Below are positions 1-64,000 of a stretch of DNA of 64,000 nucleotides, one piece after another; position 1 is the stretch's first letter; each line of letters starts with the position of its first letter. The stretch comes from Tubulanus polymorphus (Eukaryota; Nemertea; Palaeonemertea; Tubulaniformes; Tubulanidae). The stretch lies in contig NC_134030.1 of NCBI RefSeq assembly GCF_964204645.1, forward strand, positions 17,489,110 to 17,553,109, read 5' to 3'. The translations under genes were made by a program, and so were the position numbers. The notes under the pieces were generated by a model, which was not told the DNA's origin, did no database searches, and saw nothing but the letters and a program-made list of their open reading frames with translations.

Positions 1-186
1 TCCCCTCATCCCCGCACAATCCCGCATTCCAAATTTTTTAGACTATATTTCCCATCACGTATCGTCCTCCACAGTCGTTTTTTTACAGTTTATATTCACT
101 TAAATTAGCCACGTAATGAATTCAAACTGACGGCTTTAAATGGTCAAAGTTTTCTTGGGGAATCCCCACAAAACGCTCCCCTCCTA
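1..186. other. Non-coding, no gene seen
   Basis: AT-rich sequence with no coding signal. Confidence 0.5.
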
Positions 187-468
187 GCTAGACCTATGTA
201 CGGGAGTCTCAAACACCGACGGTGAAACGATCTGTGACGTCACGTATAATACCCCATGTACTAATTCTAATACGGTACTCGCCAACTGCCCACCACAAAG
301 AGAGGCAGCATACGGGCCCGCAGCATCTTGGTAACAAGGCAAACACAAAAATTGATTTACATGACGGACCCTTAGAAAACCCCTATTTGTTGGTATAGCT
401 AGACCTATGTACGGTCGACTCCAACACCGACCGGGAAGCGATCTGTGACGTCAGTGTAATACCTCAGA
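187..468. repeat. Pair of direct ~70-bp repeats
   Basis: Two copies of a segment starting GCTAGACCTATGTACGG lie at about 187-258 and 399-468, 212 bp apart. Each ends with GATCTGTGACGTCA followed by TATAATACC or TGTAATACC. The copies differ by scattered substitutions. The TGACGTCA palindrome matches the CRE/ATF core, but no transcript start is apparent nearby, so a regulatory role is only a possibility. Confidence 0.6.
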
Positions 469-1957
469 TGAATTCTCATCGACAGAAATCTATGAAATCG
501 ACACAACAGAAAAGCTATCATTGGTTCGAGTGATTTACTTGAATTATGCGTCTTTTTTATGCGTCGCTTCGCAGTTTTAATAAAACTATGTAGATTATTA
601 CGAATAAACGTGTGTTCATCATTGTGATACAGAGTACACAGTAAAGGATAATAATCAAGTCCCGCATTGGTGGTCGAGGAAGTAAAAGAGAAGATTTTGA
701 AATTGAAATTTATTTTCATTGCAATATTACATTATTGGACGATATTACAAATATAAGTTAATGAAGAAAAATGTAACAGGATAATGGGGCTATACGGAAA
801 GACTGAAACCCGGCGCACACGAGCGATTTTTACGTGCGATTTCAGTGCGACTGAGAAATCGCAGCAATTCGTCGCTCGTCTGCGGGTCATGCGACTGCGA
901 CTGATTTCAGTTTTTATCGCAAGCGACCGATCGCACAATATCAAACAATTTAGCGTTTTTCAATGATTTGTTTAAGTCCTAATACCAAATCTTGAAAAAC
1001 GGCAATGTTCAATGCTCGCAGAGAAAATATAATCGAACATATATCCGAGAACCTATTGTTTATTGCCACCGGTGAGGGTGCTGATTAATTTCGAAGTTAG
1101 CAAAGGCAAATCTATAGTGACGTCACGAAGTTGGCCTTTCCTTTCGCTTATAGTTCTATGCCAAACAGACGAAAAACAAATTTGCTTATTTTGCAGATAC
1201 CACTACCTAAAAATAGATATTCAAGGCCTTTGGTAAGAATTCAGAAATCCAAATGACCCATTCCGATCAGGGCCAAGTTTTGGCAAGTGACACATCCTAA
1301 CAGTAGTCATTAGTCTATATTGGGCATGGAATGTGTAAATTGAGTAAAAATAACTCATCAAAGATTTAATTCAATTGATATTGAATAAGCCGGTTACTGA
1401 ATCAGGATCAAAATTTAATAGATATTTATTTCTAAAAGCCGCTAACATGTGTTTCCAAAACGACCATAAAAAAGATTACATTTTGTGTAATATCGTGTCA
1501 ACACACGTCAAACGAAGATTGAACTCTGTTCGAGTGTATCCTCACTGGTAACGAGGTAAGTGAAGCTATAGACGACAAGCTCAAATATTTCATCGCATAG
1601 TTACGTGTAGATGTAACTTCGTAGAGAAGCAACTCAGTAAATCTGATTGAATCATCTATTTCAGAATGTTTACTAAAAAGGCCTTCCCAAATAAAAATGG
1701 AATTTCGTTTTAGTTCCCTTTTTAGTCCTAATTCCTGCAATATAAACACAGAATACACTTCTCCATAGCCAAAAACAACTGAATCGCGTCGACTATAGAG
1801 TGAAAATGTCATTTATCAGTTCACATAAAACAGAATCTTACATACAAAATCAAGAGCTTTGAGTCCTGAGACTCAATCAATCGGGTTACATGACTCCAGT
1901 TATTTGTATCGGGTCTTAAAACATGCATTTTAGGAATATTGCTATGATAAGAAATTA
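469..1957. other. Non-coding, no gene seen
   Basis: About 1.5 kb without a convincing reading frame. A CGAC/GCGA-rich stretch at about 805-935 has loosely palindromic words (for example GCGATTTTTACGTGCGATTT) and is open on both strands only because of that structure. Another TGACGTCA lies near 1119. Confidence 0.5.
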
Positions 1958-2226
1958 GAATCGAGTCTTGAGACTGATTTTTGTATCTACTTTTCTAAAT
2001 TGCGTCCTAGGACTCATTCATCGTTAGATTCGAGTCTTGAGACTCATTTTAGTATCTGATTTACTAAATTGCGTCCTAGGACTCATTCATCGTTAGATTC
2101 GAGTCTTGAGACTGATTTTTGTATCTACTTTTCTAAATTGCGTCTTAGGACTCATTCATCGTTAGATTCGAGTCTTGAGACTCATTTTAGTATCTGATTT
2201 ACTAAATTGCGTCCTAGGACTCTAAC
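1958..2226. repeat. 69-bp minisatellite with alternating unit types
   Basis: GCGTCCTAGG (once GCGTCTTAGG) recurs at 2002, 2071, 2140 and 2209, exactly 69 bp apart. Units alternate between a form with GACTGATTTTTGTATCTACTTTTCT and one with GACTCATTTTAGTATCTGATTTACT, so the higher-order period is 138 bp. The words GAGTCTTGAGACTC and GTCCTAGGAC are near-palindromes. Degenerate relatives continue to about 2360. Confidence 0.85.
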
Positions 2227-2810
2227 GTTCTAAATCGTTCACTCAATGTATCATTCGATTCCAGTATTGAAACTCATTTTAGTATTTGCTGCACCAGATT
2301 TCAGGACGCATTTTAAAACGTTCATTCAACATTAGTAATCTGTAGATTTGAGTCCTCAGCTAATTTGAGCCGCGGATGAAAAACCAGTTGAAAAAAGCCA
2401 CCATGGTTTATGGAATACATGTATGATAGATAATCAGGCTTAATAGATACTTTTAAAACTAAGAATTGGATATCCAAAAACAGCAGATCTTCTGGTGAAA
2501 GTACTTTACAAACGTTCTATACGACAATAATGCTAAACGTGGGCTAAGTCTATCATAAGCTACGCCTCAAACGAAACCATCACGCATCGTTATCGGAAAA
2601 AGACAATAAACACACACACAAAATTGCAATCTACAATCAAAAATCCATAGGGGATTAAAATTAAAGAAAAGCATTACGGACAAGCCCATTGTAAGTAAAC
2701 TACCACAAATCCAGATATAGAAACAATTCAATCAGGCGCACATAATCAAACAAAATGAATGAGACATCGATGTGCTCCTTATACAGTTTACCTTGTGTAT
2801 TACGATTCCA
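2227..2810. other. Non-coding, no gene seen
   Basis: No gene recognised. The first 130 bases hold decayed relatives of the minisatellite; the rest is AT-rich single-copy-looking sequence. Confidence 0.4.
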
Positions 2811-2815
2811 GAAAA

Positions 2816-2894
<79 letters not shown>
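2811..2894. repeat. Poly(A) then (AT)n microsatellite
   Basis: A run of A followed by about 70 bases of perfect alternating AT. The apparent reading frame across it is a poly(Tyr-Ile) artefact. Confidence 0.95.
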
Positions 2895-2895
<1 letters not shown>

Positions 2896-3026
2896 CATAG
2901 GGTCAATAAGTTGACACAATGGGATCGTATTAAATGTTGCATTTCAATTAATTTTCGTGAATGCAAATGAGAAAATTGATACACTTAATGTTAACCATTC
3001 TCATAACTTGCTAGATTCGAAGCAAA

Positions 3027-3302
3027 ATGAATTCTACCCAGACGCAGATCGGTCGATCGTACAGCAGTTACATCATTCTCATGTCTCTGTTGAACAAGTC
3101 TGGTGTGCACCGTACCGCGTCACTGGTCATTCTGCTTATTCTGTTCCTATTAGGAGCTTTCGGAAATTCAGCTACTATCCTGATAATGATAAGTCGCAGA
3201 TTCCGCGGTTTATCTTACGCTAACTATATCATCGAAATCCGATTTCAAAACCAAACCCCGAATTAATAACGGGGACAATTCCTATTTTAAGATCCAAAAA
3301 AA

Positions 3303-3401
<99 letters not shown>

Positions 3402-3556
3402 GTTTTGTTTGCTAGTGATTATATTTACTGTACCAATTTAACGCTGATGCCCGTGTTACAGTTTGTTCTCATGAGTGAAAACATCGGTCAAATATTCCTA
3501 GTGAATTCACTGATCGGTTGTCTTATCTATGAATTTGTAATGGCACTTGCACCATC
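3027..3556 (+). pseudogene. Truncated rhodopsin-type GPCR fragment
   Basis: The frame from 3027 opens with MNSTQTQIGR and has one clear hydrophobic helix (LVILLILFLLGAFGN, about residues 33-47) with the TM1-type G-N pair, followed by SRRFRGLSYANY as a first cytoplasmic loop. A related stretch (NLTLMPVLQFVLMSENIGQ) resumes at about 3435 after a (CAT)n tract. The frame is then cut at 3557 by a foldback shared with the large element at 44-56 kb. A minus-strand relative at 13.3-13.7 kb carries the same MNSTQ start and LTLMPV, so the two halves belong together. Helices 3-7 are absent, so this is a decayed family member. Confidence 0.65.
3302..3403. repeat. (CAT)n microsatellite inside GPCR fragment
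   Basis: About 100 bases of uninterrupted CAT triplets. They replace part of the GPCR fragment: recognisable GPCR coding sequence lies on both sides. Confidence 0.95.
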
Positions 3557-3894
3557 AGTAATTGGGGTAATGGGCTTTCAAATCAAAGGTCGAACGGTCG
3601 AGCTCATAAAAAATGAAAACTATGAAAATAATAACAATTTCTACTTGAATTAGTCGCGAAACTCATAAAAAATGAAAAATAATTCTCACACACTCGAATT
3701 TATTTTTCATTTTTACTCGCTAGAAAAAAGTGTGAGTAAAGTGTGAGTGAAAAAAATTCGAGCGTGTGAGAATTATTTTTCATTTTTTATGAGTTTCACT
3801 CCTAATTCAAGTAGAAATTGTTATTATTTTCATATTTTTCATTTTTTAATGAACTCGACCATTCAACCTTTAACCTGAAAGCCCATTACCCCTA
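3557..3894. mobile_element. Foldback terminus of Polinton-like element family
   Basis: Begins AGTAATTGGGGTAATGGGCT and ends with the inverse AGCCCATTACCCCT. The arms extend through TTCAAATCAAAGGTCGAACG and the opposite CATTCAACCTTTAACCTGAA. A second nested inversion sits in the middle (AATAATTCTCACACACTCGA against CGTGTGAGAATTATTTTTCA). The outer words match both termini of the 12-kb element at 43987-44424 and 56001-56169, so this is the end of a related copy. Confidence 0.85.
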
Positions 3895-3910
3895 AAATTT
3901 TGTTATAAAA

Positions 3911-4525
3911 ATGAAGAAAGAAGAAGAAAAACCCAACTTTAAAATCGAAATCAATGAAACCAATAAATCATTTTCACAGTTTTACATTAAAAATTATATT
4001 TCAGCAACAAATGTAGTGTCCGCAAGGTATTATAAAATTGAATATATTACTGAATCAAATATTATCAAATGAAACATATTTAATTACTGAACTAGTAGAT
4101 ACTTTTGATAATGGTGTTAAAAATCCTAAATTGTTCAATACAGTTTTAAATTTTAAAGGAACTTTAGATGAAAACATAATTAATATTCTTAAAACTCCTT
4201 TCAATGAAAGAAATGATGATATAATACTTTCAAAAGATTACAATGATTTGATTAACTTAAGAATTGAAAAAAGACAATTATATTATTTCAATTTTGATAA
4301 AAACAAGTTATCTATAATGAAAATTCATCAAATATTGGAATTCAATGTGAATTAGATAATGAAAAATCATTTAAAGATATTGCAGTTCAATGTAATTTAG
4401 ATGATGAATTTAGAAAATTCAATCCTAATGAAAAAGTGCATTGTTATTGCGGAGGTAAATACTTAAAATCACATAGATCAAAGCATTATGAAACAATTAA
4501 ACATAAAAACTGGCGTAAAGAGTAA
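3911..4525 (+). pseudogene. Relic of Polinton-like zinc-finger gene
   Basis: Frames at 3911-4072 and 4038-4355, plus a following open stretch to 4525, together resemble the C-terminal two thirds of the zinc-finger protein encoded at 51710 in the large element. Shared words include KNYISATN, NQILSNE and TPFNERNDD. The last part encodes a CxC...H...H-like finger (HCYCGGKYLKSHRSKH). At least one frameshift near 4040-4070 and a stop near 4355 break the gene. The N-terminal fingers are missing because the foldback abuts it. Rest of the element is not present here. Confidence 0.75.
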
Positions 4526-4572
4526 CATTCTACATTATAATTATTGAATTGAGTTAAATGATTTAAATATCT

Positions 4573-5147
4573 AATAGACTGTTAAAATGATAAATTGTTT
4601 GACAGTTAAAATGATAAATTGTTTGACAGTTAAAATGATAAATTGTTTGACAGTTGAAATGATAAATTGTTTGACAGTTGAAATGATAAATTGTTTGACA
4701 GTTGAAATGATAAATTGTTTGGCGGTTGAAATGATAAGACAGCTGAAATGATAAATTGTTTGACAGTTGAAATGATAAATTGTTTAACAGTTGAAATGAT
4801 AAATTGTTTGACAGTTGAAATGATAAATTGTTTGACAGTTGAAATAATAAATTGTTTGGCAGTTGAAATGATAAATTGTTTGACAGTTGAAATGATAAAT
4901 TGTTCGACTGTTGAAATGATAAATTGTTCGACAGTTGAAATGATAAATTGTTTGACAGTTGAAAGGATAAATTGTTTGACAGTTGAAATGATAAATTGTT
5001 TGACAGTTGAAATGATAAATTGTTTGACAGTTGAAATGATAAATTGTCAAACAATTTATCATTTCAACTGTCAAACAATTTATCATTTCAACTGTCAAAC
5101 AATTTATCCTTTCAACTGTCAAACAATTTATCATTTATCATTTATCA
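4573..5147. repeat. 24-bp minisatellite with orientation switch
   Basis: More than 20 copies of ATGATAAATTGTTTGACAGTTGAA (split here: ATGATAAATTGT + TTGACAGTTGAA) run in one orientation to about 5046, then at least three copies run in the opposite orientation to about 5140, giving a head-to-head junction and a large potential hairpin. The array follows directly after the element relic. Long frames on both strands are repeat translation, not genes. Confidence 0.95.
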
Positions 5148-6540
5148 TTTACCACAACACTTGTTTAAATCACATATATAATGAGGATATCTGTCCGTGT
5201 ATGTGTTTGTGCGTGCGCGTGTGACACAGGGATTGTTCATTTTGACATATATCAAACAACACCTCGTACGGTAAGAGATAAGGTTATGAATCATAGAAAA
5301 CTATTCCTAAGTGGTCTATTTTGTGGTGTCCCATATATCCCTATTGATGAAACATATGCTTACTTGGCTAGAACTCAAAGCAAACTGATATGTCGCATTG
5401 ATAAGTTGTATGATAAATTCAGGGCGACCCATAAGTCACTCAACTTTTTTTCAATCAATTTCTCCAAGCATCATAGGGACAGATGCGTCGTATTCGCGTC
5501 GAATTTTGAACAAAACACGACAATGCATCATCATAATTATCTGATAAATATGAAAGTTCTAAAGTATTATCTTCAATATCATCGCCTAAGTTAGTCTCTG
5601 TAAAATTCGAATACATTTATCTTGAAATCATTAACTCTTTCTATTTTAGGGATCATTTCTATACTGGATATTGGTCAATTTTATACAATGATTCATATTT
5701 CTAATAATTCCTTACTCTATAAACATGTTCCTTCCTATGTAAATGTTGATCATCTTTCAAGTGAATGATAATTCAGAACCCCGGAAATATCTCTCTTCAA
5801 TATGCCGTATAAGTTCATTTAATACTTGATCTAATTTCTCTTTACTTTTTGTTTTCGATATAATCTCAAATAATAGCAGAATGCGTTTGATTATTACGTT
5901 TATACTTTTTCTTCAGGTTTAAAAAAAAGCTCACTTTCGCAGATATACTAATTTATGGAACATTATTAACGCTATTATGTTTTCCATTTTTCTAATATAT
6001 TAACTATAATCTTCTGACAGTTGTTATTCCTTTATAGAATCTAAGTATAATAGCCACAGTACCAGTTTTACTACGTAATGCTTTCAGTATATCAATTATA
6101 CCTTTAATTTTTAATGAATTTATATAATATCCAATATTTCCTTAAACGGCTTATTTAAATGAGATTTAGTTTTAGAATCTGATCTTTAATAGATCTTTTT
6201 ACAGGTTCATCATCAAAATATGCTTATCCGAAAATGTTTTGGCTAAAATTTTGTTTGTGTTTTAATGTTTCAAGATGTCTATTATATCTGCATTTAGTTA
6301 TAAATTTATCAGAAACTTCACATTAATTTCATCAGTTTACGTATTGTCCAATCGTTCTGCTATTTCATTAGATTTGTTTGGCGTTTCAGAAATGAAAGCA
6401 TTCTTATCATGTTTTCCAGATTTTTATGGTTAGATTTATCTGATTTAGCAACGTTTCTTTACAAGTTCTTATTCAAGTTCTCCTGCGAATAAATGTATCA
6501 AATTCGTTCGATGCTTTTGATTGTGACCACGATTATTTTT
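5148..6540. other. Non-coding, AT-rich; short GT/GC repeat at start
   Basis: A degenerate TGTGTTTGTGCGTGCGCGTGTG tract lies at 5194-5223. No convincing gene follows. The frame at 5181-5594 has no recognisable domain and starts inside the GT tract, so I do not call it. The rest is AT-rich. Confidence 0.5.
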
Positions 6541-6562
6541 ATCTTACAGAGGAACAAAAATA

Positions 6563-7532
6563 ATGGCCGGTTGTGTGTGGTCTCCGCTGAAAATCTGCAC
6601 CGTCGTTGTCAGTATTTTTGCAGTAGGTTGTCTGCTGTTTTCTTTTATGCGATTTAATTTTACCGAGCATAAATCGTTGGCTATAGTAGGTTATAAAAAC
6701 GTCATTGCAGAACCAAATACGCAAATGATGTTGTATCTACTGGGCGTCAAAGATCCAGACTCACCGGAAATGCCGTGTACAACGCGTAAAACTAAATACT
6801 CCGGGGTGACTCCTATCTGTGTTTACCAAGCGTCAGTTGACACGGTCGTGTCCAAGGCTATATTGACAATCGGGGCTTGGGAACCTCACCTAACCGAACT
6901 GATGGAAGAACTTTTTCGACGCGACCCGAATTTGAACTTATTCGATTTCGGGTCGAATGTCGGCGCGTTCACGATAACGGCGCTAAAAAGCGGTCGTAAA
7001 GTCGTCGCGGTCGATCCTAAAGCGGGGAACCTGCGCCGAATCAGAATGTCGATTCATAAAGGTAATCTTACCGGCGCGGTTTTAGTACAAAACGGTTTAT
7101 CGGACTTTCGAACGACGGCGACTTTTCACCAAGACCCCGGAAACAACGGTTAAAGTTAAAACAATTCTAGTCACCGATTTGATTCCGGTGATTAGATTTA
7201 AACGCGCTATGATTAAGATAGATATTCAGGGTTTCGAACTGAAGGCGTTTCAACATCTCGAGTCGTTTTTAAAAACGGTAGATATACCGTTTATACTGAT
7301 GGAATGGATCTGGGTGAAGGTCGGGGAAACTGGTAAACGTATGGTAGCGCTTATGCATAAACTGGGCTATCAATGTTTTCAGAGCGTACTTAACGGCTCT
7401 CAATGTCCAGGTAATGACCACACTAAATGGCCGTATGACGTGGTTTGGGTTAGAACCGATGCGACTGTTTACCCAGGGGCATACGAAGCTATCCGTATAT
7501 GGACCGGGAAACCGAGGAATCCGTCGAGATAA
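6563..7532 (+). CDS. FkbM-family methyltransferase, membrane-anchored, one frameshift
   Basis: FkbM-type proteins are SAM-dependent methyltransferases, usually acting on O-linked groups of small molecules or glycans. The first frame (196 codons) starts at 6563 with a short cytosolic head and one hydrophobic helix at residues 11-29 (ICTVVVSIFAVGCLLFSFM), suggesting a type II Golgi/ER membrane protein. Motif I is NLFDFGSNVGAF (residues 125-136), followed by an acidic VAVDP. The second part (to 7532) carries the family's KIDIQGFEL motif and a C-terminal EWIWV...WPYDVVWVRTD block. Between 7140 and 7155 the frame changes by one base, so the gene is either a recent pseudogene or carries an assembly indel. 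A splice acceptor-like TTATCTTACAG lies just upstream at 6540-6550. Substrate unknown. Confidence 0.85.
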
Positions 7533-8029
7533 AAGCCGGTCTTTAAAATATAGATAGCTGTGAAATCCACAATGAGCTGATGTAAATATTGTAGTGTATA
7601 GTATCCATTCAATATACTTTTTCTTTAAAGATATAGCTGAATATTATATTATCATGATATCATGGAATTTATCACTCAGATAGAAATGAATCACGCGCTC
7701 CCTGGTGGGTCAATATTGAATTTTAATAATTTCTAACACTGTTTTCTTTTAAAAATCGGCTGGGTTGATGATTTTGGACTGATGGGGCCCAATCATGCCC
7801 CCCCCCCCCCAAAAAAAAATGAAGGTCGGCGAAATGTCAAAATCACGAAAACGGAATGACTTTTTTCATTAATGAATTAAGAAATCATTAGTCAAAATAG
7901 ATTAAGATACTCTGCTGTTAGCTAGCACTTAGCAACGACCTCTAGACAATCTATACAATGTTGCTAACCGAACCAAGCGAGCGGCCATAGATAGCGTTGG
8001 ATATTTTGAGAACAAGTATCTATTTATTT
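7533..8029. other. Non-coding; C10A9 homopolymer
   Basis: Downstream of the methyltransferase; no gene seen. A run of C followed by a run of A lies at about 7798-7819. TTTATTTATCTATTTATTTATT-type repeats begin near 8017. Confidence 0.5.
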
Positions 8030-8480
8030 ATCTATTTATTTATTCTATTTACGCTCAAACCCATTACAGGTATTAGAGGGACAACACAAGATTTACAGAT
8101 GTATAACAGACAGAAAATAACTAGTAACTAATTAGAACTATCCATGCATAGAGATATACATTCAAATATAACACTTTAGAAAAATAAAAATGAGAGCAGT
8201 CATTCAGTAGACGAATTCAATTTTTTAATAAGTTTCTTGCAAAAAAACTGTAAGGTCTTTAGGTGGTTGAGCAAAAAGATCAATCAGGATATTTTGAAAA
8301 TTACAATCATTCGGGACTTCGGCAAAAAAATTATCTTTCAAATACAAGGGACGGACAATGAATGATATAGTGTGACTCATTACAAAATGACCCTTCCTTT
8401 ACACGGAGGGCACTTGTCATCACCGATGTTCACAGGAAGGTTAGATAACATAGTACCTATGCGCCATCTATATCTGAATA
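8017..8480 (-). mobile_element. Possible retroelement 3' tail fragment
   Basis: Read on the minus strand, a short frame at about 8390-8470 ends in DDKCPPCKGRVIL followed by a stop, then a long AT-rich stretch ends in an AATAAATAAATAG-type repeat. A coding end with a CxxC pair followed by a simple-repeat tail fits the 3' end of a non-LTR retroelement, but no reverse transcriptase is visible and the assignment is weak. Confidence 0.3.
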
Positions 8481-8636
8481 AATAAACGGTTGACCTGCCA
8501 GTATATGTCCTTGCAAAACAGTCAATCTATCAGTCATCACGCCGATAGAGATGATTCTGAAGGATGGTACTTGATCGGTCAATGAAGTTCGAACTTTCGC
8601 TACTATATTCTATGTATAGTCTGCAGATGTCGACAT

Positions 8637-8698
8637 CGGACATATCGATTATAGTCTGTTCGAAAAGCCGACTTCAGGAATATTGAGAGCGTACTCGT
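8637..8698. repeat. Dispersed ~60-bp repeat, copy 1
   Basis: GGACATATCGATTATAGTCT and the following 45 bases to GAGAGCGTACTCG recur at 10546-10606 with about eight changes. Both copies sit beside B-box-like or palindromic repeats, so a SINE or MITE fragment is likely. Confidence 0.6.
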
Positions 8699-9042
8699 CG
8701 CGTATAACTGGTTCGAGTCACGGCCATCCGAATCGGGCCGCAACATTACACAGACACAGCCCGCAGTCTTACAGCCGTTTCATCGACCAGTTCTAGAAAC
8801 CATCTGTCTTTCAATTTGAATTGGTCTTCGTGAAATTATTCTTTTTCGTGGACCGATATTCGTTGGTGTATCTAATTTGAGTCATTGAATCTTAAGTCAC
8901 GAGCTACACATTATTTCACACGTCATTGACTCAGGAATCACAAGCTACTTCAGCATTCCCAACGTCAATTGAGTTTTGGAGTCACTGAGTGTGGGAGTCA
9001 CAGCTGTATAATTTCTATTGTCGCGTGGATTCAACTGATTTT

Positions 9043-9428
9043 TACGGAAGCGATAAAGGGCCTCGAGTTGTCGCGTTCCAACTCGACAAGTCGTCATATC
9101 TATGTCGACATACCGCGATATATCGCGTCAAGTCGACATGAATATGTCGACATATCGTGACGTTTTCACGACAAATTTCGCTTTATTGCCCATTTTCCAC
9201 GGGACAAGCCGTCATTTGAAGACATGTCTAAATATAAGATGAGGACACCAGTGATATGACGACTGAGTTTCAAGTCGTCATGAATATGTCGACTTGTCGC
9301 GAGGAAAGTGGTCGAGAGAACGAAATGTGTCGTCAAAACGTCACGATATATCGCGGTAAGTCGACATAAATATAACGACTTGTCGAGTTGGAACGCGACA
9401 TCTCGAGGCCCCTTATCGCTTCCGTAGA
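9043..9428. mobile_element. Foldback (MITE-like) element rich in GTCGAC
   Basis: The ends ACGGAAGCGATAAAGGGCCT and AGGCCCCTTATCGCTTCCGT are inverse copies. The arms continue through TCGAGTTGTCGCGTTCCAACTCGACAAGTCG-type sequence, broken here, and both contain repeated GTCGACAT words. Flanks read GATTTTT on the left and GATTTTA on the right, a possible target-site duplication. No transposase frame. Confidence 0.8.
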
Positions 9429-9940
9429 TTTTAGATAAATGAAATAACATTTTTCTGAATTTTTTGTTTACAATTGAATACAGTAAGTGATGTAACCCCG
9501 TAAATTTGATTTAACAGATCCTTGTAATCTGCGTGGCCTTCAAACTTACCGACAAAACCTGGAAGTTCTAGAACAGTATATACACTACTCATTGTAAGCA
9601 CCATTTTATAAACTTTAGTTTGATTTTGAGATAATGAGATTTTGGACGCTGAGAGAGTTTCACGTTGCTTACTTTTGACGTATAAGACAATAATAAGAGC
9701 AATGTTTGCTAGGAAAACGAGAATTTGAAATAATTACGCGGATGATCTAGGTCTGAGGATCTGAGGTCTATGTATCTGTTCATAACTTAGTAAATTCGTT
9801 TATCAACAGTTTTAGACATGTAGTGACGGAAGCGGAATCTATTATAACTTCTTGACGGTTCTACGATCTGTGTTATAGGGAAGATAGTACATATTAGATA
9901 CAATGACCCTTAGTACTCCTCGGTATTTATGAGAAGTTTG
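9429..9940. other. Non-coding, no gene seen
   Basis: AT-rich, no coding signal or recognisable repeat. Confidence 0.4.
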
Positions 9941-10195
9941 CTCGTAACGGTTCGAATACTAGGTTGTCTTTTGCGTCCAAGAGAAGTTGAATCGCAAGGG
10001 TTGGAATCCTAAGTTATCCTCTCAGAGTTCAGGAGAAGGGGACTTGTCTGGGTTTGAATCCTACGTTTTCTTTGGGGTCAATGAGGAATGGGCTCGCAAG
10101 GGTTCGAATCCTACGTTGTCCTCAGTGTTCAGGAAAAGCGGGCTTGCATGGGTTCGAATCCTAAGTTATCCGCGAGTGTTCAGGAGAAGCTGTGC
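9941..10195. repeat. Tandem ~50-bp repeat containing tRNA B-box words
   Basis: Five imperfect units each carry GGGTTCGAATCCTA or a close variant (near 9950, 9997, 10048, 10105, 10150), followed by GTTATCC/GTTGTCC and a GTGTTCAGGA(A/G)AAG word. GGTTCGAATCC fits the RNA polymerase III B box. No A box or tRNA fold is seen, so this is an amplified tRNA-like or SINE fragment. Confidence 0.65.
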
Positions 10196-10462
10196 AACAA
10201 GATTCAGAGACAAATCAAACCTACAAAACAATGAGAAACATCAAAATGAGACAAACTTTACTCTGACCGTTGAAGCTGATCCCGCCCTTGAAACCCATCC
10301 CGTATGGCGGTTCCAAGAGCCAATGTTGACCGCCTTCTATTCTCCGACCCACCCACCGGCGCAGGTATGCTGCCGATATCGAGACCTTCCTGTGAATAGC
10401 GATACCCAGGGTAACGACAACGACCAGTCCGAGGGCGTCGCGAAACGGAATCGAGACACTCC

Positions 10463-10520
10463 ATCACGTGACCCGAAAGCGGACGACATTCCAACACGTG
10501 ACCGAATGTAACACGTGACA
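10463..10520. promoter_or_regulatory. Three CACGTGAC E-boxes in a GC-rich segment
   Basis: CACGTGAC occurs three times within about 60 bases (TCACGTGACCC, ACACGTGACCG, ACACGTGACAC), at the end of a GC-richer block (10260-10520). CACGTG is the bHLH-zip core and TCACGTGAC the CLEAR/USF form. No adjacent gene start can be assigned, so function is inferred only. Confidence 0.35.
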
Positions 10521-10545
10521 CACCGACGACGATGTTTGCAGAGCT

Positions 10546-10606
10546 CGGACATATCGATAATAGTCTGTTCGTAAAGCTGACTTCAGAAATATCGAGAGCG
10601 TACTCG
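10546..10606. repeat. Dispersed ~60-bp repeat, copy 2
   Basis: Second copy of the segment at 8637-8698. Confidence 0.6.
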
Positions 10607-11152
10607 GGGTAGGAAGATTTGCAACTGGTTCCTTTAGATTTAGAGGACTAATATTGACGTAATTATGACATGTACAGCAGCTGTGGCTTTTTGAAAATCC
10701 ACCAGCAAAAACTCAATCACAAAAACAATAAGCTTTTAAACGTATAGAATTGTATTCAATAACATTTCATTTGACAAAACTATTCGCATATAGACCTACA
10801 CGTTTAAAAGCAGAACGAAATTTCTGTATCCGCGATCGGAATCAAGAAAATACTATATACCCAACACCTGACGATGGTCCCTAAACAAAGAGAGGCTGAA
10901 GCATCGTTCCTGTTTTTGATTATATAGATAAGTAAATAAGTATCCATTTTAATTTCTACATATTCATGGATTATTATTTCAAACGATAAAAAAACAGGGA
11001 ATCTATTTCCAAATCTCGAAAAAATCTTGAACCGAATTTTCTGATCCTGGCTTTTAATAGAAAGGTACTTTGAAAATTTAAGGGTTCGCTCGGTACGGGC
11101 CCGGTCAGGTCAGGTATATTCGATGGATCAACATTTATTTGAGAGTCAAAGC
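10607..11152. other. Non-coding, no gene seen
   Basis: AT-rich sequence; it is the 3' flank of the minus-strand methyltransferase and must hold its 3' UTR if transcribed. AATAAA-type signals on the minus strand are not clear. Confidence 0.4.
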
Positions 11153-12049
11153 TCAGACGTTTCTGGCCAATAAAAAGTGTTTCAGGGTTATAGGCAACAT
11201 CGGGAATCCATAACTGTAGACGACATATTTACGGATGATATCCTGAACTTGTGCGCGCGATGTTTCCAGTAAGGTATCTATATCCCGACCCGCGATGAAC
11301 GTCGGTATCGCGTCACCCATTTTACGAATGGCTGCGTCATGTTCGCTGATGCGCGATCTGCTCGGTTTCAGAGCTAGGTGCATCAAAATCGCGCCCTCGT
11401 CGGTCGAGCGCGAAACCACTTTCATCTCAGCAGCTTCCGCGCGTAGGAGTTCATCTATGTCAACTAGTCCGCAGGGAATGGACGATGAACCGTCATCGGT
11501 GAGGGCTTGGATTTCTCGAGCGATGCTAAAATAATCTGTCTTGGTCGTTGAGCTCAGGTAAACTCGTCCACACTCGTTAGCTAACTTATAAAGCGACACT
11601 TCCAAACATTCCGCCGGATCGTCGAAGTAATAGAGAACGTGCGAAAAAATGATCAAATCGTAGAAGTCGTTCGGTAAGAAAGAAGGCGCCTCCTCGCTAG
11701 AGAATTTACGTCTATAGACCTCGGACCGAAAGTCGTACTTACTGGCGAGTGTATTCATTCGAGTCTCCAGCTCCAGCGACATGACATCGTTCGGTTCAAC
11801 GCAGTCGACGCGTTCGAAACCAACTTCATCGCCGATTTCGGTCAACGCGTCTTCTAACAGATACCCGTGAGCCGCACCGACTGATAGCACTCTCAAACCT
11901 CTCCGCCTACCGTCTGCCGTCATCGGGTGATCGGTAGCGGTCTGACAGACGGCGCGAACTGCTTCACATAATCTCTTCAATCCGAAGTTAATTTCGCTGC
12001 AATTCAGACGAAAATATCGGAGACTTTCGCCGTATTTCAGGTCGTTCAT
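11153..12049 (-). CDS. Class I SAM methyltransferase, histamine N-methyltransferase-like
   Basis: An intact single-exon frame of 298 codons, close to the ~292 residues of histamine N-methyltransferase. The start region LKYGESLRYFRLNCSE, motif I LRVLSVGAAHGYLLEDAL (residues 52-69), acidic motif II end VDCVEPND, and a central DFYDLIIFSHVLYYFDDP block with Rossmann-fold spacing are visible. Together they fit a soluble HNMT-like enzyme that transfers a methyl from SAM to a small amine. Just upstream on the same strand is a polypyrimidine tract ending TTTTTAGCAG (near 12073), so a 5' non-coding exon is likely. No frameshift. The substrate is inferred from family resemblance only; other small-molecule methyltransferases of the same fold remain possible. 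Confidence 0.75.
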   Translation of the reverse strand: MNDLKYGESLRYFRLNCSEINFGLKRLCEAVRAVCQTATDHPMTADGRRRGLRVLSVGAAHGYLLEDALTEIGDEVGFERVDCVEPNDVMSLELETRMNTLASKYDFRSEVYRRKFSSEEAPSFLPNDFYDLIIFSHVLYYFDDPAECLEVSLYKLANECGRVYLSSTTKTDYFSIAREIQALTDDGSSSIPCGLVDIDELLRAEAAEMKVVSRSTDEGAILMHLALKPSRSRISEHDAAIRKMGDAIPTFIAGRDIDTLLETSRAQVQDIIRKYVVYSYGFPMLPITLKHFLLARNV

Positions 12050-13329
12050 CGTAACTCGGCTATCGTCTGCTAAAAAGAAACATTTCTATATTATATACCG
12101 GGAGCCAGTGACTCAATAGTTGGTTAGAGTTTACCAGTGAATAGTTGACATAGTGACAATTATTTACTATGATTCATCCATCGGTTATCTTTGAAACCAA
12201 CTTTTGAGCAACTGGCCCCCAGTATCATAAACTATGGGTGCCTTTTTTAGACAGGTTCCTATCGAACCGTTTAGGCGTAATTCTTGTCGACACGAACGGC
12301 CCTGAAGAGAATTCCTGAATCGATAGAAAATAGACGAATCAAACCTGCCAAACTCTCTCCCGGTCGGTTCTATCAGGTTTACAGATTCCGGAATGGAATA
12401 GAGCACATTCTGAAGAATTCTGGTATAGGCCAATCCAAACCTACCTATGTGCGCGATGCTACACAATGATGCCGTTTCGAAAAGGCCATCGCTTATTTTT
12501 AAAGCGCCATATTGTAGGTTATTAGTGGCGCATTTAGCGTGAATCCTTTAACCTAAATAATGCACAGATGTATGCATAAATATACAGCGCAGCTTTTATC
12601 CTTCAAATTCATGTTCATACAGGTAAAATAGAGGTCATATAGAGGTCACAGTAGTTACTCTATCCGTAATTTTGCAATAATGAATTTTGGCGTTATTTTC
12701 TTATCAAACATATTTCATAACTGGCACAAAATGCCTTTTTCATAAGTTTCGGATGATGAAATTGTGAATTTGCCTTTTCTGAGGCCACTATTTCGCAAAC
12801 AAAAATTTCCTTTTTTGTCTATGATTTTCGGAACGACATTTTTATTCGATTTGACTCGTGAATCGGTGGTGGTGAAAAAGCCACGTATCGAATTAACTCG
12901 AAATTAGCGGCAGCCCTCGTCCGCCCAAAATGTCATGGGCGATGTAATAGACCAATGAAGGGTTTGCGGCCAGATATTGCGTAGGATACAGCAGAATGGC
13001 GAGACTTTTGGATGAAAACCATTGAGTGCTGCCCCTATGAATAACGATAGCGGAATTTCTGTGAACTAGAAAGTAAAGCATTTACCACCAAAATATAAAT
13101 TTCCTAATTACGTACAATCGGGACCTAAACTAGACATAAACTACGGCCCCGACCTACATAAAATCGACGCATTCGAACAATCTGAGCGCTGCAAATTTCG
13201 TGCCGTGGCTCCGAGTCTCGATTAACTATTACAGCCTGCAAGTGACATCACAGATCATATATTTGACAACTGATCAGTGAATTCGTGATGAATTATAGGA
13301 ACGCCTTAAACGCGAAAGAGAACGAACTG
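12050..13329. other. Non-coding, no gene seen
   Basis: Presumed 5' flank of the methyltransferase followed by about 1.2 kb with no gene. The word AACTTTTGAGCAACTGGC at about 12201 recurs near 60157 inside the foldback element there, so part of this stretch is a dispersed repeat. Confidence 0.4.
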
Positions 13330-13620
13330 TTAAACAGGCATCAGTGTTAATTTGATAAAGTGCAAGGAATCACTGAGACACAAAGCGATCGGATAGATAG
13401 CGTGAGGTAAACTGCGGAATCTGCGACTTATCGCTATCAGGAAAGTACGTTCCTGAATTTCCAAACATTCCTGACGTGAACAAGACAAGCAGACCAGTGA
13501 CACAGTACAGTAGATTCCAGACCCGTTTATCACAGACATGAGAACGATGTAACCAAGAAAAGGTCGTCGACCAATCCGCATCTGAGTTGAATTCATGATT
13601 TGATGCGGATCAGGGTCGGA
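13330..13620 (-). pseudogene. GPCR fragment, relative of the one at 3.0 kb
   Basis: On the minus strand the frame reads MNSTQMRIGRRPFLGYIVLM, then SLVCLSC..., AISRRFRSLPHA and finally LTLMPV. The same words, in order, occur at 3027-3460 on the plus strand. The TM1 helix is damaged by substitutions and frame changes (CSRQECLEIQERTF in place of a hydrophobic run). No later helices follow. This is a dispersed pseudogene of the same receptor family. Confidence 0.6.
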
Positions 13621-13689
13621 TCCAGCTTCATACCATCCATGCCTTCCGGAAGGTGGAATGAATTTCCAAAATACCCTGAGACGATTGGT

Positions 13690-13925
13690 GAACACAGATA
13701 AAAAGGGGCACCATATCCAATGAAAATGGAACATAAAGTAAAAAGCACAAATAAAAGGACACTTTGTATGGGCCGATACGATGGGACCAAATTCCGGATG
13801 ATCTCATAAAAAGGGCACTATCACTGGTCAATCCTAGGTATCCATGACAGGTAAAGGGGCAGCATATCCAATTTAAAAGGCATGTAAAGTAAAACGAAAA
13901 GAAGGGCATTTTCGGGCCGATGCTG
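13690..13925. repeat. Two-unit tandem duplication of ~150 bp
   Basis: GGGGCACCATATCCAAT...CATAAAGTAAAA (about 13706-13745) recurs as GGGGCAGCATATCCAAT...TGTAAAGTAAAA (about 13855-13895), each followed by a GGGCCGAT word. The duplication lies directly behind the GPCR fragment start. Confidence 0.6.
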
Positions 13926-13929
13926 TGAA

Positions 13930-14758
13930 AAGAAAATTTTCTAAGAATGGCAAAAAAGCTTCTCGGAGTATTTAATCTGAAAATTCCGCTTAGATTTTTA
14001 GTGGTTTAAGCTACAGGGAACCTCTCAAATTGCATCTCAGGACCTCAATTTATATTATTTTTTTGTTAAATATCCTTTCCCTTTTATAAGTGGTCAGGTT
14101 GTCAAACAGGATGACCCCTGGTCACGTATTGATAATTACAATTAATCTTGGTGTTTACGTATAACCTAATAGCGTTAATCAGATTTTCACCTATACGCCT
14201 CTACGTGGCCCCACACCGATCCACACCTCTAGCAATACATGCGGCTTTCATCTATATCTGATGACAATGACGCATAAAATAATTTCTCTTCAACCTAAGC
14301 TTAACTTAACTTAACTTAACCAGCGACGATCGCGTCGCGTCGCAGGGCCGACCTATACCTGAATTGGATAAACTACTGATTCCACAGTGGATACTCCACT
14401 GATTCCACAGTGGATTTGTAACAATCGATGGACCTTGTGAGAACGAAAATTGCCCAATAATTTTTGAATTCATAGCGATATTGGGGCCTTAAATGTGTCT
14501 ACCACATTGAACAAAATAGGCCGACATCATTATTTATAGTCATGTTGGGTTTGAATTAGAACCAGGGAGCTGAGTCGGTCCTGACCATCGACGCTTTCAT
14601 GTTCGGCGCAGCGTTCAGATGTCAGAGACAAAGAAGAGGGACGTGGCGCTAAACAGTGTCTCATCAGTTCAAACATGAATTCTTCAAAACGAATCCATGG
14701 TTCAATCAGCTTCATTTAACACGGTAGTAACAGAACAGTGAAAGCCATACAGCTGCTA
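13930..14758. other. Non-coding, small repeats only
   Basis: No gene. Short repeats: four AACTT/TTAAC words at 14300-14320 and a duplicated ACTGATTCCACAGTGGAT at about 14373 and 14398, whose parts recur degenerately at 62820-62900. Confidence 0.45.
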
Positions 14759-15095
14759 ATGTCTATTTCAACTTGACTTCAGAGCACATCGAGTTGGCCT
14801 AGCTCAGTCAGTGTTGATGGTACTAGCCTACCTGATATGAGTCTTATTAGGAAAAGACTGGCAGTTGACCTAAAACATCGTTTTTTAATCCATTCTTCAC
14901 TGTATTGAAGGAATGCCAAAAAGTCTTCATTGAAAGGCCATAATTTGAAAGTCTAATAAAACCAACTATTTACAGATATGTTTCCATGGCTACATAGCAA
15001 ACTTGACTCTTATCAAGTATGTACCGCCAAAACTGACCGAGCTAGGCCACCTGATGTGCTTGCTCTCAAGTCAAGTTGAAATAAGACATCAGATA
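14759..15095. mobile_element. Foldback (MITE-like) element
   Basis: GTCTATTTCAACTTGACTTC...GGCCTAGCTCAGTCAGT at the left is the inverse of ACTGACCGAGCTAGGCC...CTCAAGTCAAGTTGAAATAAGAC at the right (about 14760-14815 against 15031-15091). Interior about 200 bp without coding capacity. Confidence 0.75.
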
Positions 15096-15239
15096 AAATT
15101 AGATTAGGCCACTGGACACCATACCGTATACTTGAATCTGGTAAAATGATGTTTGCTCGTTTCAAGGAATGAACATGCAGGAGGCGTGACGATACAATTT
15201 GATTGTCGTGTGACGTGTCAGCGGTTCGTCTGCCGCCAG

Positions 15240-15247
15240 TATAAAAA
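15240..15247 (+). promoter_or_regulatory. TATA box candidate for the GPCR gene
   Basis: TATAAAAA at about 15240, preceded by a GC-richer segment and about 400 bp upstream of the receptor start codon at 15641. The position fits a transcript with a ~370-base 5' UTR, but no start-site evidence is available. Confidence 0.35.
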
Positions 15248-15640
15248 TGACCGCACGCGCGTCGTTTGTTCATCTTCCGTGTTTGCTGCCGAAACCTAGA
15301 CGTTTGATAATTTTGAAACCTCCAAATAAAAACTTTCGCTGTTCGACAAAACTTGCGTTTGAAGTTGATATCATTGGATTATCTTCCGTATATTCTCGAC
15401 ATAGTGAAATCAGATATGTTTTCTACAATTTTTAACTTGCCCGTAAATAACGAAAGTTTCTTTTATTGCAAAGATCTTTTTTGAAAACGAAACAACGAAC
15501 TCAGCGTGCGCTCGAACGGGAAGGTTAAGCTGTATGAGGTGGTTATCAGAATATTGTTGATTTTCGTGCACACAAAAAAGAACACTAATTTCGTTAAATT
15601 GAAACATTGATATTTTTGAGTCGAAATATATTAAAAACAG

Positions 15641-16628
15641 ATGAATTCGACATCAAATCACGCGCAGAATGGAAGTCAGCAACGAGAAGGAAACCTGCAA
15701 GGATCGTACTGTTTCCTCTATTTCGTGTACCCCGTGGAGTTGGTGAACACTATAAACCCGTGGGTGAAATGGGTTCACATTATTTGCACGTCGTTCTTTA
15801 TTGTCTTCGGTCTGATGTCGAATGTCGTATCATTTATCGTTATGACGTCGCAGAAAATGCGCAAGAGCTCGTTCGCGGTCTACCTGACAGTTTTAGCCGT
15901 GAGCGACGGGTGTAATTTGGTATTGTACGGTATTTTCTGGATTAATTTCATCAGCGCGCTTTCGGGTGGACCCTTGGTCATCGTGGTCGGTGGCGTGTTG
16001 GCAAAAACTTTTCTCAAATATATAAGTTTGTATTTCGCGGCATTGAGCAGTTGGTTGGTAACATTCATCAGTGTTGAACGTTTCATCGTTGTCTGTTTTC
16101 CGATTTCGGCGTTGCGTTTGTGCCGCCGTCAAACGGCATTTGGCGCCTCCTGTTGCACGGTTCTCGGCGTCCTATGCGTTATGCTAGTCGACGGTTCCCT
16201 GCGTCCGTGGATGGACTATGACGTCACTTGTAGGCTACCCAGTCAACGCTACCAGTCACCCACGTTAGGGGCTCTTATGATTGGCTACTTGCATTTTATC
16301 ATTATAAAAATATGTTGCGTCAGTATAGTCGGAGTCTTGTGCAGGCGCAGTGCGAGAATACCGATCGCCGCTCTCAAACTGACCAATAACAGAGTCACTC
16401 GTCTCATGCTGTTCGTCATGCTCGTTTTTCTCGTATTACTATTTCCTGGTACAATTACTATAACGCTCGCAGGCGTGCTCCCACAATTACGACAAGTATT
16501 GAAGTCTGTACCGTATCGGGTCCAATGTCCGTCATCCTTTGGGAAATAAGCTACTCGGTCAATTTCCTCATTTACGCGATGACCAGTGGAAAGGTTAGGG
16601 AAGCGTTCGTCGAGAGGTTTCTAGTTTA
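15641..16628 (+). CDS. Rhodopsin-class GPCR, frameshift before TM7
   Basis: A single-exon receptor. The first 302 codons hold an N-terminal tail with N-S-T/N-G-S glycosylation sites, TM1 (residues ~44-67, with the conserved N in LMSNVV), TM2 with LAVSD (residues 85-89), TM3 ending in ERF (146-148, in place of DRY), TM4, TM5 and TM6 (RLMLFVMLVFLVLLFP). The frame ends at 16549, but one base off the reading continues with an NFLIYAMTS TM7 and a short basic tail to 16628. One indel at about 16505-16518 therefore separates TM6 from TM7. The layout resembles the short peptide/FMRFamide-receptor-like GPCRs expanded in lophotrochozoans; the ligand cannot be told. The frameshift means pseudogene or assembly error. 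Confidence 0.8.
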
Positions 16629-16794
16629 GTCGACAGGTTGCGCTCGTAGCGACTGCCGATCGTGGAATCGAATGAATCAGAAAACAAAAAAGTGCGAAGA
16701 GACACCGGTGTCTCCGAAACCCGTGGTAAACGGTAGTGAAGGGACACCGGTGTTCGATGATTCATATCAGATCTCCAACCCATAATCGAAGAGG

Positions 16795-17351
16795 ATGATC
16801 ATACGCGACATAATACCACTAAGACCAGTCATCGCGTACCGCCAACCAGCAAACCTAAGAAAACTCCTCATCAGCAGCAAACTATCCACCGAAGAAGACT
16901 CAGATAACAAATACACGCGCCCCTGCAACAAATCTAGATGTCAACTCTACCCTGTCATCAACTCATCACCGACCTCACTGCAGCCAACAACCAACAACTC
17001 AAAGTGTCACTGGACCCTACACATGCGAGTCCACCAACATTGTTTGATGCCATCACATGCGATATCTGCCCTGGAACCATCTACATCGGAGAGACTGGAC
17101 AAACATTACGTCAACGCTTGAACAGTCACAAATTTGATATCACACACAAGAAAATGGATAAACCTATCGGCGAACATTTCAATCTTCCGAACCACACCAT
17201 CAGTAACCTTAAAGTGACCGCGTTACATAAAATGAACACTTCTAATAAGCATTCGCGCGAAATCATGGAACAAAAACTTATTAAACGAGGTGATACTATT
17301 AATCTTGGCCTCAATCGCGATCTAGGATTCATGTCCCACTACAGAATGTAA
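16795..17351 (+). mobile_element. Penelope-like element 3' end with GIY-YIG domain
   Basis: Two overlapping frames encode the C-terminal part of a Penelope-like retroelement. The first has PVIAYRQPANLRKLL and a cysteine-bearing PCNKSRCQ linker. The second has the endonuclease core TIYIGETGQTLRQRLNSHK (GIY-YIG family; here IYI...ETG), then GEHFN and a C-terminal NLGLNRD motif. One frameshift lies near 17030-17050. The reverse transcriptase part is missing (5' truncation), typical for these elements. The 3' tail carries a hairpin (AAGGGTTTTC against GAAAACCCTC, 17351-17384). It begins within about 170 bases of the GPCR stop. Confidence 0.8.
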
Positions 17352-17770
17352 TAAGGGTTTTCTGACTTTCGTCGAAAACCCTCTTGAAATTCTGTTGATT
17401 ATTATTATTATATATTTTCCGCCGATTTCGTCGAATAAAATTCATCTTCATCAGATTCGGCAACTGACAGCTTCGAAACGAAATGTATAAGTTGATACTG
17501 TAATAACGGTCTCTCTGAACCAACAGATTGTCTGAATGTACTTGTCATTTTTTTTAATTTGTAGCCGATACGCGTCCGCGATTTAGTGTCATCCTCTGGT
17601 AGCGACCGATAGGTGTCGTGATCTTCAGGTCTCCTCAATAAGCGTGGCTACAGGGTCCGCCTTGGTCCTGTAGTCCCGCGGAGTGGAACTACAAAGGGGA
17701 AATCCTCAGAAAGTTTCCGCCGAAGGGATGGACAGCTTCAGAGACAAAAAGTTTATAGTTCGTAAAAGGG

Positions 17771-18096
17771 ATCGCCAGGAAAAGCACTTTTCGACGCGAA
17801 AACGTCGTTCAGCGTGAGAAAAGACGTTTTCGTATCAAATATTCCCCCAATCGGAAAAACGACAATGTCGATGCGTAAAAGCGCTCAAATCGTCAGGAAA
17901 AGCACTTTTAGACGCGAAAACGTCGTTCAGCGCGAGAAAAGACGTTTTCGTTTCAAATATTCCCCCTATCGGAAAAACGAAAATGTCGATGCGTGAAAGG
18001 GCTCAAATCGTCAGGAAAAGCACTTTTCGACGCGAAAACGTCGTTCAGCGCGAGAAAAGACGTTTTCGTATCAAATATTCCCCCTATACTATAGGA
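17771..18096. repeat. 118-bp tandem array inside the 3' LTR only
   Basis: ATCG(C/T)CAGGAAAAGCACTTT starts at 17771, 17889 and 18007, exactly 118 bp apart. Each unit contains the palindrome GACGCGAAAACGTC and its near-inverse GACGTTTTCGT. The third unit is cut off at about 18092 (CCCCTATACTATAGGAATAG). The corresponding place in the other LTR (about 25665) has none of it. Confidence 0.9.
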
Positions 18097-18982
18097 ATAG
18101 GAGAGAAGGAAGCGAGTGTCAGAGGTAAGTCTTAGCTATTGACCCAATTACACGGACCAGACAGGACAGGTGTCCGCCATGAGGTCTATCGAGTCAGGGC
18201 CCTTGACTCGATGTCGGAACCTCACAGTCACCCGAGCTCCGGCGCATCTTTTCCTCAGGTCCTCGAGGTGTAACATCATATCGAGTGCCTCCCTGCACGA
18301 TCTCCTCGTCCTGGCGTAGTATCTTGCCCCCATCTATGTGTCTAAAGACACCCCGACACTCGCCACTTCATTAAGAATAAGATTTATAAACCTGGCCTCA
18401 AGAAAGTGGATCCTACTTCGTCCAGAAGCCACCCCCCACGACAGTGATAAGTCTTGTATTGAATAATATAGAAAATTATTATTTCAGAAACGGATAACTA
18501 CTGTATAATTTATATACATATTTACATATTGCACGTGAAGTTTTTATCACAATAATTGAATTGTACACCTCATTCAAATAAAAAAAAAGGTTAAATAAAT
18601 TGTTTCAAAATAAATCATAATCTATCTTAGTTATAAATTATTTATAATCTATAAAAGGGCTAGTGCAAGGATCTCTCCTTCCTTGCAAAAATCCACGATT
18701 AACGACTCAATGGTCGCTAAATTTAGGCCCACGAAGACCCAAAATAATGCTCATGCCATGGCATAAAAGTAAAAAGGTAAAAGGAAAAAGCCGCCAGGTT
18801 GACTATTCCCGATGGATTAAAAATAGGTACATATCGTCGAGTTGACTAACGTCAGAGCCCGGCCTGACCTGGGTTGCCCCAGGCCAGGAGAGCGCGTGTT
18901 ATTGTTTACCTCAAATCAATGTGGGTCGAGACGAGAGTGACGTTTGCGCGCGCTGACCCATTTTTATAGATTCCGCGCAGTG

Positions 18983-19012
18983 TGACGTCACCGTGCATGG
19001 AGGATGACGTCA
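18983..19012. promoter_or_regulatory. Paired CRE-like palindromes in LTR
   Basis: TGACGTCA at 18983-18990 and 19005-19012, 22 bp apart, also present in the 5' LTR at 26562-26569 and 26584-26591. TGACGTCA is the full CREB/ATF site. In element orientation they lie in the first third of the LTR, where U3 enhancers normally sit; a TATA-type word (TTTATAGA, plus-strand reading) is next to them. Regulatory role inferred. Confidence 0.5.
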
Positions 19013-19337
19013 CACAGCACAAAAACATGGCCGCCGCGCAAAAGCTCCGAGTTTAAAAGTTTAGACGACTGTACAAATAGTAAATCGGGATCTTACATAG
19101 TAGAATAAGGTGAGAGCGAAAAGTGATCAACCTAAAGTTTTGATTGTTAAAAGCTGAAATTAATTATACTACTATATGCAGAGAAAATGAGGTGCACAGA
19201 ATGTGAAATGAAAGGGGCGAGCTAATTATCGCCCAAAAACATTACAATTAAAAAAAATGAGGAGGGCTCCGTAGCGGAAAAACAAACTATACATTAACGA
19301 CAACATTTTAAACTATTTAACAGGAATTTCCGCTACA

Positions 19338-19352
19338 CAGCCCCCCACCAGC
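19338..19352 (-). other. Polypurine tract of gypsy element
   Basis: Immediately inside the 3' LTR the minus strand reads GGTGGGGGGCTGTG, a purine-rich run at the position where plus-strand DNA synthesis is primed. Confidence 0.75.
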
Positions 19353-19623
19353 CCTGAATGTCCCCATTCAGAACAGGCGACCAAACTACATATAAAAAAA
19401 AGGAAAATACATTATCACATAAAATACGTTACATCAACAATATTACATTAACAGTCAGCAGGACTTCTACGATCACGAACTAGGCGCAAAGTTTTTCGAT
19501 CATACGGTCTTTCATCTCTTCTTGAATTGTACAAAATTTGCAGTCAAATCGGTCACCGGGTCGACCCTCAATCGAAATAGTGCCGCCCCACAGTTCATGC
19601 CGGTGAATGACACGAATCGGAAC

Positions 19624-20328
19624 TCACGGATCGCTGGGCGCTGTTGTTGAGTTGTCTAAAGGAATTAGTTTCCACGCGTCGTTTGCGGTGGGCATATCTG
19701 TAGAAACGGAAGATGCGGAATCGGACGGAATCGGAATTTGATTATTAATGGCTACCGGTTCGACGGGTTTCCTCTTACTTATCAATACAGTTCTTGATAC
19801 ATGGTCTTCGTTCACGGACGGTTTCGTAATTGGAACAGAATCGGCAGGTTCTGGAATGACATCGTCGAGGTCATCGAACAATTTGGCAAATTCGATGTCC
19901 ATGTCATCCAAGGTTAGTATCGGCATGTCTGCAAAATTTTCTTCATCTTTCGTTGTCGATTTTACGGCCGCGGGTGCGGGGTCTGTATTTATTTTCGAGA
20001 CCGCGCTTTTTAATACCGGTTTCGACTCCGATTCTTCGAGCAGCTTGATTAAGCTTAGGTATTTCGATCCATTGTCTTTGAAAATCTTATAGTGTTTGGT
20101 TTCTATGTGAGCTTTCACCTCTTCCCGGTCTTCCGCTCCTTCACCGCGCGTCATACATCTATAGAACCTCTTAAATATAAATGGAGACAAACCAGCCCGA
20201 GATTTGTACGGTGCACAATAAAACTCGAGATGTCTCTTCTTGTTGTAATTGGCAGAAAATTTTCGCTTGCAATACTTGCAGTACCAATTTGCGGGTCGTC
20301 GGTTCTCTTTCATTGCGTTAGTCTTCAT
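19624..20328 (-). CDS. Gypsy ORF3: zinc-finger protein from spliced mRNA
   Basis: The open frame reaches back to 20499, overlapping the end of pol, but the meaningful start is probably Met at 20328 (MKTNAMKENRR). Just upstream on the minus strand is a strong acceptor, CCTGTTTTCTTTCCTTTCAG, ending at 20337, after the pol stop. The protein (234 residues from that Met) has a C2HC/C2H2-like finger, WYCKYCKRKFSANYNKKRHLE, then a second C...H...H-like segment, and a strongly acidic stretch (DDMDIEFAKLFDDLDDVIPE) followed by a Ser/Thr/Pro-rich tail. It has no signal peptide or membrane helix, so it is not an envelope protein. DNA or RNA binding with an acidic activation-like region is a reasonable inference. 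It occupies the env position. Confidence 0.7.
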   Translation of the reverse strand: MKTNAMKENRRPANWYCKYCKRKFSANYNKKRHLEFYCAPYKSRAGLSPFIFKRFYRCMTRGEGAEDREEVKAHIETKHYKIFKDNGSKYLSLIKLLEESESKPVLKSAVSKINTDPAPAAVKSTTKDEENFADMPILTLDDMDIEFAKLFDDLDDVIPEPADSVPITKPSVNEDHVSRTVLISKRKPVEPVAINNQIPIPSDSASSVSTDMPTANDAWKLIPLDNSTTAPSDP

Positions 20329-20377
20329 GACTTCAACTGAAAGGAAAGAAAACAGGCCAGAGATTAGAACAACAGTC

Positions 20378-23300
20378 TCAGTCCCAACCCATGCGTTTGG
20401 GTGGGCGAATAGGACGCCCAGTTCTCGTTTGGTACGGTTGACAGTTGAGATTTGGATCGTCGCTAGGTGAAACATCGTTGCCTCGAGAAAAGACATCATT
20501 AGTTACGAGATACTCTTTTAATCGGTCACTATGGACGCATTTCTCCTTCCCGGAGGGAAGCCTGACACGAAAAATTACATCGTTAAAATTCTCAAGTATG
20601 GTACATGGCCCAGACCATAAGCATGATAGCTTTTTCGTTCTACCCGGCATTGTGGAAGGGGTATACAGCCAGACTCTAGAATCTATCGCAAATGTGTGTG
20701 GTTTAGATTTGACATTGTATTGTGTTTTGTTTCTTTCAGCTCGCTTATGAGTTTGTATGCGGACCTCGTGAAAAGACTCTGATAACCGGTGCTTCATTTC
20801 AATAACGTATTGACTGCTGATGACTGGAATTTCGCAGCGAGGACCACCTGTGATAACGTCAATGGGTAGGTCAATTTCACGACCCAACATCAATCGGTTT
20901 GGGCTAAACCCAGTTGCATCGTGTATCGTCGCCCTGTACGCCATGGTGACGTATGGTAAGTGTTGGTCCCAGTCCATCTGGTTTTCTTCAACCTTAATAG
21001 ACAGACACATTAACAATGTTCGGTTATAACGTTCGATCATTCCATTCGATTGGGGACGAAATGCGGTACTTCTGGTTTTATGGATTTGAAGGAGTTCACA
21101 CACTTCCGCCATCAATTTGGACTGGAAGTTTCGACCTTGGTCCGAATGTATGATTCTGGGGACGCCAAATCGAGTAATAAACTCGTCTACGAGTATCCGG
21201 GCGCAAGTTACTGCTTCTTGGTTCGGAATTGCGTATGCTTCGATCCACTTCGTAAAATAGTCACCAATAACTAATATATAGATGTTTCCATCATATGTTT
21301 CAGGTAATGGACCCAATATATCCATCGATACTCTCTCCATAGGTTGGCCTACCAGATAGTTGTTCATGGGTGCTTTTAATCTACTGGAGGACTTCTTTGA
21401 AGCGCACTTATCACACCCTCTACAGAAACACTTTACGTCATCACCGATACCGTGCCAAAAAAAACGATCGTGAACTAAAAAGAGGGTCTTTTTGACACCA
21501 AAGTGACCCCCGACTGCAGATGAATGAATATGGTCGAGGACTTGCTTCCTAAACTTTTCAGGTAAGATTAATAGAGTTGAGTCCGGGTAACCTTCTCTTC
21601 TCTTTATAATGTGTAAGAGCCCCTCAATCATTTTCAGATCATTCCAGTGGGTCCAATAAAATTTGCAGGCAACACCTTGTGAGGAAACTTGATGCCATCC
21701 GGGACGTTCATCATCTCGGATGTGAGCAAGGACCCATTTCAAGTCTCTTTCTTTCCCCTGTTCTAGTTTCATATTCTCGAGTGACCACTCTGACGACGGT
21801 AAGAACTCGCTGTAGGAATACGGCTTGTCGTTGTGAATTGTCATTTTCTTAACTGCTCGTTTCCTCACAGATATTGGTGTTTGTTTTTCAGAACAGATTC
21901 CTTCAATCCTCTCGCACTGACGACAGGGCATGCGCGATAGAGCATCAGCGTTACCATGGCTTCGACCCAGTCGGTGTACGATGTCGAACTGGTATGCACT
22001 CAGTAGAGATATCCAGCGAGCTACTTGGCCTTCTGGTTCTTTAAACGACATCAGCCACCTCAAGGATGAATGGTCAGTCCGGATTGTGAATTTCTTGTCG
22101 GCAAGGTAATATTTGAACTGTTTTACAAAGGCGACGACAGCTAAAAGCTCCCTGCGGGTCACGCAATAATTCCTCTCGGCTTTCGTTAAACAACGGCTAG
22201 CACAGGCGATAATTCTCTCCTTGCCCTCTTGAACTTGACTGACGACACCTCCAATTGCGAATGCTGACGCATCAGTGTCCAGGATAAACGGTAACCTTGG
22301 ATCGGGAAAAGCCAGAACTGGTGAGTGAGTCAAAATTGACTTCAGCTCACGGAAAGCTTCTTCGCATTGGACATCCCATCTGAATTCCCTCCCCTTTTCC
22401 GTCAGCCGATGAAGAGGTTTTGCAGTTTCAGCGAACCCTTGGCAAAACGACCGATAGTATGATGCTAAACCAAGGAAAGATCGAGTCTCTGTGACGTTTT
22501 TAGGAGTGGGCCAATTCTGGATTATTTCGATTTTGCTTTCTGAACATGATATACCATCAGCGGAGATATGGTGTCCAAGAAAATTGACTGACGTTCTAAA
22601 CAGCTCACATTTCTTAGGTTTTAGTTTTAGGCCAGCCTGTCGCAGACGGTTGAAGACAGTACGTAGGTTGGTCATCATCCCAAGGAAACTACCAGCATGA
22701 ACAATAACGTCGTCCAGGTAAACCAGAGCAATTTCTGGGATAAGACTTCTGAATACCTTTTCCATTAGCCTTTGAAAAGTGGCACCACTATTCTTCAAGC
22801 CCATGGGCATCTTACGGAATTGGTATAGGCCTTTCCCGCCCACAACAAAAGCTGTCTTTTCCTTAGAGTTTTCGTGTACCTTCACCTGCCAGTATCCCGA
22901 TGCTAGATCAAGGGTGCTGAGGTACTTCACGTCAGCCAGTGATCTGATAGTGTCGTTGATAATAGGTAAAGGATAACTATCTGCCTTGGTTACAGCATTA
23001 ACATCACGATAATCTAAACACAGTCGAATAGTGTTATCCGGCTTACGAACCACGACAATACTGCTGCACCACGGACTATCAGATTCTTCAATCACGCGTG
23101 CTTTCAGCATGTCATCGACTAACTTATTGACTTCTTGTGTTGCTAGGGGCAACCGCCGAAAGTGTTGTTTTGTCGGAACAGCGTTACCTACGTCGATGAC
23201 GTGTGAAGTCTCTGAGGCCTCTCCAAGATCTAAATTAGAGGAGGCGAAAACGTCCGAAAATTCAGATAGTAGTTGTTTCACATCGTGACATTCATCAGTG

Positions 23301-24211
23301 GACAGACCTTCGCAACTCCGGTGGTACAAATCTTGTAGAAATTCAGGTAATTGGTCGTTTGAATTCGACGTTTTCGATGTACTAGTTTCAGTATATATTT
23401 TAGAAATTTGTCCGATTACCCCTAAGGGTGTCCCTTTATGAATGATCTTCGGATGCGAGCTAAGGTTCACCATACGAACAGGAATATGACTACTATTTAT
23501 ATTAACGACCTCTTTAGCGACGAGTACTTCTGGCCCTAGCCTCCAGTTGTTGCTAGATTCTATTAAACCCCATTGTCCAGGTGGTAACGCCGTCTTTACA
23601 TGACCCGATACCACAACTTCAGAATTCGGAGGTAAGACTAATTTCTCATAGTTACGAACGTAGGTAGAGTTCTGTTCGAGATGGCCCGTCGGATTAGAAA
23701 AAGCTTGATTCCCCCGGCATGTCACAGTGCCGGTACCCGGGTGGATATGGCAGTCATATGCGACAAGAAAATCCATTCCTAGAATAGCATCATCTGTGAT
23801 GTCAGCGACTATCACGTCCCACATTATGTTAGAAGAAAAGAGACCCAACGGAACTCTAGCTGTCCCTGCGACATCCAGGGAGCTATTATCAGCAGTATAT
23901 AAATTATACTTTGTGTCCCTCAAGGTGAGTTTCTTCTTTTCGCTGATTTCAGAAAATAATTTCTTACTCCACACTGTGAAGTGTGCGCCCGTATCTACTA
24001 AATACTTCGTGTCACGGCCGAGAATTCTTGCAGACAGATGTATAGATTCAGGTAAAGCATTCTCATATGAAAGAACCTTGATCTTTCCTGGCTGATTAAA
24101 TTCGATAGGTAGGTGAGGATGTGTCTGTCCGGGTGTTACCCCTTCCCTCTCAGGAGTAACGGTATCTAGTTTCCCTGCTTCTTTGTGTAACTCGACTTGG
24201 ATTGTTCCCAT
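20378..24211 (-). CDS. pol: Gypsy pol polyprotein (1277 aa)
   Basis: Open from 24211 to 20378. In order: aspartic protease with YLVDTGAHFTVW (Asp near residue 73); reverse transcriptase with LCLDYRDVNAVTKADSYPLP, the KMPMGLKNSGATFQ block and the YLDD active site (ALVYLDDVIVHA, near residue 500); RNase H with LDTDASAFAIGG, RRELLA and TDHSSLRWL; integrase with an H2C2 zinc-binding module (HIHSSAVGGHFGVKKT ... CDKC), catalytic D (MDILGPL), D (HSDQGRNFQ) and E (RPQSNGMIERYNRTL); and a GPY/F-like module (LSCLWSGPCTILENF). All catalytic residues are present. It overlaps the end of gag by 46 bases in a different frame, so a frameshift or reinitiation is needed for its expression. Confidence 0.97.
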   Translation of the reverse strand: MGTIQVELHKEAGKLDTVTPEREGVTPGQTHPHLPIEFNQPGKIKVLSYENALPESIHLSARILGRDTKYLVDTGAHFTVWSKKLFSEISEKKKLTLRDTKYNLYTADNSSLDVAGTARVPLGLFSSNIMWDVIVADITDDAILGMDFLVAYDCHIHPGTGTVTCRGNQAFSNPTGHLEQNSTYVRNYEKLVLPPNSEVVVSGHVKTALPPGQWGLIESSNNWRLGPEVLVAKEVVNINSSHIPVRMVNLSSHPKIIHKGTPLGVIGQISKIYTETSTSKTSNSNDQLPEFLQDLYHRSCEGLSTDECHDVKQLLSEFSDVFASSNLDLGEASETSHVIDVGNAVPTKQHFRRLPLATQEVNKLVDDMLKARVIEESDSPWCSSIVVVRKPDNTIRLCLDYRDVNAVTKADSYPLPIINDTIRSLADVKYLSTLDLASGYWQVKVHENSKEKTAFVVGGKGLYQFRKMPMGLKNSGATFQRLMEKVFRSLIPEIALVYLDDVIVHAGSFLGMMTNLRTVFNRLRQAGLKLKPKKCELFRTSVNFLGHHISADGISCSESKIEIIQNWPTPKNVTETRSFLGLASYYRSFCQGFAETAKPLHRLTEKGREFRWDVQCEEAFRELKSILTHSPVLAFPDPRLPFILDTDASAFAIGGVVSQVQEGKERIIACASRCLTKAERNYCVTRRELLAVVAFVKQFKYYLADKKFTIRTDHSSLRWLMSFKEPEGQVARWISLLSAYQFDIVHRLGRSHGNADALSRMPCRQCERIEGICSEKQTPISVRKRAVKKMTIHNDKPYSYSEFLPSSEWSLENMKLEQGKERDLKWVLAHIRDDERPGWHQVSSQGVACKFYWTHWNDLKMIEGLLHIIKRREGYPDSTLLILPEKFRKQVLDHIHSSAVGGHFGVKKTLFLVHDRFFWHGIGDDVKCFCRGCDKCASKKSSSRLKAPMNNYLVGQPMERVSMDILGPLPETYDGNIYILVIGDYFTKWIEAYAIPNQEAVTCARILVDEFITRFGVPRIIHSDQGRNFQSKLMAEVCELLQIHKTRSTAFRPQSNGMIERYNRTLLMCLSIKVEENQMDWDQHLPYVTMAYRATIHDATGFSPNRLMLGREIDLPIDVITGGPRCEIPVISSQYVIEMKHRLSESFHEVRIQTHKRAERNKTQYNVKSKPHTFAIDSRVWLYTPSTMPGRTKKLSCLWSGPCTILENFNDVIFRVRLPSGKEKCVHSDRLKEYLVTNDVFSRGNDVSPSDDPNLNCQPYQTRTGRPIRPPKRMGWD

Positions 24212-25215
24212 GGTCTATTGGGAGCTTGTCTTCGACCTCCGAGGTGGGGACAATTGACTCGGATGTGGCCCTGTTGGTCGCAGTTAAAACATCTTCGATT
24301 TTCTGCAGAGGTTGGGTTCTGCGTTTTAATAGCCCGGACGTCAGCGGCCAACCGGGTAACAGCATCCGTCAGTTGTTGGATAGCCCTGGAATCATCAGAG
24401 TTCGCGACAGGCGTGGAGGTGACCGCGTTTATTTGCGACCTGACGTTCTCATGGTGTCGATTATTTTCCATCGCGTGTATGCTCTCTAATTCGAGCGCAT
24501 AATTTACCAGTGCATCATATGAGCATGTATCCTTCTGATACATCAGAACCCGAGTCTCGACTTCTGGAAGGGCCTCGATAAAATGGTTCCGACAGAGGCG
24601 TTCCCTCTGTTTTGGGGTCAAGTCCGGATAGGCTAATCTTCCCATAGAAATGATCGTCTGACCAAGTTCCCTCAGCGACTCGCCTCGTTTACGTCGACGA
24701 GATCGTAATTCTGCAAGATGAATTTCTGCTCTATGGCTTGGTCCGAATCTACTCTCCAGAGCTGCACATAATTGAAAATAATTAGTTATTTTATCTCCCA
24801 TCAGATTGCAAGCTAATTGTCTGGCAGCACCACGTAGATGAGAAAACAGCATATCAGCTTTAGTTGGCGAGTCCCATCCATTCAGACGAGACACCGTCTC
24901 GAACGTTAAAAAGTAATCATTCCACGGTTCATCACCATTGTAACACTCAGGTTTTATTTTGCAGGTCAAAATACGGGACACTTGACCCGAAACATCAGTG
25001 TGGGAAGATCGAGACCTGTTCACTTCAACAGGTCGAGGAAACTCATCAACGACTGGAGCATCAGCGGGTCTAGGGGCCCCGGCATCAGGATAGTCTCCAG
25101 AACTTCGGTTTACGAGCTCAGCAGGCAACAAAGCTCTGTCTCCTAGGACCAAACTCTCGGAGCTACGACTCCGCGTCACACTTCGAGACATCCCTCGAGT
25201 TTCACGACGACTCAT
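24166..25215 (-). CDS. gag: Gypsy gag (349 aa)
   Basis: Open frame starting about 230 bases inside the 5' LTR. N-terminal Ser/Arg-rich leader (SRRETRGMSRSVTRSRSSES), a helical capsid core with WNDYFLTFETVSRLNGW, LRGAARQLACNLM and LRSRRRKRGESLRELGQTI, typical of Ty3/gypsy Gag, and one CCHC zinc knuckle CFNCDQQGHIRVNC (residues ~311-324). It packages the element RNA in the cytoplasmic particle. No stop or frameshift within it. Confidence 0.95.
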   Translation of the reverse strand: MSRRETRGMSRSVTRSRSSESLVLGDRALLPAELVNRSSGDYPDAGAPRPADAPVVDEFPRPVEVNRSRSSHTDVSGQVSRILTCKIKPECYNGDEPWNDYFLTFETVSRLNGWDSPTKADMLFSHLRGAARQLACNLMGDKITNYFQLCAALESRFGPSHRAEIHLAELRSRRRKRGESLRELGQTIISMGRLAYPDLTPKQRERLCRNHFIEALPEVETRVLMYQKDTCSYDALVNYALELESIHAMENNRHHENVRSQINAVTSTPVANSDDSRAIQQLTDAVTRLAADVRAIKTQNPTSAENRRCFNCDQQGHIRVNCPHLGGRRQAPNRPWEQSKSSYTKKQGN

Positions 25216-25442
25216 AATTGCGTTAATAGTATTTCCGGACTATACGAAAACCTATCGTATTAGATAAGAGAAACTAGAGTCATTTCACGCGTCACGCAAT
25301 TTGTATGTATTTTAGTATAACTAACTAATGCGCCTAATGTTTAAGTGTTATTATATATGGTAATCACTGTCATGGGAAGGGTAAGAGAACCAAAAAAAAA
25401 TAGTGAATTAAAAAAAAAAAAAAAAGTCTCTGAAAGCAATCC

Positions 25443-25460
25443 ATCCCACCGCTGCCACCA
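25443..25460 (-). other. Primer-binding site, tRNA-Leu
   Basis: Three bases inside the 5' LTR the minus strand reads TGGTGGCAGCGGTGGGAT, the complement of the 3' end plus CCA of a eukaryotic tRNA-Leu (AAG/TAG type, ending ...CACCGCTGCCA-CCA). Confidence 0.85.
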
Positions 25461-25463
25461 ATT

Positions 25464-26916
25464 TGTAGCCGATACGCGTCCGCGATTTAGTGTCATCCTC
25501 TGGTAGCGACCGATAGGTGTCGTGATCTTCAGGTCTCCTCAATAAGCGTGGCTACAGGGTCCGCCTTGGTCCTGTAGTCCCGGGGAGTGGAACTACAAAG
25601 GGGAAATCCTCAGAAAGTTTCCGCCGAAGGGATGGACAGCTTCAGAGACAAAAAGTTATAGTTCGTAAAAAAGGAATAGGAGAGGAGGAAGCGAGTGTCA
25701 GGGGTAAGTCTTAGCTATTGACCTAATTACACGGACCAGACAGGACAGGTGTCCGCCATGAGGTCTATCGAGTCAGGGCCCTTGACTCGATGTCGGAACC
25801 TCACAGTCACCCGAGCTCCGGCGCATCTTTTCCTCAGGTCCTCGAGGTGTAACATCATATCGAGTGCCTCCCTGCACGATCTCCTCGTCCTGGCGTAGTA
25901 TCTTGCCCCCATCTATGTGTCTAAAGACACCCCGACACTCGCCACTTCATTAAGAATAAGATTTATAAACCTGGCCTCAAGAAAGTGGATCCTACTTCGT
26001 CCAGAAGCCACCCCCCACGACAGTGATAAGTCTTGTATTGAATAATATAGAAAATTATTATTTCAGAAACGGATAACTACTGTATAATTTATATACATAT
26101 TTACATATTGCACGTGAAGTTTTTATCACAATAATTGAATTGTACACCTCATTCAAATAAAAAAAAAGGTTAAATAAATTGTTTCAAAATAAATCATAAT
26201 CTATCTTAGTTATAAATTATTTATAATCTATAAAAGGGCTAGTGCAAGGATCTCTCCTTCCTTGCAAAAATCCACGATTAACGACTCAATGGTCGCTAAA
26301 TTTAGGCCCACGAAGACCCAAAATAATGCTCATGCCATGGCATAAAAGTAAAAAGGTAAAAGGAAAAAGCCGCCAGGTTGACTATTCCCGATGGATTAAA
26401 AATAGGTACATATCGTCGAGTTGACTAACGTCAGAGCCCGGCCTGACCTGGGTTGCCCCAGGCCAGGAGAGCGCGTGTTATTGTTTACCTCAAATCAATG
26501 TGGGTCGAGACGAGAGTGACGTTTGCGCGCGCTGACCCATTTTTATAGATTCCGCGCAGTGTGACGTCACCGTGCATGGAGGATGACGTCACACAGCACA
26601 AAAACATGGCCGCCGCGCAAAAGCTCCGAGTTTAAAAGTTTAGACGACTGTACAAATAGTAAATCGGGATCTTACATAGTAGAATAAGGTGAGAGCGAAA
26701 AGTGATCAACCTAAAGTTTTGATTGTTAAAAGCTGAAATTAATTATACTACTATATGCAGAGAAAATGAGGTGCACAGAATGTGAAATGAAAGGGGCGAG
26801 CTAATTATCGCCCAAAAACATTACAATTAAAAAAAATGAGGAGGGCTCCGTAGCGGAAAAACAAACTATACATTAACGACAACATTTTAAACTATTTAAC
26901 AGGAATTTCCGCTACA
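25464..26916 (-). repeat. 5' LTR (1453 bp)
   Basis: Direct repeat of 17560-19337 without the 118-bp array. Short open stretches at 25727-25912 and 26242-26424 are identical in both LTRs because the LTRs are identical there; they are not genes. Confidence 0.95.
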
Positions 26917-27841
26917 CATCCTATTTGAAACTTAAAATTACTTATTAGGTTACTGTAAATAAAGAATTGAATTGAATTGTAAGACAACAAGCACCGGCGA
27001 AATAACAGTTTGTGACGTCATTTAGTAAGTAAATAAAGGAGGGCTCCGAGAATTTCCAAATCACGGGGACTATACTGGGGTTAGAACATTCAACCAAAAA
27101 GAGGATTGCTCCGATAATATCCAAATCATTTTATTTTTTCCATTGAATACCCGGTAATTAATTTTTCCTTTCGATCACATGCATCCAGAAAACCCGTTAT
27201 CGCTGCTTTGCAGCTACATTTTCGTTTGTTATTCATCGTAACCGGACTTCCATTTCTTCTTATTCGTTGCTCTAAGATACTATCTGTTTATTTTACTTTG
27301 ATAGTTTCATTTTGATTGATTTCTACGCTTCTCACTCAGTACTCTGTAATTAGTGTCCAAAAACTCGGGTAGTAAGTGAGGGTTTAGTAGTGTCTGTGCT
27401 GAACGCCTACACTCTTCTTTACGTCTTTGAGATGAAGAGGTAAATACTATTTATATAAGGCCAAACAAAAAATGTATTCAGCTGTTTCTGGTCAGCGCGC
27501 GCGGTCGATCTAGAACCCCTGCGTAGAACATTTTTTTTTCGGAATCAAAAATCGGCCCGAAATTCGCGCACCATGCGCTAGCGCCATCTAGTCACTGATG
27601 TCGTCAAACGCGGAAGTAAATCCATAGAAGTGTTCACGCAGAAGAACGAAAACGAAACAGGTTCATATGAGTCCAACTATTCATTGCTATTGTCCGGCAA
27701 CAGACCACAATTGGCCTAAAAATAGTACCTAGAGTGAAGAAGAGGTCCCCGATAAATATTGCAATAATTTCTGCGAATGGGATAGGTAACGAATTTCGGT
27801 TAACTTATATTATAATGAATTCCATTGCTTGCAGCCGCCAC
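26917..27841. other. Non-coding, no gene seen
   Basis: Right flank of the gypsy element. The phrase GAGGGCTCCG recurs here (27032) and in the LTR (26842). A GAATTGAATTG run lies at 26964-26975. No coding signal. Confidence 0.4.
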
Positions 27842-28516
27842 AGCACAGGGGCTCGTATCAGAGTTGTAGGTAATGTAAAAACGATAATCTGTTAATCCAA
27901 TGTATATAGTATATATAAAATAACAAGGGGGCTAACGACGCTCACAAACTACTCAACTTCAGTCGCTTACTTTTTCGTTATTTTTCATCCGATTTTGATA
28001 ATCCAGGCATGATATGAAAGCTAATACCTTCCTGCTTCTAGCGAAACTAATCCCGTCAATTTCCGATGAATAGTTCGTGAATTATATGTCTTTGAACGCG
28101 AAATTAGGGCCGAAATCGCCTGGACCGAAAATGCTATGACGCCAGTTTTTGCCGATTTCGAAATTTAAAACGTTGAGTTCGACACGAAATCTTTCACCGA
28201 TTTTGATGATCGAGGACTTCAAATGCGCAGAATACTCTATATTTTCTAAATATTGCGGTTGTTTCGTTAATCCATACGATCTTCCAGCTTTGAAAACGCG
28301 AATTTCCGATTTTACGTCAATTCACGAACTCCATGCGCGATTGTTAAAATCGGATTATCAAAATCGGATGAAAAATAACGAAAAAGTAAGCGACTGAAGT
28401 TGAGTTGTTTGTGAGCGTCGTTAGCCTCCTTGTTATTTTATATATACTATATACATTGGATTAACAGATTATCATTTTTACATTAGCCTACCTACAACTC
28501 TGATACGAGCCCCTGT
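27842..28516. mobile_element. Foldback element with ~170-bp inverted ends
   Basis: CACAGGGGCTCGTATCAGAG ... AACGATAATCTGTTAATCCA ... CTCACAAACTACTCAACTTC ... CGGATTTTGATAATC-type sequence on the left is matched inversely on the right up to CTGATACGAGCCCCTGTGGC. The interior (about 28020-28340) is AT-rich and its open stretch at 28149-28397 runs into the right arm, so it is not called as a gene. Confidence 0.8.
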
Positions 28517-28804
28517 GGCAGCCGCAGGGGGGCGTAGCCACCTAACTAAAATTCAATCGTGCGACGGTATGACTGCAGTTTAGGTGTCCTAGAGGAGCAT
28601 GTTTATTAGTTTAAATCATGTTAATGAAGAATGTTGATTTTGGTAACAATATGTAAATAATGTTTAATTGAATTGAATTCATTTTTATTAGTAGCGCCAC
28701 CAAATCGTTGTACTGAGTTATATTATACCTTGACTTAGTGTAATCGACTGTGATAGCGTTGTACCTTGTATATGTACTGTGTGTTATAGTAGACTTTGAT
28801 TATT

Positions 28805-29110
28805 GTGCAGACAGCGTGGACATCGTCAGCGTGGTACCTTACTATGCCTTTTAGTATAGACTATGATTCTAGTGTAGACAGCGTGGACATCGTCAGCGTG
28901 GTAGGCCTACCTTACTATGCCTTATATAGTATAGACTTTGATTCTAGTGTAGACAGCGTGGACATCGTCAGCGTGGTACCTTACTATGTCTAATAGTATA
29001 GAATGTGATTTTAGTGTAGACAGCGTGGACATCGTCAACGTGGTACCTAACTATGCCTTAGTAGACTTTGATTTTAGCGTGGACATCGTCAGGGTGTAAC
29101 TTACGTACTG
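28805..29110. repeat. Tandem repeat, 67-75-bp units
   Basis: CAGCGTGGACATCGTCAGCG recurs at about 28811, 28879, 28954 and 29021 (spacing 68, 75, 67), each followed by TGGTACCTTACTATG or similar, with shorter degenerate units to 29110. Confidence 0.85.
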
Positions 29111-29283
29111 TGTAAAGTCCACTTTGATTTTAGTGAATGAGTGATATTTTTGGTGTTATGATATTTACAGTGTAGAGATCGTGGACAGCGTGATATAACT
29201 AAGCATTAGACCAAACATTTTAAATTAACTTGACATTGACCAGTGGCCCGTTAAAATAAAATCCTCACTCCTATTATGCCTAA

Positions 29284-29562
29284 ACCTCACCCTAACCCTA
29301 ATCCTTGATCAAACCAACTATCTAAACATGACTGAATCCTTAAACATAAAATATTAGCGATTTGTGAGTTTCATTATTCCAAAAAGTAGGTCTTATGTTC
29401 ATTATGCCTAAATCTAAACCTAACAATAACCCTTTTCCTTACACGATATGTGGACCTAACTAAAACCTCAAACATAAGATATTCGACGCATGCTAGTAAA
29501 CTACGCAATTTGGAAAGATCCCACAGTCGTATTGCTGAACCTAACCCTAACCCTAATCCATG
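29284..29562. repeat. Short telomere-like CCCTAA runs
   Basis: CACCCTAACCCTAATCC at about 29288 and CCTAACCCTAACCCTAATCC at about 29541, both followed by a related TGATC(A/T)AACC word, so a ~250-bp segment is duplicated. Runs are only two to three units long, so these are interstitial and not a telomere. Confidence 0.5.
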
Positions 29563-31074
29563 ATCTAACCTAAGAATAAAGCGTATTAATTGAGGATACG
29601 ATGCTCTTTCCTCCTTCGAATATGAATTATACTGCCCGTTCGATTATGGGGGTGTTGTACGTATATATATATATCATATTTCAGATTTGAAAGTGTGATC
29701 AATAAAGTGAAATTGAATTGAAAATATGAAGTTTGTTTAATATAAACAAATTGGATTGAATTGAAAATTTTGAGTTTGTTCAAGAAAATCTAATTCAATT
29801 GAATTGAAAATTTGTAATTAGTATTAATTTTGGAACTACTTGCACCACGTAGTGGAAGGGTGACCCAAACTGCAGTTAGACCGTAGGCCTAGAGGGTAAT
29901 GCCTCTAAGGTTATTTTTGGTCTAGGGATGGATCCAAATGTTTCACCATGCCTGAGCGGTTTCTGAGTCGTGCTGAACTGGAAGGGCAACTATATCATAG
30001 CACAAAACGGGGGACATGGGGGCACTCCCCCAGAAAATTTTGATTTTTCAAGGCTCTGAGATGCAATCTTTAAGCATATTTGGGGCATAAAGTCTATCCC
30101 CACCAGCTACTATGCGTTTGGACTTGTTCCTGTCAACTAATCCATCACACTCGATAGTCAAAGGATTTTTTTTTAAACCGCATCATTTTGTGCAGAAGGG
30201 CCTGACCAGAAACAGAATTTGTTTTTTTGGCCTAAATATCTTTAATTTACTGTATAAATATTCTAGTCAATTTAGTGAATGCGGAATTGTGTTTGAACAG
30301 AAAGCGATTCTGATTAGGGGGGAGGGGGCGTGGGTTCATAACACAGAATGAGACTTGTTTTATATCTAGAGTTTATCAGGTAAAAACCTTACATCCTTTT
30401 ATATCTAAACAACAAAAAGTCCAAAAAGTAAAACTCTTAAACTTTTGCATCACAAGGGCGAAATTGATAATGTATGAGTTTACATAATCGTTGGTGGTAA
30501 ACTTAGATCTCAGCATTTCAGAGTTAATGATGATTTTAACGAGATTTTCTGACATCAGTGATAGATATCTTTATCGTGTAATATATAATACATGTAGTTC
30601 ATTCACTTGCAATTATTATTTTAAACGGTACCCAGCCCTCTTATTACGTCACTACAGAATTATGGAGTAACTACACAATACAAGGAAGGTTAGGCGCTTG
30701 ATGTATTTTATACCAGGTCTCCGACACAAAACGACATAAATTTATCATTCTTCAAGTCATAATTTCTAAGCGCATTGTCGGTTAGTTTGGTCGGCTGTCG
30801 CAAAAAGAATATATCTTTGTTAGTCATACAGCGATTATTTAACAGTAAAGACAATTTCTGATTCCACGCTGAACAGGGTCCATTGTTTCTATTTTGATAT
30901 TTCTAAATCGACCGACGATTCCAATATTTAGGGATAGTTACTGCGCCAGCAACAGCAGTTGACAATGGATAGTCAACTTGTTTATAGATGTATTACAAAC
31001 AATTAGGTCAGGAAAAATGTGCTGCACTTAAATTGAGATGAAATGACTGAAGAATTCTAAATTTTGTTTTTCAG
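29563..31074. other. Non-coding, no gene seen
   Basis: GAATTGAATTGAAAAT-type repeats at about 29705-29815; the rest shows no coding signal. This should contain or precede the promoter and any leader exon of the NLR locus, but neither can be located. Confidence 0.4.
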
Positions 31075-31170
31075 TAAGCGGTACTATGGCGGAGAGTAAT
31101 CCAGGAATAAATGCAGAAAATGTTCGCGATGACGAGGAGCAAACCGTCGATAGACCTGTTGAGAATCTGG
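31075..31170 (+). CDS. NLR start-exon copy 1
   Basis: Candidate first coding exon. Acceptor TTGTTTTTCAG ends at 31074, ATG at 31086, donor GAGAATCTGG|GTAATTAT at 31171. It encodes MAESNPGINAENV... and ends in DRPVENL, 28 codons plus one base (phase 1). It lacks the RHIM-like segment seen in copy 4. The ~70 bases upstream (CTGCACTT...GAGATGAAATGACTGA) are conserved in all four copies. Confidence 0.6.
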
Positions 31171-31554
31171 GTAATTATAGATTTTAATCATCAAGAGTTC
31201 AGTTCAGTACAGAATGATGTGACTCGAGTCCAAATGTGATCTCGCATATAAAACCCGTGTAATGTTTTGAGACGTCTGACTGATTCACACATTTATGCCT
31301 GGCTTTAACAAAGCAGCTTCCCTTCCTGCGTAATGAATGTCAATGAAATCAACTTTTGGAATCATTTATTTTTATTTAAAATTATTTTATTAAAATCCAT
31401 GAAAGAAACTGATTCTAATTACATTCATTCCAATGTAAGACTGCCGAGTATGCGCCCCTTCCTCCGGCAGGTTAAAACAGTATTCAGTGATTTAGAAGAT
31501 ACAAGTCTTCTCGTTGCAACATCTAACATAAGTTAGTCTTTTGCTGACACAGTT

Positions 31555-31735
31555 GTGAACTGTCTGACAGCTAGGGAACTCTCTGATAGCTGGTGAACTT
31601 TCTGACAGCTAGTGAACTGACAGCTAGCTAGTGAACTTTCTGACAGCTCGTGAACTGACAGCTAGCTAGTGAACTGTCTGACAGCTAGTGAACTGTTCGA
31701 CAGCTAGCCAGTGTGCTGTCTGACAGCTAATGCGC
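31555..31735. repeat. Degenerate ~20-bp tandem repeat
   Basis: Repeated GACAGCTAG(CTAG)TGAACT(G/T)TCT words, about nine units, in the intron-like DNA between start-exon copies 1 and 2. Confidence 0.85.
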
Positions 31736-31783
31736 TGCACTTATCGAGATAGAATGACTGAATTCTAAACTTATATTTTTCAG

Positions 31784-31939
31784 TACACGGTACCATGGCG
31801 GAGTGTAATCCAGGAATAGATGCAGAAAATTCTGAAATTGATCAAATCAGTTCAACGAATAAAACAAAGTATATTAAAACCACACATGAATATCACTACC
31901 GTGGAGAGCAAGCCATCAACAGACCTGCTGAGAATCTCG
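31784..31939 (+). CDS. NLR start-exon copy 2
   Basis: Acceptor TATATTTTTCAG ends at 31783, ATG at 31795, donor GAGAATCTCG|GTAATTAT. 48 codons plus one base (phase 1). Starts MAECNPGIDAENSE, ends INRPAENL. The middle IDQISSTNKT aligns with the RHIM-like core of copy 4 but has Ser for the core Gly. Confidence 0.6.
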
Positions 31940-31999
31940 GTAATTATGAATCCAGAAATGAACGCACCCACCCGATTGTTCTTAAATCTTATTTCAATA

Positions 32000-32690
32000 T
32001 ATTCTGTCCGCCAGGTAGCGTAAGATTGTCAAGCCCAGTTGGGATTTTAGTCCCAGTTGACTGTTGGCCTTGTTGACCTTGTTGACCTTGGATCTTTAGA
32101 GGTCTCTGCAGGTCTTTACCCCGGTTCTTAAACCCCTGTTTGGCTCGGCGTTTGGGAATTTACTCGTCGTTCTCAGGGTGACTTATACCCTAGTTAACTT
32201 TGTCTGTGGGTTTTTGCCCCAGGTTGAACTTGCACTGTGGTAGTCTACCATCAAGAAGCAGCTGCTTGATTGTTTAGACCTGTGCTTGGATATCTATCGC
32301 TTACATACACAACTCCCGTTCTCTCATGACCTTGTTAGTTTAGGGAAGAGAGGTTTGTTGTTAAGCCTATAACCTTGTTGGAAATTAATCTAGACGTTGT
32401 TGATGAGTTTTGGAAGAAGGAGAGAGGGATGAGAAAGGGAAAAAGGGATAGATAGTCGCCTGATCTGATCATCTGGGTCCCTGCATATCGGAATGCGAAA
32501 GTCATTTCCTCCCAATACTCTATAGTGGACGAGTATACATAGGGGGAGTTGATGTCACTGGGGAAACAGATACATTCTTGCGCACCTTACAAATTTGCTT
32601 ATGTTCCATTCTAATGAAATACATCTTGCCTTTTTCCAAACATTTTGCCCATGAACTTTCTTCGTGTTTTATGCTTTATTTTTTATTGGT
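32000..32690. repeat. Segmental duplication block A (partner at 35600-36010)
   Basis: CCAGTTGGGATTTTAGTCCC (about 32035) and, further on, CATCTTGCCTTTTTCCAAAC followed by ATTTTGCCCATGAACTTTCT (about 32624-32665) recur in the same order after start-exon copy 4. Copies 2 and 4 thus come from duplication of a block longer than the exon itself. Confidence 0.75.
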
Positions 32691-34179
32691 GTCTTTTCCA
32701 ATTCTTTCTTAATCAACCGATGTCTATCCCTACCTTTTTTAGTTTACCCTTGTCAGCGATATGAAGTTGGCATTGAGCCAATTTCATGTAAATTGCGGAA
32801 CGTTTTTTTATGTGAGCATTTGTTTCATTGGTTCTCGGGTTAAACGACGTATAATCGATGCGCTTGAAGACATGACGAACCTCTGTCGGATGTACATGGT
32901 CAACTTTGTTAAAATTCTACGATAAACTGTTTTTGTCGGGAAAATTCTTAGCTCTCATGTATAAAATTGCAATGACCTCGATGGGGGGGGGGGGCGTTGT
33001 CTCTACGAGTGAATGTGATTGGCTGTTTTTGGGATATACGGGGAATTCCGGCGCTAATAAAATAATTATGGGAAAGCCATAGAATGGCGAACGTTTCATT
33101 GGACTAGGTGCCGTATACGTGCAAATTTCAAATGCTCATTGCTGATGAGAATGTAATTATTATCCGCCATAGGTATTGTTTCATTTTGATACCCAGTGAT
33201 TGATTTGATTGACACTGAAGTGTAAGCGAACATTCACTTACACAATGCCTCCACATGCGCGCGGAGTGCTATAGTCTGTTGCATACACAAACACACGCTC
33301 GTACAGTATACACTACTATAGTGATATTGGAAACGCTGCTTGCTGGCGCGTCTGACATTTCATCAACAGAAGATGAGCGCTATGTTTTCTGTTTGATATA
33401 ATTTATAATAAATTGTAATTTCTTGTGACCTGAAAATATTAGGCAGCAAACTACAAGTATAGGTCGAGGTCTGAATATTGTAGAAGTAAATTCCAGGATT
33501 TAAAACGATCTAATACGCCAATTTCTTACTGCGTCGGTTTAGATTCCGCGGTCATACATTGGAAGAGGTTTCCAAGACTAAATATTCAGCCACCCTCTGA
33601 TATGTGACATCATATGAATCTTATTTGAATATTTTTTCATATTGTGAAAAATATTTCTTTGAAAATATAAAATAGTTTCCCTGCCGCGCCTACCTGTACC
33701 CTACGAAATTTTGGACATGGACCAAACAAATGTATATTTTTGGTCTTATTTGACTACAAAATAATTCTTTGAGAAAGATGAAATACAATATAGAACTTTG
33801 AAGTCACGAAGTAAAAAGATTTTTCAAGCAATGCCCTTAACCTCAAACAACCTCTAGCTTTCAAGGTAAACCACACTTTGCCCATGGGCAATTTATTAGA
33901 TTGCTCCATTTTTCCATTGGCCGTTCCGTTAATATCAGTTGTCTTACCGTCGAAAAAGCAGAACCCTTCCAGAACCCTTCCAGAACCCTTCTAATCTATT
34001 TGGGCCTTTACATCGCAGAGCAATGAAATTTCAGGCAAATTAACCTGAAATTATCGATAAGGCAATCATAAAAATGTTAATCTAATACAGATGTGACTGG
34101 ACACATGAAAACAATTCGGTCAGAAAAATGTCTGCACTTGTTGAGATGAAATGACTGAATTCTAATTTCTGTTTTTCAG
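32691..34179. other. Intron-like, no gene seen
   Basis: Between start-exon copies 2 and 3. G9 run at about 32983; a triple CCAGAACCCTT repeat at about 33969-33993. Nothing coding. Confidence 0.4.
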
Positions 34180-34318
34180 TACATGGAACTATGGGCGGAG
34201 AGTAATCCAGGAATGAATGAAGACAATTCTAAATTGAGTGTAAGCGGTGACAGTAATACGAGGATCATAAGTATCAACGCAGTTACACGAGCCATCAACA
34301 AACCTGGTGAGAATCTCG
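34180..34318 (+). CDS. NLR start-exon copy 3, shifted start codon
   Basis: Acceptor CTGTTTTTCAG ends at 34179, donor GAGAATCTCG|GTAATTAT. The ATG used in the other copies (here 34191) has an extra G after it and runs into TAA after four codons. A new ATG at 34183, eight bases upstream, is in frame with the rest: MELWAESNPGMNEDNSK ... NKPGENL, 45 codons plus one base (phase 1). The middle SVSGDSNTRI aligns with the RHIM-like core (Gly, Asp, Asn, Thr kept; Gln lost). Confidence 0.6.
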
Positions 34319-35325
34319 GTAATTATAGATCTTAACCATCAGATTAAATTTCATCTTATACAGAAGTGACTTGAGTCCAAATGTGATCTTACAAATATAA
34401 ACCGGTCTAAAGTTTTGAAGCGAAAGAAATACATTGTCTTTAAAGATTCTGAGGACCAAAAAGGACCCACCAACTCGATTGTTTTAAAACTTTGACTAAA
34501 ACTGTCAGGGTCTGGTGATATAATCGGTATTTTGAATTATGGTCTCTTATCAGATCTGGTGACACAGTTTGTTTATCAGTCCAGGGTAAATATAAAAACA
34601 TATAAACAGTTTAGCAGTAAATACTGTTAACAGTAAAATAAGACCGCCGGGTGAAAGTTACCGTAATCAATTACTATCATGTTTCAACCCTAACCCTATA
34701 ATTCAAAATGGGCCTGGGCCCAATTGGCCCGACCGAAAACGTCGGACCAGATCCGGGTCAACTGGTTTCGGTAGTGACTCACTTCGCTTTGTTTATCAAG
34801 TGAGTGGTTAGCCTGTAAATGCCATCTCTTGGGCCAAATACGGGCCAAATTTGACTCGGACCTGTACCGGGCCAATTTATAGTCGTTAGTATCGAGTTGC
34901 ACAATATCAGACATGATTGATATTACGTGGAAGATTGCTACATGTAGGAGTGAACTCATCATGGGTTAGTTGAGTTCAGACATATGATTGACTCTCCAAT
35001 GTAGCAATCCTGTAATGAAATGAAATGTAAGTTAATCAAATTTCTGAACTCATTAATACCGATTTTAATTGTTTTAAGCCCCATGAAAAATATATGATGT
35101 CATTAAATTGAAAGCTTAATTAACATTGTCAGTAGTTCTCATAAATTTTCCTTGGCCATTTTTTCCTACATTCCATTATCCTTTATCAGTAGCGGAAACA
35201 AAGAAAACTTCAGTCTGAATAAGAGTAGAGGCTGATTGTGTAAATACTGGACAAAACAATTAGGTCAGGAAAAATGTCTGCACTTGTTGAGATGAAATGA
35301 CTGAATTCTGAATCCTGTTTTTCAG
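34319..35325. other. Intron-like; palindromic MITE-like segment
   Basis: No gene. 34705-34885 contains GGGCCCAATTGGCCC and further GGCC-rich inverse words; 34905-35005 carries inverse matches around GTAGCAATC/GATTGCTAC. These look like small foldback elements. Confidence 0.45.
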
Positions 35326-35457
35326 TTCGTGGTACTATGGTAGAGAGTAATCCAGGAATGAATGTAAATGAATCGATGGTTCAAATGGGTGACAACAATA
35401 CGATGAATGTATACCTTGGAGATACACAAACTATCGACAGACCTGCTGAGAATCTCG
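35326..35457 (+). CDS. NLR start-exon copy 4 with RHIM-like motif
   Basis: Acceptor CCTGTTTTTCAG ends at 35325, ATG at 35337, donor GAGAATCTCG|GTAATTAT. 40 codons plus one base (phase 1). The peptide starts MVESNPGMNVNES, then has MVQMGDNNTMNVY, then ends DRPAENL. VQMGDNNTM fits the RHIM core ([I/V]-Q-[hydrophobic]-G-x-x-N-x-[M/L]) known from RIPK1, RIPK3, ZBP1 and TRIF, a motif that forms heteromeric amyloids in cell-death signalling. Splicing to the NACHT exon at 37233 keeps frame. It is the nearest start exon to NACHT. Confidence 0.65.
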
Positions 35458-35599
35458 GTAATTATAGATTTCTACCATCAGAACTCGTGCTTGAGTCCAA
35501 ATGTGATCCTAAATCATAAGACTGGTCCGAAGTCTTTGGCCATGTCTCTAAAGATCATTCTAAATCTTTAACTAAAATGATGGAAAATTATTTCAAGAC

Positions 35600-36020
35600 A
35601 TTCTATCCACCAGGTGGCGTATGATTGTTTAAGCCTAGTTGGGACTTTAGTCCCAGTTGGCTGTTGCTTTCACTTTTTGCCCGTTCGTCCGTAGATGGAA
35701 TCCAGTTATTTTGGGAAGTTTCATTGGATTGTTCCTGTTCACGATCAAGATGGCTGACAGGCAGCCATATCGCACATATTTATTGCTATTGGAAGAACTT
35801 GTGACTGACACCTACTCAAAATCTAGTAAACATACGATCAGTTTTTATAGCCACATTTCAGGCATGAATTGCTCGATTGTTCATTTTTCAGTCACGAATT
35901 AATTAGCTCCACATTCTTGCACGCCTTGCAAATTTGCCTCTGTTCCATTCTAATTACATACATCTTGCCTTTTTCCAAACATTTTGCCCATGAACTTTCT
36001 TCGAGTTTTATGCTTTATTA
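35600..36020. repeat. Segmental duplication block B (partner at 32000-32690)
   Basis: Same order of words as block A: CAGTTGGGACTTTAGTCCCA near 35636, then the CATCTTGCC...AACTTTCTTCGAG stretch near 35961-36005. Confidence 0.75.
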
Positions 36021-36549
36021 GTAATAGGGTTTTAGTTGTTTAATATCAGAGGTTGAAAGGTGGAGGAAATATTACTAATTTTCAATTGGTTATATTTTCA
36101 TAATATAAGATTAATAAACATTTTGTACTGTGATGAAAATTCCATGTTGATGCGCGGCATAGTTTGCAGTATTTACTGCGGAGCTGTGATGATAGCGCCC
36201 TCGTTTTAGTAAAACGTGAAGCTCACCAAAATCAACAAAGCCGTTTATCTTTAGATTAAGTATAATTTTTGAAAAAGGTGAAAAAGCCGACTTTTTTAAA
36301 AGTGGCTTTTTGGAAATATTTGCCTCGTGTAGATTGAAAATAAAAGATTTTTCCACTCGTGTAGATCGGACCTTGAATGTCTCAGATCGAACTTGTTGCT
36401 AACCCGACCCCACAGAAAGATTCTTTCTGGTGCAAATTTTGCCACCACAATCAATTGCAAAGTTTAAGCTCATGGCATGTTGTATGATTGTGGTGAGTTT
36501 CAGGTTTTTTGGTTTTTGTTCATTTATTGTTGTTGCTTTCAATAAAGTA

Positions 36550-37014
36550 GGGACCGGCAAAATTGTGAAATTTCCTGATATAAAAATGCACGTATAGGGG
36601 ATTCTAGAAAACGTGTTTGGATGTTTGACTCGCAATTACGTTAAAAGCACATAAGACCACATATTGATGGCTATTGATCCTGAAAACTTCAAAAATGTAG
36701 ATTAAAATTTGTAAGAATTACAAATTTTATTATATTTTGAATGAGATGAGCAAAAATTCAAGTTGAATTATCGGGATGAAGACTATATCAATGTTTATAA
36801 CTTCACCAGCGCGCATTGTTGCATTAAATTAAATAAATGAGTGATATCGTAGCAGCTGAGTTCATCGATATTTTACTTTGTTTCTATCTTAATCCAATCC
36901 AGAGATATGATTGAAATAAGAAAATTAAAATGGTGAAAAAATTGGGACAATTCAATTCCACAATGCGGACCCGGTGGGTAGCCAAAAATAGCGCCTGGCA
37001 ACTGTAAAAAGACT
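36550..37014. mobile_element. Single terminal repeat of the 58.9-kb foldback family
   Basis: From GTAGGGACCGGCAAAATTGT to CAACTGTAAAAAGACTTAT the sequence follows the right arm of the element at 60.6-61.1 kb (shared words: TCTAGAAAACGTG, GATGGCTATTGATCCTGAAA, TCAAGTTGAATTATCGGG, CAATGCGGACCCGG). The other arm is absent, so it is a solo end, lying in the intron upstream of the NACHT exon. Confidence 0.8.
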
Positions 37015-37232
37015 TATCGCGTCTCAACCGACTTACACCCGGCTTAAAATATCTCAAACTGATTTCCTTTTTGTGGTCGGGTTGGTATTTCCTTGGTACC
37101 TAGGCATATTTTGTAACTGCGGTCAATTGTAAAATTTTAGCTCATGACATTTTCAATGATTCTATGATTTTGAGGCATAATCAGCCGCCATAGAAATTCT
37201 GAAAAAAATCTCAAACTGATTTTATTTTGCAG

Positions 37233-39930
37233 ATGTTGATCAAGTTCAGAATTGTCTGAAAGAAACATGTCAACGAATGATCGATGTTGAAAATTACAAA
37301 GAGGTTCCATGGAACGATGAAGTCACCAATTTCAACGACTTCTTCACTCGAGAACACGTGAAAACTCGAGCGCAAAAACGAAACCCGAAGAAAAATGAAA
37401 AAAGTGAGGAGCAGTCATTGATTTTACCCGATGATTTCAGAAAACTTTTTACCTATGGAGCGAGTGATGTGAAACCCATGTGCCTCGTAGGTGAGCCCGG
37501 TATGGGTAAAACCACGCAGATTGTAAAGCAAGTTTCTATTTGGGACAGCTCACCATTTCTAAAAACATTTCCTATGTTATTCTATATACCGTTAAATGAA
37601 CTGCCCGCTGAAAATGCGTGTATTTATACGTACATTTACAAAAATCTTTTGAATCCAGAAATCAGAAAGGTTCTGCCGATTGATAGTTTTAAAGAATTCT
37701 TACCGGAAAATGCAAAAAAGCGATATTTTTCCTAGACGGCTTCGACGAGTTGAAAAGCGAAGGAATACATCGTACACGTGACCAATGAATTACCGAAAGC
37801 GCATATCGTCATAACAACACGTGAGTCCGGGGCAGCAAGATCGTCACTGATCCCAAATTCACAGTTGTATCGATATCCGGCTTCAAAGAGGAAGAAATCA
37901 TCGATATTATGAAGAGAAAATTCCCCGAGCGCGATCCAAAACAGCTATTCTGTGAGCTTGAAGATGCAGCGTCACCTTTATTTAATAGTATCTACTACAA
38001 CCCGCTGATACTACTTATGTTTTGTTTTCTGTATATGGACGAGGAAGAAATTACGATACCATCAAAACTCACCGATATCTACATCGATTTGACATGTTTT
38101 CTGATCAGTAAACGCGAGGGCATCGAGTTGTCGAAGGAATGTTTTTTTGGTGACATCGAAAATTCTGAAGCGCTTAAAGAAATTTGTCAAGTCGCGTATA
38201 AGACGCTCATCGAGCATCAAAACGGCTTCAGCGAAAATCGTCACAAACTCGACGAATCGAGGAGAACGGCTTTGACGTGCAAAGAGGTGTCGCCGCGACA
38301 GAAATCAGACCGCTCCGTCCAGCTACGGTTCATACACAAATCTGTGCACGAATTCCTGGCGGCGGTACACTCGGTCGTGCAATTCAACAACAGTGGTGAA
38401 ATACCCTGGAATAAATGCGCGTTTGAACAACTACAGGACGAACTTGTGAAATATGGTGAATTATACCCGAGATTCATGGCAGGGCTGCTGTATCGTTACA
38501 AGTATAACCGCGGCCTCGGTGAACTTTTCAAGACTTTAATAGATGAACAAGCAGTCACAATAGTGAATAGGCACGAGTCATTGTATACGGTTACTAGGGA
38601 GATGGCGCTCATCCCCGATTACGAATGCTACATCGAGCTCCGATCTGAAAGAACTGTTTTATCTGAACAGTTGTTAATCTGCCTGAATGAAGCCGACTGG
38701 CCGTACGACGCCATTAGTGAAATAGTTCCCTACATGCAGAAAATGTTGTTCGTATCTACATATAGCAGATCGCAGATAAACATGTTCGCAAAAATACTCG
38801 AACACAAACAATGTCAGATCGAGCTAGTTTACATAAAGTATTTTGACAAACTGAAACCCGACGACCGCCGCGTATTAGAAACAGCCATAGCGAGTAACAC
38901 TAGTCTTCACGGTATGATAATACACGGGTCATCAATACCCGATCGGTGCTTGACTATGTGTAAGAAGAGCAAGAGTATAAACTGGTATGTGTGGCGAGGT
39001 AGAATCTTCGACATTGGTGAATGTTACAAGAAACTCGATAATGATTGGATTAAGACAAGTCACGTGATCAGATCTGAAGATGACACGCAGTTGATCAGTG
39101 GTGATACTAACACACACAATACAGTGGAGAGTCTGTTTATTGATACTGAAGTTAGTACGGAACGTTTAGGTAATATTCACAAATCGTATCCATTCTTAAA
39201 ACATCTATATCTCGGATCGTGGGGATATCAGCTCGATGAAAATATAATCAGAGGGCTGATAAACATCATTCCGAGTTTGAAAAGCTTATATCTTAGTGAT
39301 GTAATATTCGATAAGAATTTGATCGGTTCGGAGGGAATAAAAGATTTTAACAACACGTTAAAATCTTCAGACATCGAAACAATTCAGCTCAAAATGCGCG
39401 AACTAACCACAGATCAATGGACAACAGCAATCATTGATAGCGTCGGTTCAATGCCGAAACTAAAACGTCTTATCATTGACGAATTAGATTTACAAATAAA
39501 CCGCGTTGTAGCTCACCTGCCGCGGCTGACTGTACTATCAATACGGTTGCGGTCAGAAGCTGATGGTGACGCACTTGTTCGGTATCTATCATCAGCTGCG
39601 AGAAGTCATTATTTATAGCTATCTCGATAGACCGGAACAGAACAATCGCATCTTACAACAATTAAAACACGTCTCATCAATTCGTTGGTTAGAGTTTTAC
39701 ACTTTACGAGCGCCGTTTAATACACAGCACGATATCAATTTATTCGTCAAATTAATCGTCGAATTAATCAATAATCTTCCGCATCTTTCTGACCTGGATA
39801 TCCTCTGCTACAGCACCGACCCCGATCGACGGAAGGTTACATCACATCAGAACTTAAAAACGTCAATAAAAGACTGAGAGTAAAAATATGGGTTGAAGCA
39901 CCTGCAGATTCATCAGATGAATCTGATTAA
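37233..39930 (+). pseudogene. NACHT-domain NLR exon, several frameshifts
   Basis: Acceptor TTTTATTTTGCAG ends at 37232; the exon enters in phase 1 as (G)AT GTT GAT and reads VDQVQNCLKETCQRM into the frame at 37277. NACHT features: P-loop VGEPGMGKTTQ (about 37484), LPLNE-like FYIPLNELPAEN, Walker B FLDGFDEL (37729-), sensor-like IVITTRE, GFKEEEI, and the helical NYYNPLILLMF-type region (SIYYNPLILLMFCFL). The C-terminal half has degenerate leucine-rich segments (LKHLYLGSWG, LKSLYLSDVIF, LKRLIIDELD). Frames change at ~37720, ~37780, ~37830, ~39580 and ~39845; the last open stretch stops at 39930 after an acidic EAPADSSDESD. With five shifts this is a decaying gene or contains assembly indels. 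NLRs are cytosolic sensors that oligomerise through NACHT. Confidence 0.8.
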
Positions 39931-40325
39931 TCTGATGTATCATCGCTATCGGAGTTGAGACGCAAATTAAGTAGATTCATCGATTCATAAGATTCAATCA
40001 ACTAACACGCATTTTGTACACAGTCACTTCCTAGAAACAGAACAGAAACTGAACTGATATTAAACCGCAGTTTGTCCTATATGTTCTGAATTTTGGGTTG
40101 TTATGCATGGCATGTTACAGCTTGGCAGCCCACGTGGGTTTGTTCAGTGGACTTCCCTGAACACGAAAATGACCGCTGCCCAATTTTCATTGTTACCGTC
40201 GTTGCCATTGCCATGGCAACCGTAACCAAATTTCCAAAAAGTGACCATATGGGGCTAGATTTTGGAATTCACATTATATATGTGTGAAATCTTATTGTCG
40301 GAAATTGAAGTAAACTTTACACATG
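39931..40325. other. 3' flank of NLR gene
   Basis: No further gene; includes the likely 3' UTR. Confidence 0.4.
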
Positions 40326-40773
40326 GTATCAGATTATCTCGGAAAAAAACTGCATTTGTTGAGATTTATTGCCATGGTGACCGCAAAATCTTTGATTTTC
40401 TCATTTTGTGTGTGTTTTTTCGGCAAATGTAGTTGTTCTATATTTGATTTGCTTCACAGGTTTTAAACAATTTTTTTCTTAAAACATCTCCACATTTGGT
40501 GCATTTTGAATATAACATCGAACATGACTAGTATACCGTAGTTGAGATGGGAGGTAAAATTGATCTAAAGATTTTACCTCCAACTGTAGGATCATTAAAA
40601 CCACACGTCCGAAGGGCGCAACTGCAAACATTGATTTGGACAGCACAAGTATTCAAGCCCGAATTCCATGATCCACAGTTATATTTGCCGAATGAGAAAA
40701 TCAAACATTTTGCGGTAGCCATGGCAATAAATCTCTACAAAATAATGCAGATTTTTTCCGAAATAATCTGATA
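40326..40773. mobile_element. Foldback element
   Basis: TATCAGATTATCTCGGAAAA at the left is inverse to TTTTCCGAAATAATCTGATA at the right; arms continue through GAGATTTATTGCCATGG(T/C)GACCGCAAAAT and its inverse. Interior has a small perfect hairpin GAGGTAAAATTGATC...GATTTTACCTC at about 40552-40580. Confidence 0.8.
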
Positions 40774-40854
40774 GTCACTATTTTTTTCTTGCGCGCTGTA
40801 GTCAATTGTTTATATAATTTTGTATTTCGTGTCTATTTTATTGCTAACCAACCA

Positions 40855-41085
40855 CAGAATCGGTATGGAGTGAAAGATGTTCCTTTAGAATGGTTTAGGT
40901 CATATTTAGAAAATAGGTATCAGCGTGTAGTGATTGACAGATCGTCGTCTCAAAATGTTAAACTTAAGTGTGGTGTACCCCAGGGGAGTGTACTAGGCCC
41001 TACACTTTTCAGTTTATATCTCGCACCAATCGAAGAAATTATTATTAAACAATATAGCTGCGAAGCTGCGATGACGGGTTTTCTG
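40855..41085 (+). mobile_element. Non-LTR retrotransposon RT fragment
   Basis: Encodes YGVKDVPLEWFRSYLENRYQ and then KLKCGVPQGSVLGPTLFSLY, the RT palm region of a non-LTR element of the CR1/L2/jockey type (GVPQGSVLGPxLF is diagnostic of RT block 4). It stops before the catalytic FADD block. Both ends are truncated, and it starts right after the foldback element, suggesting a broken older insertion. Confidence 0.85.
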
Positions 41086-43411
41086 CAAAGCCATTCTGAA
41101 TGATGGGAATTGTAGTAAATTGAAATATCGATACATAGAATAAAATGCATTGACAGATTCGAACCTAATATGCAACCACTGTGTAAACGTCAAATATGAT
41201 CAGCTTTGAAACCGAACATACGCGGACGTACGATCAACAAATATTAATTTATTTGGCCAGGCATTTTTTTGGCATTCAAACATCATAATACTGTATTATC
41301 ACCATGCTTAAAATGGATCTGTCCTATTAAGAACTCATTTTAAGCACCTGCTGAGTCGATAGATTGAGTGAATTTACAGATAAGAACGTATTATGATTTA
41401 GAATAAATTTAAGAAGTAAATGTTTTTATTGAAATATTTGAATAAATACATATATTGTATTGTAGATTCCATCAATAAATTATGAATTGATTTGGTCTGG
41501 GTTTCCGGCTAATGTTGATTTTGGCTTTTATGGATTACAAATTCTATAGTGATAAACAATTGATACCTGCAACATGTGTGTAAATCAAACCTATTCCACT
41601 AGTTGCGTGCGTTTCCTAATAAACGGGAGAGTCACTTGATTTGAGTTATTAGAAAAATAATGTTCATTTAGTTATAGAAATTCATTGCCTTTTTGTAAAT
41701 TCTGTAATAATATTTGTTCTGTCTTAATTTTTATTACTGTATGAACCAATGATATGCTTTGTAAATATGATGTAATAAGATAAATTTGAATTAAATTTGA
41801 ACATGAGAATCAAGCATAACTTGTGTTTTTTCAACTTGTCTTACTTTTCTTTTGTTAACAGTTCCAGAGTTTCAACTACAATCAAATCCAAATTGGCTAA
41901 AAAGTACATAGGACTGATCCGCAGCTGAATTGTACTTTCAAAAAGATCAAACGATTTATATACGTAGATTTCTTGGCATGTCCTGGGAGAACACACGCAT
42001 TGTTCCTTATGTACGATAATACATTATCCGCCTTAATGGTTGTTTGTCTGAAACATTTATACTTGTATCAGACGAGCATTCTAAATCAATTTGAAGGTAA
42101 TCACGGCGCTGTAGTCATGAGAAGAATTCGTGGAAATGAGCAATTATGAAATAAACTTATGAAACACTCGCTGACCCTTAGTCTGATAAATCGATAATAA
42201 GGAGTAATATTAAAGAGTAATATTAAAGAGTTTTATTATTTTAATTAATAAGAGTTTGTGTGTTTAAATTTGAATGTACTAATAATGATAAAGAATATAA
42301 ATAAGAAAGATGATATTTCGGCTTACATTGTATATTACTATTTAGACAAAATTAAATACCATTCATTGTGGGAATTGTAATCATTGGATAAGTTAAAATA
42401 AATGAGTTCGAGGGTTGGAAAAATAGTATATATGTAATCTCTTCGGTGCGGTTGAGAAGGAGAGCTGACCGGCAGGTATCATGACGTCGAGGGTCGGGTT
42501 AAAGTTAGCAGCGAATGAAAAGTCTAGGAATCAGGACCCCGGCTCTGCGTCGTGGTGCTGCGTTGGTTTCTCGTTCCCTTTTACGGCTGGCCGCAAGCAG
42601 GGTTCTGGATTTTTCTTGGGTGTGGACGCAGCCGTAATAAAAGGGGCCGCACCTCGAGAGAAAGCGGACTCTGTTAGAAAGCATTTTCAGGGGAAGCATT
42701 AGAAGACTATAGAACAGATAACTTTCGGCTATCCGGTTGAATTGCATCTTCTTGTGTGCGGGATTTGTAACAAAATTCTAAATTAAAAGGTAGGGAATTT
42801 TATAAATTGTTGAGACTATAGTTCAGTTAAAATTGTAGAATTAAAGTTGAGTATTATCGTATTTAAATCCGGAGTTCCTTTTATTCCTTGGTTTTCGGGT
42901 TTCTGTGTTCGTGGTCGACTTTCTCGCCAGGGACCGGAGTTTGTAATAGAGGAAAAAGACAATAGAGAAAGGGACCGCGGAACAGGACTAAATGAAATGA
43001 ACCGTTAGTTACTGCAAACCTATTCCAGTGTTATGTCGATCGTGTTGAATCACTTTCCTTGAGTTGAAAGAATCAGATCTTCTATGGTGCAACATCGGTC
43101 AAAGAGAGATATCTTGGTGTTGACTGTCCTTGACCATCTAACTTCATGCGTTTGACATTGGAATCAGCATCATACCCATTTGAACTGCAAAATATTCACA
43201 CAACATGAAAACCTACAGTATATGTATACAGTAATCAAACTTTCACCGATGTTGGATATTTGAATGAACGTTGGGCTTATTTCAGTATTCTAAAGCAGGA
43301 AATAATAATCCCAATCGATAGGCCCTATTCCATTTGGAACAATTGCATAATGCGTACAGCTGTACCGTACACTTATCAGCAGATTATATGAACTCACGTA
43401 CAGCGTCTTTA
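41086..43411. other. Non-coding; GC-richer block at 42440-42960
   Basis: No recognised gene over 2.3 kb. A GC-richer segment (42440-42710) with an open frame 42481-42702 (MTSRVGLKLAANEKS...) has no known domain, and is followed by TTCCTTGGTTTTCGGG-type leader-like sequence. An LTR or leader of an unknown element is possible but unsupported. Confidence 0.4.
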
Positions 43412-43815
43412 GGGTACTCACGTACGGTTAACCTGTGGTTATCACCGTACAGTCACGTACGGGTAACAACTTCGTACTTAAAACGGTATTAGCTACTAGG
43501 AACTCACGTCCGTCGTTAGTAGGGAACTCACGTACGGTTAACCTGTGGATATCACCGTACAGTCACTACAACAACTTCGTACTTAAAATGGTATTGGCTA
43601 CTAGGAACTCACGTACGGTGTGAGTAGGGAACTCACGTACGGTTAACCTGTGGAGATCACCGTACAGTCACCTACGGGTAACAGCTTCGTACCAAAATGG
43701 TATTGGCTACTAGGAACTCACGTACGGCGTTAGTGGGGAATTCACGTACGGTTAACCTGTGGAGATCACCGTACAGTCACGTACGGGTAACAATTACGTA
43801 CCTAAAATAGTATTG
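43412..43815. repeat. ~108-bp satellite with CGTACG words, four units
   Basis: ACTCACGTACGGTTAACCTG begins units at about 43416, 43526, 43631 and 43739 (spacing 105-110). Each has CACCGTACAGTCAC(G)TACGGGTAAC and a GGTATTGGCTACTAGGAACT segment. CGTACG palindromes occur two to three times per unit. Confidence 0.9.
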
Positions 43816-43986
43816 GCTGCTATATAATAGGCCTGCTTATAGACAAATGAATACCAGTAGGCTTTCTTAGCTTCCACACTTCACAACCGAACCAACTGAC
43901 CAACCAGTATATTTAGTCCCAGTACGCACCAACCGGCACAGGCCTAACACTGTTTGTCAACTGTGTGTACCGTTGTAGGCTATCGA

Positions 43987-44424
43987 AGTAATAGGGGTAA
44001 TGGGCTTTCAAGCCAAAGGTCGAACGGTCGAGCTCATTAAAAAACAAAACATTAAAAGTAATTTAAAACTATAATATATTTTCATAACCGTGTGCTTTTT
44101 ATATTATAACTAAATATTTATTCTAAGATATCAATAATTTAAATTTTGAATGCATATTGTATTAAATCACATGTATTGTATTAAATAATATTGTATTGGT
44201 CGCTCCGCTTCGCTGCCGCTCCGCTCCGCGACCAATTGATTTATTTACAATACACAAATTCATATAATCAAATATATTTTAATAATAATAATAATTATTC
44301 TATTATTCAACTGAAATACACACGGTTATGAAAATATATTATAGTTTTAAATTACTTTTAATATTTGTTTTTAATGAACTCGACCATTCAACCTTTAACC
44401 TGAAAGCCCATTACCCCTATTACT
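43987..44424. repeat. Left foldback terminus
   Basis: A 438-bp palindrome: AGTAATAGGGGTAATGGGCT...ACCGTGTG at 43987-44096 is inverse to CACACGGTTATG...AGCCCATTACCCCTATTACT ending at 44424. The loop region holds a GC-richer CGCTCCGCTTCGCTGCCGCT run around 44198-44232. Confidence 0.85.
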
Positions 44425-44640
44425 CTTAAAATAATAATATACATGAATAACATTTAAATTGACAGATTATTCAATATAAAAGTGTAAGCTCTTATAGAAT
44501 AGATATATAGATATATTTACAACATTATTTCAATATTCATATTTCTATGAGTTAGATTTTTAAACATTAAAAGTGTTAGTAAAGTGTGATTGAAATAATA
44601 CATGATATAAATCATTGAACTTCTAAAATCAATTTAGTAA
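44425..44640. repeat. Left inverted repeat of the element
   Basis: CTTATAGAATAGATATATAG, TAAAGTGTGATTGAAATAAT and ATGATATAAATCATTGAACT are found inverted at 55785-56000 with few changes. Confidence 0.9.
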
Positions 44641-44657
44641 AAAAATATGTATAATAA

Positions 44658-45332
44658 ATGGAACCAGAATAACCACAAACTATAAATATTACAAATAACA
44701 CTGGTGTCATAAACATATACTACAAGAAGTGTTCTAAGTGTGAATTAGATAAATTAGCTTTAACAGAATTTAGTAAGCGTAAGATTAGCAAAGATGGTTT
44801 TCAATATTGCTGTAAAACTTGCACTAAACTATATACCAAACAATATCGAGAAGATAATATAGAACATTATAATTATTATATGGCAGAATATATGAGAGTA
44901 AGATATCAAACAGATCTTAATTTTAGATTGAAACAATGTTTAAGATCTAGATTAACACAATTATTCAACAAAGAAACACATTCAGAAACACTATCTAATT
45001 TGTTGGGTTGTACAGATGAATTTCTCAAATCATGGATAATATATCAATTCGATGATAAAATGAATATAGATAATTATGGTGAATACTTTCATATTGATCA
45101 TGTGTTACCGATATCTAAATTTAACATGAATGATGAATACAATAAAAAACGTATTTGGGGTTGGAAAAATTTAAGACCTTTAGAAAAGAAGGAAAACATA
45201 ATTAAATCTAATAAACTAGATTTACAGTTATATTGAGAACAGTTAACAAAGGCAAAGAAATTTATTGATCAATGGAACAATGATCCAAATAATGAACAAT
45301 ACGTTGAGGAATTTGATACCAAGGATCCGAAA
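44658..45332 (+). pseudogene. HNH endonuclease with N-terminal zinc-binding module
   Basis: Reading from ATG 44658, codon 5 is TAA; a paralogous start at 52564 has a sense codon there. Beyond it the frame is open: a CxxC...CxxC module (KKCSKCE ... CKTCTK), then an HNH nuclease core with YFHIDHVLPISKF (the DH pair), WGWKNLRPLEKKENI. A TGA at 45234 is followed by about 30 further sense codons in the same frame with similar composition, ending at 45332. HNH proteins of this kind are homing- or replication-associated nucleases in large DNA viruses and Polinton relatives. The frame from 44880 is therefore only part of the gene. Confidence 0.8.
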
Positions 45333-45636
45333 TGACTTATCTGGACAGTTATAATTACTGCTCCTAATAGATAGACAATAGTAGTGAGATATTAAATAGA
45401 ATTCAAATAAAATATATTAAAAAAAACAATAACTTCAACTAGCCATTATTTCTATTTTATTTTTAATATTTTCTTTTTAAAAAAGAATACTTTATATCAC
45501 AAATAAAAAATACTAAAGAAACAATAACTAATACTAAAATTCTTTACCTTTAACTAAGCTAGTATTAATCTAAAGAGATACTGGTATCATTTTATAATAC
45601 TTATAATATTTTTCTTGTTAAATTTCTCTAATATAA

Positions 45637-46233
45637 ATGTCAAAGTAATCGAGTAAGAATAGTATTGATATTGAAAAAACATTAGATTATTTGGGCATAA
45701 GTGATAATAAGGATATTCCAACCAAAATTGAAAATAATATTCAAGTTAATTGTAATATAGATTATGAATACTACTTATATTGTAAACACCATCTTGAATT
45801 ACTAATTGCTGGTGGAAAATCTAAAGAGTTTTTAAATAGAATTATTACTTTTCAAGAATTAGATGCTATGAAACCAGATAAAGTAATAAAACATTTTAAG
45901 ATTTATGAAGAGTCAAGATTAGCTAGAATAAATGATTCTATTTCAGATGGTATTGTCAAATGTTACTCTAAGTTATGTAACCAGTTAATACCAATTAATG
46001 ATGAAAATAAATTATATAGTGATTTGAAAAATGACTATTTAGTTATGACTGAATTACAAAAATGGGTTGGTTATGTTTCATTTCAATTAGGATCGGTTAT
46101 GACATTAATTTCTACTGGTGTCATAACATTTTCGAACATCAAACCTATGGAATATAAATCAGGTAAGAATGAAACAGATGTACTACAACCAAACGCCGAA
46201 ACAGAAAATGAATCAGAACCAAACATTAACTAG
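45637..46233 (+). pseudogene. Unidentified element protein, early in-frame TAA
   Basis: ATG at 45637 is followed by TAA as codon 4, after which the frame is open to 46233 (about 195 codons). The protein is charged and helical, with a hydrophobic stretch GYVSFQLGSVMTLISTGVITF (residues ~145-165 from 45691) and a Glu/Asn-rich tail. Not recognised; position between HNH and integrase suggests a structural or membrane component. Without the TAA being read through, initiation would need a non-ATG codon near 45691. Confidence 0.6.
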
Positions 46234-46238
46234 AATAA

Positions 46239-46605
46239 ATGAGTGATGGAGTTAAGAAAAAGGTTAGATCTGAAAAACAAATTAAATGGGCAAGAGAATT
46301 AGGTAAAGATCTTCAGAATTAAAAAAGCTAAGAAAAGGAAATTAACTGATATAAATGAATCACAGACTTTATCTGATATTAATTCAAATAATAATCCATC
46401 TAATTCTTCTAATAGTGGAAGAAATAATTACTTATATATTACAATTGGATTAGTAACAGTTATTATATTATCCGGTGTAATACATAAATCAAAATTCAAA
46501 TCAGATGATAAATATGATTCCAATGACAATAAACCTATCATACCAGAAAATAAGTCAAATCATAAAGTCACTGAAACTAAATCTAAATTATTATTAATGG
46601 ATTAA
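46239..46605 (+). pseudogene. Small membrane protein, frameshifted
   Basis: Starts MSDGVKKKVRSEKQIKWARE, a basic head; after about 27 codons the frame must change by one base near 46320 to reach a Ser/Asn-rich linker, one membrane helix (YLYITIGLVTVIILSGVI) and a polar tail ending 46605. Basic head plus single helix is common for small virion proteins of Polintons; no specific homologue recognised. Confidence 0.5.
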
Positions 46606-46611
46606 AATAAG

Positions 46612-47703
46612 ATGAAAAAAGGACAATATTTAAGAGAGTTATATTACAACCCAGAAAGTGAAGTATCATATTCTAACGTTTCAGAATTATGGAATAAAAT
46701 TAAATCTGATAATGAAAATGGTGATATAAAATATAGTGAATTGGAATCATGGTTACAAAATCAACCAACATATCAAATCCACAAGAAAATGGATAAAACT
46801 TATTTAACAAGAAAAGTTATGGTTTCATATATTGATCAACAATGGCAAGCAGATTTAATTGACATGAAGAACTTAGAGGAATACAACAAAGGATATTTCT
46901 GGATACTGAATGTTATAAACATATTCAGTAGATACGCATGGTCAATTCCAATCAAAAATAAAACTGGAATAGAAGTGACAAATGCTTTTAAATCTATATT
47001 TAAAGAAGCTATTCCAGATAAGATACAATTTGATGAAGGTAAGGAATTTTATAACAAACATTTCAAAATACTATTATCTGATAACGATGTAGATTATTTT
47101 TCAACACACTCAGATAAAAAAGCATCTATTATAGAAAGATTTAATAAAACATTGAAATCTAGAATGTGGAAATATTTTACTGCTAATGAAACATATAAAT
47201 ATATCGATGTATTAGATGATTTAGTGAAAGGTTATAATAATTCTAAACATAGTTCTATAAATATGAAACCTATACAAGCTAGAAAAGAAGATAATTCAGA
47301 AATAGTTTGGAATAATTTATATGGAGCATTTGTTACACATGATTTCGGAGAACTTAAATTTAAGATAGGACAACACGTTAGAATATCTAAATATAGAAAA
47401 ACATTTTATAAAGGTTATACCCCTAATTTTACAGAAGAAATATTTAAGATTAAAAAGATAATATTAACTAAACCTTTTGTTTATAAATTAGAAGATCTAA
47501 AAGATGAAGAAATATTAGGTTATTTCTATGAACAAAAATTATCACTTGTACCAAATCCAGATGAAATTGAATACAAAATAGAAAAAGTATTGAAATCAAA
47601 AATTCTTAAAGGAAAAAAGTATTCTTTGGTGAAATATAAAGGATATGATGATAAATTTAATAAATGGATTTTATCTAGTAAAATTAAAAGAATAAATGAA
47701 TAA
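46612..47703 (+). CDS. Polinton-type integrase with chromodomain
   Basis: 363 residues, intact. A retroviral-type DDE integrase core: D81 (QQWQADLID), D141 (IQFDEGKEF), E175 (SIIERFNKT), giving a D-59-D-33-E spacing. An N-terminal helical region with ELESWLQNQPTYQIHKK precedes it and resembles that of Polinton integrases. The C-terminus (about 316-360) is a chromodomain (EYKIEKVLKSK ... YSLVKYKGY ... KWI), which can guide integration to histone-methylated chromatin. The gene stops 8 bases into the next frame, so the two overlap. It is the best-preserved gene of the element. Confidence 0.93.
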   Translation: MKKGQYLRELYYNPESEVSYSNVSELWNKIKSDNENGDIKYSELESWLQNQPTYQIHKKMDKTYLTRKVMVSYIDQQWQADLIDMKNLEEYNKGYFWILNVINIFSRYAWSIPIKNKTGIEVTNAFKSIFKEAIPDKIQFDEGKEFYNKHFKILLSDNDVDYFSTHSDKKASIIERFNKTLKSRMWKYFTANETYKYIDVLDDLVKGYNNSKHSSINMKPIQARKEDNSEIVWNNLYGAFVTHDFGELKFKIGQHVRISKYRKTFYKGYTPNFTEEIFKIKKIILTKPFVYKLEDLKDEEILGYFYEQKLSLVPNPDEIEYKIEKVLKSKILKGKKYSLVKYKGYDDKFNKWILSSKIKRINE

Positions 47704-48307
47704 AGATTTATTTATATTCGAACCGCATAATATGTTAGTTACTGGAGTAACCAATTGTGGTAAAACACATTTCATATTAGACTTGTTAGAAACTATTTAT
47801 AAGAATCATTTTGATAATATAATATTATTCTGTCCTACTTATGAAATGAATAAAATGTATAATATAGATATAGTTAAGATAAAAAAGTTTATTATATTAA
47901 ATCCTTAAACAGTAAAAGAAAATTTAGATAATTGTATAAAAATAGCAATTGATACTTATAAAGGATCAAATACATTATTCATTATAGATGATTGCGCAAA
48001 TTTACATGATTCAAAAGTTAGAGAAAGTGAGTTATGTTATCTAGCTTTCTCTGGGAGACATTTTGGGATAACAACATGGGTTTTAAATCAAAAATATAAT
48101 TCAATTGTTAAAGACTTTAGGGAGAATATAAGATTTCTAGTTTTATTTTATAACAAAGATAGAAAATCTATGCAACAATCATTGGAAGAAAATCAAATTA
48201 TACCTACTGAGTTACATGATAAATATATGAATAAATTAAAGAATAATAAAGGTTCAAAATTATTACTGAGATTACAATTTCCATATGAATATAAATTTAT
48301 AAAATAA
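47696..48307 (+). pseudogene. A32-like genome-packaging ATPase, one in-frame TAA
   Basis: N-terminal P-loop TGVTNCGKTHF at residues ~16-26, then LFCPTYEMNKM. A TAA at 47906 interrupts; the same frame continues with Walker B (TLFIIDDCANL), the conserved GRHFGITTWVLNQ sensor region and a QFPYEYKFIK end at 48307. Length (~203 codons) and motif order fit FtsK/HerA-type packaging ATPases of Polintons, adintoviruses and nucleocytoplasmic DNA viruses. Overlaps the integrase gene by 8 bases, so the two are probably expressed together. Confidence 0.85.
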
Positions 48308-48700
48308 CTATTTGTATACCTATGTATTAGATACCCTATTAGATACCCTAATACCTGATACCCTATAAGATACCCTATTAGATACCTTAAATACTTAAAA
48401 CCCCCTTTTTTTAAAATAAATATTATTTATACAATTTTCAACCAATTTATTTTTATTTTTTCAACTAATATATGAATAAGTTTGAAAATAATAAAGGTTA
48501 TTTATTATTACTGAGGTTTCAATTTCCATATGAATATAAGTTTATAAAATAAGATATTTTATGTATTAGATTGTATTAGATTGTATTAGATATGTATTAG
48601 ATACCTTAAATACCTTAAATACTTAAAACCCCCTTTTTTATTTACTATTATTTTATACAATTTTCAACAAATATTATTTGTGTTAAATATAATTAATATC
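48308..48700. repeat. Duplicated gene end and TATTAGATACCC repeats
   Basis: Two clusters of (T)ATTAGATACC words (about 48325-48400 and 48560-48620), each ending CTTAAAACCCCCTTTTTT. Between them, at about 48477-48551, is a second copy of the last ~70 bases of the ATPase gene (FQFPYEYKFIK plus stop). A tandem duplication of gene end plus repeat explains the layout. Confidence 0.8.
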
Positions 48701-49576
48701 TTAATCACTTTCACTATCAGACCCTAACAATCTATTCAAATGCTCTACCGAATCTACATCAATAGTTGTTTTATTTTTATACTTTTTCATCCTTTCTACC
48801 GCATCATCAATAGTTTCTTCTTTATGTTTCATAGAATCTTTATTATCAATATGCTTATCTGTAACTATATCACCATGTGGGTGCCATACGGCACCATTTT
48901 CATAATTATCTTTATTAGTGTTTGCTCCTAATATTTCATTTACAGTGTTTGCTCCTAATATTCCATAAGCATCGGTTAAATCTAATTCATCTTTATTAGG
49001 CGTTGCTAATAATAAATCTTCATATAATTCTTTACCATTTACTTTTTTATTTGAAACATATCTAAATGGGTGTTCTATAAATTCTCTTTTACCAACACGT
49101 TCTATAACATTATTTATATGTACCTTTGTATTCATATGTTTATTCCAATTTGATGGAGCGTTTGAAAATTCACCTTTAAAATAATCACAATAATTTCTAT
49201 TTTCACTAACATTTAATATTATTGCATTATTATATGTAGAAGGTATTACATTATTAGATGTAGAAGGTATTACATTATTAGATGTAGTAGGTATTACATT
49301 ATTAGATGTAGAAGGTATTACATTATTAGATGTAGTAGGTATTACATTATTAGATGTAGTAGGTATTACATTATTAGATGTAGAAGGTATTACATTACTT
49401 AAATTATCAACAACACCACTTTGATCATTATCGATTTCTATTAGTTTAGTTCTATAAATTTTGAAAATAGGATAAAATATCAAAGCTATATTACAAGGTA
49501 TTACATAATATAAACCATCATTATTTTCATGTGTATCGATGTATGGAATATGTTTATATACTTTACCTCCTTCCAT
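48701..49576 (-). CDS. Element protein with VIP(S/T)TSNN repeats and zinc-finger-like motif
   Basis: 291 codons, intact. N-terminal part has a hydrophobic stretch (YYVIPCNIALIFYPIFKIY), then about eight copies of an 8-residue NNVIPSTS/NNVIPTTS repeat (24-bp DNA unit, 49225-49400), then a degenerate C2H2 finger (YCDYFKGEFSNAPSNWNKHMNTKVH) and an acidic C-terminus (DSVEHLNRLLGSDSESD). I do not recognise a family. The first convergent gene after the ATPase, it starts the minus-strand set with the capsid-like protein. Confidence 0.65.
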   Translation of the reverse strand: MEGGKVYKHIPYIDTHENNDGLYYVIPCNIALIFYPIFKIYRTKLIEIDNDQSGVVDNLSNVIPSTSNNVIPTTSNNVIPTTSNNVIPSTSNNVIPTTSNNVIPSTSNNVIPSTYNNAIILNVSENRNYCDYFKGEFSNAPSNWNKHMNTKVHINNVIERVGKREFIEHPFRYVSNKKVNGKELYEDLLLATPNKDELDLTDAYGILGANTVNEILGANTNKDNYENGAVWHPHGDIVTDKHIDNKDSMKHKEETIDDAVERMKKYKNKTTIDVDSVEHLNRLLGSDSESD

Positions 49577-49609
49577 TTATTATATAAATTTTTATTAAAG
49601 TTAAAATTT

Positions 49610-50860
49610 TAATACATAACACTATTCAATTGAGAATTTACCATATTTAATTGCGCGTCAGATATAATATAAATATGCATTTTGAAATTTAGGCTTCCTT
49701 TTTTCTTTGTCATGAATAATTGTATTCCATCTTTAGTGTTTTTGTAATTTTTTTCCAGAACCATGTAATGAATTATCCTCTGTTGTTCTAAAATCTAACC
49801 ATAATGCATATTTATTGCCGGTATAATAATCAATTTGATTAATATAACAATTTTCAGATGATTTCACTTTTTCATTCATAAAATGTTTTCTAATTTTTGG
49901 CCATTGATCAATCATTCTCATTCCTTGACAAAATATTTTATTTGCTATTCCTTCGATAGTTATTTCTACTTTTGTTATTTCAGGATTATAATACTTATCA
50001 ACCTGTATTGCACCATTAGAATATGTTGCAATGGTAAAAAATATTAATATACCTTTAATAGATCTTCTAGGGAAGTTAATATTCTCATTAATAATTTCAT
50101 CATTTGCATTAATAGTTACAGTTTTAAATTTATCAATATAATCATATAATAATGAAAATCCTTGATTGTATTTAGTTTGAATTATACTTTCATAAATATT
50201 TTCATCAGTTACTGTATCATATTCTAAACATATATTCGATAATTTATAACCCATATCTTTAACAACGCTAGATAATACAATTTCATTTACAGGAGCAAAT
50301 GTTATTTCGAATATAACATCTTCTTGAATTGCATATTTATATAAAGGTGCATTATTATTTATCAATTCAAAGTCTAATGGAATTTTATATTTGCTTCCAT
50401 AAATCTTTTTTATCAAATTATCTGCCGTACGATTTACTATTGCGTCATTAGCTCCTGATCTTAATTTATTTTGGTTTTCTGATTGGGTTCCTTGAAATAT
50501 CATATTATTTCTATTTTCTTTAGTTAACCATAAATCTTTATAATGCATAAATAAATTATAATCATCTAATGAGAAAACTGTTTCTGGGCCAATCTTTATT
50601 GTTAATTTTTTAATCAAATATCTTCCAACATTATCGACAACATAATTATTATTATTACCGGTTACTTTTATATCGGCTGATAAATAAATACTATTTGGAA
50701 CATAAAAATTATTTTGTGTTAATCGAGGGATTCTAACATATAAAGTTTCATCAGGATTAATATTTGAAGGGTTATGAGTAATTATATGATGTGATCTTTC
50801 TGCTTTAATAGCATTAGATATTCTATGATTCTTAGAAGGACTTATACAACTCCCACTCAT
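49610..50860 (-). pseudogene. Candidate major capsid protein (F54H12.2-like), 3' frameshift
   Basis: The frame from 50860 gives 375 residues. The start region with YVRIPRLTQNNFYVPNSIYL, DNVGRYLIKKLTIKIG and DLWLTKENRNNMIFQG resembles the F54H12.2-like proteins found in Polinton relatives, which are double-jelly-roll capsid proteins. The reading frame stops at 49733, after a short A-run, while one frame over the coding continues about 40 residues to 49610 with ISDAQLNM, the usual end of this family. So one indel near 49750-49760 truncates it. Role inferred: virion shell. Confidence 0.7.
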
Positions 50861-50879
50861 TTATTTAACAAAAAAATTA

Positions 50880-51623
50880 ATTATTTATTTATGATCATGT
50901 TTACTAATCCAAAAATAATAGCACTTACAACTGTAATTAAAAATAAAATAATATGTTCAGCAGCAAAGTTAATAATGTTTCCTGCAGATTTCAATATAAA
51001 ACCAACAATTGATGCAATAATTCCTGGTAATGCTGCAGTAGATTTTTTAGATAGTTCCCATAAATATATTGCTAATTTCTTTAAACCATCCTTAACTTTA
51101 TCTTGTATAGAATTATTATCATTCGGGGGTTATCTGGTTTATTGGGAGTAGGAGTAGATTTCAGTGAATTTGATATAGCTAAACAAATTGTTGTTAATAA
51201 CATAGTTACAGCTGTTAGAATTGACAGAATTGTTTCAAACTTAAATAATAAATTTATTCTATCTTTGAGTGATATGTCAGAATTTGGTTTTAGTATTAAC
51301 TCTTTAACAACAACTTTTAATCTATTAATATAATAATCATATGATTTTAATAATAATTTCATTTTTTCTTTCTGAAATTCTATGTTATATTCTAAATCAT
51401 CAATTTCTTTTTCTAAATATGCATTTCTTTTTTTAGATTCAATTTCTTCAATAACTTTAAATTCTCTATCTAATTTTAATTGTTCTAATTCTTTTCTGGT
51501 GTCAAATAATTTATTTTCTAAAGGTTTAATTTTATTATATCTAATATGTTTTTCGCGCGCAATTTTATCAGCTTCATTTCGTACACTTACTATTTCTCTA
51601 ATTGTTTTTTTTTGAAAACATAC
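50880..51623 (-). pseudogene. Coiled-coil membrane protein, frameshift at a G5 run
   Basis: From MVCFQKKT (51623) a long charged coiled coil (KIAREKHIRYNKIKPLENKL ... ) leads to a membrane helix (FETILSILTAVTMLLTTICLA). Near 51121 a five-base G run (plus strand) marks a frame change; the shifted frame continues with LAIYLWELSKKSTAALPGII and a second hydrophobic end (HIILFLITVVSAIIFGL) to 50880. The upstream 15 codons back to 51668 derive from the inverted repeat and are unlikely to be coding. Possibly a minor virion or membrane component; not recognised. Confidence 0.55.
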
Positions 51624-51709
51624 CATACTTAGTAAAGTGTGATTGAAATAATACATGATATAAATCATTGAACTTCTGAAATCAATTTAAAAAAAAAATT
51701 AGTATTAAA

Positions 51710-52545
51710 ATGGAAGCAAATAAGTACTACTGTCCAACATGTAATATCAATATAGATAAATCCCAAAAAGCAAGACACAATAAAACTAATACACATTTAG
51801 AGAATAAATTGAAACTAGAATATGAAGATGATATATTAAAAACTAAATTAGATGAATTAAAGAATGAAAAAGAAACATATAAATGTGATACATGTAATCA
51901 ATCATTCAGTGATAAAAGATATTATAAAGAACATTTAAAATCTAAAAGTCATATTAGAAATAAGCATAATGATAACTTATTTTCATTATTTAACATAAAA
52001 AACTATATGTCAGCAACAAATTTAGTGTGTGGAAGACAATATAAAATTGATAATATTTCTATAATCAATCAAATATTATCAAATGAAGCATATTTAATTA
52101 TTGAACTGATAGATAATGGAATCAAAAATCCTAACATATTTAATACAGTTTTAAATCATAAAGGAACTTTAGATGAAAAAATTATAAATATTCTTGAAAC
52201 TCCTTTCAATGAAAGAAATGATGATTTACTACTTTCTAGAGGTTACAATAATTTGATTAACTTAAGAATCGAAAAAAGACAATTATATTATTAAAATTTT
52301 GATGATAAACCAATTATCTATAATGAAAATTCATCAAATATTGGTATTCAACGTGAATTAGATAATAATAATTCTTATAAAGATATTGGAATTCAATGTA
52401 ATTTAGATGATGAAATTGTTGCGCCTAAATATATAATCCTAATGAAAGCGTTTTATGTAATTGTGGAAAATATTATACTCGAGGCAATAAATCACACCAT
52501 CTCAAATCAAAATATCATAACTCCAAATATGGAAATCAATTTTAA
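51710..52545 (+). pseudogene. C2H2 zinc-finger protein of the element
   Basis: MEANKYYCPTCNINIDKSQK opens with a C2H2 finger (CPTC...H...H), followed by an acidic linker and a second finger YKCDTCNQSFSDKRYYKEH. A conserved NQILSNEAYLIIELIDN / TPFNERNDD region follows, shared with the relic at 4.0-4.5 kb. TAA at 52292 interrupts, with homologous coding continuing in the same frame and then, after a 2-base insertion near 52425, a C-terminal CNCGKYYTRGNKSHH finger. Likely a DNA-binding or regulatory protein of the element. Confidence 0.75.
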
Positions 52546-52563
52546 TAAAAATATGTATTATAA

Positions 52564-52791
52564 ATGGAGCCGGAACAATCACAAGCTATAAATAAAAACA
52601 ATAATGGTGGTATAAAGATATACCATAAGAAATGTAATAAGTGTGAATTGAATAAATCATTAACAGAATTTCAAAAAAATAAAACTAAAAAAGATGGCAG
52701 ACAAACATATTACAAAAGCTGTACTAAACTATACAATAACAAATTTCTTGAAAATAATCCAATAAGGGTAAAAAAATATTTTAAAGCGTAA
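52564..52791 (+). pseudogene. N-terminal half of HNH-type gene
   Basis: 75 codons starting MEPEQSQAINKNN with the CxxC...C zinc module (KKCNKCELNKSLTEFQ ... YKSCTK), similar to the start of the gene at 44658. The nuclease half is missing: the frame ends soon after NNPIRVKKYFKA. Intact as a short frame, so it could be expressed as a zinc-module-only protein. Confidence 0.7.
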
Positions 52792-52855
52792 GGTTTCAGC
52801 GAACTCTAACTCTTTTTTGAATTTTAACCTATTTTAATAAAAATTTGATATATAA

Positions 52856-53248
52856 ATGTGCACAAGATTAATTAAAGTTCCCGCGAAAGACATAAATAAT
52901 AAATATATAAATTCAATATTATATTATTTAACTGTTAACAATAATTTAACAGATATTTCTGGAGTAAATATAAATAAGTATTATAAATCTGAAAATAATG
53001 AATTAATTGAAACATCAGATATATTTTGCGATAATATAATGCTATATAAAATCATGTTAGAAAAAGAAATTATTAAAGAAAATAGAACAACTTTTCTAAG
53101 CGTTAATCAGAGAAAGATAACCCATTATCTAATAAATAAAAATCAACAGAATATTAAATCAATTATTATGCTTACGGGTTTATTTTCTTTTTCAATTTAT
53201 AGTATAAAACAGTTGTTAGAATTCTATGATTGTTGTAAAATTAGATAA
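52856..53248 (+). pseudogene. Chimeric copy of 130-codon element gene
   Basis: The first 87 codons (MCTRLIKVPAKDINN ... NQRKITHY) match the minus-strand gene at 54626. At the inverted-repeat boundary (53117) the reading runs into unrelated spacer sequence and ends LLEFYDCCKIR. The minus-strand version is more likely the original. Confidence 0.7.
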
Positions 53249-53276
53249 ACTGAATTAATAGAAAATATAAATTAAT

Positions 53277-54140
53277 CTATAAATCTGCATCTAATTTATA
53301 TAAAGGTTTAGATTTTATATTGTATCTCTTTTTTAAAGTTGTAAAATTAATTCCTGTTTCACGTAATTTAAATCTAAATATAAATTTATTCAGTACTGTA
53401 AACATTGAATTAGTTGAAGATATAACAGTTGCTCCTTCAGTTTTAATACATTTTTTTTGCTTCAATAATAAATTCTGATTTATCATCATTTTGATTAATT
53501 GTTAGGTATAAACACGGGATATTCTTAATTGTAAACATTGATAAAATAAGTAAAAAGGAGGACTCTTCAATATTTTTACTTATCCTAGATTTATATCCTA
53601 TAAATTCCCTTGCTAATAAATCACCATAATAACAGAAATAAAAGCATTTTTCAATCAAGTCATAAATACATACAGTCTGTTGAACCTCATCAAATAATGA
53701 TTTAAGTTGTAAATATGCAGGTGAATAGTAAATATTTTCTTTCTTTAAGTATTGTTTTATTTTTCCCATCACTTTTAATCCTCTTTTAAATGAAATACTT
53801 GTTTTTTCAATTCTAATTAATCCTGTTTCAATTGATTTTTCAAATGATTCTTTTAACCTCTCTTGATAGCAATTTATGTAACTCATTAAATTTGAACCGA
53901 AATTTTTATTTACACCTGGAGATTTGAATTGACATGCTGTTTTATATAGATCTTTATTTTATCATCCTTATGTAATGCTGAAACACAACTATTGGAGAAT
54001 TCTTTAAGAACTTTATATTTTCTATTTTCGAACATTGATTTTATTTCATCTGAATTAAATGATCCTTTAAAATCTTGTGTCACATCTACATCTAATATAT
54101 TGTAGTTTTTTTCAATTAATAATTGTTCAATATTATCCAT
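53277..54140 (-). pseudogene. Central element gene, possible replication protein, frameshifted
   Basis: Three frames in a row on the minus strand (54140-53910, 53886-53443, 53489-53277) read as parts of one ~285-codon gene, broken near 53935-53945 and at an A/T run near 53448-53456. Words such as LDVDVTQDFKGSFNSDEI, KIYIK and ETGLIRIEKTSISF look like a conserved enzyme-type fold. The pattern recalls replication-initiator-like proteins, but no catalytic motif can be named with certainty. It is the only gene in the unique spacer of the inverted duplication and so the only large non-virion candidate for replication in an element lacking polymerase B. Confidence 0.45.
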
Positions 54141-54221
54141 TTTCTGTATTAATTCATTTAAATTTTGATTGCATAATGAAATTTTAAATACTGCAATATA
54201 ATTTTAATTCTTGATTACTCT

Positions 54222-54626
54222 TCAACTCTTGACTACTATTCTACTCAAGATATATGATTTTGAATTATCATCATGAATTGTTAAAACACGTGTAATTTTT
54301 ATAGCTAAGTTATCCAATATAATATCTCCTTGATTAAAACATTCTTTAATTTCATAATGGGTTATCTTTCTCTGATTAACGTTTAGAAAAGTTGTTCTAT
54401 TTTCTTTAATAATTTCTTTTTCTAACATGATTTTATATAGCATTATATTATCGCAAAATATATCTGATGTTTCAATTAATTCATTATTTTCAGATTTATA
54501 ATACTTATTTATATTTACTCCGGAAATATCTGTTAAATTATTGTTAACAGTTAAATAATATAATATTGAATTTATATATTTATTATTCATGTCTTTCGCG
54601 TGAACTTTAATTAATTTTGTGCACAT
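54222..54626 (-). CDS. Unidentified element protein (134 aa)
   Basis: MCTKLIKVHAKDMNN start, ISGVNINKYYKSENN, then NQRKITHYEIKECFNQGDII and an RVLTIHDDNSKSYILSRIV end. Intact. The N-terminal 87 residues are duplicated at 52856. No known domain recognised; the C-terminal third has a beta-rich look. Confidence 0.6.
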   Translation of the reverse strand: MCTKLIKVHAKDMNNKYINSILYYLTVNNNLTDISGVNINKYYKSENNELIETSDIFCDNIMLYKIMLEKEIIKENRTTFLNVNQRKITHYEIKECFNQGDIILDNLAIKITRVLTIHDDNSKSYILSRIVVKS

Positions 54627-54699
54627 TTATATATCAAATTTTTATTAAAATAGGTTAAAATTCAAAAAAGAGTTAGAGTTCGCTGAAACCTTACGCTTT

Positions 54700-54916
54700 A
54701 AAATATTTGTTTACCCTTATTGGATTATTTTCAAGAAATTTGTTATTGTATAGTTTAGTACAGCTTTTGCAATGTTTGTTTGCCATCTTTTTTAGTTTTA
54801 TTTTTTTGAAATTCTGTTAATGATTTATTCAATTCACACTTATTACATTTCTTATGGTATATCTTTATACCAACATTATTGTTTATATTCATAGCTTGTG
54901 ATTGTTCCGGCTCCAT
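54700..54916 (-). pseudogene. Second copy of truncated HNH-type gene
   Basis: Inverse copy of 52564-52791 with the same MEPEQSQ start (ATG at 54916). It differs by substitutions and a 2-base length change near 54770, so it is frameshifted. Confidence 0.65.
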
Positions 54917-54944
54917 TTATAATACATATTTTTATTAAAATTGA

Positions 54945-55762
54945 TTTCCATATTTGGAGTTATGATATTTTGATTTAAGATGGTGTGATTTATTGCCTCG
55001 AGTATAATATTTTCCACAATTACATAAAACACTTTCATTAGGATTATATTTAGGCGCAACAATTTCATCATCTAAATTACATTGAATTCCAATATCTTTA
55101 TAAGAATTATTATTATCAAATTCACATTGAATACCAATATTTGATGAATTTTCATTATAGATAATTGGTTTATCATCAAAATTTTAATAATATAATTGTC
55201 TTTTTTCGATTCTTAAGTTAATCAAATTATTGTAACCTCTAGAAAGTAGTAAATCATCATTTCTTTCATTGAAAGGAGTTTCAAGAATATTTATAATTTT
55301 TTCATCTAAAGTTCCTTTATGATTTAAAACTGTATTAAATATGTTAGGATTTTTGATTCCATTATCTATCGGTTCAATAATTAAATATGCTTCATTTGAT
55401 AATATTTGATTGATTATAGAAATATTATCAATTTTATATTGTCTTCTACTGAATTTGTTGCTGAGATATGATTTTTAATGTTAAATAATGAAAATAAGTT
55501 ATCATTATTCTTATTTCTAATATGACCTTTAGATTTTAAATGTTCTTTATAATATCTTTTATCACTGAATGATTGATTACATGTATCACATTTATATGTT
55601 TCTTTTTCATTCTTTAATTCATCTAATTTAGTTTCTAATATATCATCTTCATATTCTAGTTTCAATTTATTCTCTAAATGTGTTTTAGTTTTATTGTGTC
55701 TTGCTTTTTGGGATTTATCTATATTGATTACATGTTGGACAGTAGTACTTATTTGCTTCCAT
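54945..55762 (-). pseudogene. Second copy of zinc-finger gene
   Basis: Inverse copy of 51710-52545 (ATG at 55762). Two bases are missing in the first finger (near 55725), shifting the frame; the second finger is open at 55665-55414. The stop at the YY(stop)NF position is shared with the other copy, so that mutation predates the duplication or was spread by conversion. Confidence 0.7.
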
Positions 55763-55784
55763 TTTAATACTAAATTTTTTTTTT

Positions 55785-56000
55785 TAAATTGATTTTAGAA
55801 GTTCAATGATTTATATCATGTATTATTTCAATCACACTTTACTAACACTTCTAATGTTTAAAAATCTAACTCATACAAATATGAATATTGAAATAATGTT
55901 GTAAATATATCTATCTATATATCTATTCTATAAGAGCTTACACTTTTATATTGAATAATCTATCAATTTAAATGTTATTCATTTACATGAATATTTTAAG
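55785..56000. repeat. Right inverted repeat of the element
   Basis: Inverse of 44425-44640; see the left repeat. Confidence 0.9.
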
Positions 56001-56169
56001 AGTAATAGGGGTAATAGGCTTTCAGGTTAAAGGTTGAAGGGGCGAGTGAGTAAAAAATGAAAATAATAATAATTTACAGTTGAATTAGGAGTGTGCGCGA
56101 CTATTATTTTCATTTTTAACTCACTCGACCCTTCGACCTTTGATCTGAAAGCCTATTACCCCTATTACT
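56001..56169. repeat. Right foldback terminus
   Basis: 169-bp palindrome, AGTAATAGGGGTAATAGGCT at the start and AGCCTATTACCCCTATTACT (inverse) at the end. Shorter than the left one and with a different loop. Confidence 0.85.
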
Positions 56170-56185
56170 CCCAAGTTTAGTCCCG

Positions 56186-56240
56186 AGGGAGGGAGGGAGG
56201 CAGGGAGGGAGGGAAGCAGGCAGGCAGGCAGGGAGGCAGG
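56186..56240. repeat. GGGA/GGCA purine repeat at element border
   Basis: GAGGGAGGGAGGGAGGCAGG and similar units to 56240, immediately outside the element. Confidence 0.9.
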
Positions 56241-56331
56241 AAATGAGTTTTACGTACATCATACGCTCGTTAATGAATGTCGTAACAATAGATTGAACGA
56301 TTCAGTTTTTTTATCTGTTCATGGAAATAAA

Positions 56332-57807
56332 AAGTCACCATGTGTACGGCGTGTTCTAAATGAATGTTGGACATTCACTGCTGTTTTTGCCGTTGGTGCT
56401 GACGTAAGTTATCATTAGTTATCCGATGAATGACCGGCTTTTCCTAAATTCTCATCTAAATCATATATTCATTTTCGCTCATGTTTCCGTATATCAGGCG
56501 ATCGTCTTTCCGAGAGAGACTGGCGTATCGATTGGAGACACGTCCGACAGTGTTTACAACCGTCTGGAAATACATTACGACAACCCGCACAGAAAATCCG
56601 GTGCGTAGAAAAATTCGTTTTCGAGATATTTATTTGTCCTGCATTTAAGAAAAGCGTATAGTTCGGGGCCGGCCGGTTCATACTGTCGCGGGATCCTTTA
56701 ATAAAGAAAAACAATCGGGCCTGTCCGGGATTTGAACCCGGGACCTCTCGCACCCCAAAGCGAGAATCATACCCCGGTGGCTGTGATCAGATAGATCAGT
56801 GAAGATCAATCTGTTACCATCAATCGATCAATCAATTATGAAAGCTTGTTCATCTATAGGTATTATCTTTATTAAGACCAAAACATGTTAAATACTACAT
56901 CAATACACATTATGAAATGACGACGTAAAACTTCGCAATGAATCGTGTGAAAGAAGAGTAAAATATAAGTCCCACAATCACGAATTCGAAAAACGTGATA
57001 TCTTAATGTTAGACTTTATTAAAATTCAAATTTTCGATTTCTCACTAAGAATCGCCAAAAATGACTGTTATACGGTATATCAGAGTTCAAACCACAGGAT
57101 AAATGATTATTATCGGATATGATATTTCAGGTATGTACGATACATCTGGGGTGCGATTTACTTACACGTCGAAACTGCGTAAATACGACGTGGGTTTTAT
57201 GACGACTGGTGCGGATTTCGGCGAGCCACTTTCTAAAGTTATCCCTCCACGCCAAGAAAAGTTTGAATATCGTGGATTTTGTCCACGAGGATGCCTAGAA
57301 GGGGTGAGATGAGTTGTTTCGAATGTACTGCAGAAACGTATTTCAAAGGGTTTTTTTCAAATTCCAAAGAACGTAGTGAAAATGCAGTCACCTCCCTGAT
57401 GCAGTAAAAAAACAACGACAAAATCCAGTATTTGATGTTAGAAAATGAATTCATTGATTTCAGGCGTTTAAAGAGTACACCGGCGATGAAAAAGAAATCA
57501 TGTTTTTTTCAGTGTTCGGACATGCGCACTTTGCCGGAGTAGGAATTCGCATATGTCATTTCCGTGACGGTCTCGAGTTGCCATGGACATTTGACGATAT
57601 GTCCTACGATTTTTACTATCAGATATGGCGACCGCTAAGGGAACCTGTCATTGTAAAGCCGGTATGTAGTTTGCCTTTTGGAATGTTATCTTAATTTTGT
57701 CTTATTGTTTATATCTTGTTTCATATTAATTTGTGTATTTTAGGGCGATACGATAATGACCGAATGTACCTTCAATACCGAAGACCTCGAAAATGTGACT
57801 TACATAA
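56332..57807 (+). CDS. Copper type II monooxygenase (DBH/MOXD1-like), exons
   Basis: Five exons fit: about 56332-56403 (RVLNECWTFTAVFAVGAD), 56498-56600 (AIVFPRETGVSIGD ... NPHRKSG), 57131-57303 (GMYDTSGVRFTYTSKLRKY ... CPRGCLEG), 57464-57661 (AFKEYTGDEKE ... VFGHAHFAG ...), 57744-57807 (GDTIMTECTFNTEDLENVTY). All junctions have AG/GT borders and matching phases (0,1,0,0; last donor phase 1). The HAH pair and the MTECTFNT methionine are the CuB ligands of dopamine-beta-hydroxylase-type enzymes; LEIHYDNP is also typical. Such enzymes hydroxylate amines in the secretory pathway with ascorbate. Upstream (DOMON, CuA domain) exons are not seen; DNA upstream of 56.2 kb is the Polinton-like element. 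The 3' exon after 57807 is not found either, being replaced by repeats. Confidence 0.85.
56717..56782 (-). pseudogene. tRNA-Pro(TGG)-like pseudogene
   Basis: On the minus strand GGGGTATGATTCTCGCTTTGG...GTGCGAGAGGTCCCGGGTTC and AAATCCCGGACAGGCCC match the 3' three quarters of eukaryotic tRNA-Pro(TGG), with a B box and a following TTTTT terminator. The anticodon loop has one extra G, and the 5' acceptor strand and part of the D arm do not pair with CAGGCCC, so the gene is broken. It lies in the intron between the second and third monooxygenase exons. Confidence 0.75.
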
Positions 57808-57889
57808 GTACGGGTACATAGTGATATAAATCAGAGGATGGACAAATCATGATCAGCTTGAGCAGTCCCAATGAATGAGGAACCCTAAA

Positions 57890-58110
57890 ATAAATTACCC
57901 CAAAATGGTTCTCCCAAGAACCCTGTCAAGAACCATTTGATAATATTGAAAGGGGTTCTAACAATAACCCTTTATACGATATGGTTCTTCAAAGAACCTT
58001 TACCAGGGGTTCTTCAAGGAACCCTACGAAAAGGTTCTTTGAAGAATCTTTAGGGGTTCTCCCTGGGAGGCAAGCCCAAGAACCATTAAAGGTTCTAAGG
58101 TCCTAAGAGG
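57890..58110. repeat. GGTTCTT/AAGAACC palindromic cluster
   Basis: About a dozen GGTTCTT, AAGAACC and GGGTTCT words, with GGTTCTTCAAAGAACC and GGTTCTTTGAAGAATC as near-perfect palindromes. Looks like a small inverted-repeat element or a degenerated tandem. Confidence 0.75.
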
Positions 58111-58149
58111 ATAGCATTACGATTTATTAACAATTGCAGATGTAACGTC

Positions 58150-58385
58150 AAAAATCGAAAATTAGATGTTTCTTATTCGTGCGAGTTAAAGACTGCGGAA
58201 TTATATTGGATGAAATCGGTTCAGAGGCAGCATTACGATGAGCTTATATAGGACATTCGAAACAGCAAGAAGAATCAAACCGTTTCACATTTGAGACTGT
58301 ATATTGATGAACAGGGTGTCATCAGAATTGCCGGTCGTATTCATAATTCGCCGTTAGATACCGAAGCAAAGTACCCAGGAAGAAA
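58150..58385 (+). mobile_element. BEL/Pao pol relic, 5' part
   Basis: Encodes KTAELYWMKSVQRQHYDE, a stop, then VSHLRLYIDEQGVIRIAGRI and HNSPLDTEAKYP, the region between RNase H and integrase of BEL/Pao elements. It stops abruptly and continues, after a 2.7-kb interruption, at 61156. Confidence 0.75.
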
Positions 58386-58448
58386 GCCACTAAATATTTG
58401 GATGGATATATGAAAGCTGTGGGTACTGGAGTGTGTAATGGGTAGCGT

Positions 58449-58487
58449 AGTGTGATCTGTGTGCATTTGTGGCCAGCACACAGATCA
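58449..58487. repeat. Perfect short hairpin
   Basis: GTGATCTGTGTGC and GCACACAGATCAC (inverse) flank an ~11-base loop. Confidence 0.8.
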
Positions 58488-58925
58488 CATTGTTCATTGG
58501 GGATTAGTCCAGGACTCGCGAGATTTTCAACAACACGGAAGTAACGTGTAATACATGATGACTTGAATTGCATGACTACCTACCACCCCTCATTATTGTT
58601 GGAAAACTAAACGTTCCGCACTGACTAAAAATTAGTAATAATAATTAATAACATTTTAGAAATGGCCAGAATTTTAACTTAGGTTCTATCTCATTTTTAT
58701 TTTACAATTGCGATTGGTATAATTTGTTTTAAGCGGCCGTTAAGGCTTCATGTTTCGTCTGCAATTCACTGCAATTAGTTACGCAACTACGCGCATTTCA
58801 GTGTTTTTGGCAGCTGTACACTCAATCGGCACCGTTCGTGACTAGCTTCACTGCGGAATTATCATTAACATCGCCATATCACATCATCAACTTATATTGT
58901 GCCTTAAAACCCTAACAGCCGAAAT

Positions 58926-61124
58926 AATAAGCCTTTTTACAGTTTCCAGGCGCCATTTTTTTGGGTACCCGCCGGGTCCGCATTGTTGAATTTTTTGTCC
59001 CTATTTTTTCCCCGTTTAATATTTTTATTTCGTTCATATCTCTGGATTGGATAAAGATAGAAACAAAGTGAAAATATTGATTGACTCAGCTGATAATTAG
59101 TTTTTTTACTATGTTACTCAATCATAAAGTTAATGCAACAATGCGCGCTGGTGAGGTTATAAGCATTGATATCGTTTTCCCGATAATTCAACTTGAATTA
59201 TTGCTCAGCTCATTCAAAAGTTCGTAATTCTTACAAATTTTAATCTACATTTTTGAAATTTTCAGGATCAATAGCCATCTATATGTGGTCTTATATACTT
59301 TTTACCGTTTTCAATTATCTTTATCAATTTTTAAGTAATTGCGAGTCAAACTTCCAAAACACGTTTTCCCGGGTCCCCTGGGTGCATCTTTATATCAGGA
59401 AATTTCACAATTTCACCGTTTCCTACTTTGTTGAAAATCAATTTATTAAGTAACCATGGAAATAAGGGCACCTAGGTTTTTGAAAAATGGTTATTAAAGA
59501 TATATACTCTCTAGGATTTGTCAAAATAAACAAAATAACCCAGGTGTTGCTTTAACCAGCTACCTAGGTTCACAACAGATCATTTTGTCCAACGTGTTTC
59601 ATTCGATTCCAAAACTGCACGTACGGGTATACGATTGCAAATGTGAAAGTCAGACATTATGTGGCACATGTATGAGAACCACAGTCTCAATGCTGCGTCG
59701 CATTGACGTCGCAAATTTGCATGGCTACTTACGTGAAGTGGGCTAATACAGACCTTGTATGATCAAAACTGACTTAGAATTCGTGCCAAATCTCAAAATA
59801 ACTATCAAACACACGAGATCAATTTTGACAGAAAGTAAACGAATGTTATTTTCCTCAATATATACTAATATATTCCAAAGTTCCAATCTTTGCAACACAA
59901 TCGACTAAGCCTAATATATTCAAATTCAATTTGAAACACCTTCCAGCTCGTGTCACGATCAGTAATAAAGATCGAACATCGAACGTTCTCAAAAAAGAAA
60001 ACCCGATCCAACGGTTTGCAAACGTCAAGTTTGACACAACCGTGGCTGCTTCCATTTGCGTGGAGCTGCTGCTGAAAATTCAAAAATGTAAATCGGGTAC
60101 CGGTATTTAACTGAAGACCGAGTGCTCGCCATTACACCATGGTATTTCTGATGGTTAACTTTTGAGCAACTGGCTCCGGCAGAATCACCTGCCAACGGCC
60201 ATATTTGATGCAATATACTGTGAAACGATATAATATAGACGGGAGATCAATGAAACTTAAATGCTTGACACTAAGACTTATTTCGACTTTTTTGACTATC
60301 TTAGATGATTGGGAGAGGGGTCCAAAAATAAGGACATTTTCCGTAGATTAAGGCTGTGAGTAGGGTGCCCCTCGGTGTTGAAACAAATACATCCAAAACA
60401 ATTTAATTTGCAAGAGGATGAATGTTAGATTTGTAAGTTTTATGCGATCACTGTCTTGACAAAGATGGTAATCTTAATGGGAAGGAGCAGGGGTCCGGAC
60501 TACCGACCCTCCAAACCCGTAGTCTGTCCCTGTGTTACTAGAAATATATCTCTATTTACCATTTTTTTTCAAATAACTAGGTGCCCTTGTTTCCATAGTT
60601 ACTGAAAATTTTGATTTTAACAATGTAGGACCGGTTAAATTGGCAAATTTCTTGATATAAATATGCACACATGATACTCTAGAAAACGTGTTTTGGAAGT
60701 TTGACTCGCAATTACTTAAAAACTAATAAAGATAATTAAAAACGGTAAAAGGTTTATAAGACCACATATAGATGGCTATTGATCCTGAAAATTTCAAAAA
60801 TGTAGATTAATATTTGTAAGAATTACGGACTTTTGAATGAGATGAGCAATAATTCAAGTTGAATTATCGGGAAGACGATATCAATGTTTATAACTTCACC
60901 AGCGCACATTGTTGCATTAACTTTATAAATGAGTGATATCATAAAAAAGTTTATTATCAGCCGAGTTCATCGATATTTCTACTTTGTTTCTATCTTAATC
61001 AAATCCAGAGATATGAACGAAATAAAAAAATTAAACCGGAGAAAAATAGGGACAAAAAATTCAACAATGCGGACCCGGCAGGTACCCAAAAAAATGGCGC
61101 CTGGAAACTGTAAAAAGGCTTATT
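58926..61124. mobile_element. 2.2-kb element with ~540-bp terminal inverted repeats
   Basis: Left end AATAAGCCTTTTTACAGTTT, right end its inverse CTGTAAAAAGGCTTATT. Arms match over about 540 bp (58926-59465 against 60585-61124). The ends are flanked by GAAAT on both sides (58921-58925 and 61125-61129), a likely 5-bp target duplication. The 1.1-kb centre has no transposase frame, so it is non-autonomous. Part of the family is seen as a solo end at 36550-37014. Confidence 0.85.
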
Positions 61125-61155
61125 GAAATGCACACACGATTTCTATCATTGAAAA

Positions 61156-62485
61156 TTGAGAGAGTGGCTGTGTTTATGTTCTGCTGCTTCGCGTAAATCC
61201 AGCGGGGTGGCGCCACCGCGCGGAGTGGGGCCGATACGTCCAGTATTGATTCCTAAATGTGAGTTTGCCGCTTTGATCGTCAAGAAATCGCGTAGAGCTT
61301 GTTTTCATCTGGGAACAAAGAATACTATAGCCAAAATTCGTGAGCGATACTGGATAACTTCCGTTCGTCCGTTTGTAAAACGCATACTGCGTAAATGACG
61401 TGTGCCATGTCGTAAAATAGCAGGCTCACCATATTGCTTGCCAAATTCGCCGCCTTTACCGCAGAGCCGTGTCTCAGACGTACCGCCGTTTTTCTACACC
61501 GGACTAGATTTCCTAAGGCCGCTGTTAGCTGAGAAACAAAAGACTTACGTCTGTCTTTTTACGTGTGCGGCAACCAGGGCTATACATTTAGATTTAGTGA
61601 CAGACTAGAGCACGGGAAGTTTTATTCAAGCATTCCGCAGATTCGTTAGCCGTCGTTCGCTACCTAGAGAACTTTATTCCGACAATGCTTCAACCTTTGT
61701 CAGAGCGTCTACTGAAATAGCTAAACTTCTTTCGGCCAGTGAGGTGAAAAATCACGTAGCTTCCTTGGGTATCACGTGGTAAGCGTGCGCCGTGGCATGG
61801 CGGATACTGGGAGCGTTCAGTCGGCCTTGTAAAATCTTGTATTAAGAAAACGTTTGGTCGCCAAAACTTATCGTTTGAGGAATTAAGAACAGCGATCACC
61901 GAGGTGGAGGCCATTTTAAACGACCGTCCACTTACCGTATTATCGACGGACGTGACAGACGATGACCCCTTTACTCCGTTGCATCTATTGATTGGTCGTA
62001 AACTTACTTCGCTACCGCAGATCCGTGTAGAATAGTCTGAACGTGATGACCCAGAGTTCGTGATAGATCAGACTGATATCGATAAAAGAGTAAGATATCG
62101 GGATTATTATTGTCGTTTAGACGTCGTGGGATTAACGAATATCTTAACAGTTTACGCGAATGGCATATATACGCTAGTAAGAATAACTCGGAACATTCGC
62201 GTTGGGGCAGTCGTTCTTATACACGATGACTTACCACGCCTTAAATGGAAGAATAGTGTGATTACCGATCTTATTCGAAGTTCCGTTAATTTGGTGCGTT
62301 CCGCGACTGTTAATACTTCTTCTGGAGTAACGAATAGACCAATAAATAAACTTTATCCATTGGAAATTGACTGTTACAGTATTCATAATGTGCGTGGCGG
62401 GAGGCCCCCTGTTGGAAATTCTGAAAATCGCGAGGTTTACGCCATTACGTTCTACAACTTTAAGGAAAGCTGCGGTAATTGCTAA
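61156..62485 (+). pseudogene. BEL/Pao integrase relic, 3' part
   Basis: 61156 onward: a damaged zinc-binding region with HLGTKNTIAKIRERYWI, FVKRILRK and (next frame) GSPYCLPNSPPLPQSRVSD; then the integrase core with FFYTGLDFLRPL (first D), YVCLFTCAATRAIHLDLVTD, LYSDNASTF (second D) and a WHGGYWERSVGLVKS (E) block, and NDRPLT plus TPLHLLIGRK. At least four stops or frame changes (61396, 61606, near 61780, 62033). The DxxG and RAIHLDLV motifs are typical for Pao/BEL. The C-terminal frame 62060-62485 continues the same protein (ITRNIRVGAVVLIHDDLPRLKWK). Confidence 0.85.
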
Positions 62486-63300
62486 TTGAGAAAATTAAAA
62501 AGATGATATGAACTGTGTGATTTATCGTCGTTTATGATAATGTTGACCTTTTGGGCCCCGGGAGTGTCCTGAATTGTGTTTGGCTTATGTGTGTGTGGTA
62601 TTAACTCGGGATTTGGCCTTTATTTCTGTAACCCATCTTCATGCCTGACCAGGCATTATATTGTGTATGATAAGTCGAAGAATAAAGTTGAGTTAGTGTT
62701 GTACAGAAAATCATATGGGTTAGTTCGTTCCTATCTATATTCCTGCAGAATTTAGGAAACTAGCCTGGGAGTCATACTGGAAATCATGGAGTCTATAAAT
62801 GTCTCCGAGGCTACGATCCTGATTCCTCTGTGGATAAAATCCTGATTTCAATGTGGATAGAATGCCGATTCCGTTAAGGATACACTGATTCCACATAATT
62901 TAGCCTGTGCGAATCAAAAAAATTAACAAAATTCATACAACGATTAACATAGTTTGTTGTAATTTATTTCATGTCTTTATCGTGACAATGTTTTGGACGG
63001 GTGCCCGCCACTGAGTCAAGATTAGACAGGTTTCCGTGATGCTAGAATGATCTGTCTGAGAATTCCTTATCATATATATATTGAATAATTGCCAAACACT
63101 TTGGTCTCAATTCTGCGTCAAACATTGGTATTCTAAAAAACATAACAAAGCAAAATTGATGTATCACAGGCGCATTTATTCTGTATGGATTCATACGTCA
63201 TATGATGTCATAGGGAGAATTCATAGAGATGCAGGCATCTTTTCGAATATGTAGTAAGAGATGTCACGTGTCAATTTAGGTCGGTTATATGCAATTTACC
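62486..63300. other. Non-coding, small repeats
   Basis: No gene. GATTCC...GTGGATA words at 62818-62900 are related to those at 14373-14415. The last, short exon of the asparagine synthetase gene should lie somewhere here on the minus strand but cannot be pinned down. Confidence 0.4.
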
Positions 63301-63491
63301 TTGTAATGTTGTAATGCTCTACCGGAAGCTTCAGTTGAACCGATCCATCTTGGAGTCCAGTAATACGGCAACCAGTGAGACTGATTCGGGTAATACTTCT
63401 CAAATAGACTGCGATAGTAAAACGATTCTTTAGTTGTAGGTGTATTGAACGGGTATTTCGTTTCAACATCCTTCATCATATCATCGGTTAT
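63301..63491 (-). CDS. ASNS: Asparagine synthetase, penultimate(?) exon
   Basis: Acceptor GTGTATTTCAG on the minus strand precedes ITDDMMKDVETKYPFNTPTT; the exon ends in GRALQHYK followed by GTAAAT. TPTTKESFYYRSLFEKYYP and WLPYYWTPRWI are conserved near the C-terminus of eukaryotic glutamine-dependent asparagine synthetase. The enzyme makes asparagine from aspartate, glutamine and ATP in the cytosol. In phase with the exon at 63866-64000; only a few residues are expected after HYK. Confidence 0.9.
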
Positions 63492-63529
63492 CTGAAATAC
63501 ACGTTAATACGATTGATTCGTCGGTAGGG

Positions 63530-63725
63530 CGACCTCTAGTGGTTAAATGGTTTAACTCAGTTGCATGGTTGATTGGAGGACTGTGAACTCAAGTGGTCCC
63601 CGGTTCGAAACCACTTCGGGCATTGGCTGTCAAGATACACTTGGACTAAAACTGTGATAACTTAGTCAGGTTGTGAGTCATAACAACCAATGAATGGCCT
63701 CTTCAATTTCAATTTCTCTTAAGAT
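63530..63725 (+). mobile_element. tRNA-derived SINE candidate
   Basis: A-box-like TAGTGGTTAAATGG at about 63537 and B-box GGTTCGAAACC at about 63602, about 65 bp apart, then GGGCATTGGCTGTC and an AT-rich tail to TTTCAATTTCTCTT. Lies in the asparagine synthetase intron. Confidence 0.5.
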
Positions 63726-63865
63726 CTACTAGGCTCACACTGTTAGTTGCAGTGGGGACGTAAACTCTCCCAACTACTTAATGAATTGATTGTAGTGGAT
63801 GTAACGATTAGAGACGACGCAGGGTTCGAATCCCGCATTGTAAACGGTATACTACTAACACGTAC

Positions 63866-64000
63866 AATTCTCTCCATATTTTCCTGTAACACGTGAAACC
63901 ACGATCTCTCCGGGGGTGAAATGCCGTCACTGAATCCCTCTTTCGGCCGCCACAGAATCTCATCCGGAAGTAGACCCGTACCGGAAAAAGCCTGACGCAA
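63866..64000 (-). CDS. ASNS: Asparagine synthetase exon, runs off window
   Basis: Minus strand: LRQAFSGTGLLPDEILWRPKEGFSDG-type sequence (here RQAFSGTGLLPDEILWRPKE) then RSWFHVLQENMERI with donor GTACGTG. This is the synthetase-domain region just before the C-terminus; it splices in phase 0 to the exon at 63491. The upstream exons, including the glutaminase domain, lie beyond the window. Confidence 0.92.

Follow-up and report, generated by a model that had tools for sequence, protein, structure and literature searches.

The window analysed here is a 64 kb stretch of the assembly of Tubulanus polymorphus, a palaeonemertean ribbon worm (C6:17489110-17553109), in which four copies of a short exon precede a NACHT exon on the forward strand (Table 1). 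The fourth copy follows an acceptor (tttttcag, before 35326), has an ATG at 35337, is followed by a donor after 35457 (G|gtaatt) and encodes the peptide MVESNPGMNVNESMVQMGDNNTMNVYLGDTQTIDRPAENLG. The sequence-only reading had picked out in this exon a nine-residue stretch that fits the RHIM core, and had described copy 1 as having lost the motif and copies 2 and 3 as carrying diverged versions of it. The core in copy 4 was confirmed, and the other three copies had been described rightly, except that copy 3 is in addition frameshifted by one extra G after the ATG.

Table 1. Exons and motif of the NLR locus in the window.
Feature	Position	Strand	Description
Module exon 1	31075..31170	+	96 nt, phase 1-1; has ATG; RHIM part missing (NVRDDEEQTVD)
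Module exon 2	31784..31939	+	156 nt, phase 1-1; diverged core DQISSTNKT (EIDQISSTNKT)
Module exon 3	34180..34318	+	139 nt, frameshifted; core SVSGDSNTR (LSVSGDSNTR)
Module exon 4	35326..35457	+	132 nt, phase 1-1; RHIM-bearing; closest module to the NACHT exon
RHIM-like core VQMGDNNTM	35379..35405	+	Motif pattern; Pfam RHIM 13.7 bits, cut-off 20
NACHT exon, first part	37233..37735	+	Walker A GEPGMGKT; in-frame join to module 4 (G|AT, phase 1)
Remaining NACHT/helical/LRR-like part	37825..39618	+	In another frame than the first NACHT part

When the six-frame translation of the window was searched with a loose form of the motif ([IV]Q[ILVM]GxxNx[MLI]), the core of exon 4 was the one match obtained, against a mean of 0.067 matches expected by chance (60 first-order Markov simulations of 64 kb each), and residue shuffles of the exon 4 peptide gave the pattern in 2.2e-4 of 400,000 cases. 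The exon 4 core fails the stricter published pattern, given as [IV]Q[ILV]GxxNx[MLI] in the accessible text of PMC9440496, as it has M at position 3, whereas paralogous exons fit that pattern. Comparison with the Pfam RHIM profile (PF12721) left the window exon below the cut-off (E=0.046; Table 1), and the exon was absent from the nine matches obtained when the whole genome was searched with this profile. Thus, a single match that is rare both in simulations and in shuffles makes the window copy, taken alone, suggestive but short of proof.

Modules 1, 2 and 4 can be joined to the NACHT exon without loss of frame, and the resulting frame ends at a stop (37733-37735) that lies between Walker A and Walker B. 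The NACHT frame changes before 37825, and because the NACHT/LRR-like remainder continues in another frame the window copy is frameshifted; a further stop lies at 39618. With these two stops, the frame changes and the frameshift of module 3, no intact open reading frame for the window's NLR was found, and the gene is most likely a pseudogene that has probably lost receptor production.

Open copies of the gene were found elsewhere in the genome. Open frames of at least 837 aa numbered 18 in a search for NACHT, which is a lower bound because 40 candidates were scored. In 13 annotated relatives Pfam NACHT scored 48-65 bits, well over the cut-off, and LRR models scored below their own cut-offs. A low-confidence AlphaFold model of the family member P0012 (mean pLDDT 51) had NLRC4 as its best Foldseek match (E 1.9e-13, TM 0.23), with NLRP matched too; its C-terminal half alternates helix and strand and has better confidence, and its N-terminal module has no predicted structure. 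Judged by these matches and by the modelled fold, the open family copies are NLRs, with a NACHT domain that carries Walker motifs and a C-terminal LRR-like domain. The pN/pS ratio was 0.50 in the NACHT columns, which on this measure places NACHT under purifying selection, and 0.85 in the LRR-like part. Metazoan NLRs with CARD, Death or PYD N-termini have the same NACHT plus LRR-like core (NLRC4 and NLRP being the best fold matches), but in Tubulanus the N-terminal domain is replaced by RHIM modules.

Other sequences ahead of NACHT were seen in a few relatives. In P0007 and P0010, both on contig C6, a signal-like segment and a transmembrane stretch (by eye) are fused to NACHT-LRR, and weak Ig matches were obtained (Pfam Ig_2, 16.1 and 23.3 bits; cut-off 27), so that these are apparent membrane-anchored Ig-NACHT receptors. 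P0009, on a contig of 179,000 bases, has about 310 helix-like residues (by eye) with no assigned domain in this place.

Genome-wide, matches to the exon peptide were obtained at 26 places, distributed over six contigs. Seventeen stretches (16 genomic ones and the window) contain 33 module exons, 24 of them distinct, with a module length of about 43 residues; donor sites that lacked a recognised acceptor, of which there were two (L016, L020), were not counted. Among the distinct modules two have the strict motif (at three loci, L013, L014 and L015), three have M at position 3 and three have an xQIG tetrad; nine keep G-x-x-N but have lost the Q, five are without the motif and two are of other kinds. 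Among the stretches examined, 12 have modules ahead of NACHT (those of 11 of the 18 open frames, and the broken copy of the window), and an xQ[IM]G core is present in at least one module of 10 of these 12. In five of the seven stretches that have NACHT and more than one module, the module closest to NACHT is of the VQ[IM]G type, and the VQIG tetrad is common to clades whose proteins are about 60% identical. Conservation of the core in other exons of the family, a check proposed in the earlier reading, was thus seen at most loci but not in every module.

The RHIM profile itself gave matches within the family. Paralogous modules with the core VQIGDNNTM, reading MVQIGDNNTMNV, exceed the Pfam RHIM cut-off, with two distinct exon peptides scoring 22.1 bits (C56:25384) and 22.6 bits (C6:17608476); four other modules scanned with Pfam, among them one with VQMGGNNTM, gave no RHIM match. 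Searching the 268-Mb genome with the profile gave nine matches at E<=10, five of them over the cut-off, and three of these five were module exons of the NLR family, two of the three being identical in sequence. The other two lay in a protein with a TIR-like region and a RHIM (on C3) and in a frame within an ORF-dense island (on C8). The profile search that had been proposed as a check therefore did not recognise the window exon and did recognise paralogous exons, at three places in the genome. The 13 annotated NLR proteins, scanned whole, gave no RHIM match; none of them holds a strict-motif module, and the model of P0005 begins at the last residue of its RHIM core. A PDB sequence search with the module alignment gave glycerol kinase as the best hit (E=0.85).

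The motif is short and the window copy scores 13.7 bits, so one reading is that there is no RHIM here, and that a chance or convergent G-D-N-N-T peptide without an amyloid role, a motif of low information, has been spread by recent duplication. The downstream introns (250 bp) of the five canonical copies differ by only 2.4%, and the similarity of these copies therefore stems in part from recent duplication. However, three of the five over-cut-off matches in 268 Mb fall in this one family (two of them identical), the NLR N-terminus is the site of amyloid motifs in fungi and bacteria, and the core is held in common with a RHIM plus Death adaptor of the same genome (see below), so that we regard this explanation as quite unlikely. 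A further possibility would be a motif of prokaryote type, amyloid or effector-associated (BASS3/EAD-like), that was acquired separately from the animal RHIM and has a partner of its own; NLR-linked signalling amyloids described so far come from fungi, bacteria and archaea, according to the accessible text of PMC12261475, and one of three modules weakly matched Pfam EAD10 (E=0.027). That match reached 14.9 bits of a cut-off of 24.1, whereas RHIM exceeded its own cut-off in the same module, and the non-NLR RHIM proteins of the genome share a V-Q-[IL]-G-N-x-N core, which makes an origin of this kind very unlikely.

The exon copies had previously been taken for alternative start exons. This was not upheld, as the NCBI models (P0001-P0004, P0006) splice modules in tandem and in frame, with three modules in P0003, four in P0006 and three of the four present at its locus in P0004, some modules thus being skipped. 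In stretches with several modules every exon except window module 3 is a multiple of three, with phase 1 in and out, and because of this symmetry several modules (up to four at one locus) splice in tandem with the frame kept. Three canonical modules (L009, L010 and L011; two distinct) have TTG in the place of the start codon and a frame that is still open, which fits use as internal exons. On the tandem splicing in the NCBI models and the exon phases, mutually exclusive start exons were rejected, and the best explanation is that optional in-frame modules would give the receptors a flexible N-terminal array with zero to several RHIM cores.

Five single-module stretches (L017, L018, L019, L022 and L023) have exons of other lengths. 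An exon of 719 nt on C9 (C9:3605385-3606158; L022:386-1159) contains nine 21-residue repeats before its last core, of which eight end in xQIGDK and one in VLIGDK, so that the RHIM tetrad is amplified within a single exon. Three copies of one module exon, identical and spaced 2,079 bases apart, were seen at C1:19744858-19749144 near a transposase-like frame (by eye), and no NACHT match was obtained there in the stretches examined.

The spread of module types bears on a reading in which the motif is vestigial, with an ancestral RHIM-NLR whose copies are now for the most part decaying spacers, so that the receptors would signal otherwise or use the modules as a linker array. The losses of Q (9/24 distinct modules) and of the whole motif (5/24) would fit such a history, as would the broken gene in the window, the Ig-like plus transmembrane or helical N-termini of some relatives and the weak constraint on the modules; over all modules with a RHIM position, pN/pS was 0.80 for the core and 0.93 for the flanks. 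Five distinct canonical copies (identical ones counted once) gave a pN of 0.055 and a pS of 0.124 for the core on few changes, and neither comparison demonstrates selection on the core. On the other hand, decay of the motif does not sit well with an xQ[IM]G core kept in all but two of the 12 module-plus-NACHT stretches, with the placing of a VQ[IM]G module next to NACHT in five of seven multi-module stretches, or with the amplified xQIG unit in the C9 exon, and we consider it unlikely that the motif is a relic. We think it probable, instead, that the exon is one copy of a module of about 43 residues, RHIM or decayed RHIM, that stands before a NACHT-LRR core and seeds amyloid formation by an adaptor.

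Candidate partners for RHIM-bearing NLRs were located on C3 and C7. On C7, a five-exon model of 204 aa with canonical splice sites combines the stretch VQIGNNNFATV with a C-terminal Death domain (Pfam 61.4 bits) that is closest to those of PIDD and RIPK1. Its RHIM scored below the cut-off (17.9 bits genome-wide and, in protein scans, 16.0 and 14.1 bits), and the RHIM stretch weakly matched the RIPK3 amyloid entry 7dac (E=2.4). The NCBI version, 176 aa long and without a kinase domain, carries the name 'RIPK1-like isoform X2'. A RIPK1 kinase at this place was rejected as far as could be seen: no kinase match came from the 10 frames scanned upstream (three of them match alcohol dehydrogenase domains), and the five exons give RHIM and Death only. 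By its sequence, the C7 protein has the layout of an IMD-type adaptor, i.e. a RHIM-like motif and a Death domain with no kinase.

The candidate on C3 is a 434-codon open frame with VQLGNSNTM after a TIR-like region; its RHIM scored 26.2 bits in the genome search and 21.7 for the frame. The TIR-like region had no Pfam or NCBIfam TIR match and was absent from the 32 places of a TIR search of the genome. Compared with the worm's own TIRs, it gave a weak match in hmmsearch (5.7 bits; E 4e-4 for one comparison) and a weak one in hhalign (probability 2%, score 20.3 against a maximum of 17.1 in 30 shuffles). No homologue of the protein was found at E<=0.001, in a search in which its own sequence was not recovered either, and the best hit in a PDB sequence search (E=0.35) was unrelated.

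The frame on C8 (231 codons) ends in VQLGNGNTM and scored 22.2 bits in the genome search and 19.4 bits, just below the cut-off, as a frame. The surrounding island (C8:4550888-4553932; L028) is ORF-dense and apparently intronless, and the sole relative in the genome of one of its proteins is a tandem neighbour with 32% identity. The island may be of viral origin; no relatives of this protein were confirmed in viral contigs.

The genome's RHIM-profile matches included no RHIM kinase, and since the exon 4 core is the one RHIM-pattern match of the 64-kb window, an effector with a matching motif is not present beside the NLR. The partners that had been proposed for the motif were thus found in part, as an adaptor with RHIM and Death domain and a protein that joins a TIR-like region to a RHIM but not as a RHIM kinase. 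With this adaptor and other RHIM proteins encoded, the genome holds plausible partner candidates for the NLR RHIMs.

The vertebrate proteins RIPK1, RIPK3, ZBP1 and TRIF have the same RHIM core, V-Q-[IM]-G-x-x-N-x-M, and to our knowledge none of them is an NLR; the Tubulanus motif differs from theirs in lying N-terminal to NACHT and in tandem modules. In human cell-death proteins this amyloid-forming motif serves for assembly with one another. The arthropod IMD pathway, with cryptic RHIMs in PGRP-LC/LE and Imd, offers a second comparison, as there a receptor RHIM is presumed to template a RHIM plus Death adaptor, which is the layout of the C7 protein, but the candidate receptor in Tubulanus is an NLR and not a PGRP. 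The Tubulanus core keeps its Q, whereas most mosquito cRHIMs are without it, and in insects cRHIMs form amyloid even when the core reads VHIG (PMC9531809, accessible text). According to the accessible portions of several papers, some NLRs of fungi and bacteria carry motifs related to RHIM (PMC7889193, PMC12881547, PMC12261475, PMC7885112). In the fungal PP-motif NLRs (PNT1/HELLP) and the bacterial BASS3 NLR systems the receptor is likewise an NLR whose N-terminus bears a short amyloid motif related to RHIM (PMC7889193 and PMC12881547, in part), but in Tubulanus the receptor is an animal NACHT-LRR, the motif is placed in repeated spliceable exons, the window is without a second RHIM-pattern match, and the partner candidates are Death or TIR-like proteins and not HeLo-type pore formers. 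Among animals, RIPK1 with a kinase, a RHIM tetrad and a Death domain has been reported from some spiralians and lancelets (PMC12119088, available sections). The accessible parts of a 2023 survey report Imd but no RHIM in the nemerteans Lineus ruber and Notospermus (PMC9835746), and NLRs have been reported absent from Nemertea in the accessible text of PMC11508797. Among the titles and beginnings of abstracts listed from the open-licence literature, none described an animal NLR that carries a RHIM.

Known RHIM and Imd biology suggests how such receptors could work. Ligand-driven oligomerisation of NACHT would gather the RHIM tails, and the clustered tails would, by analogy, nucleate a cross-beta amyloid that could act as a template for the RHIM VQIGNNNFATV of the adaptor with the Death domain and perhaps for that of the TIR-like protein (VQLGNSNTM). 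By the same analogy the outcome might be FADD/caspase-8-like and NF-kB or cell-death signalling. Modules without a RHIM or without its Q would act as spacers or damped variants, and the signalling threshold could depend on how long the array is and how good its cores are; it is possible that module variants choose partners, as had been proposed. Whether nemertean NLRs form an animal amyloid signalosome in this full sense, signalling via N-terminal RHIM arrays onto an IMD-like RHIM plus Death adaptor with array length and core quality set by optional exons, seems to us an evenly balanced proposition.

If true, it would link the NLR-amyloid design known from fungi and bacteria with the RHIM pathway of animals, and an animal NLR with N-terminal RHIMs would open the question of their common ancestry to cross-seeding tests. 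Two published nemertean absences would need revision as well, that of RHIM in two other species (PMC9835746) and that of NLRs (PMC11508797), as these are stated in the accessible texts. A receptor class is suggested as well for the nemertean Imd-like adaptor, whose receptor had not been found.

The window contains further elements away from the NLR gene. Large inverted repeats surround an AT-rich segment at 44356-56069, where a frame (46606-47703) matches rve integrase and chromo, both just below the cut-off, and this segment looks like a Polinton/Maverick-type element. At 17556-25971 lies an LTR-retrotransposon-like sequence with minus-strand matches to gag, protease, RT, RNase H and integrase and with end repeats that are 99% identical. 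A 24-bp tandem repeat of about 20 copies, which also forms near-perfect inverted repeats, occupies 4504-5137.
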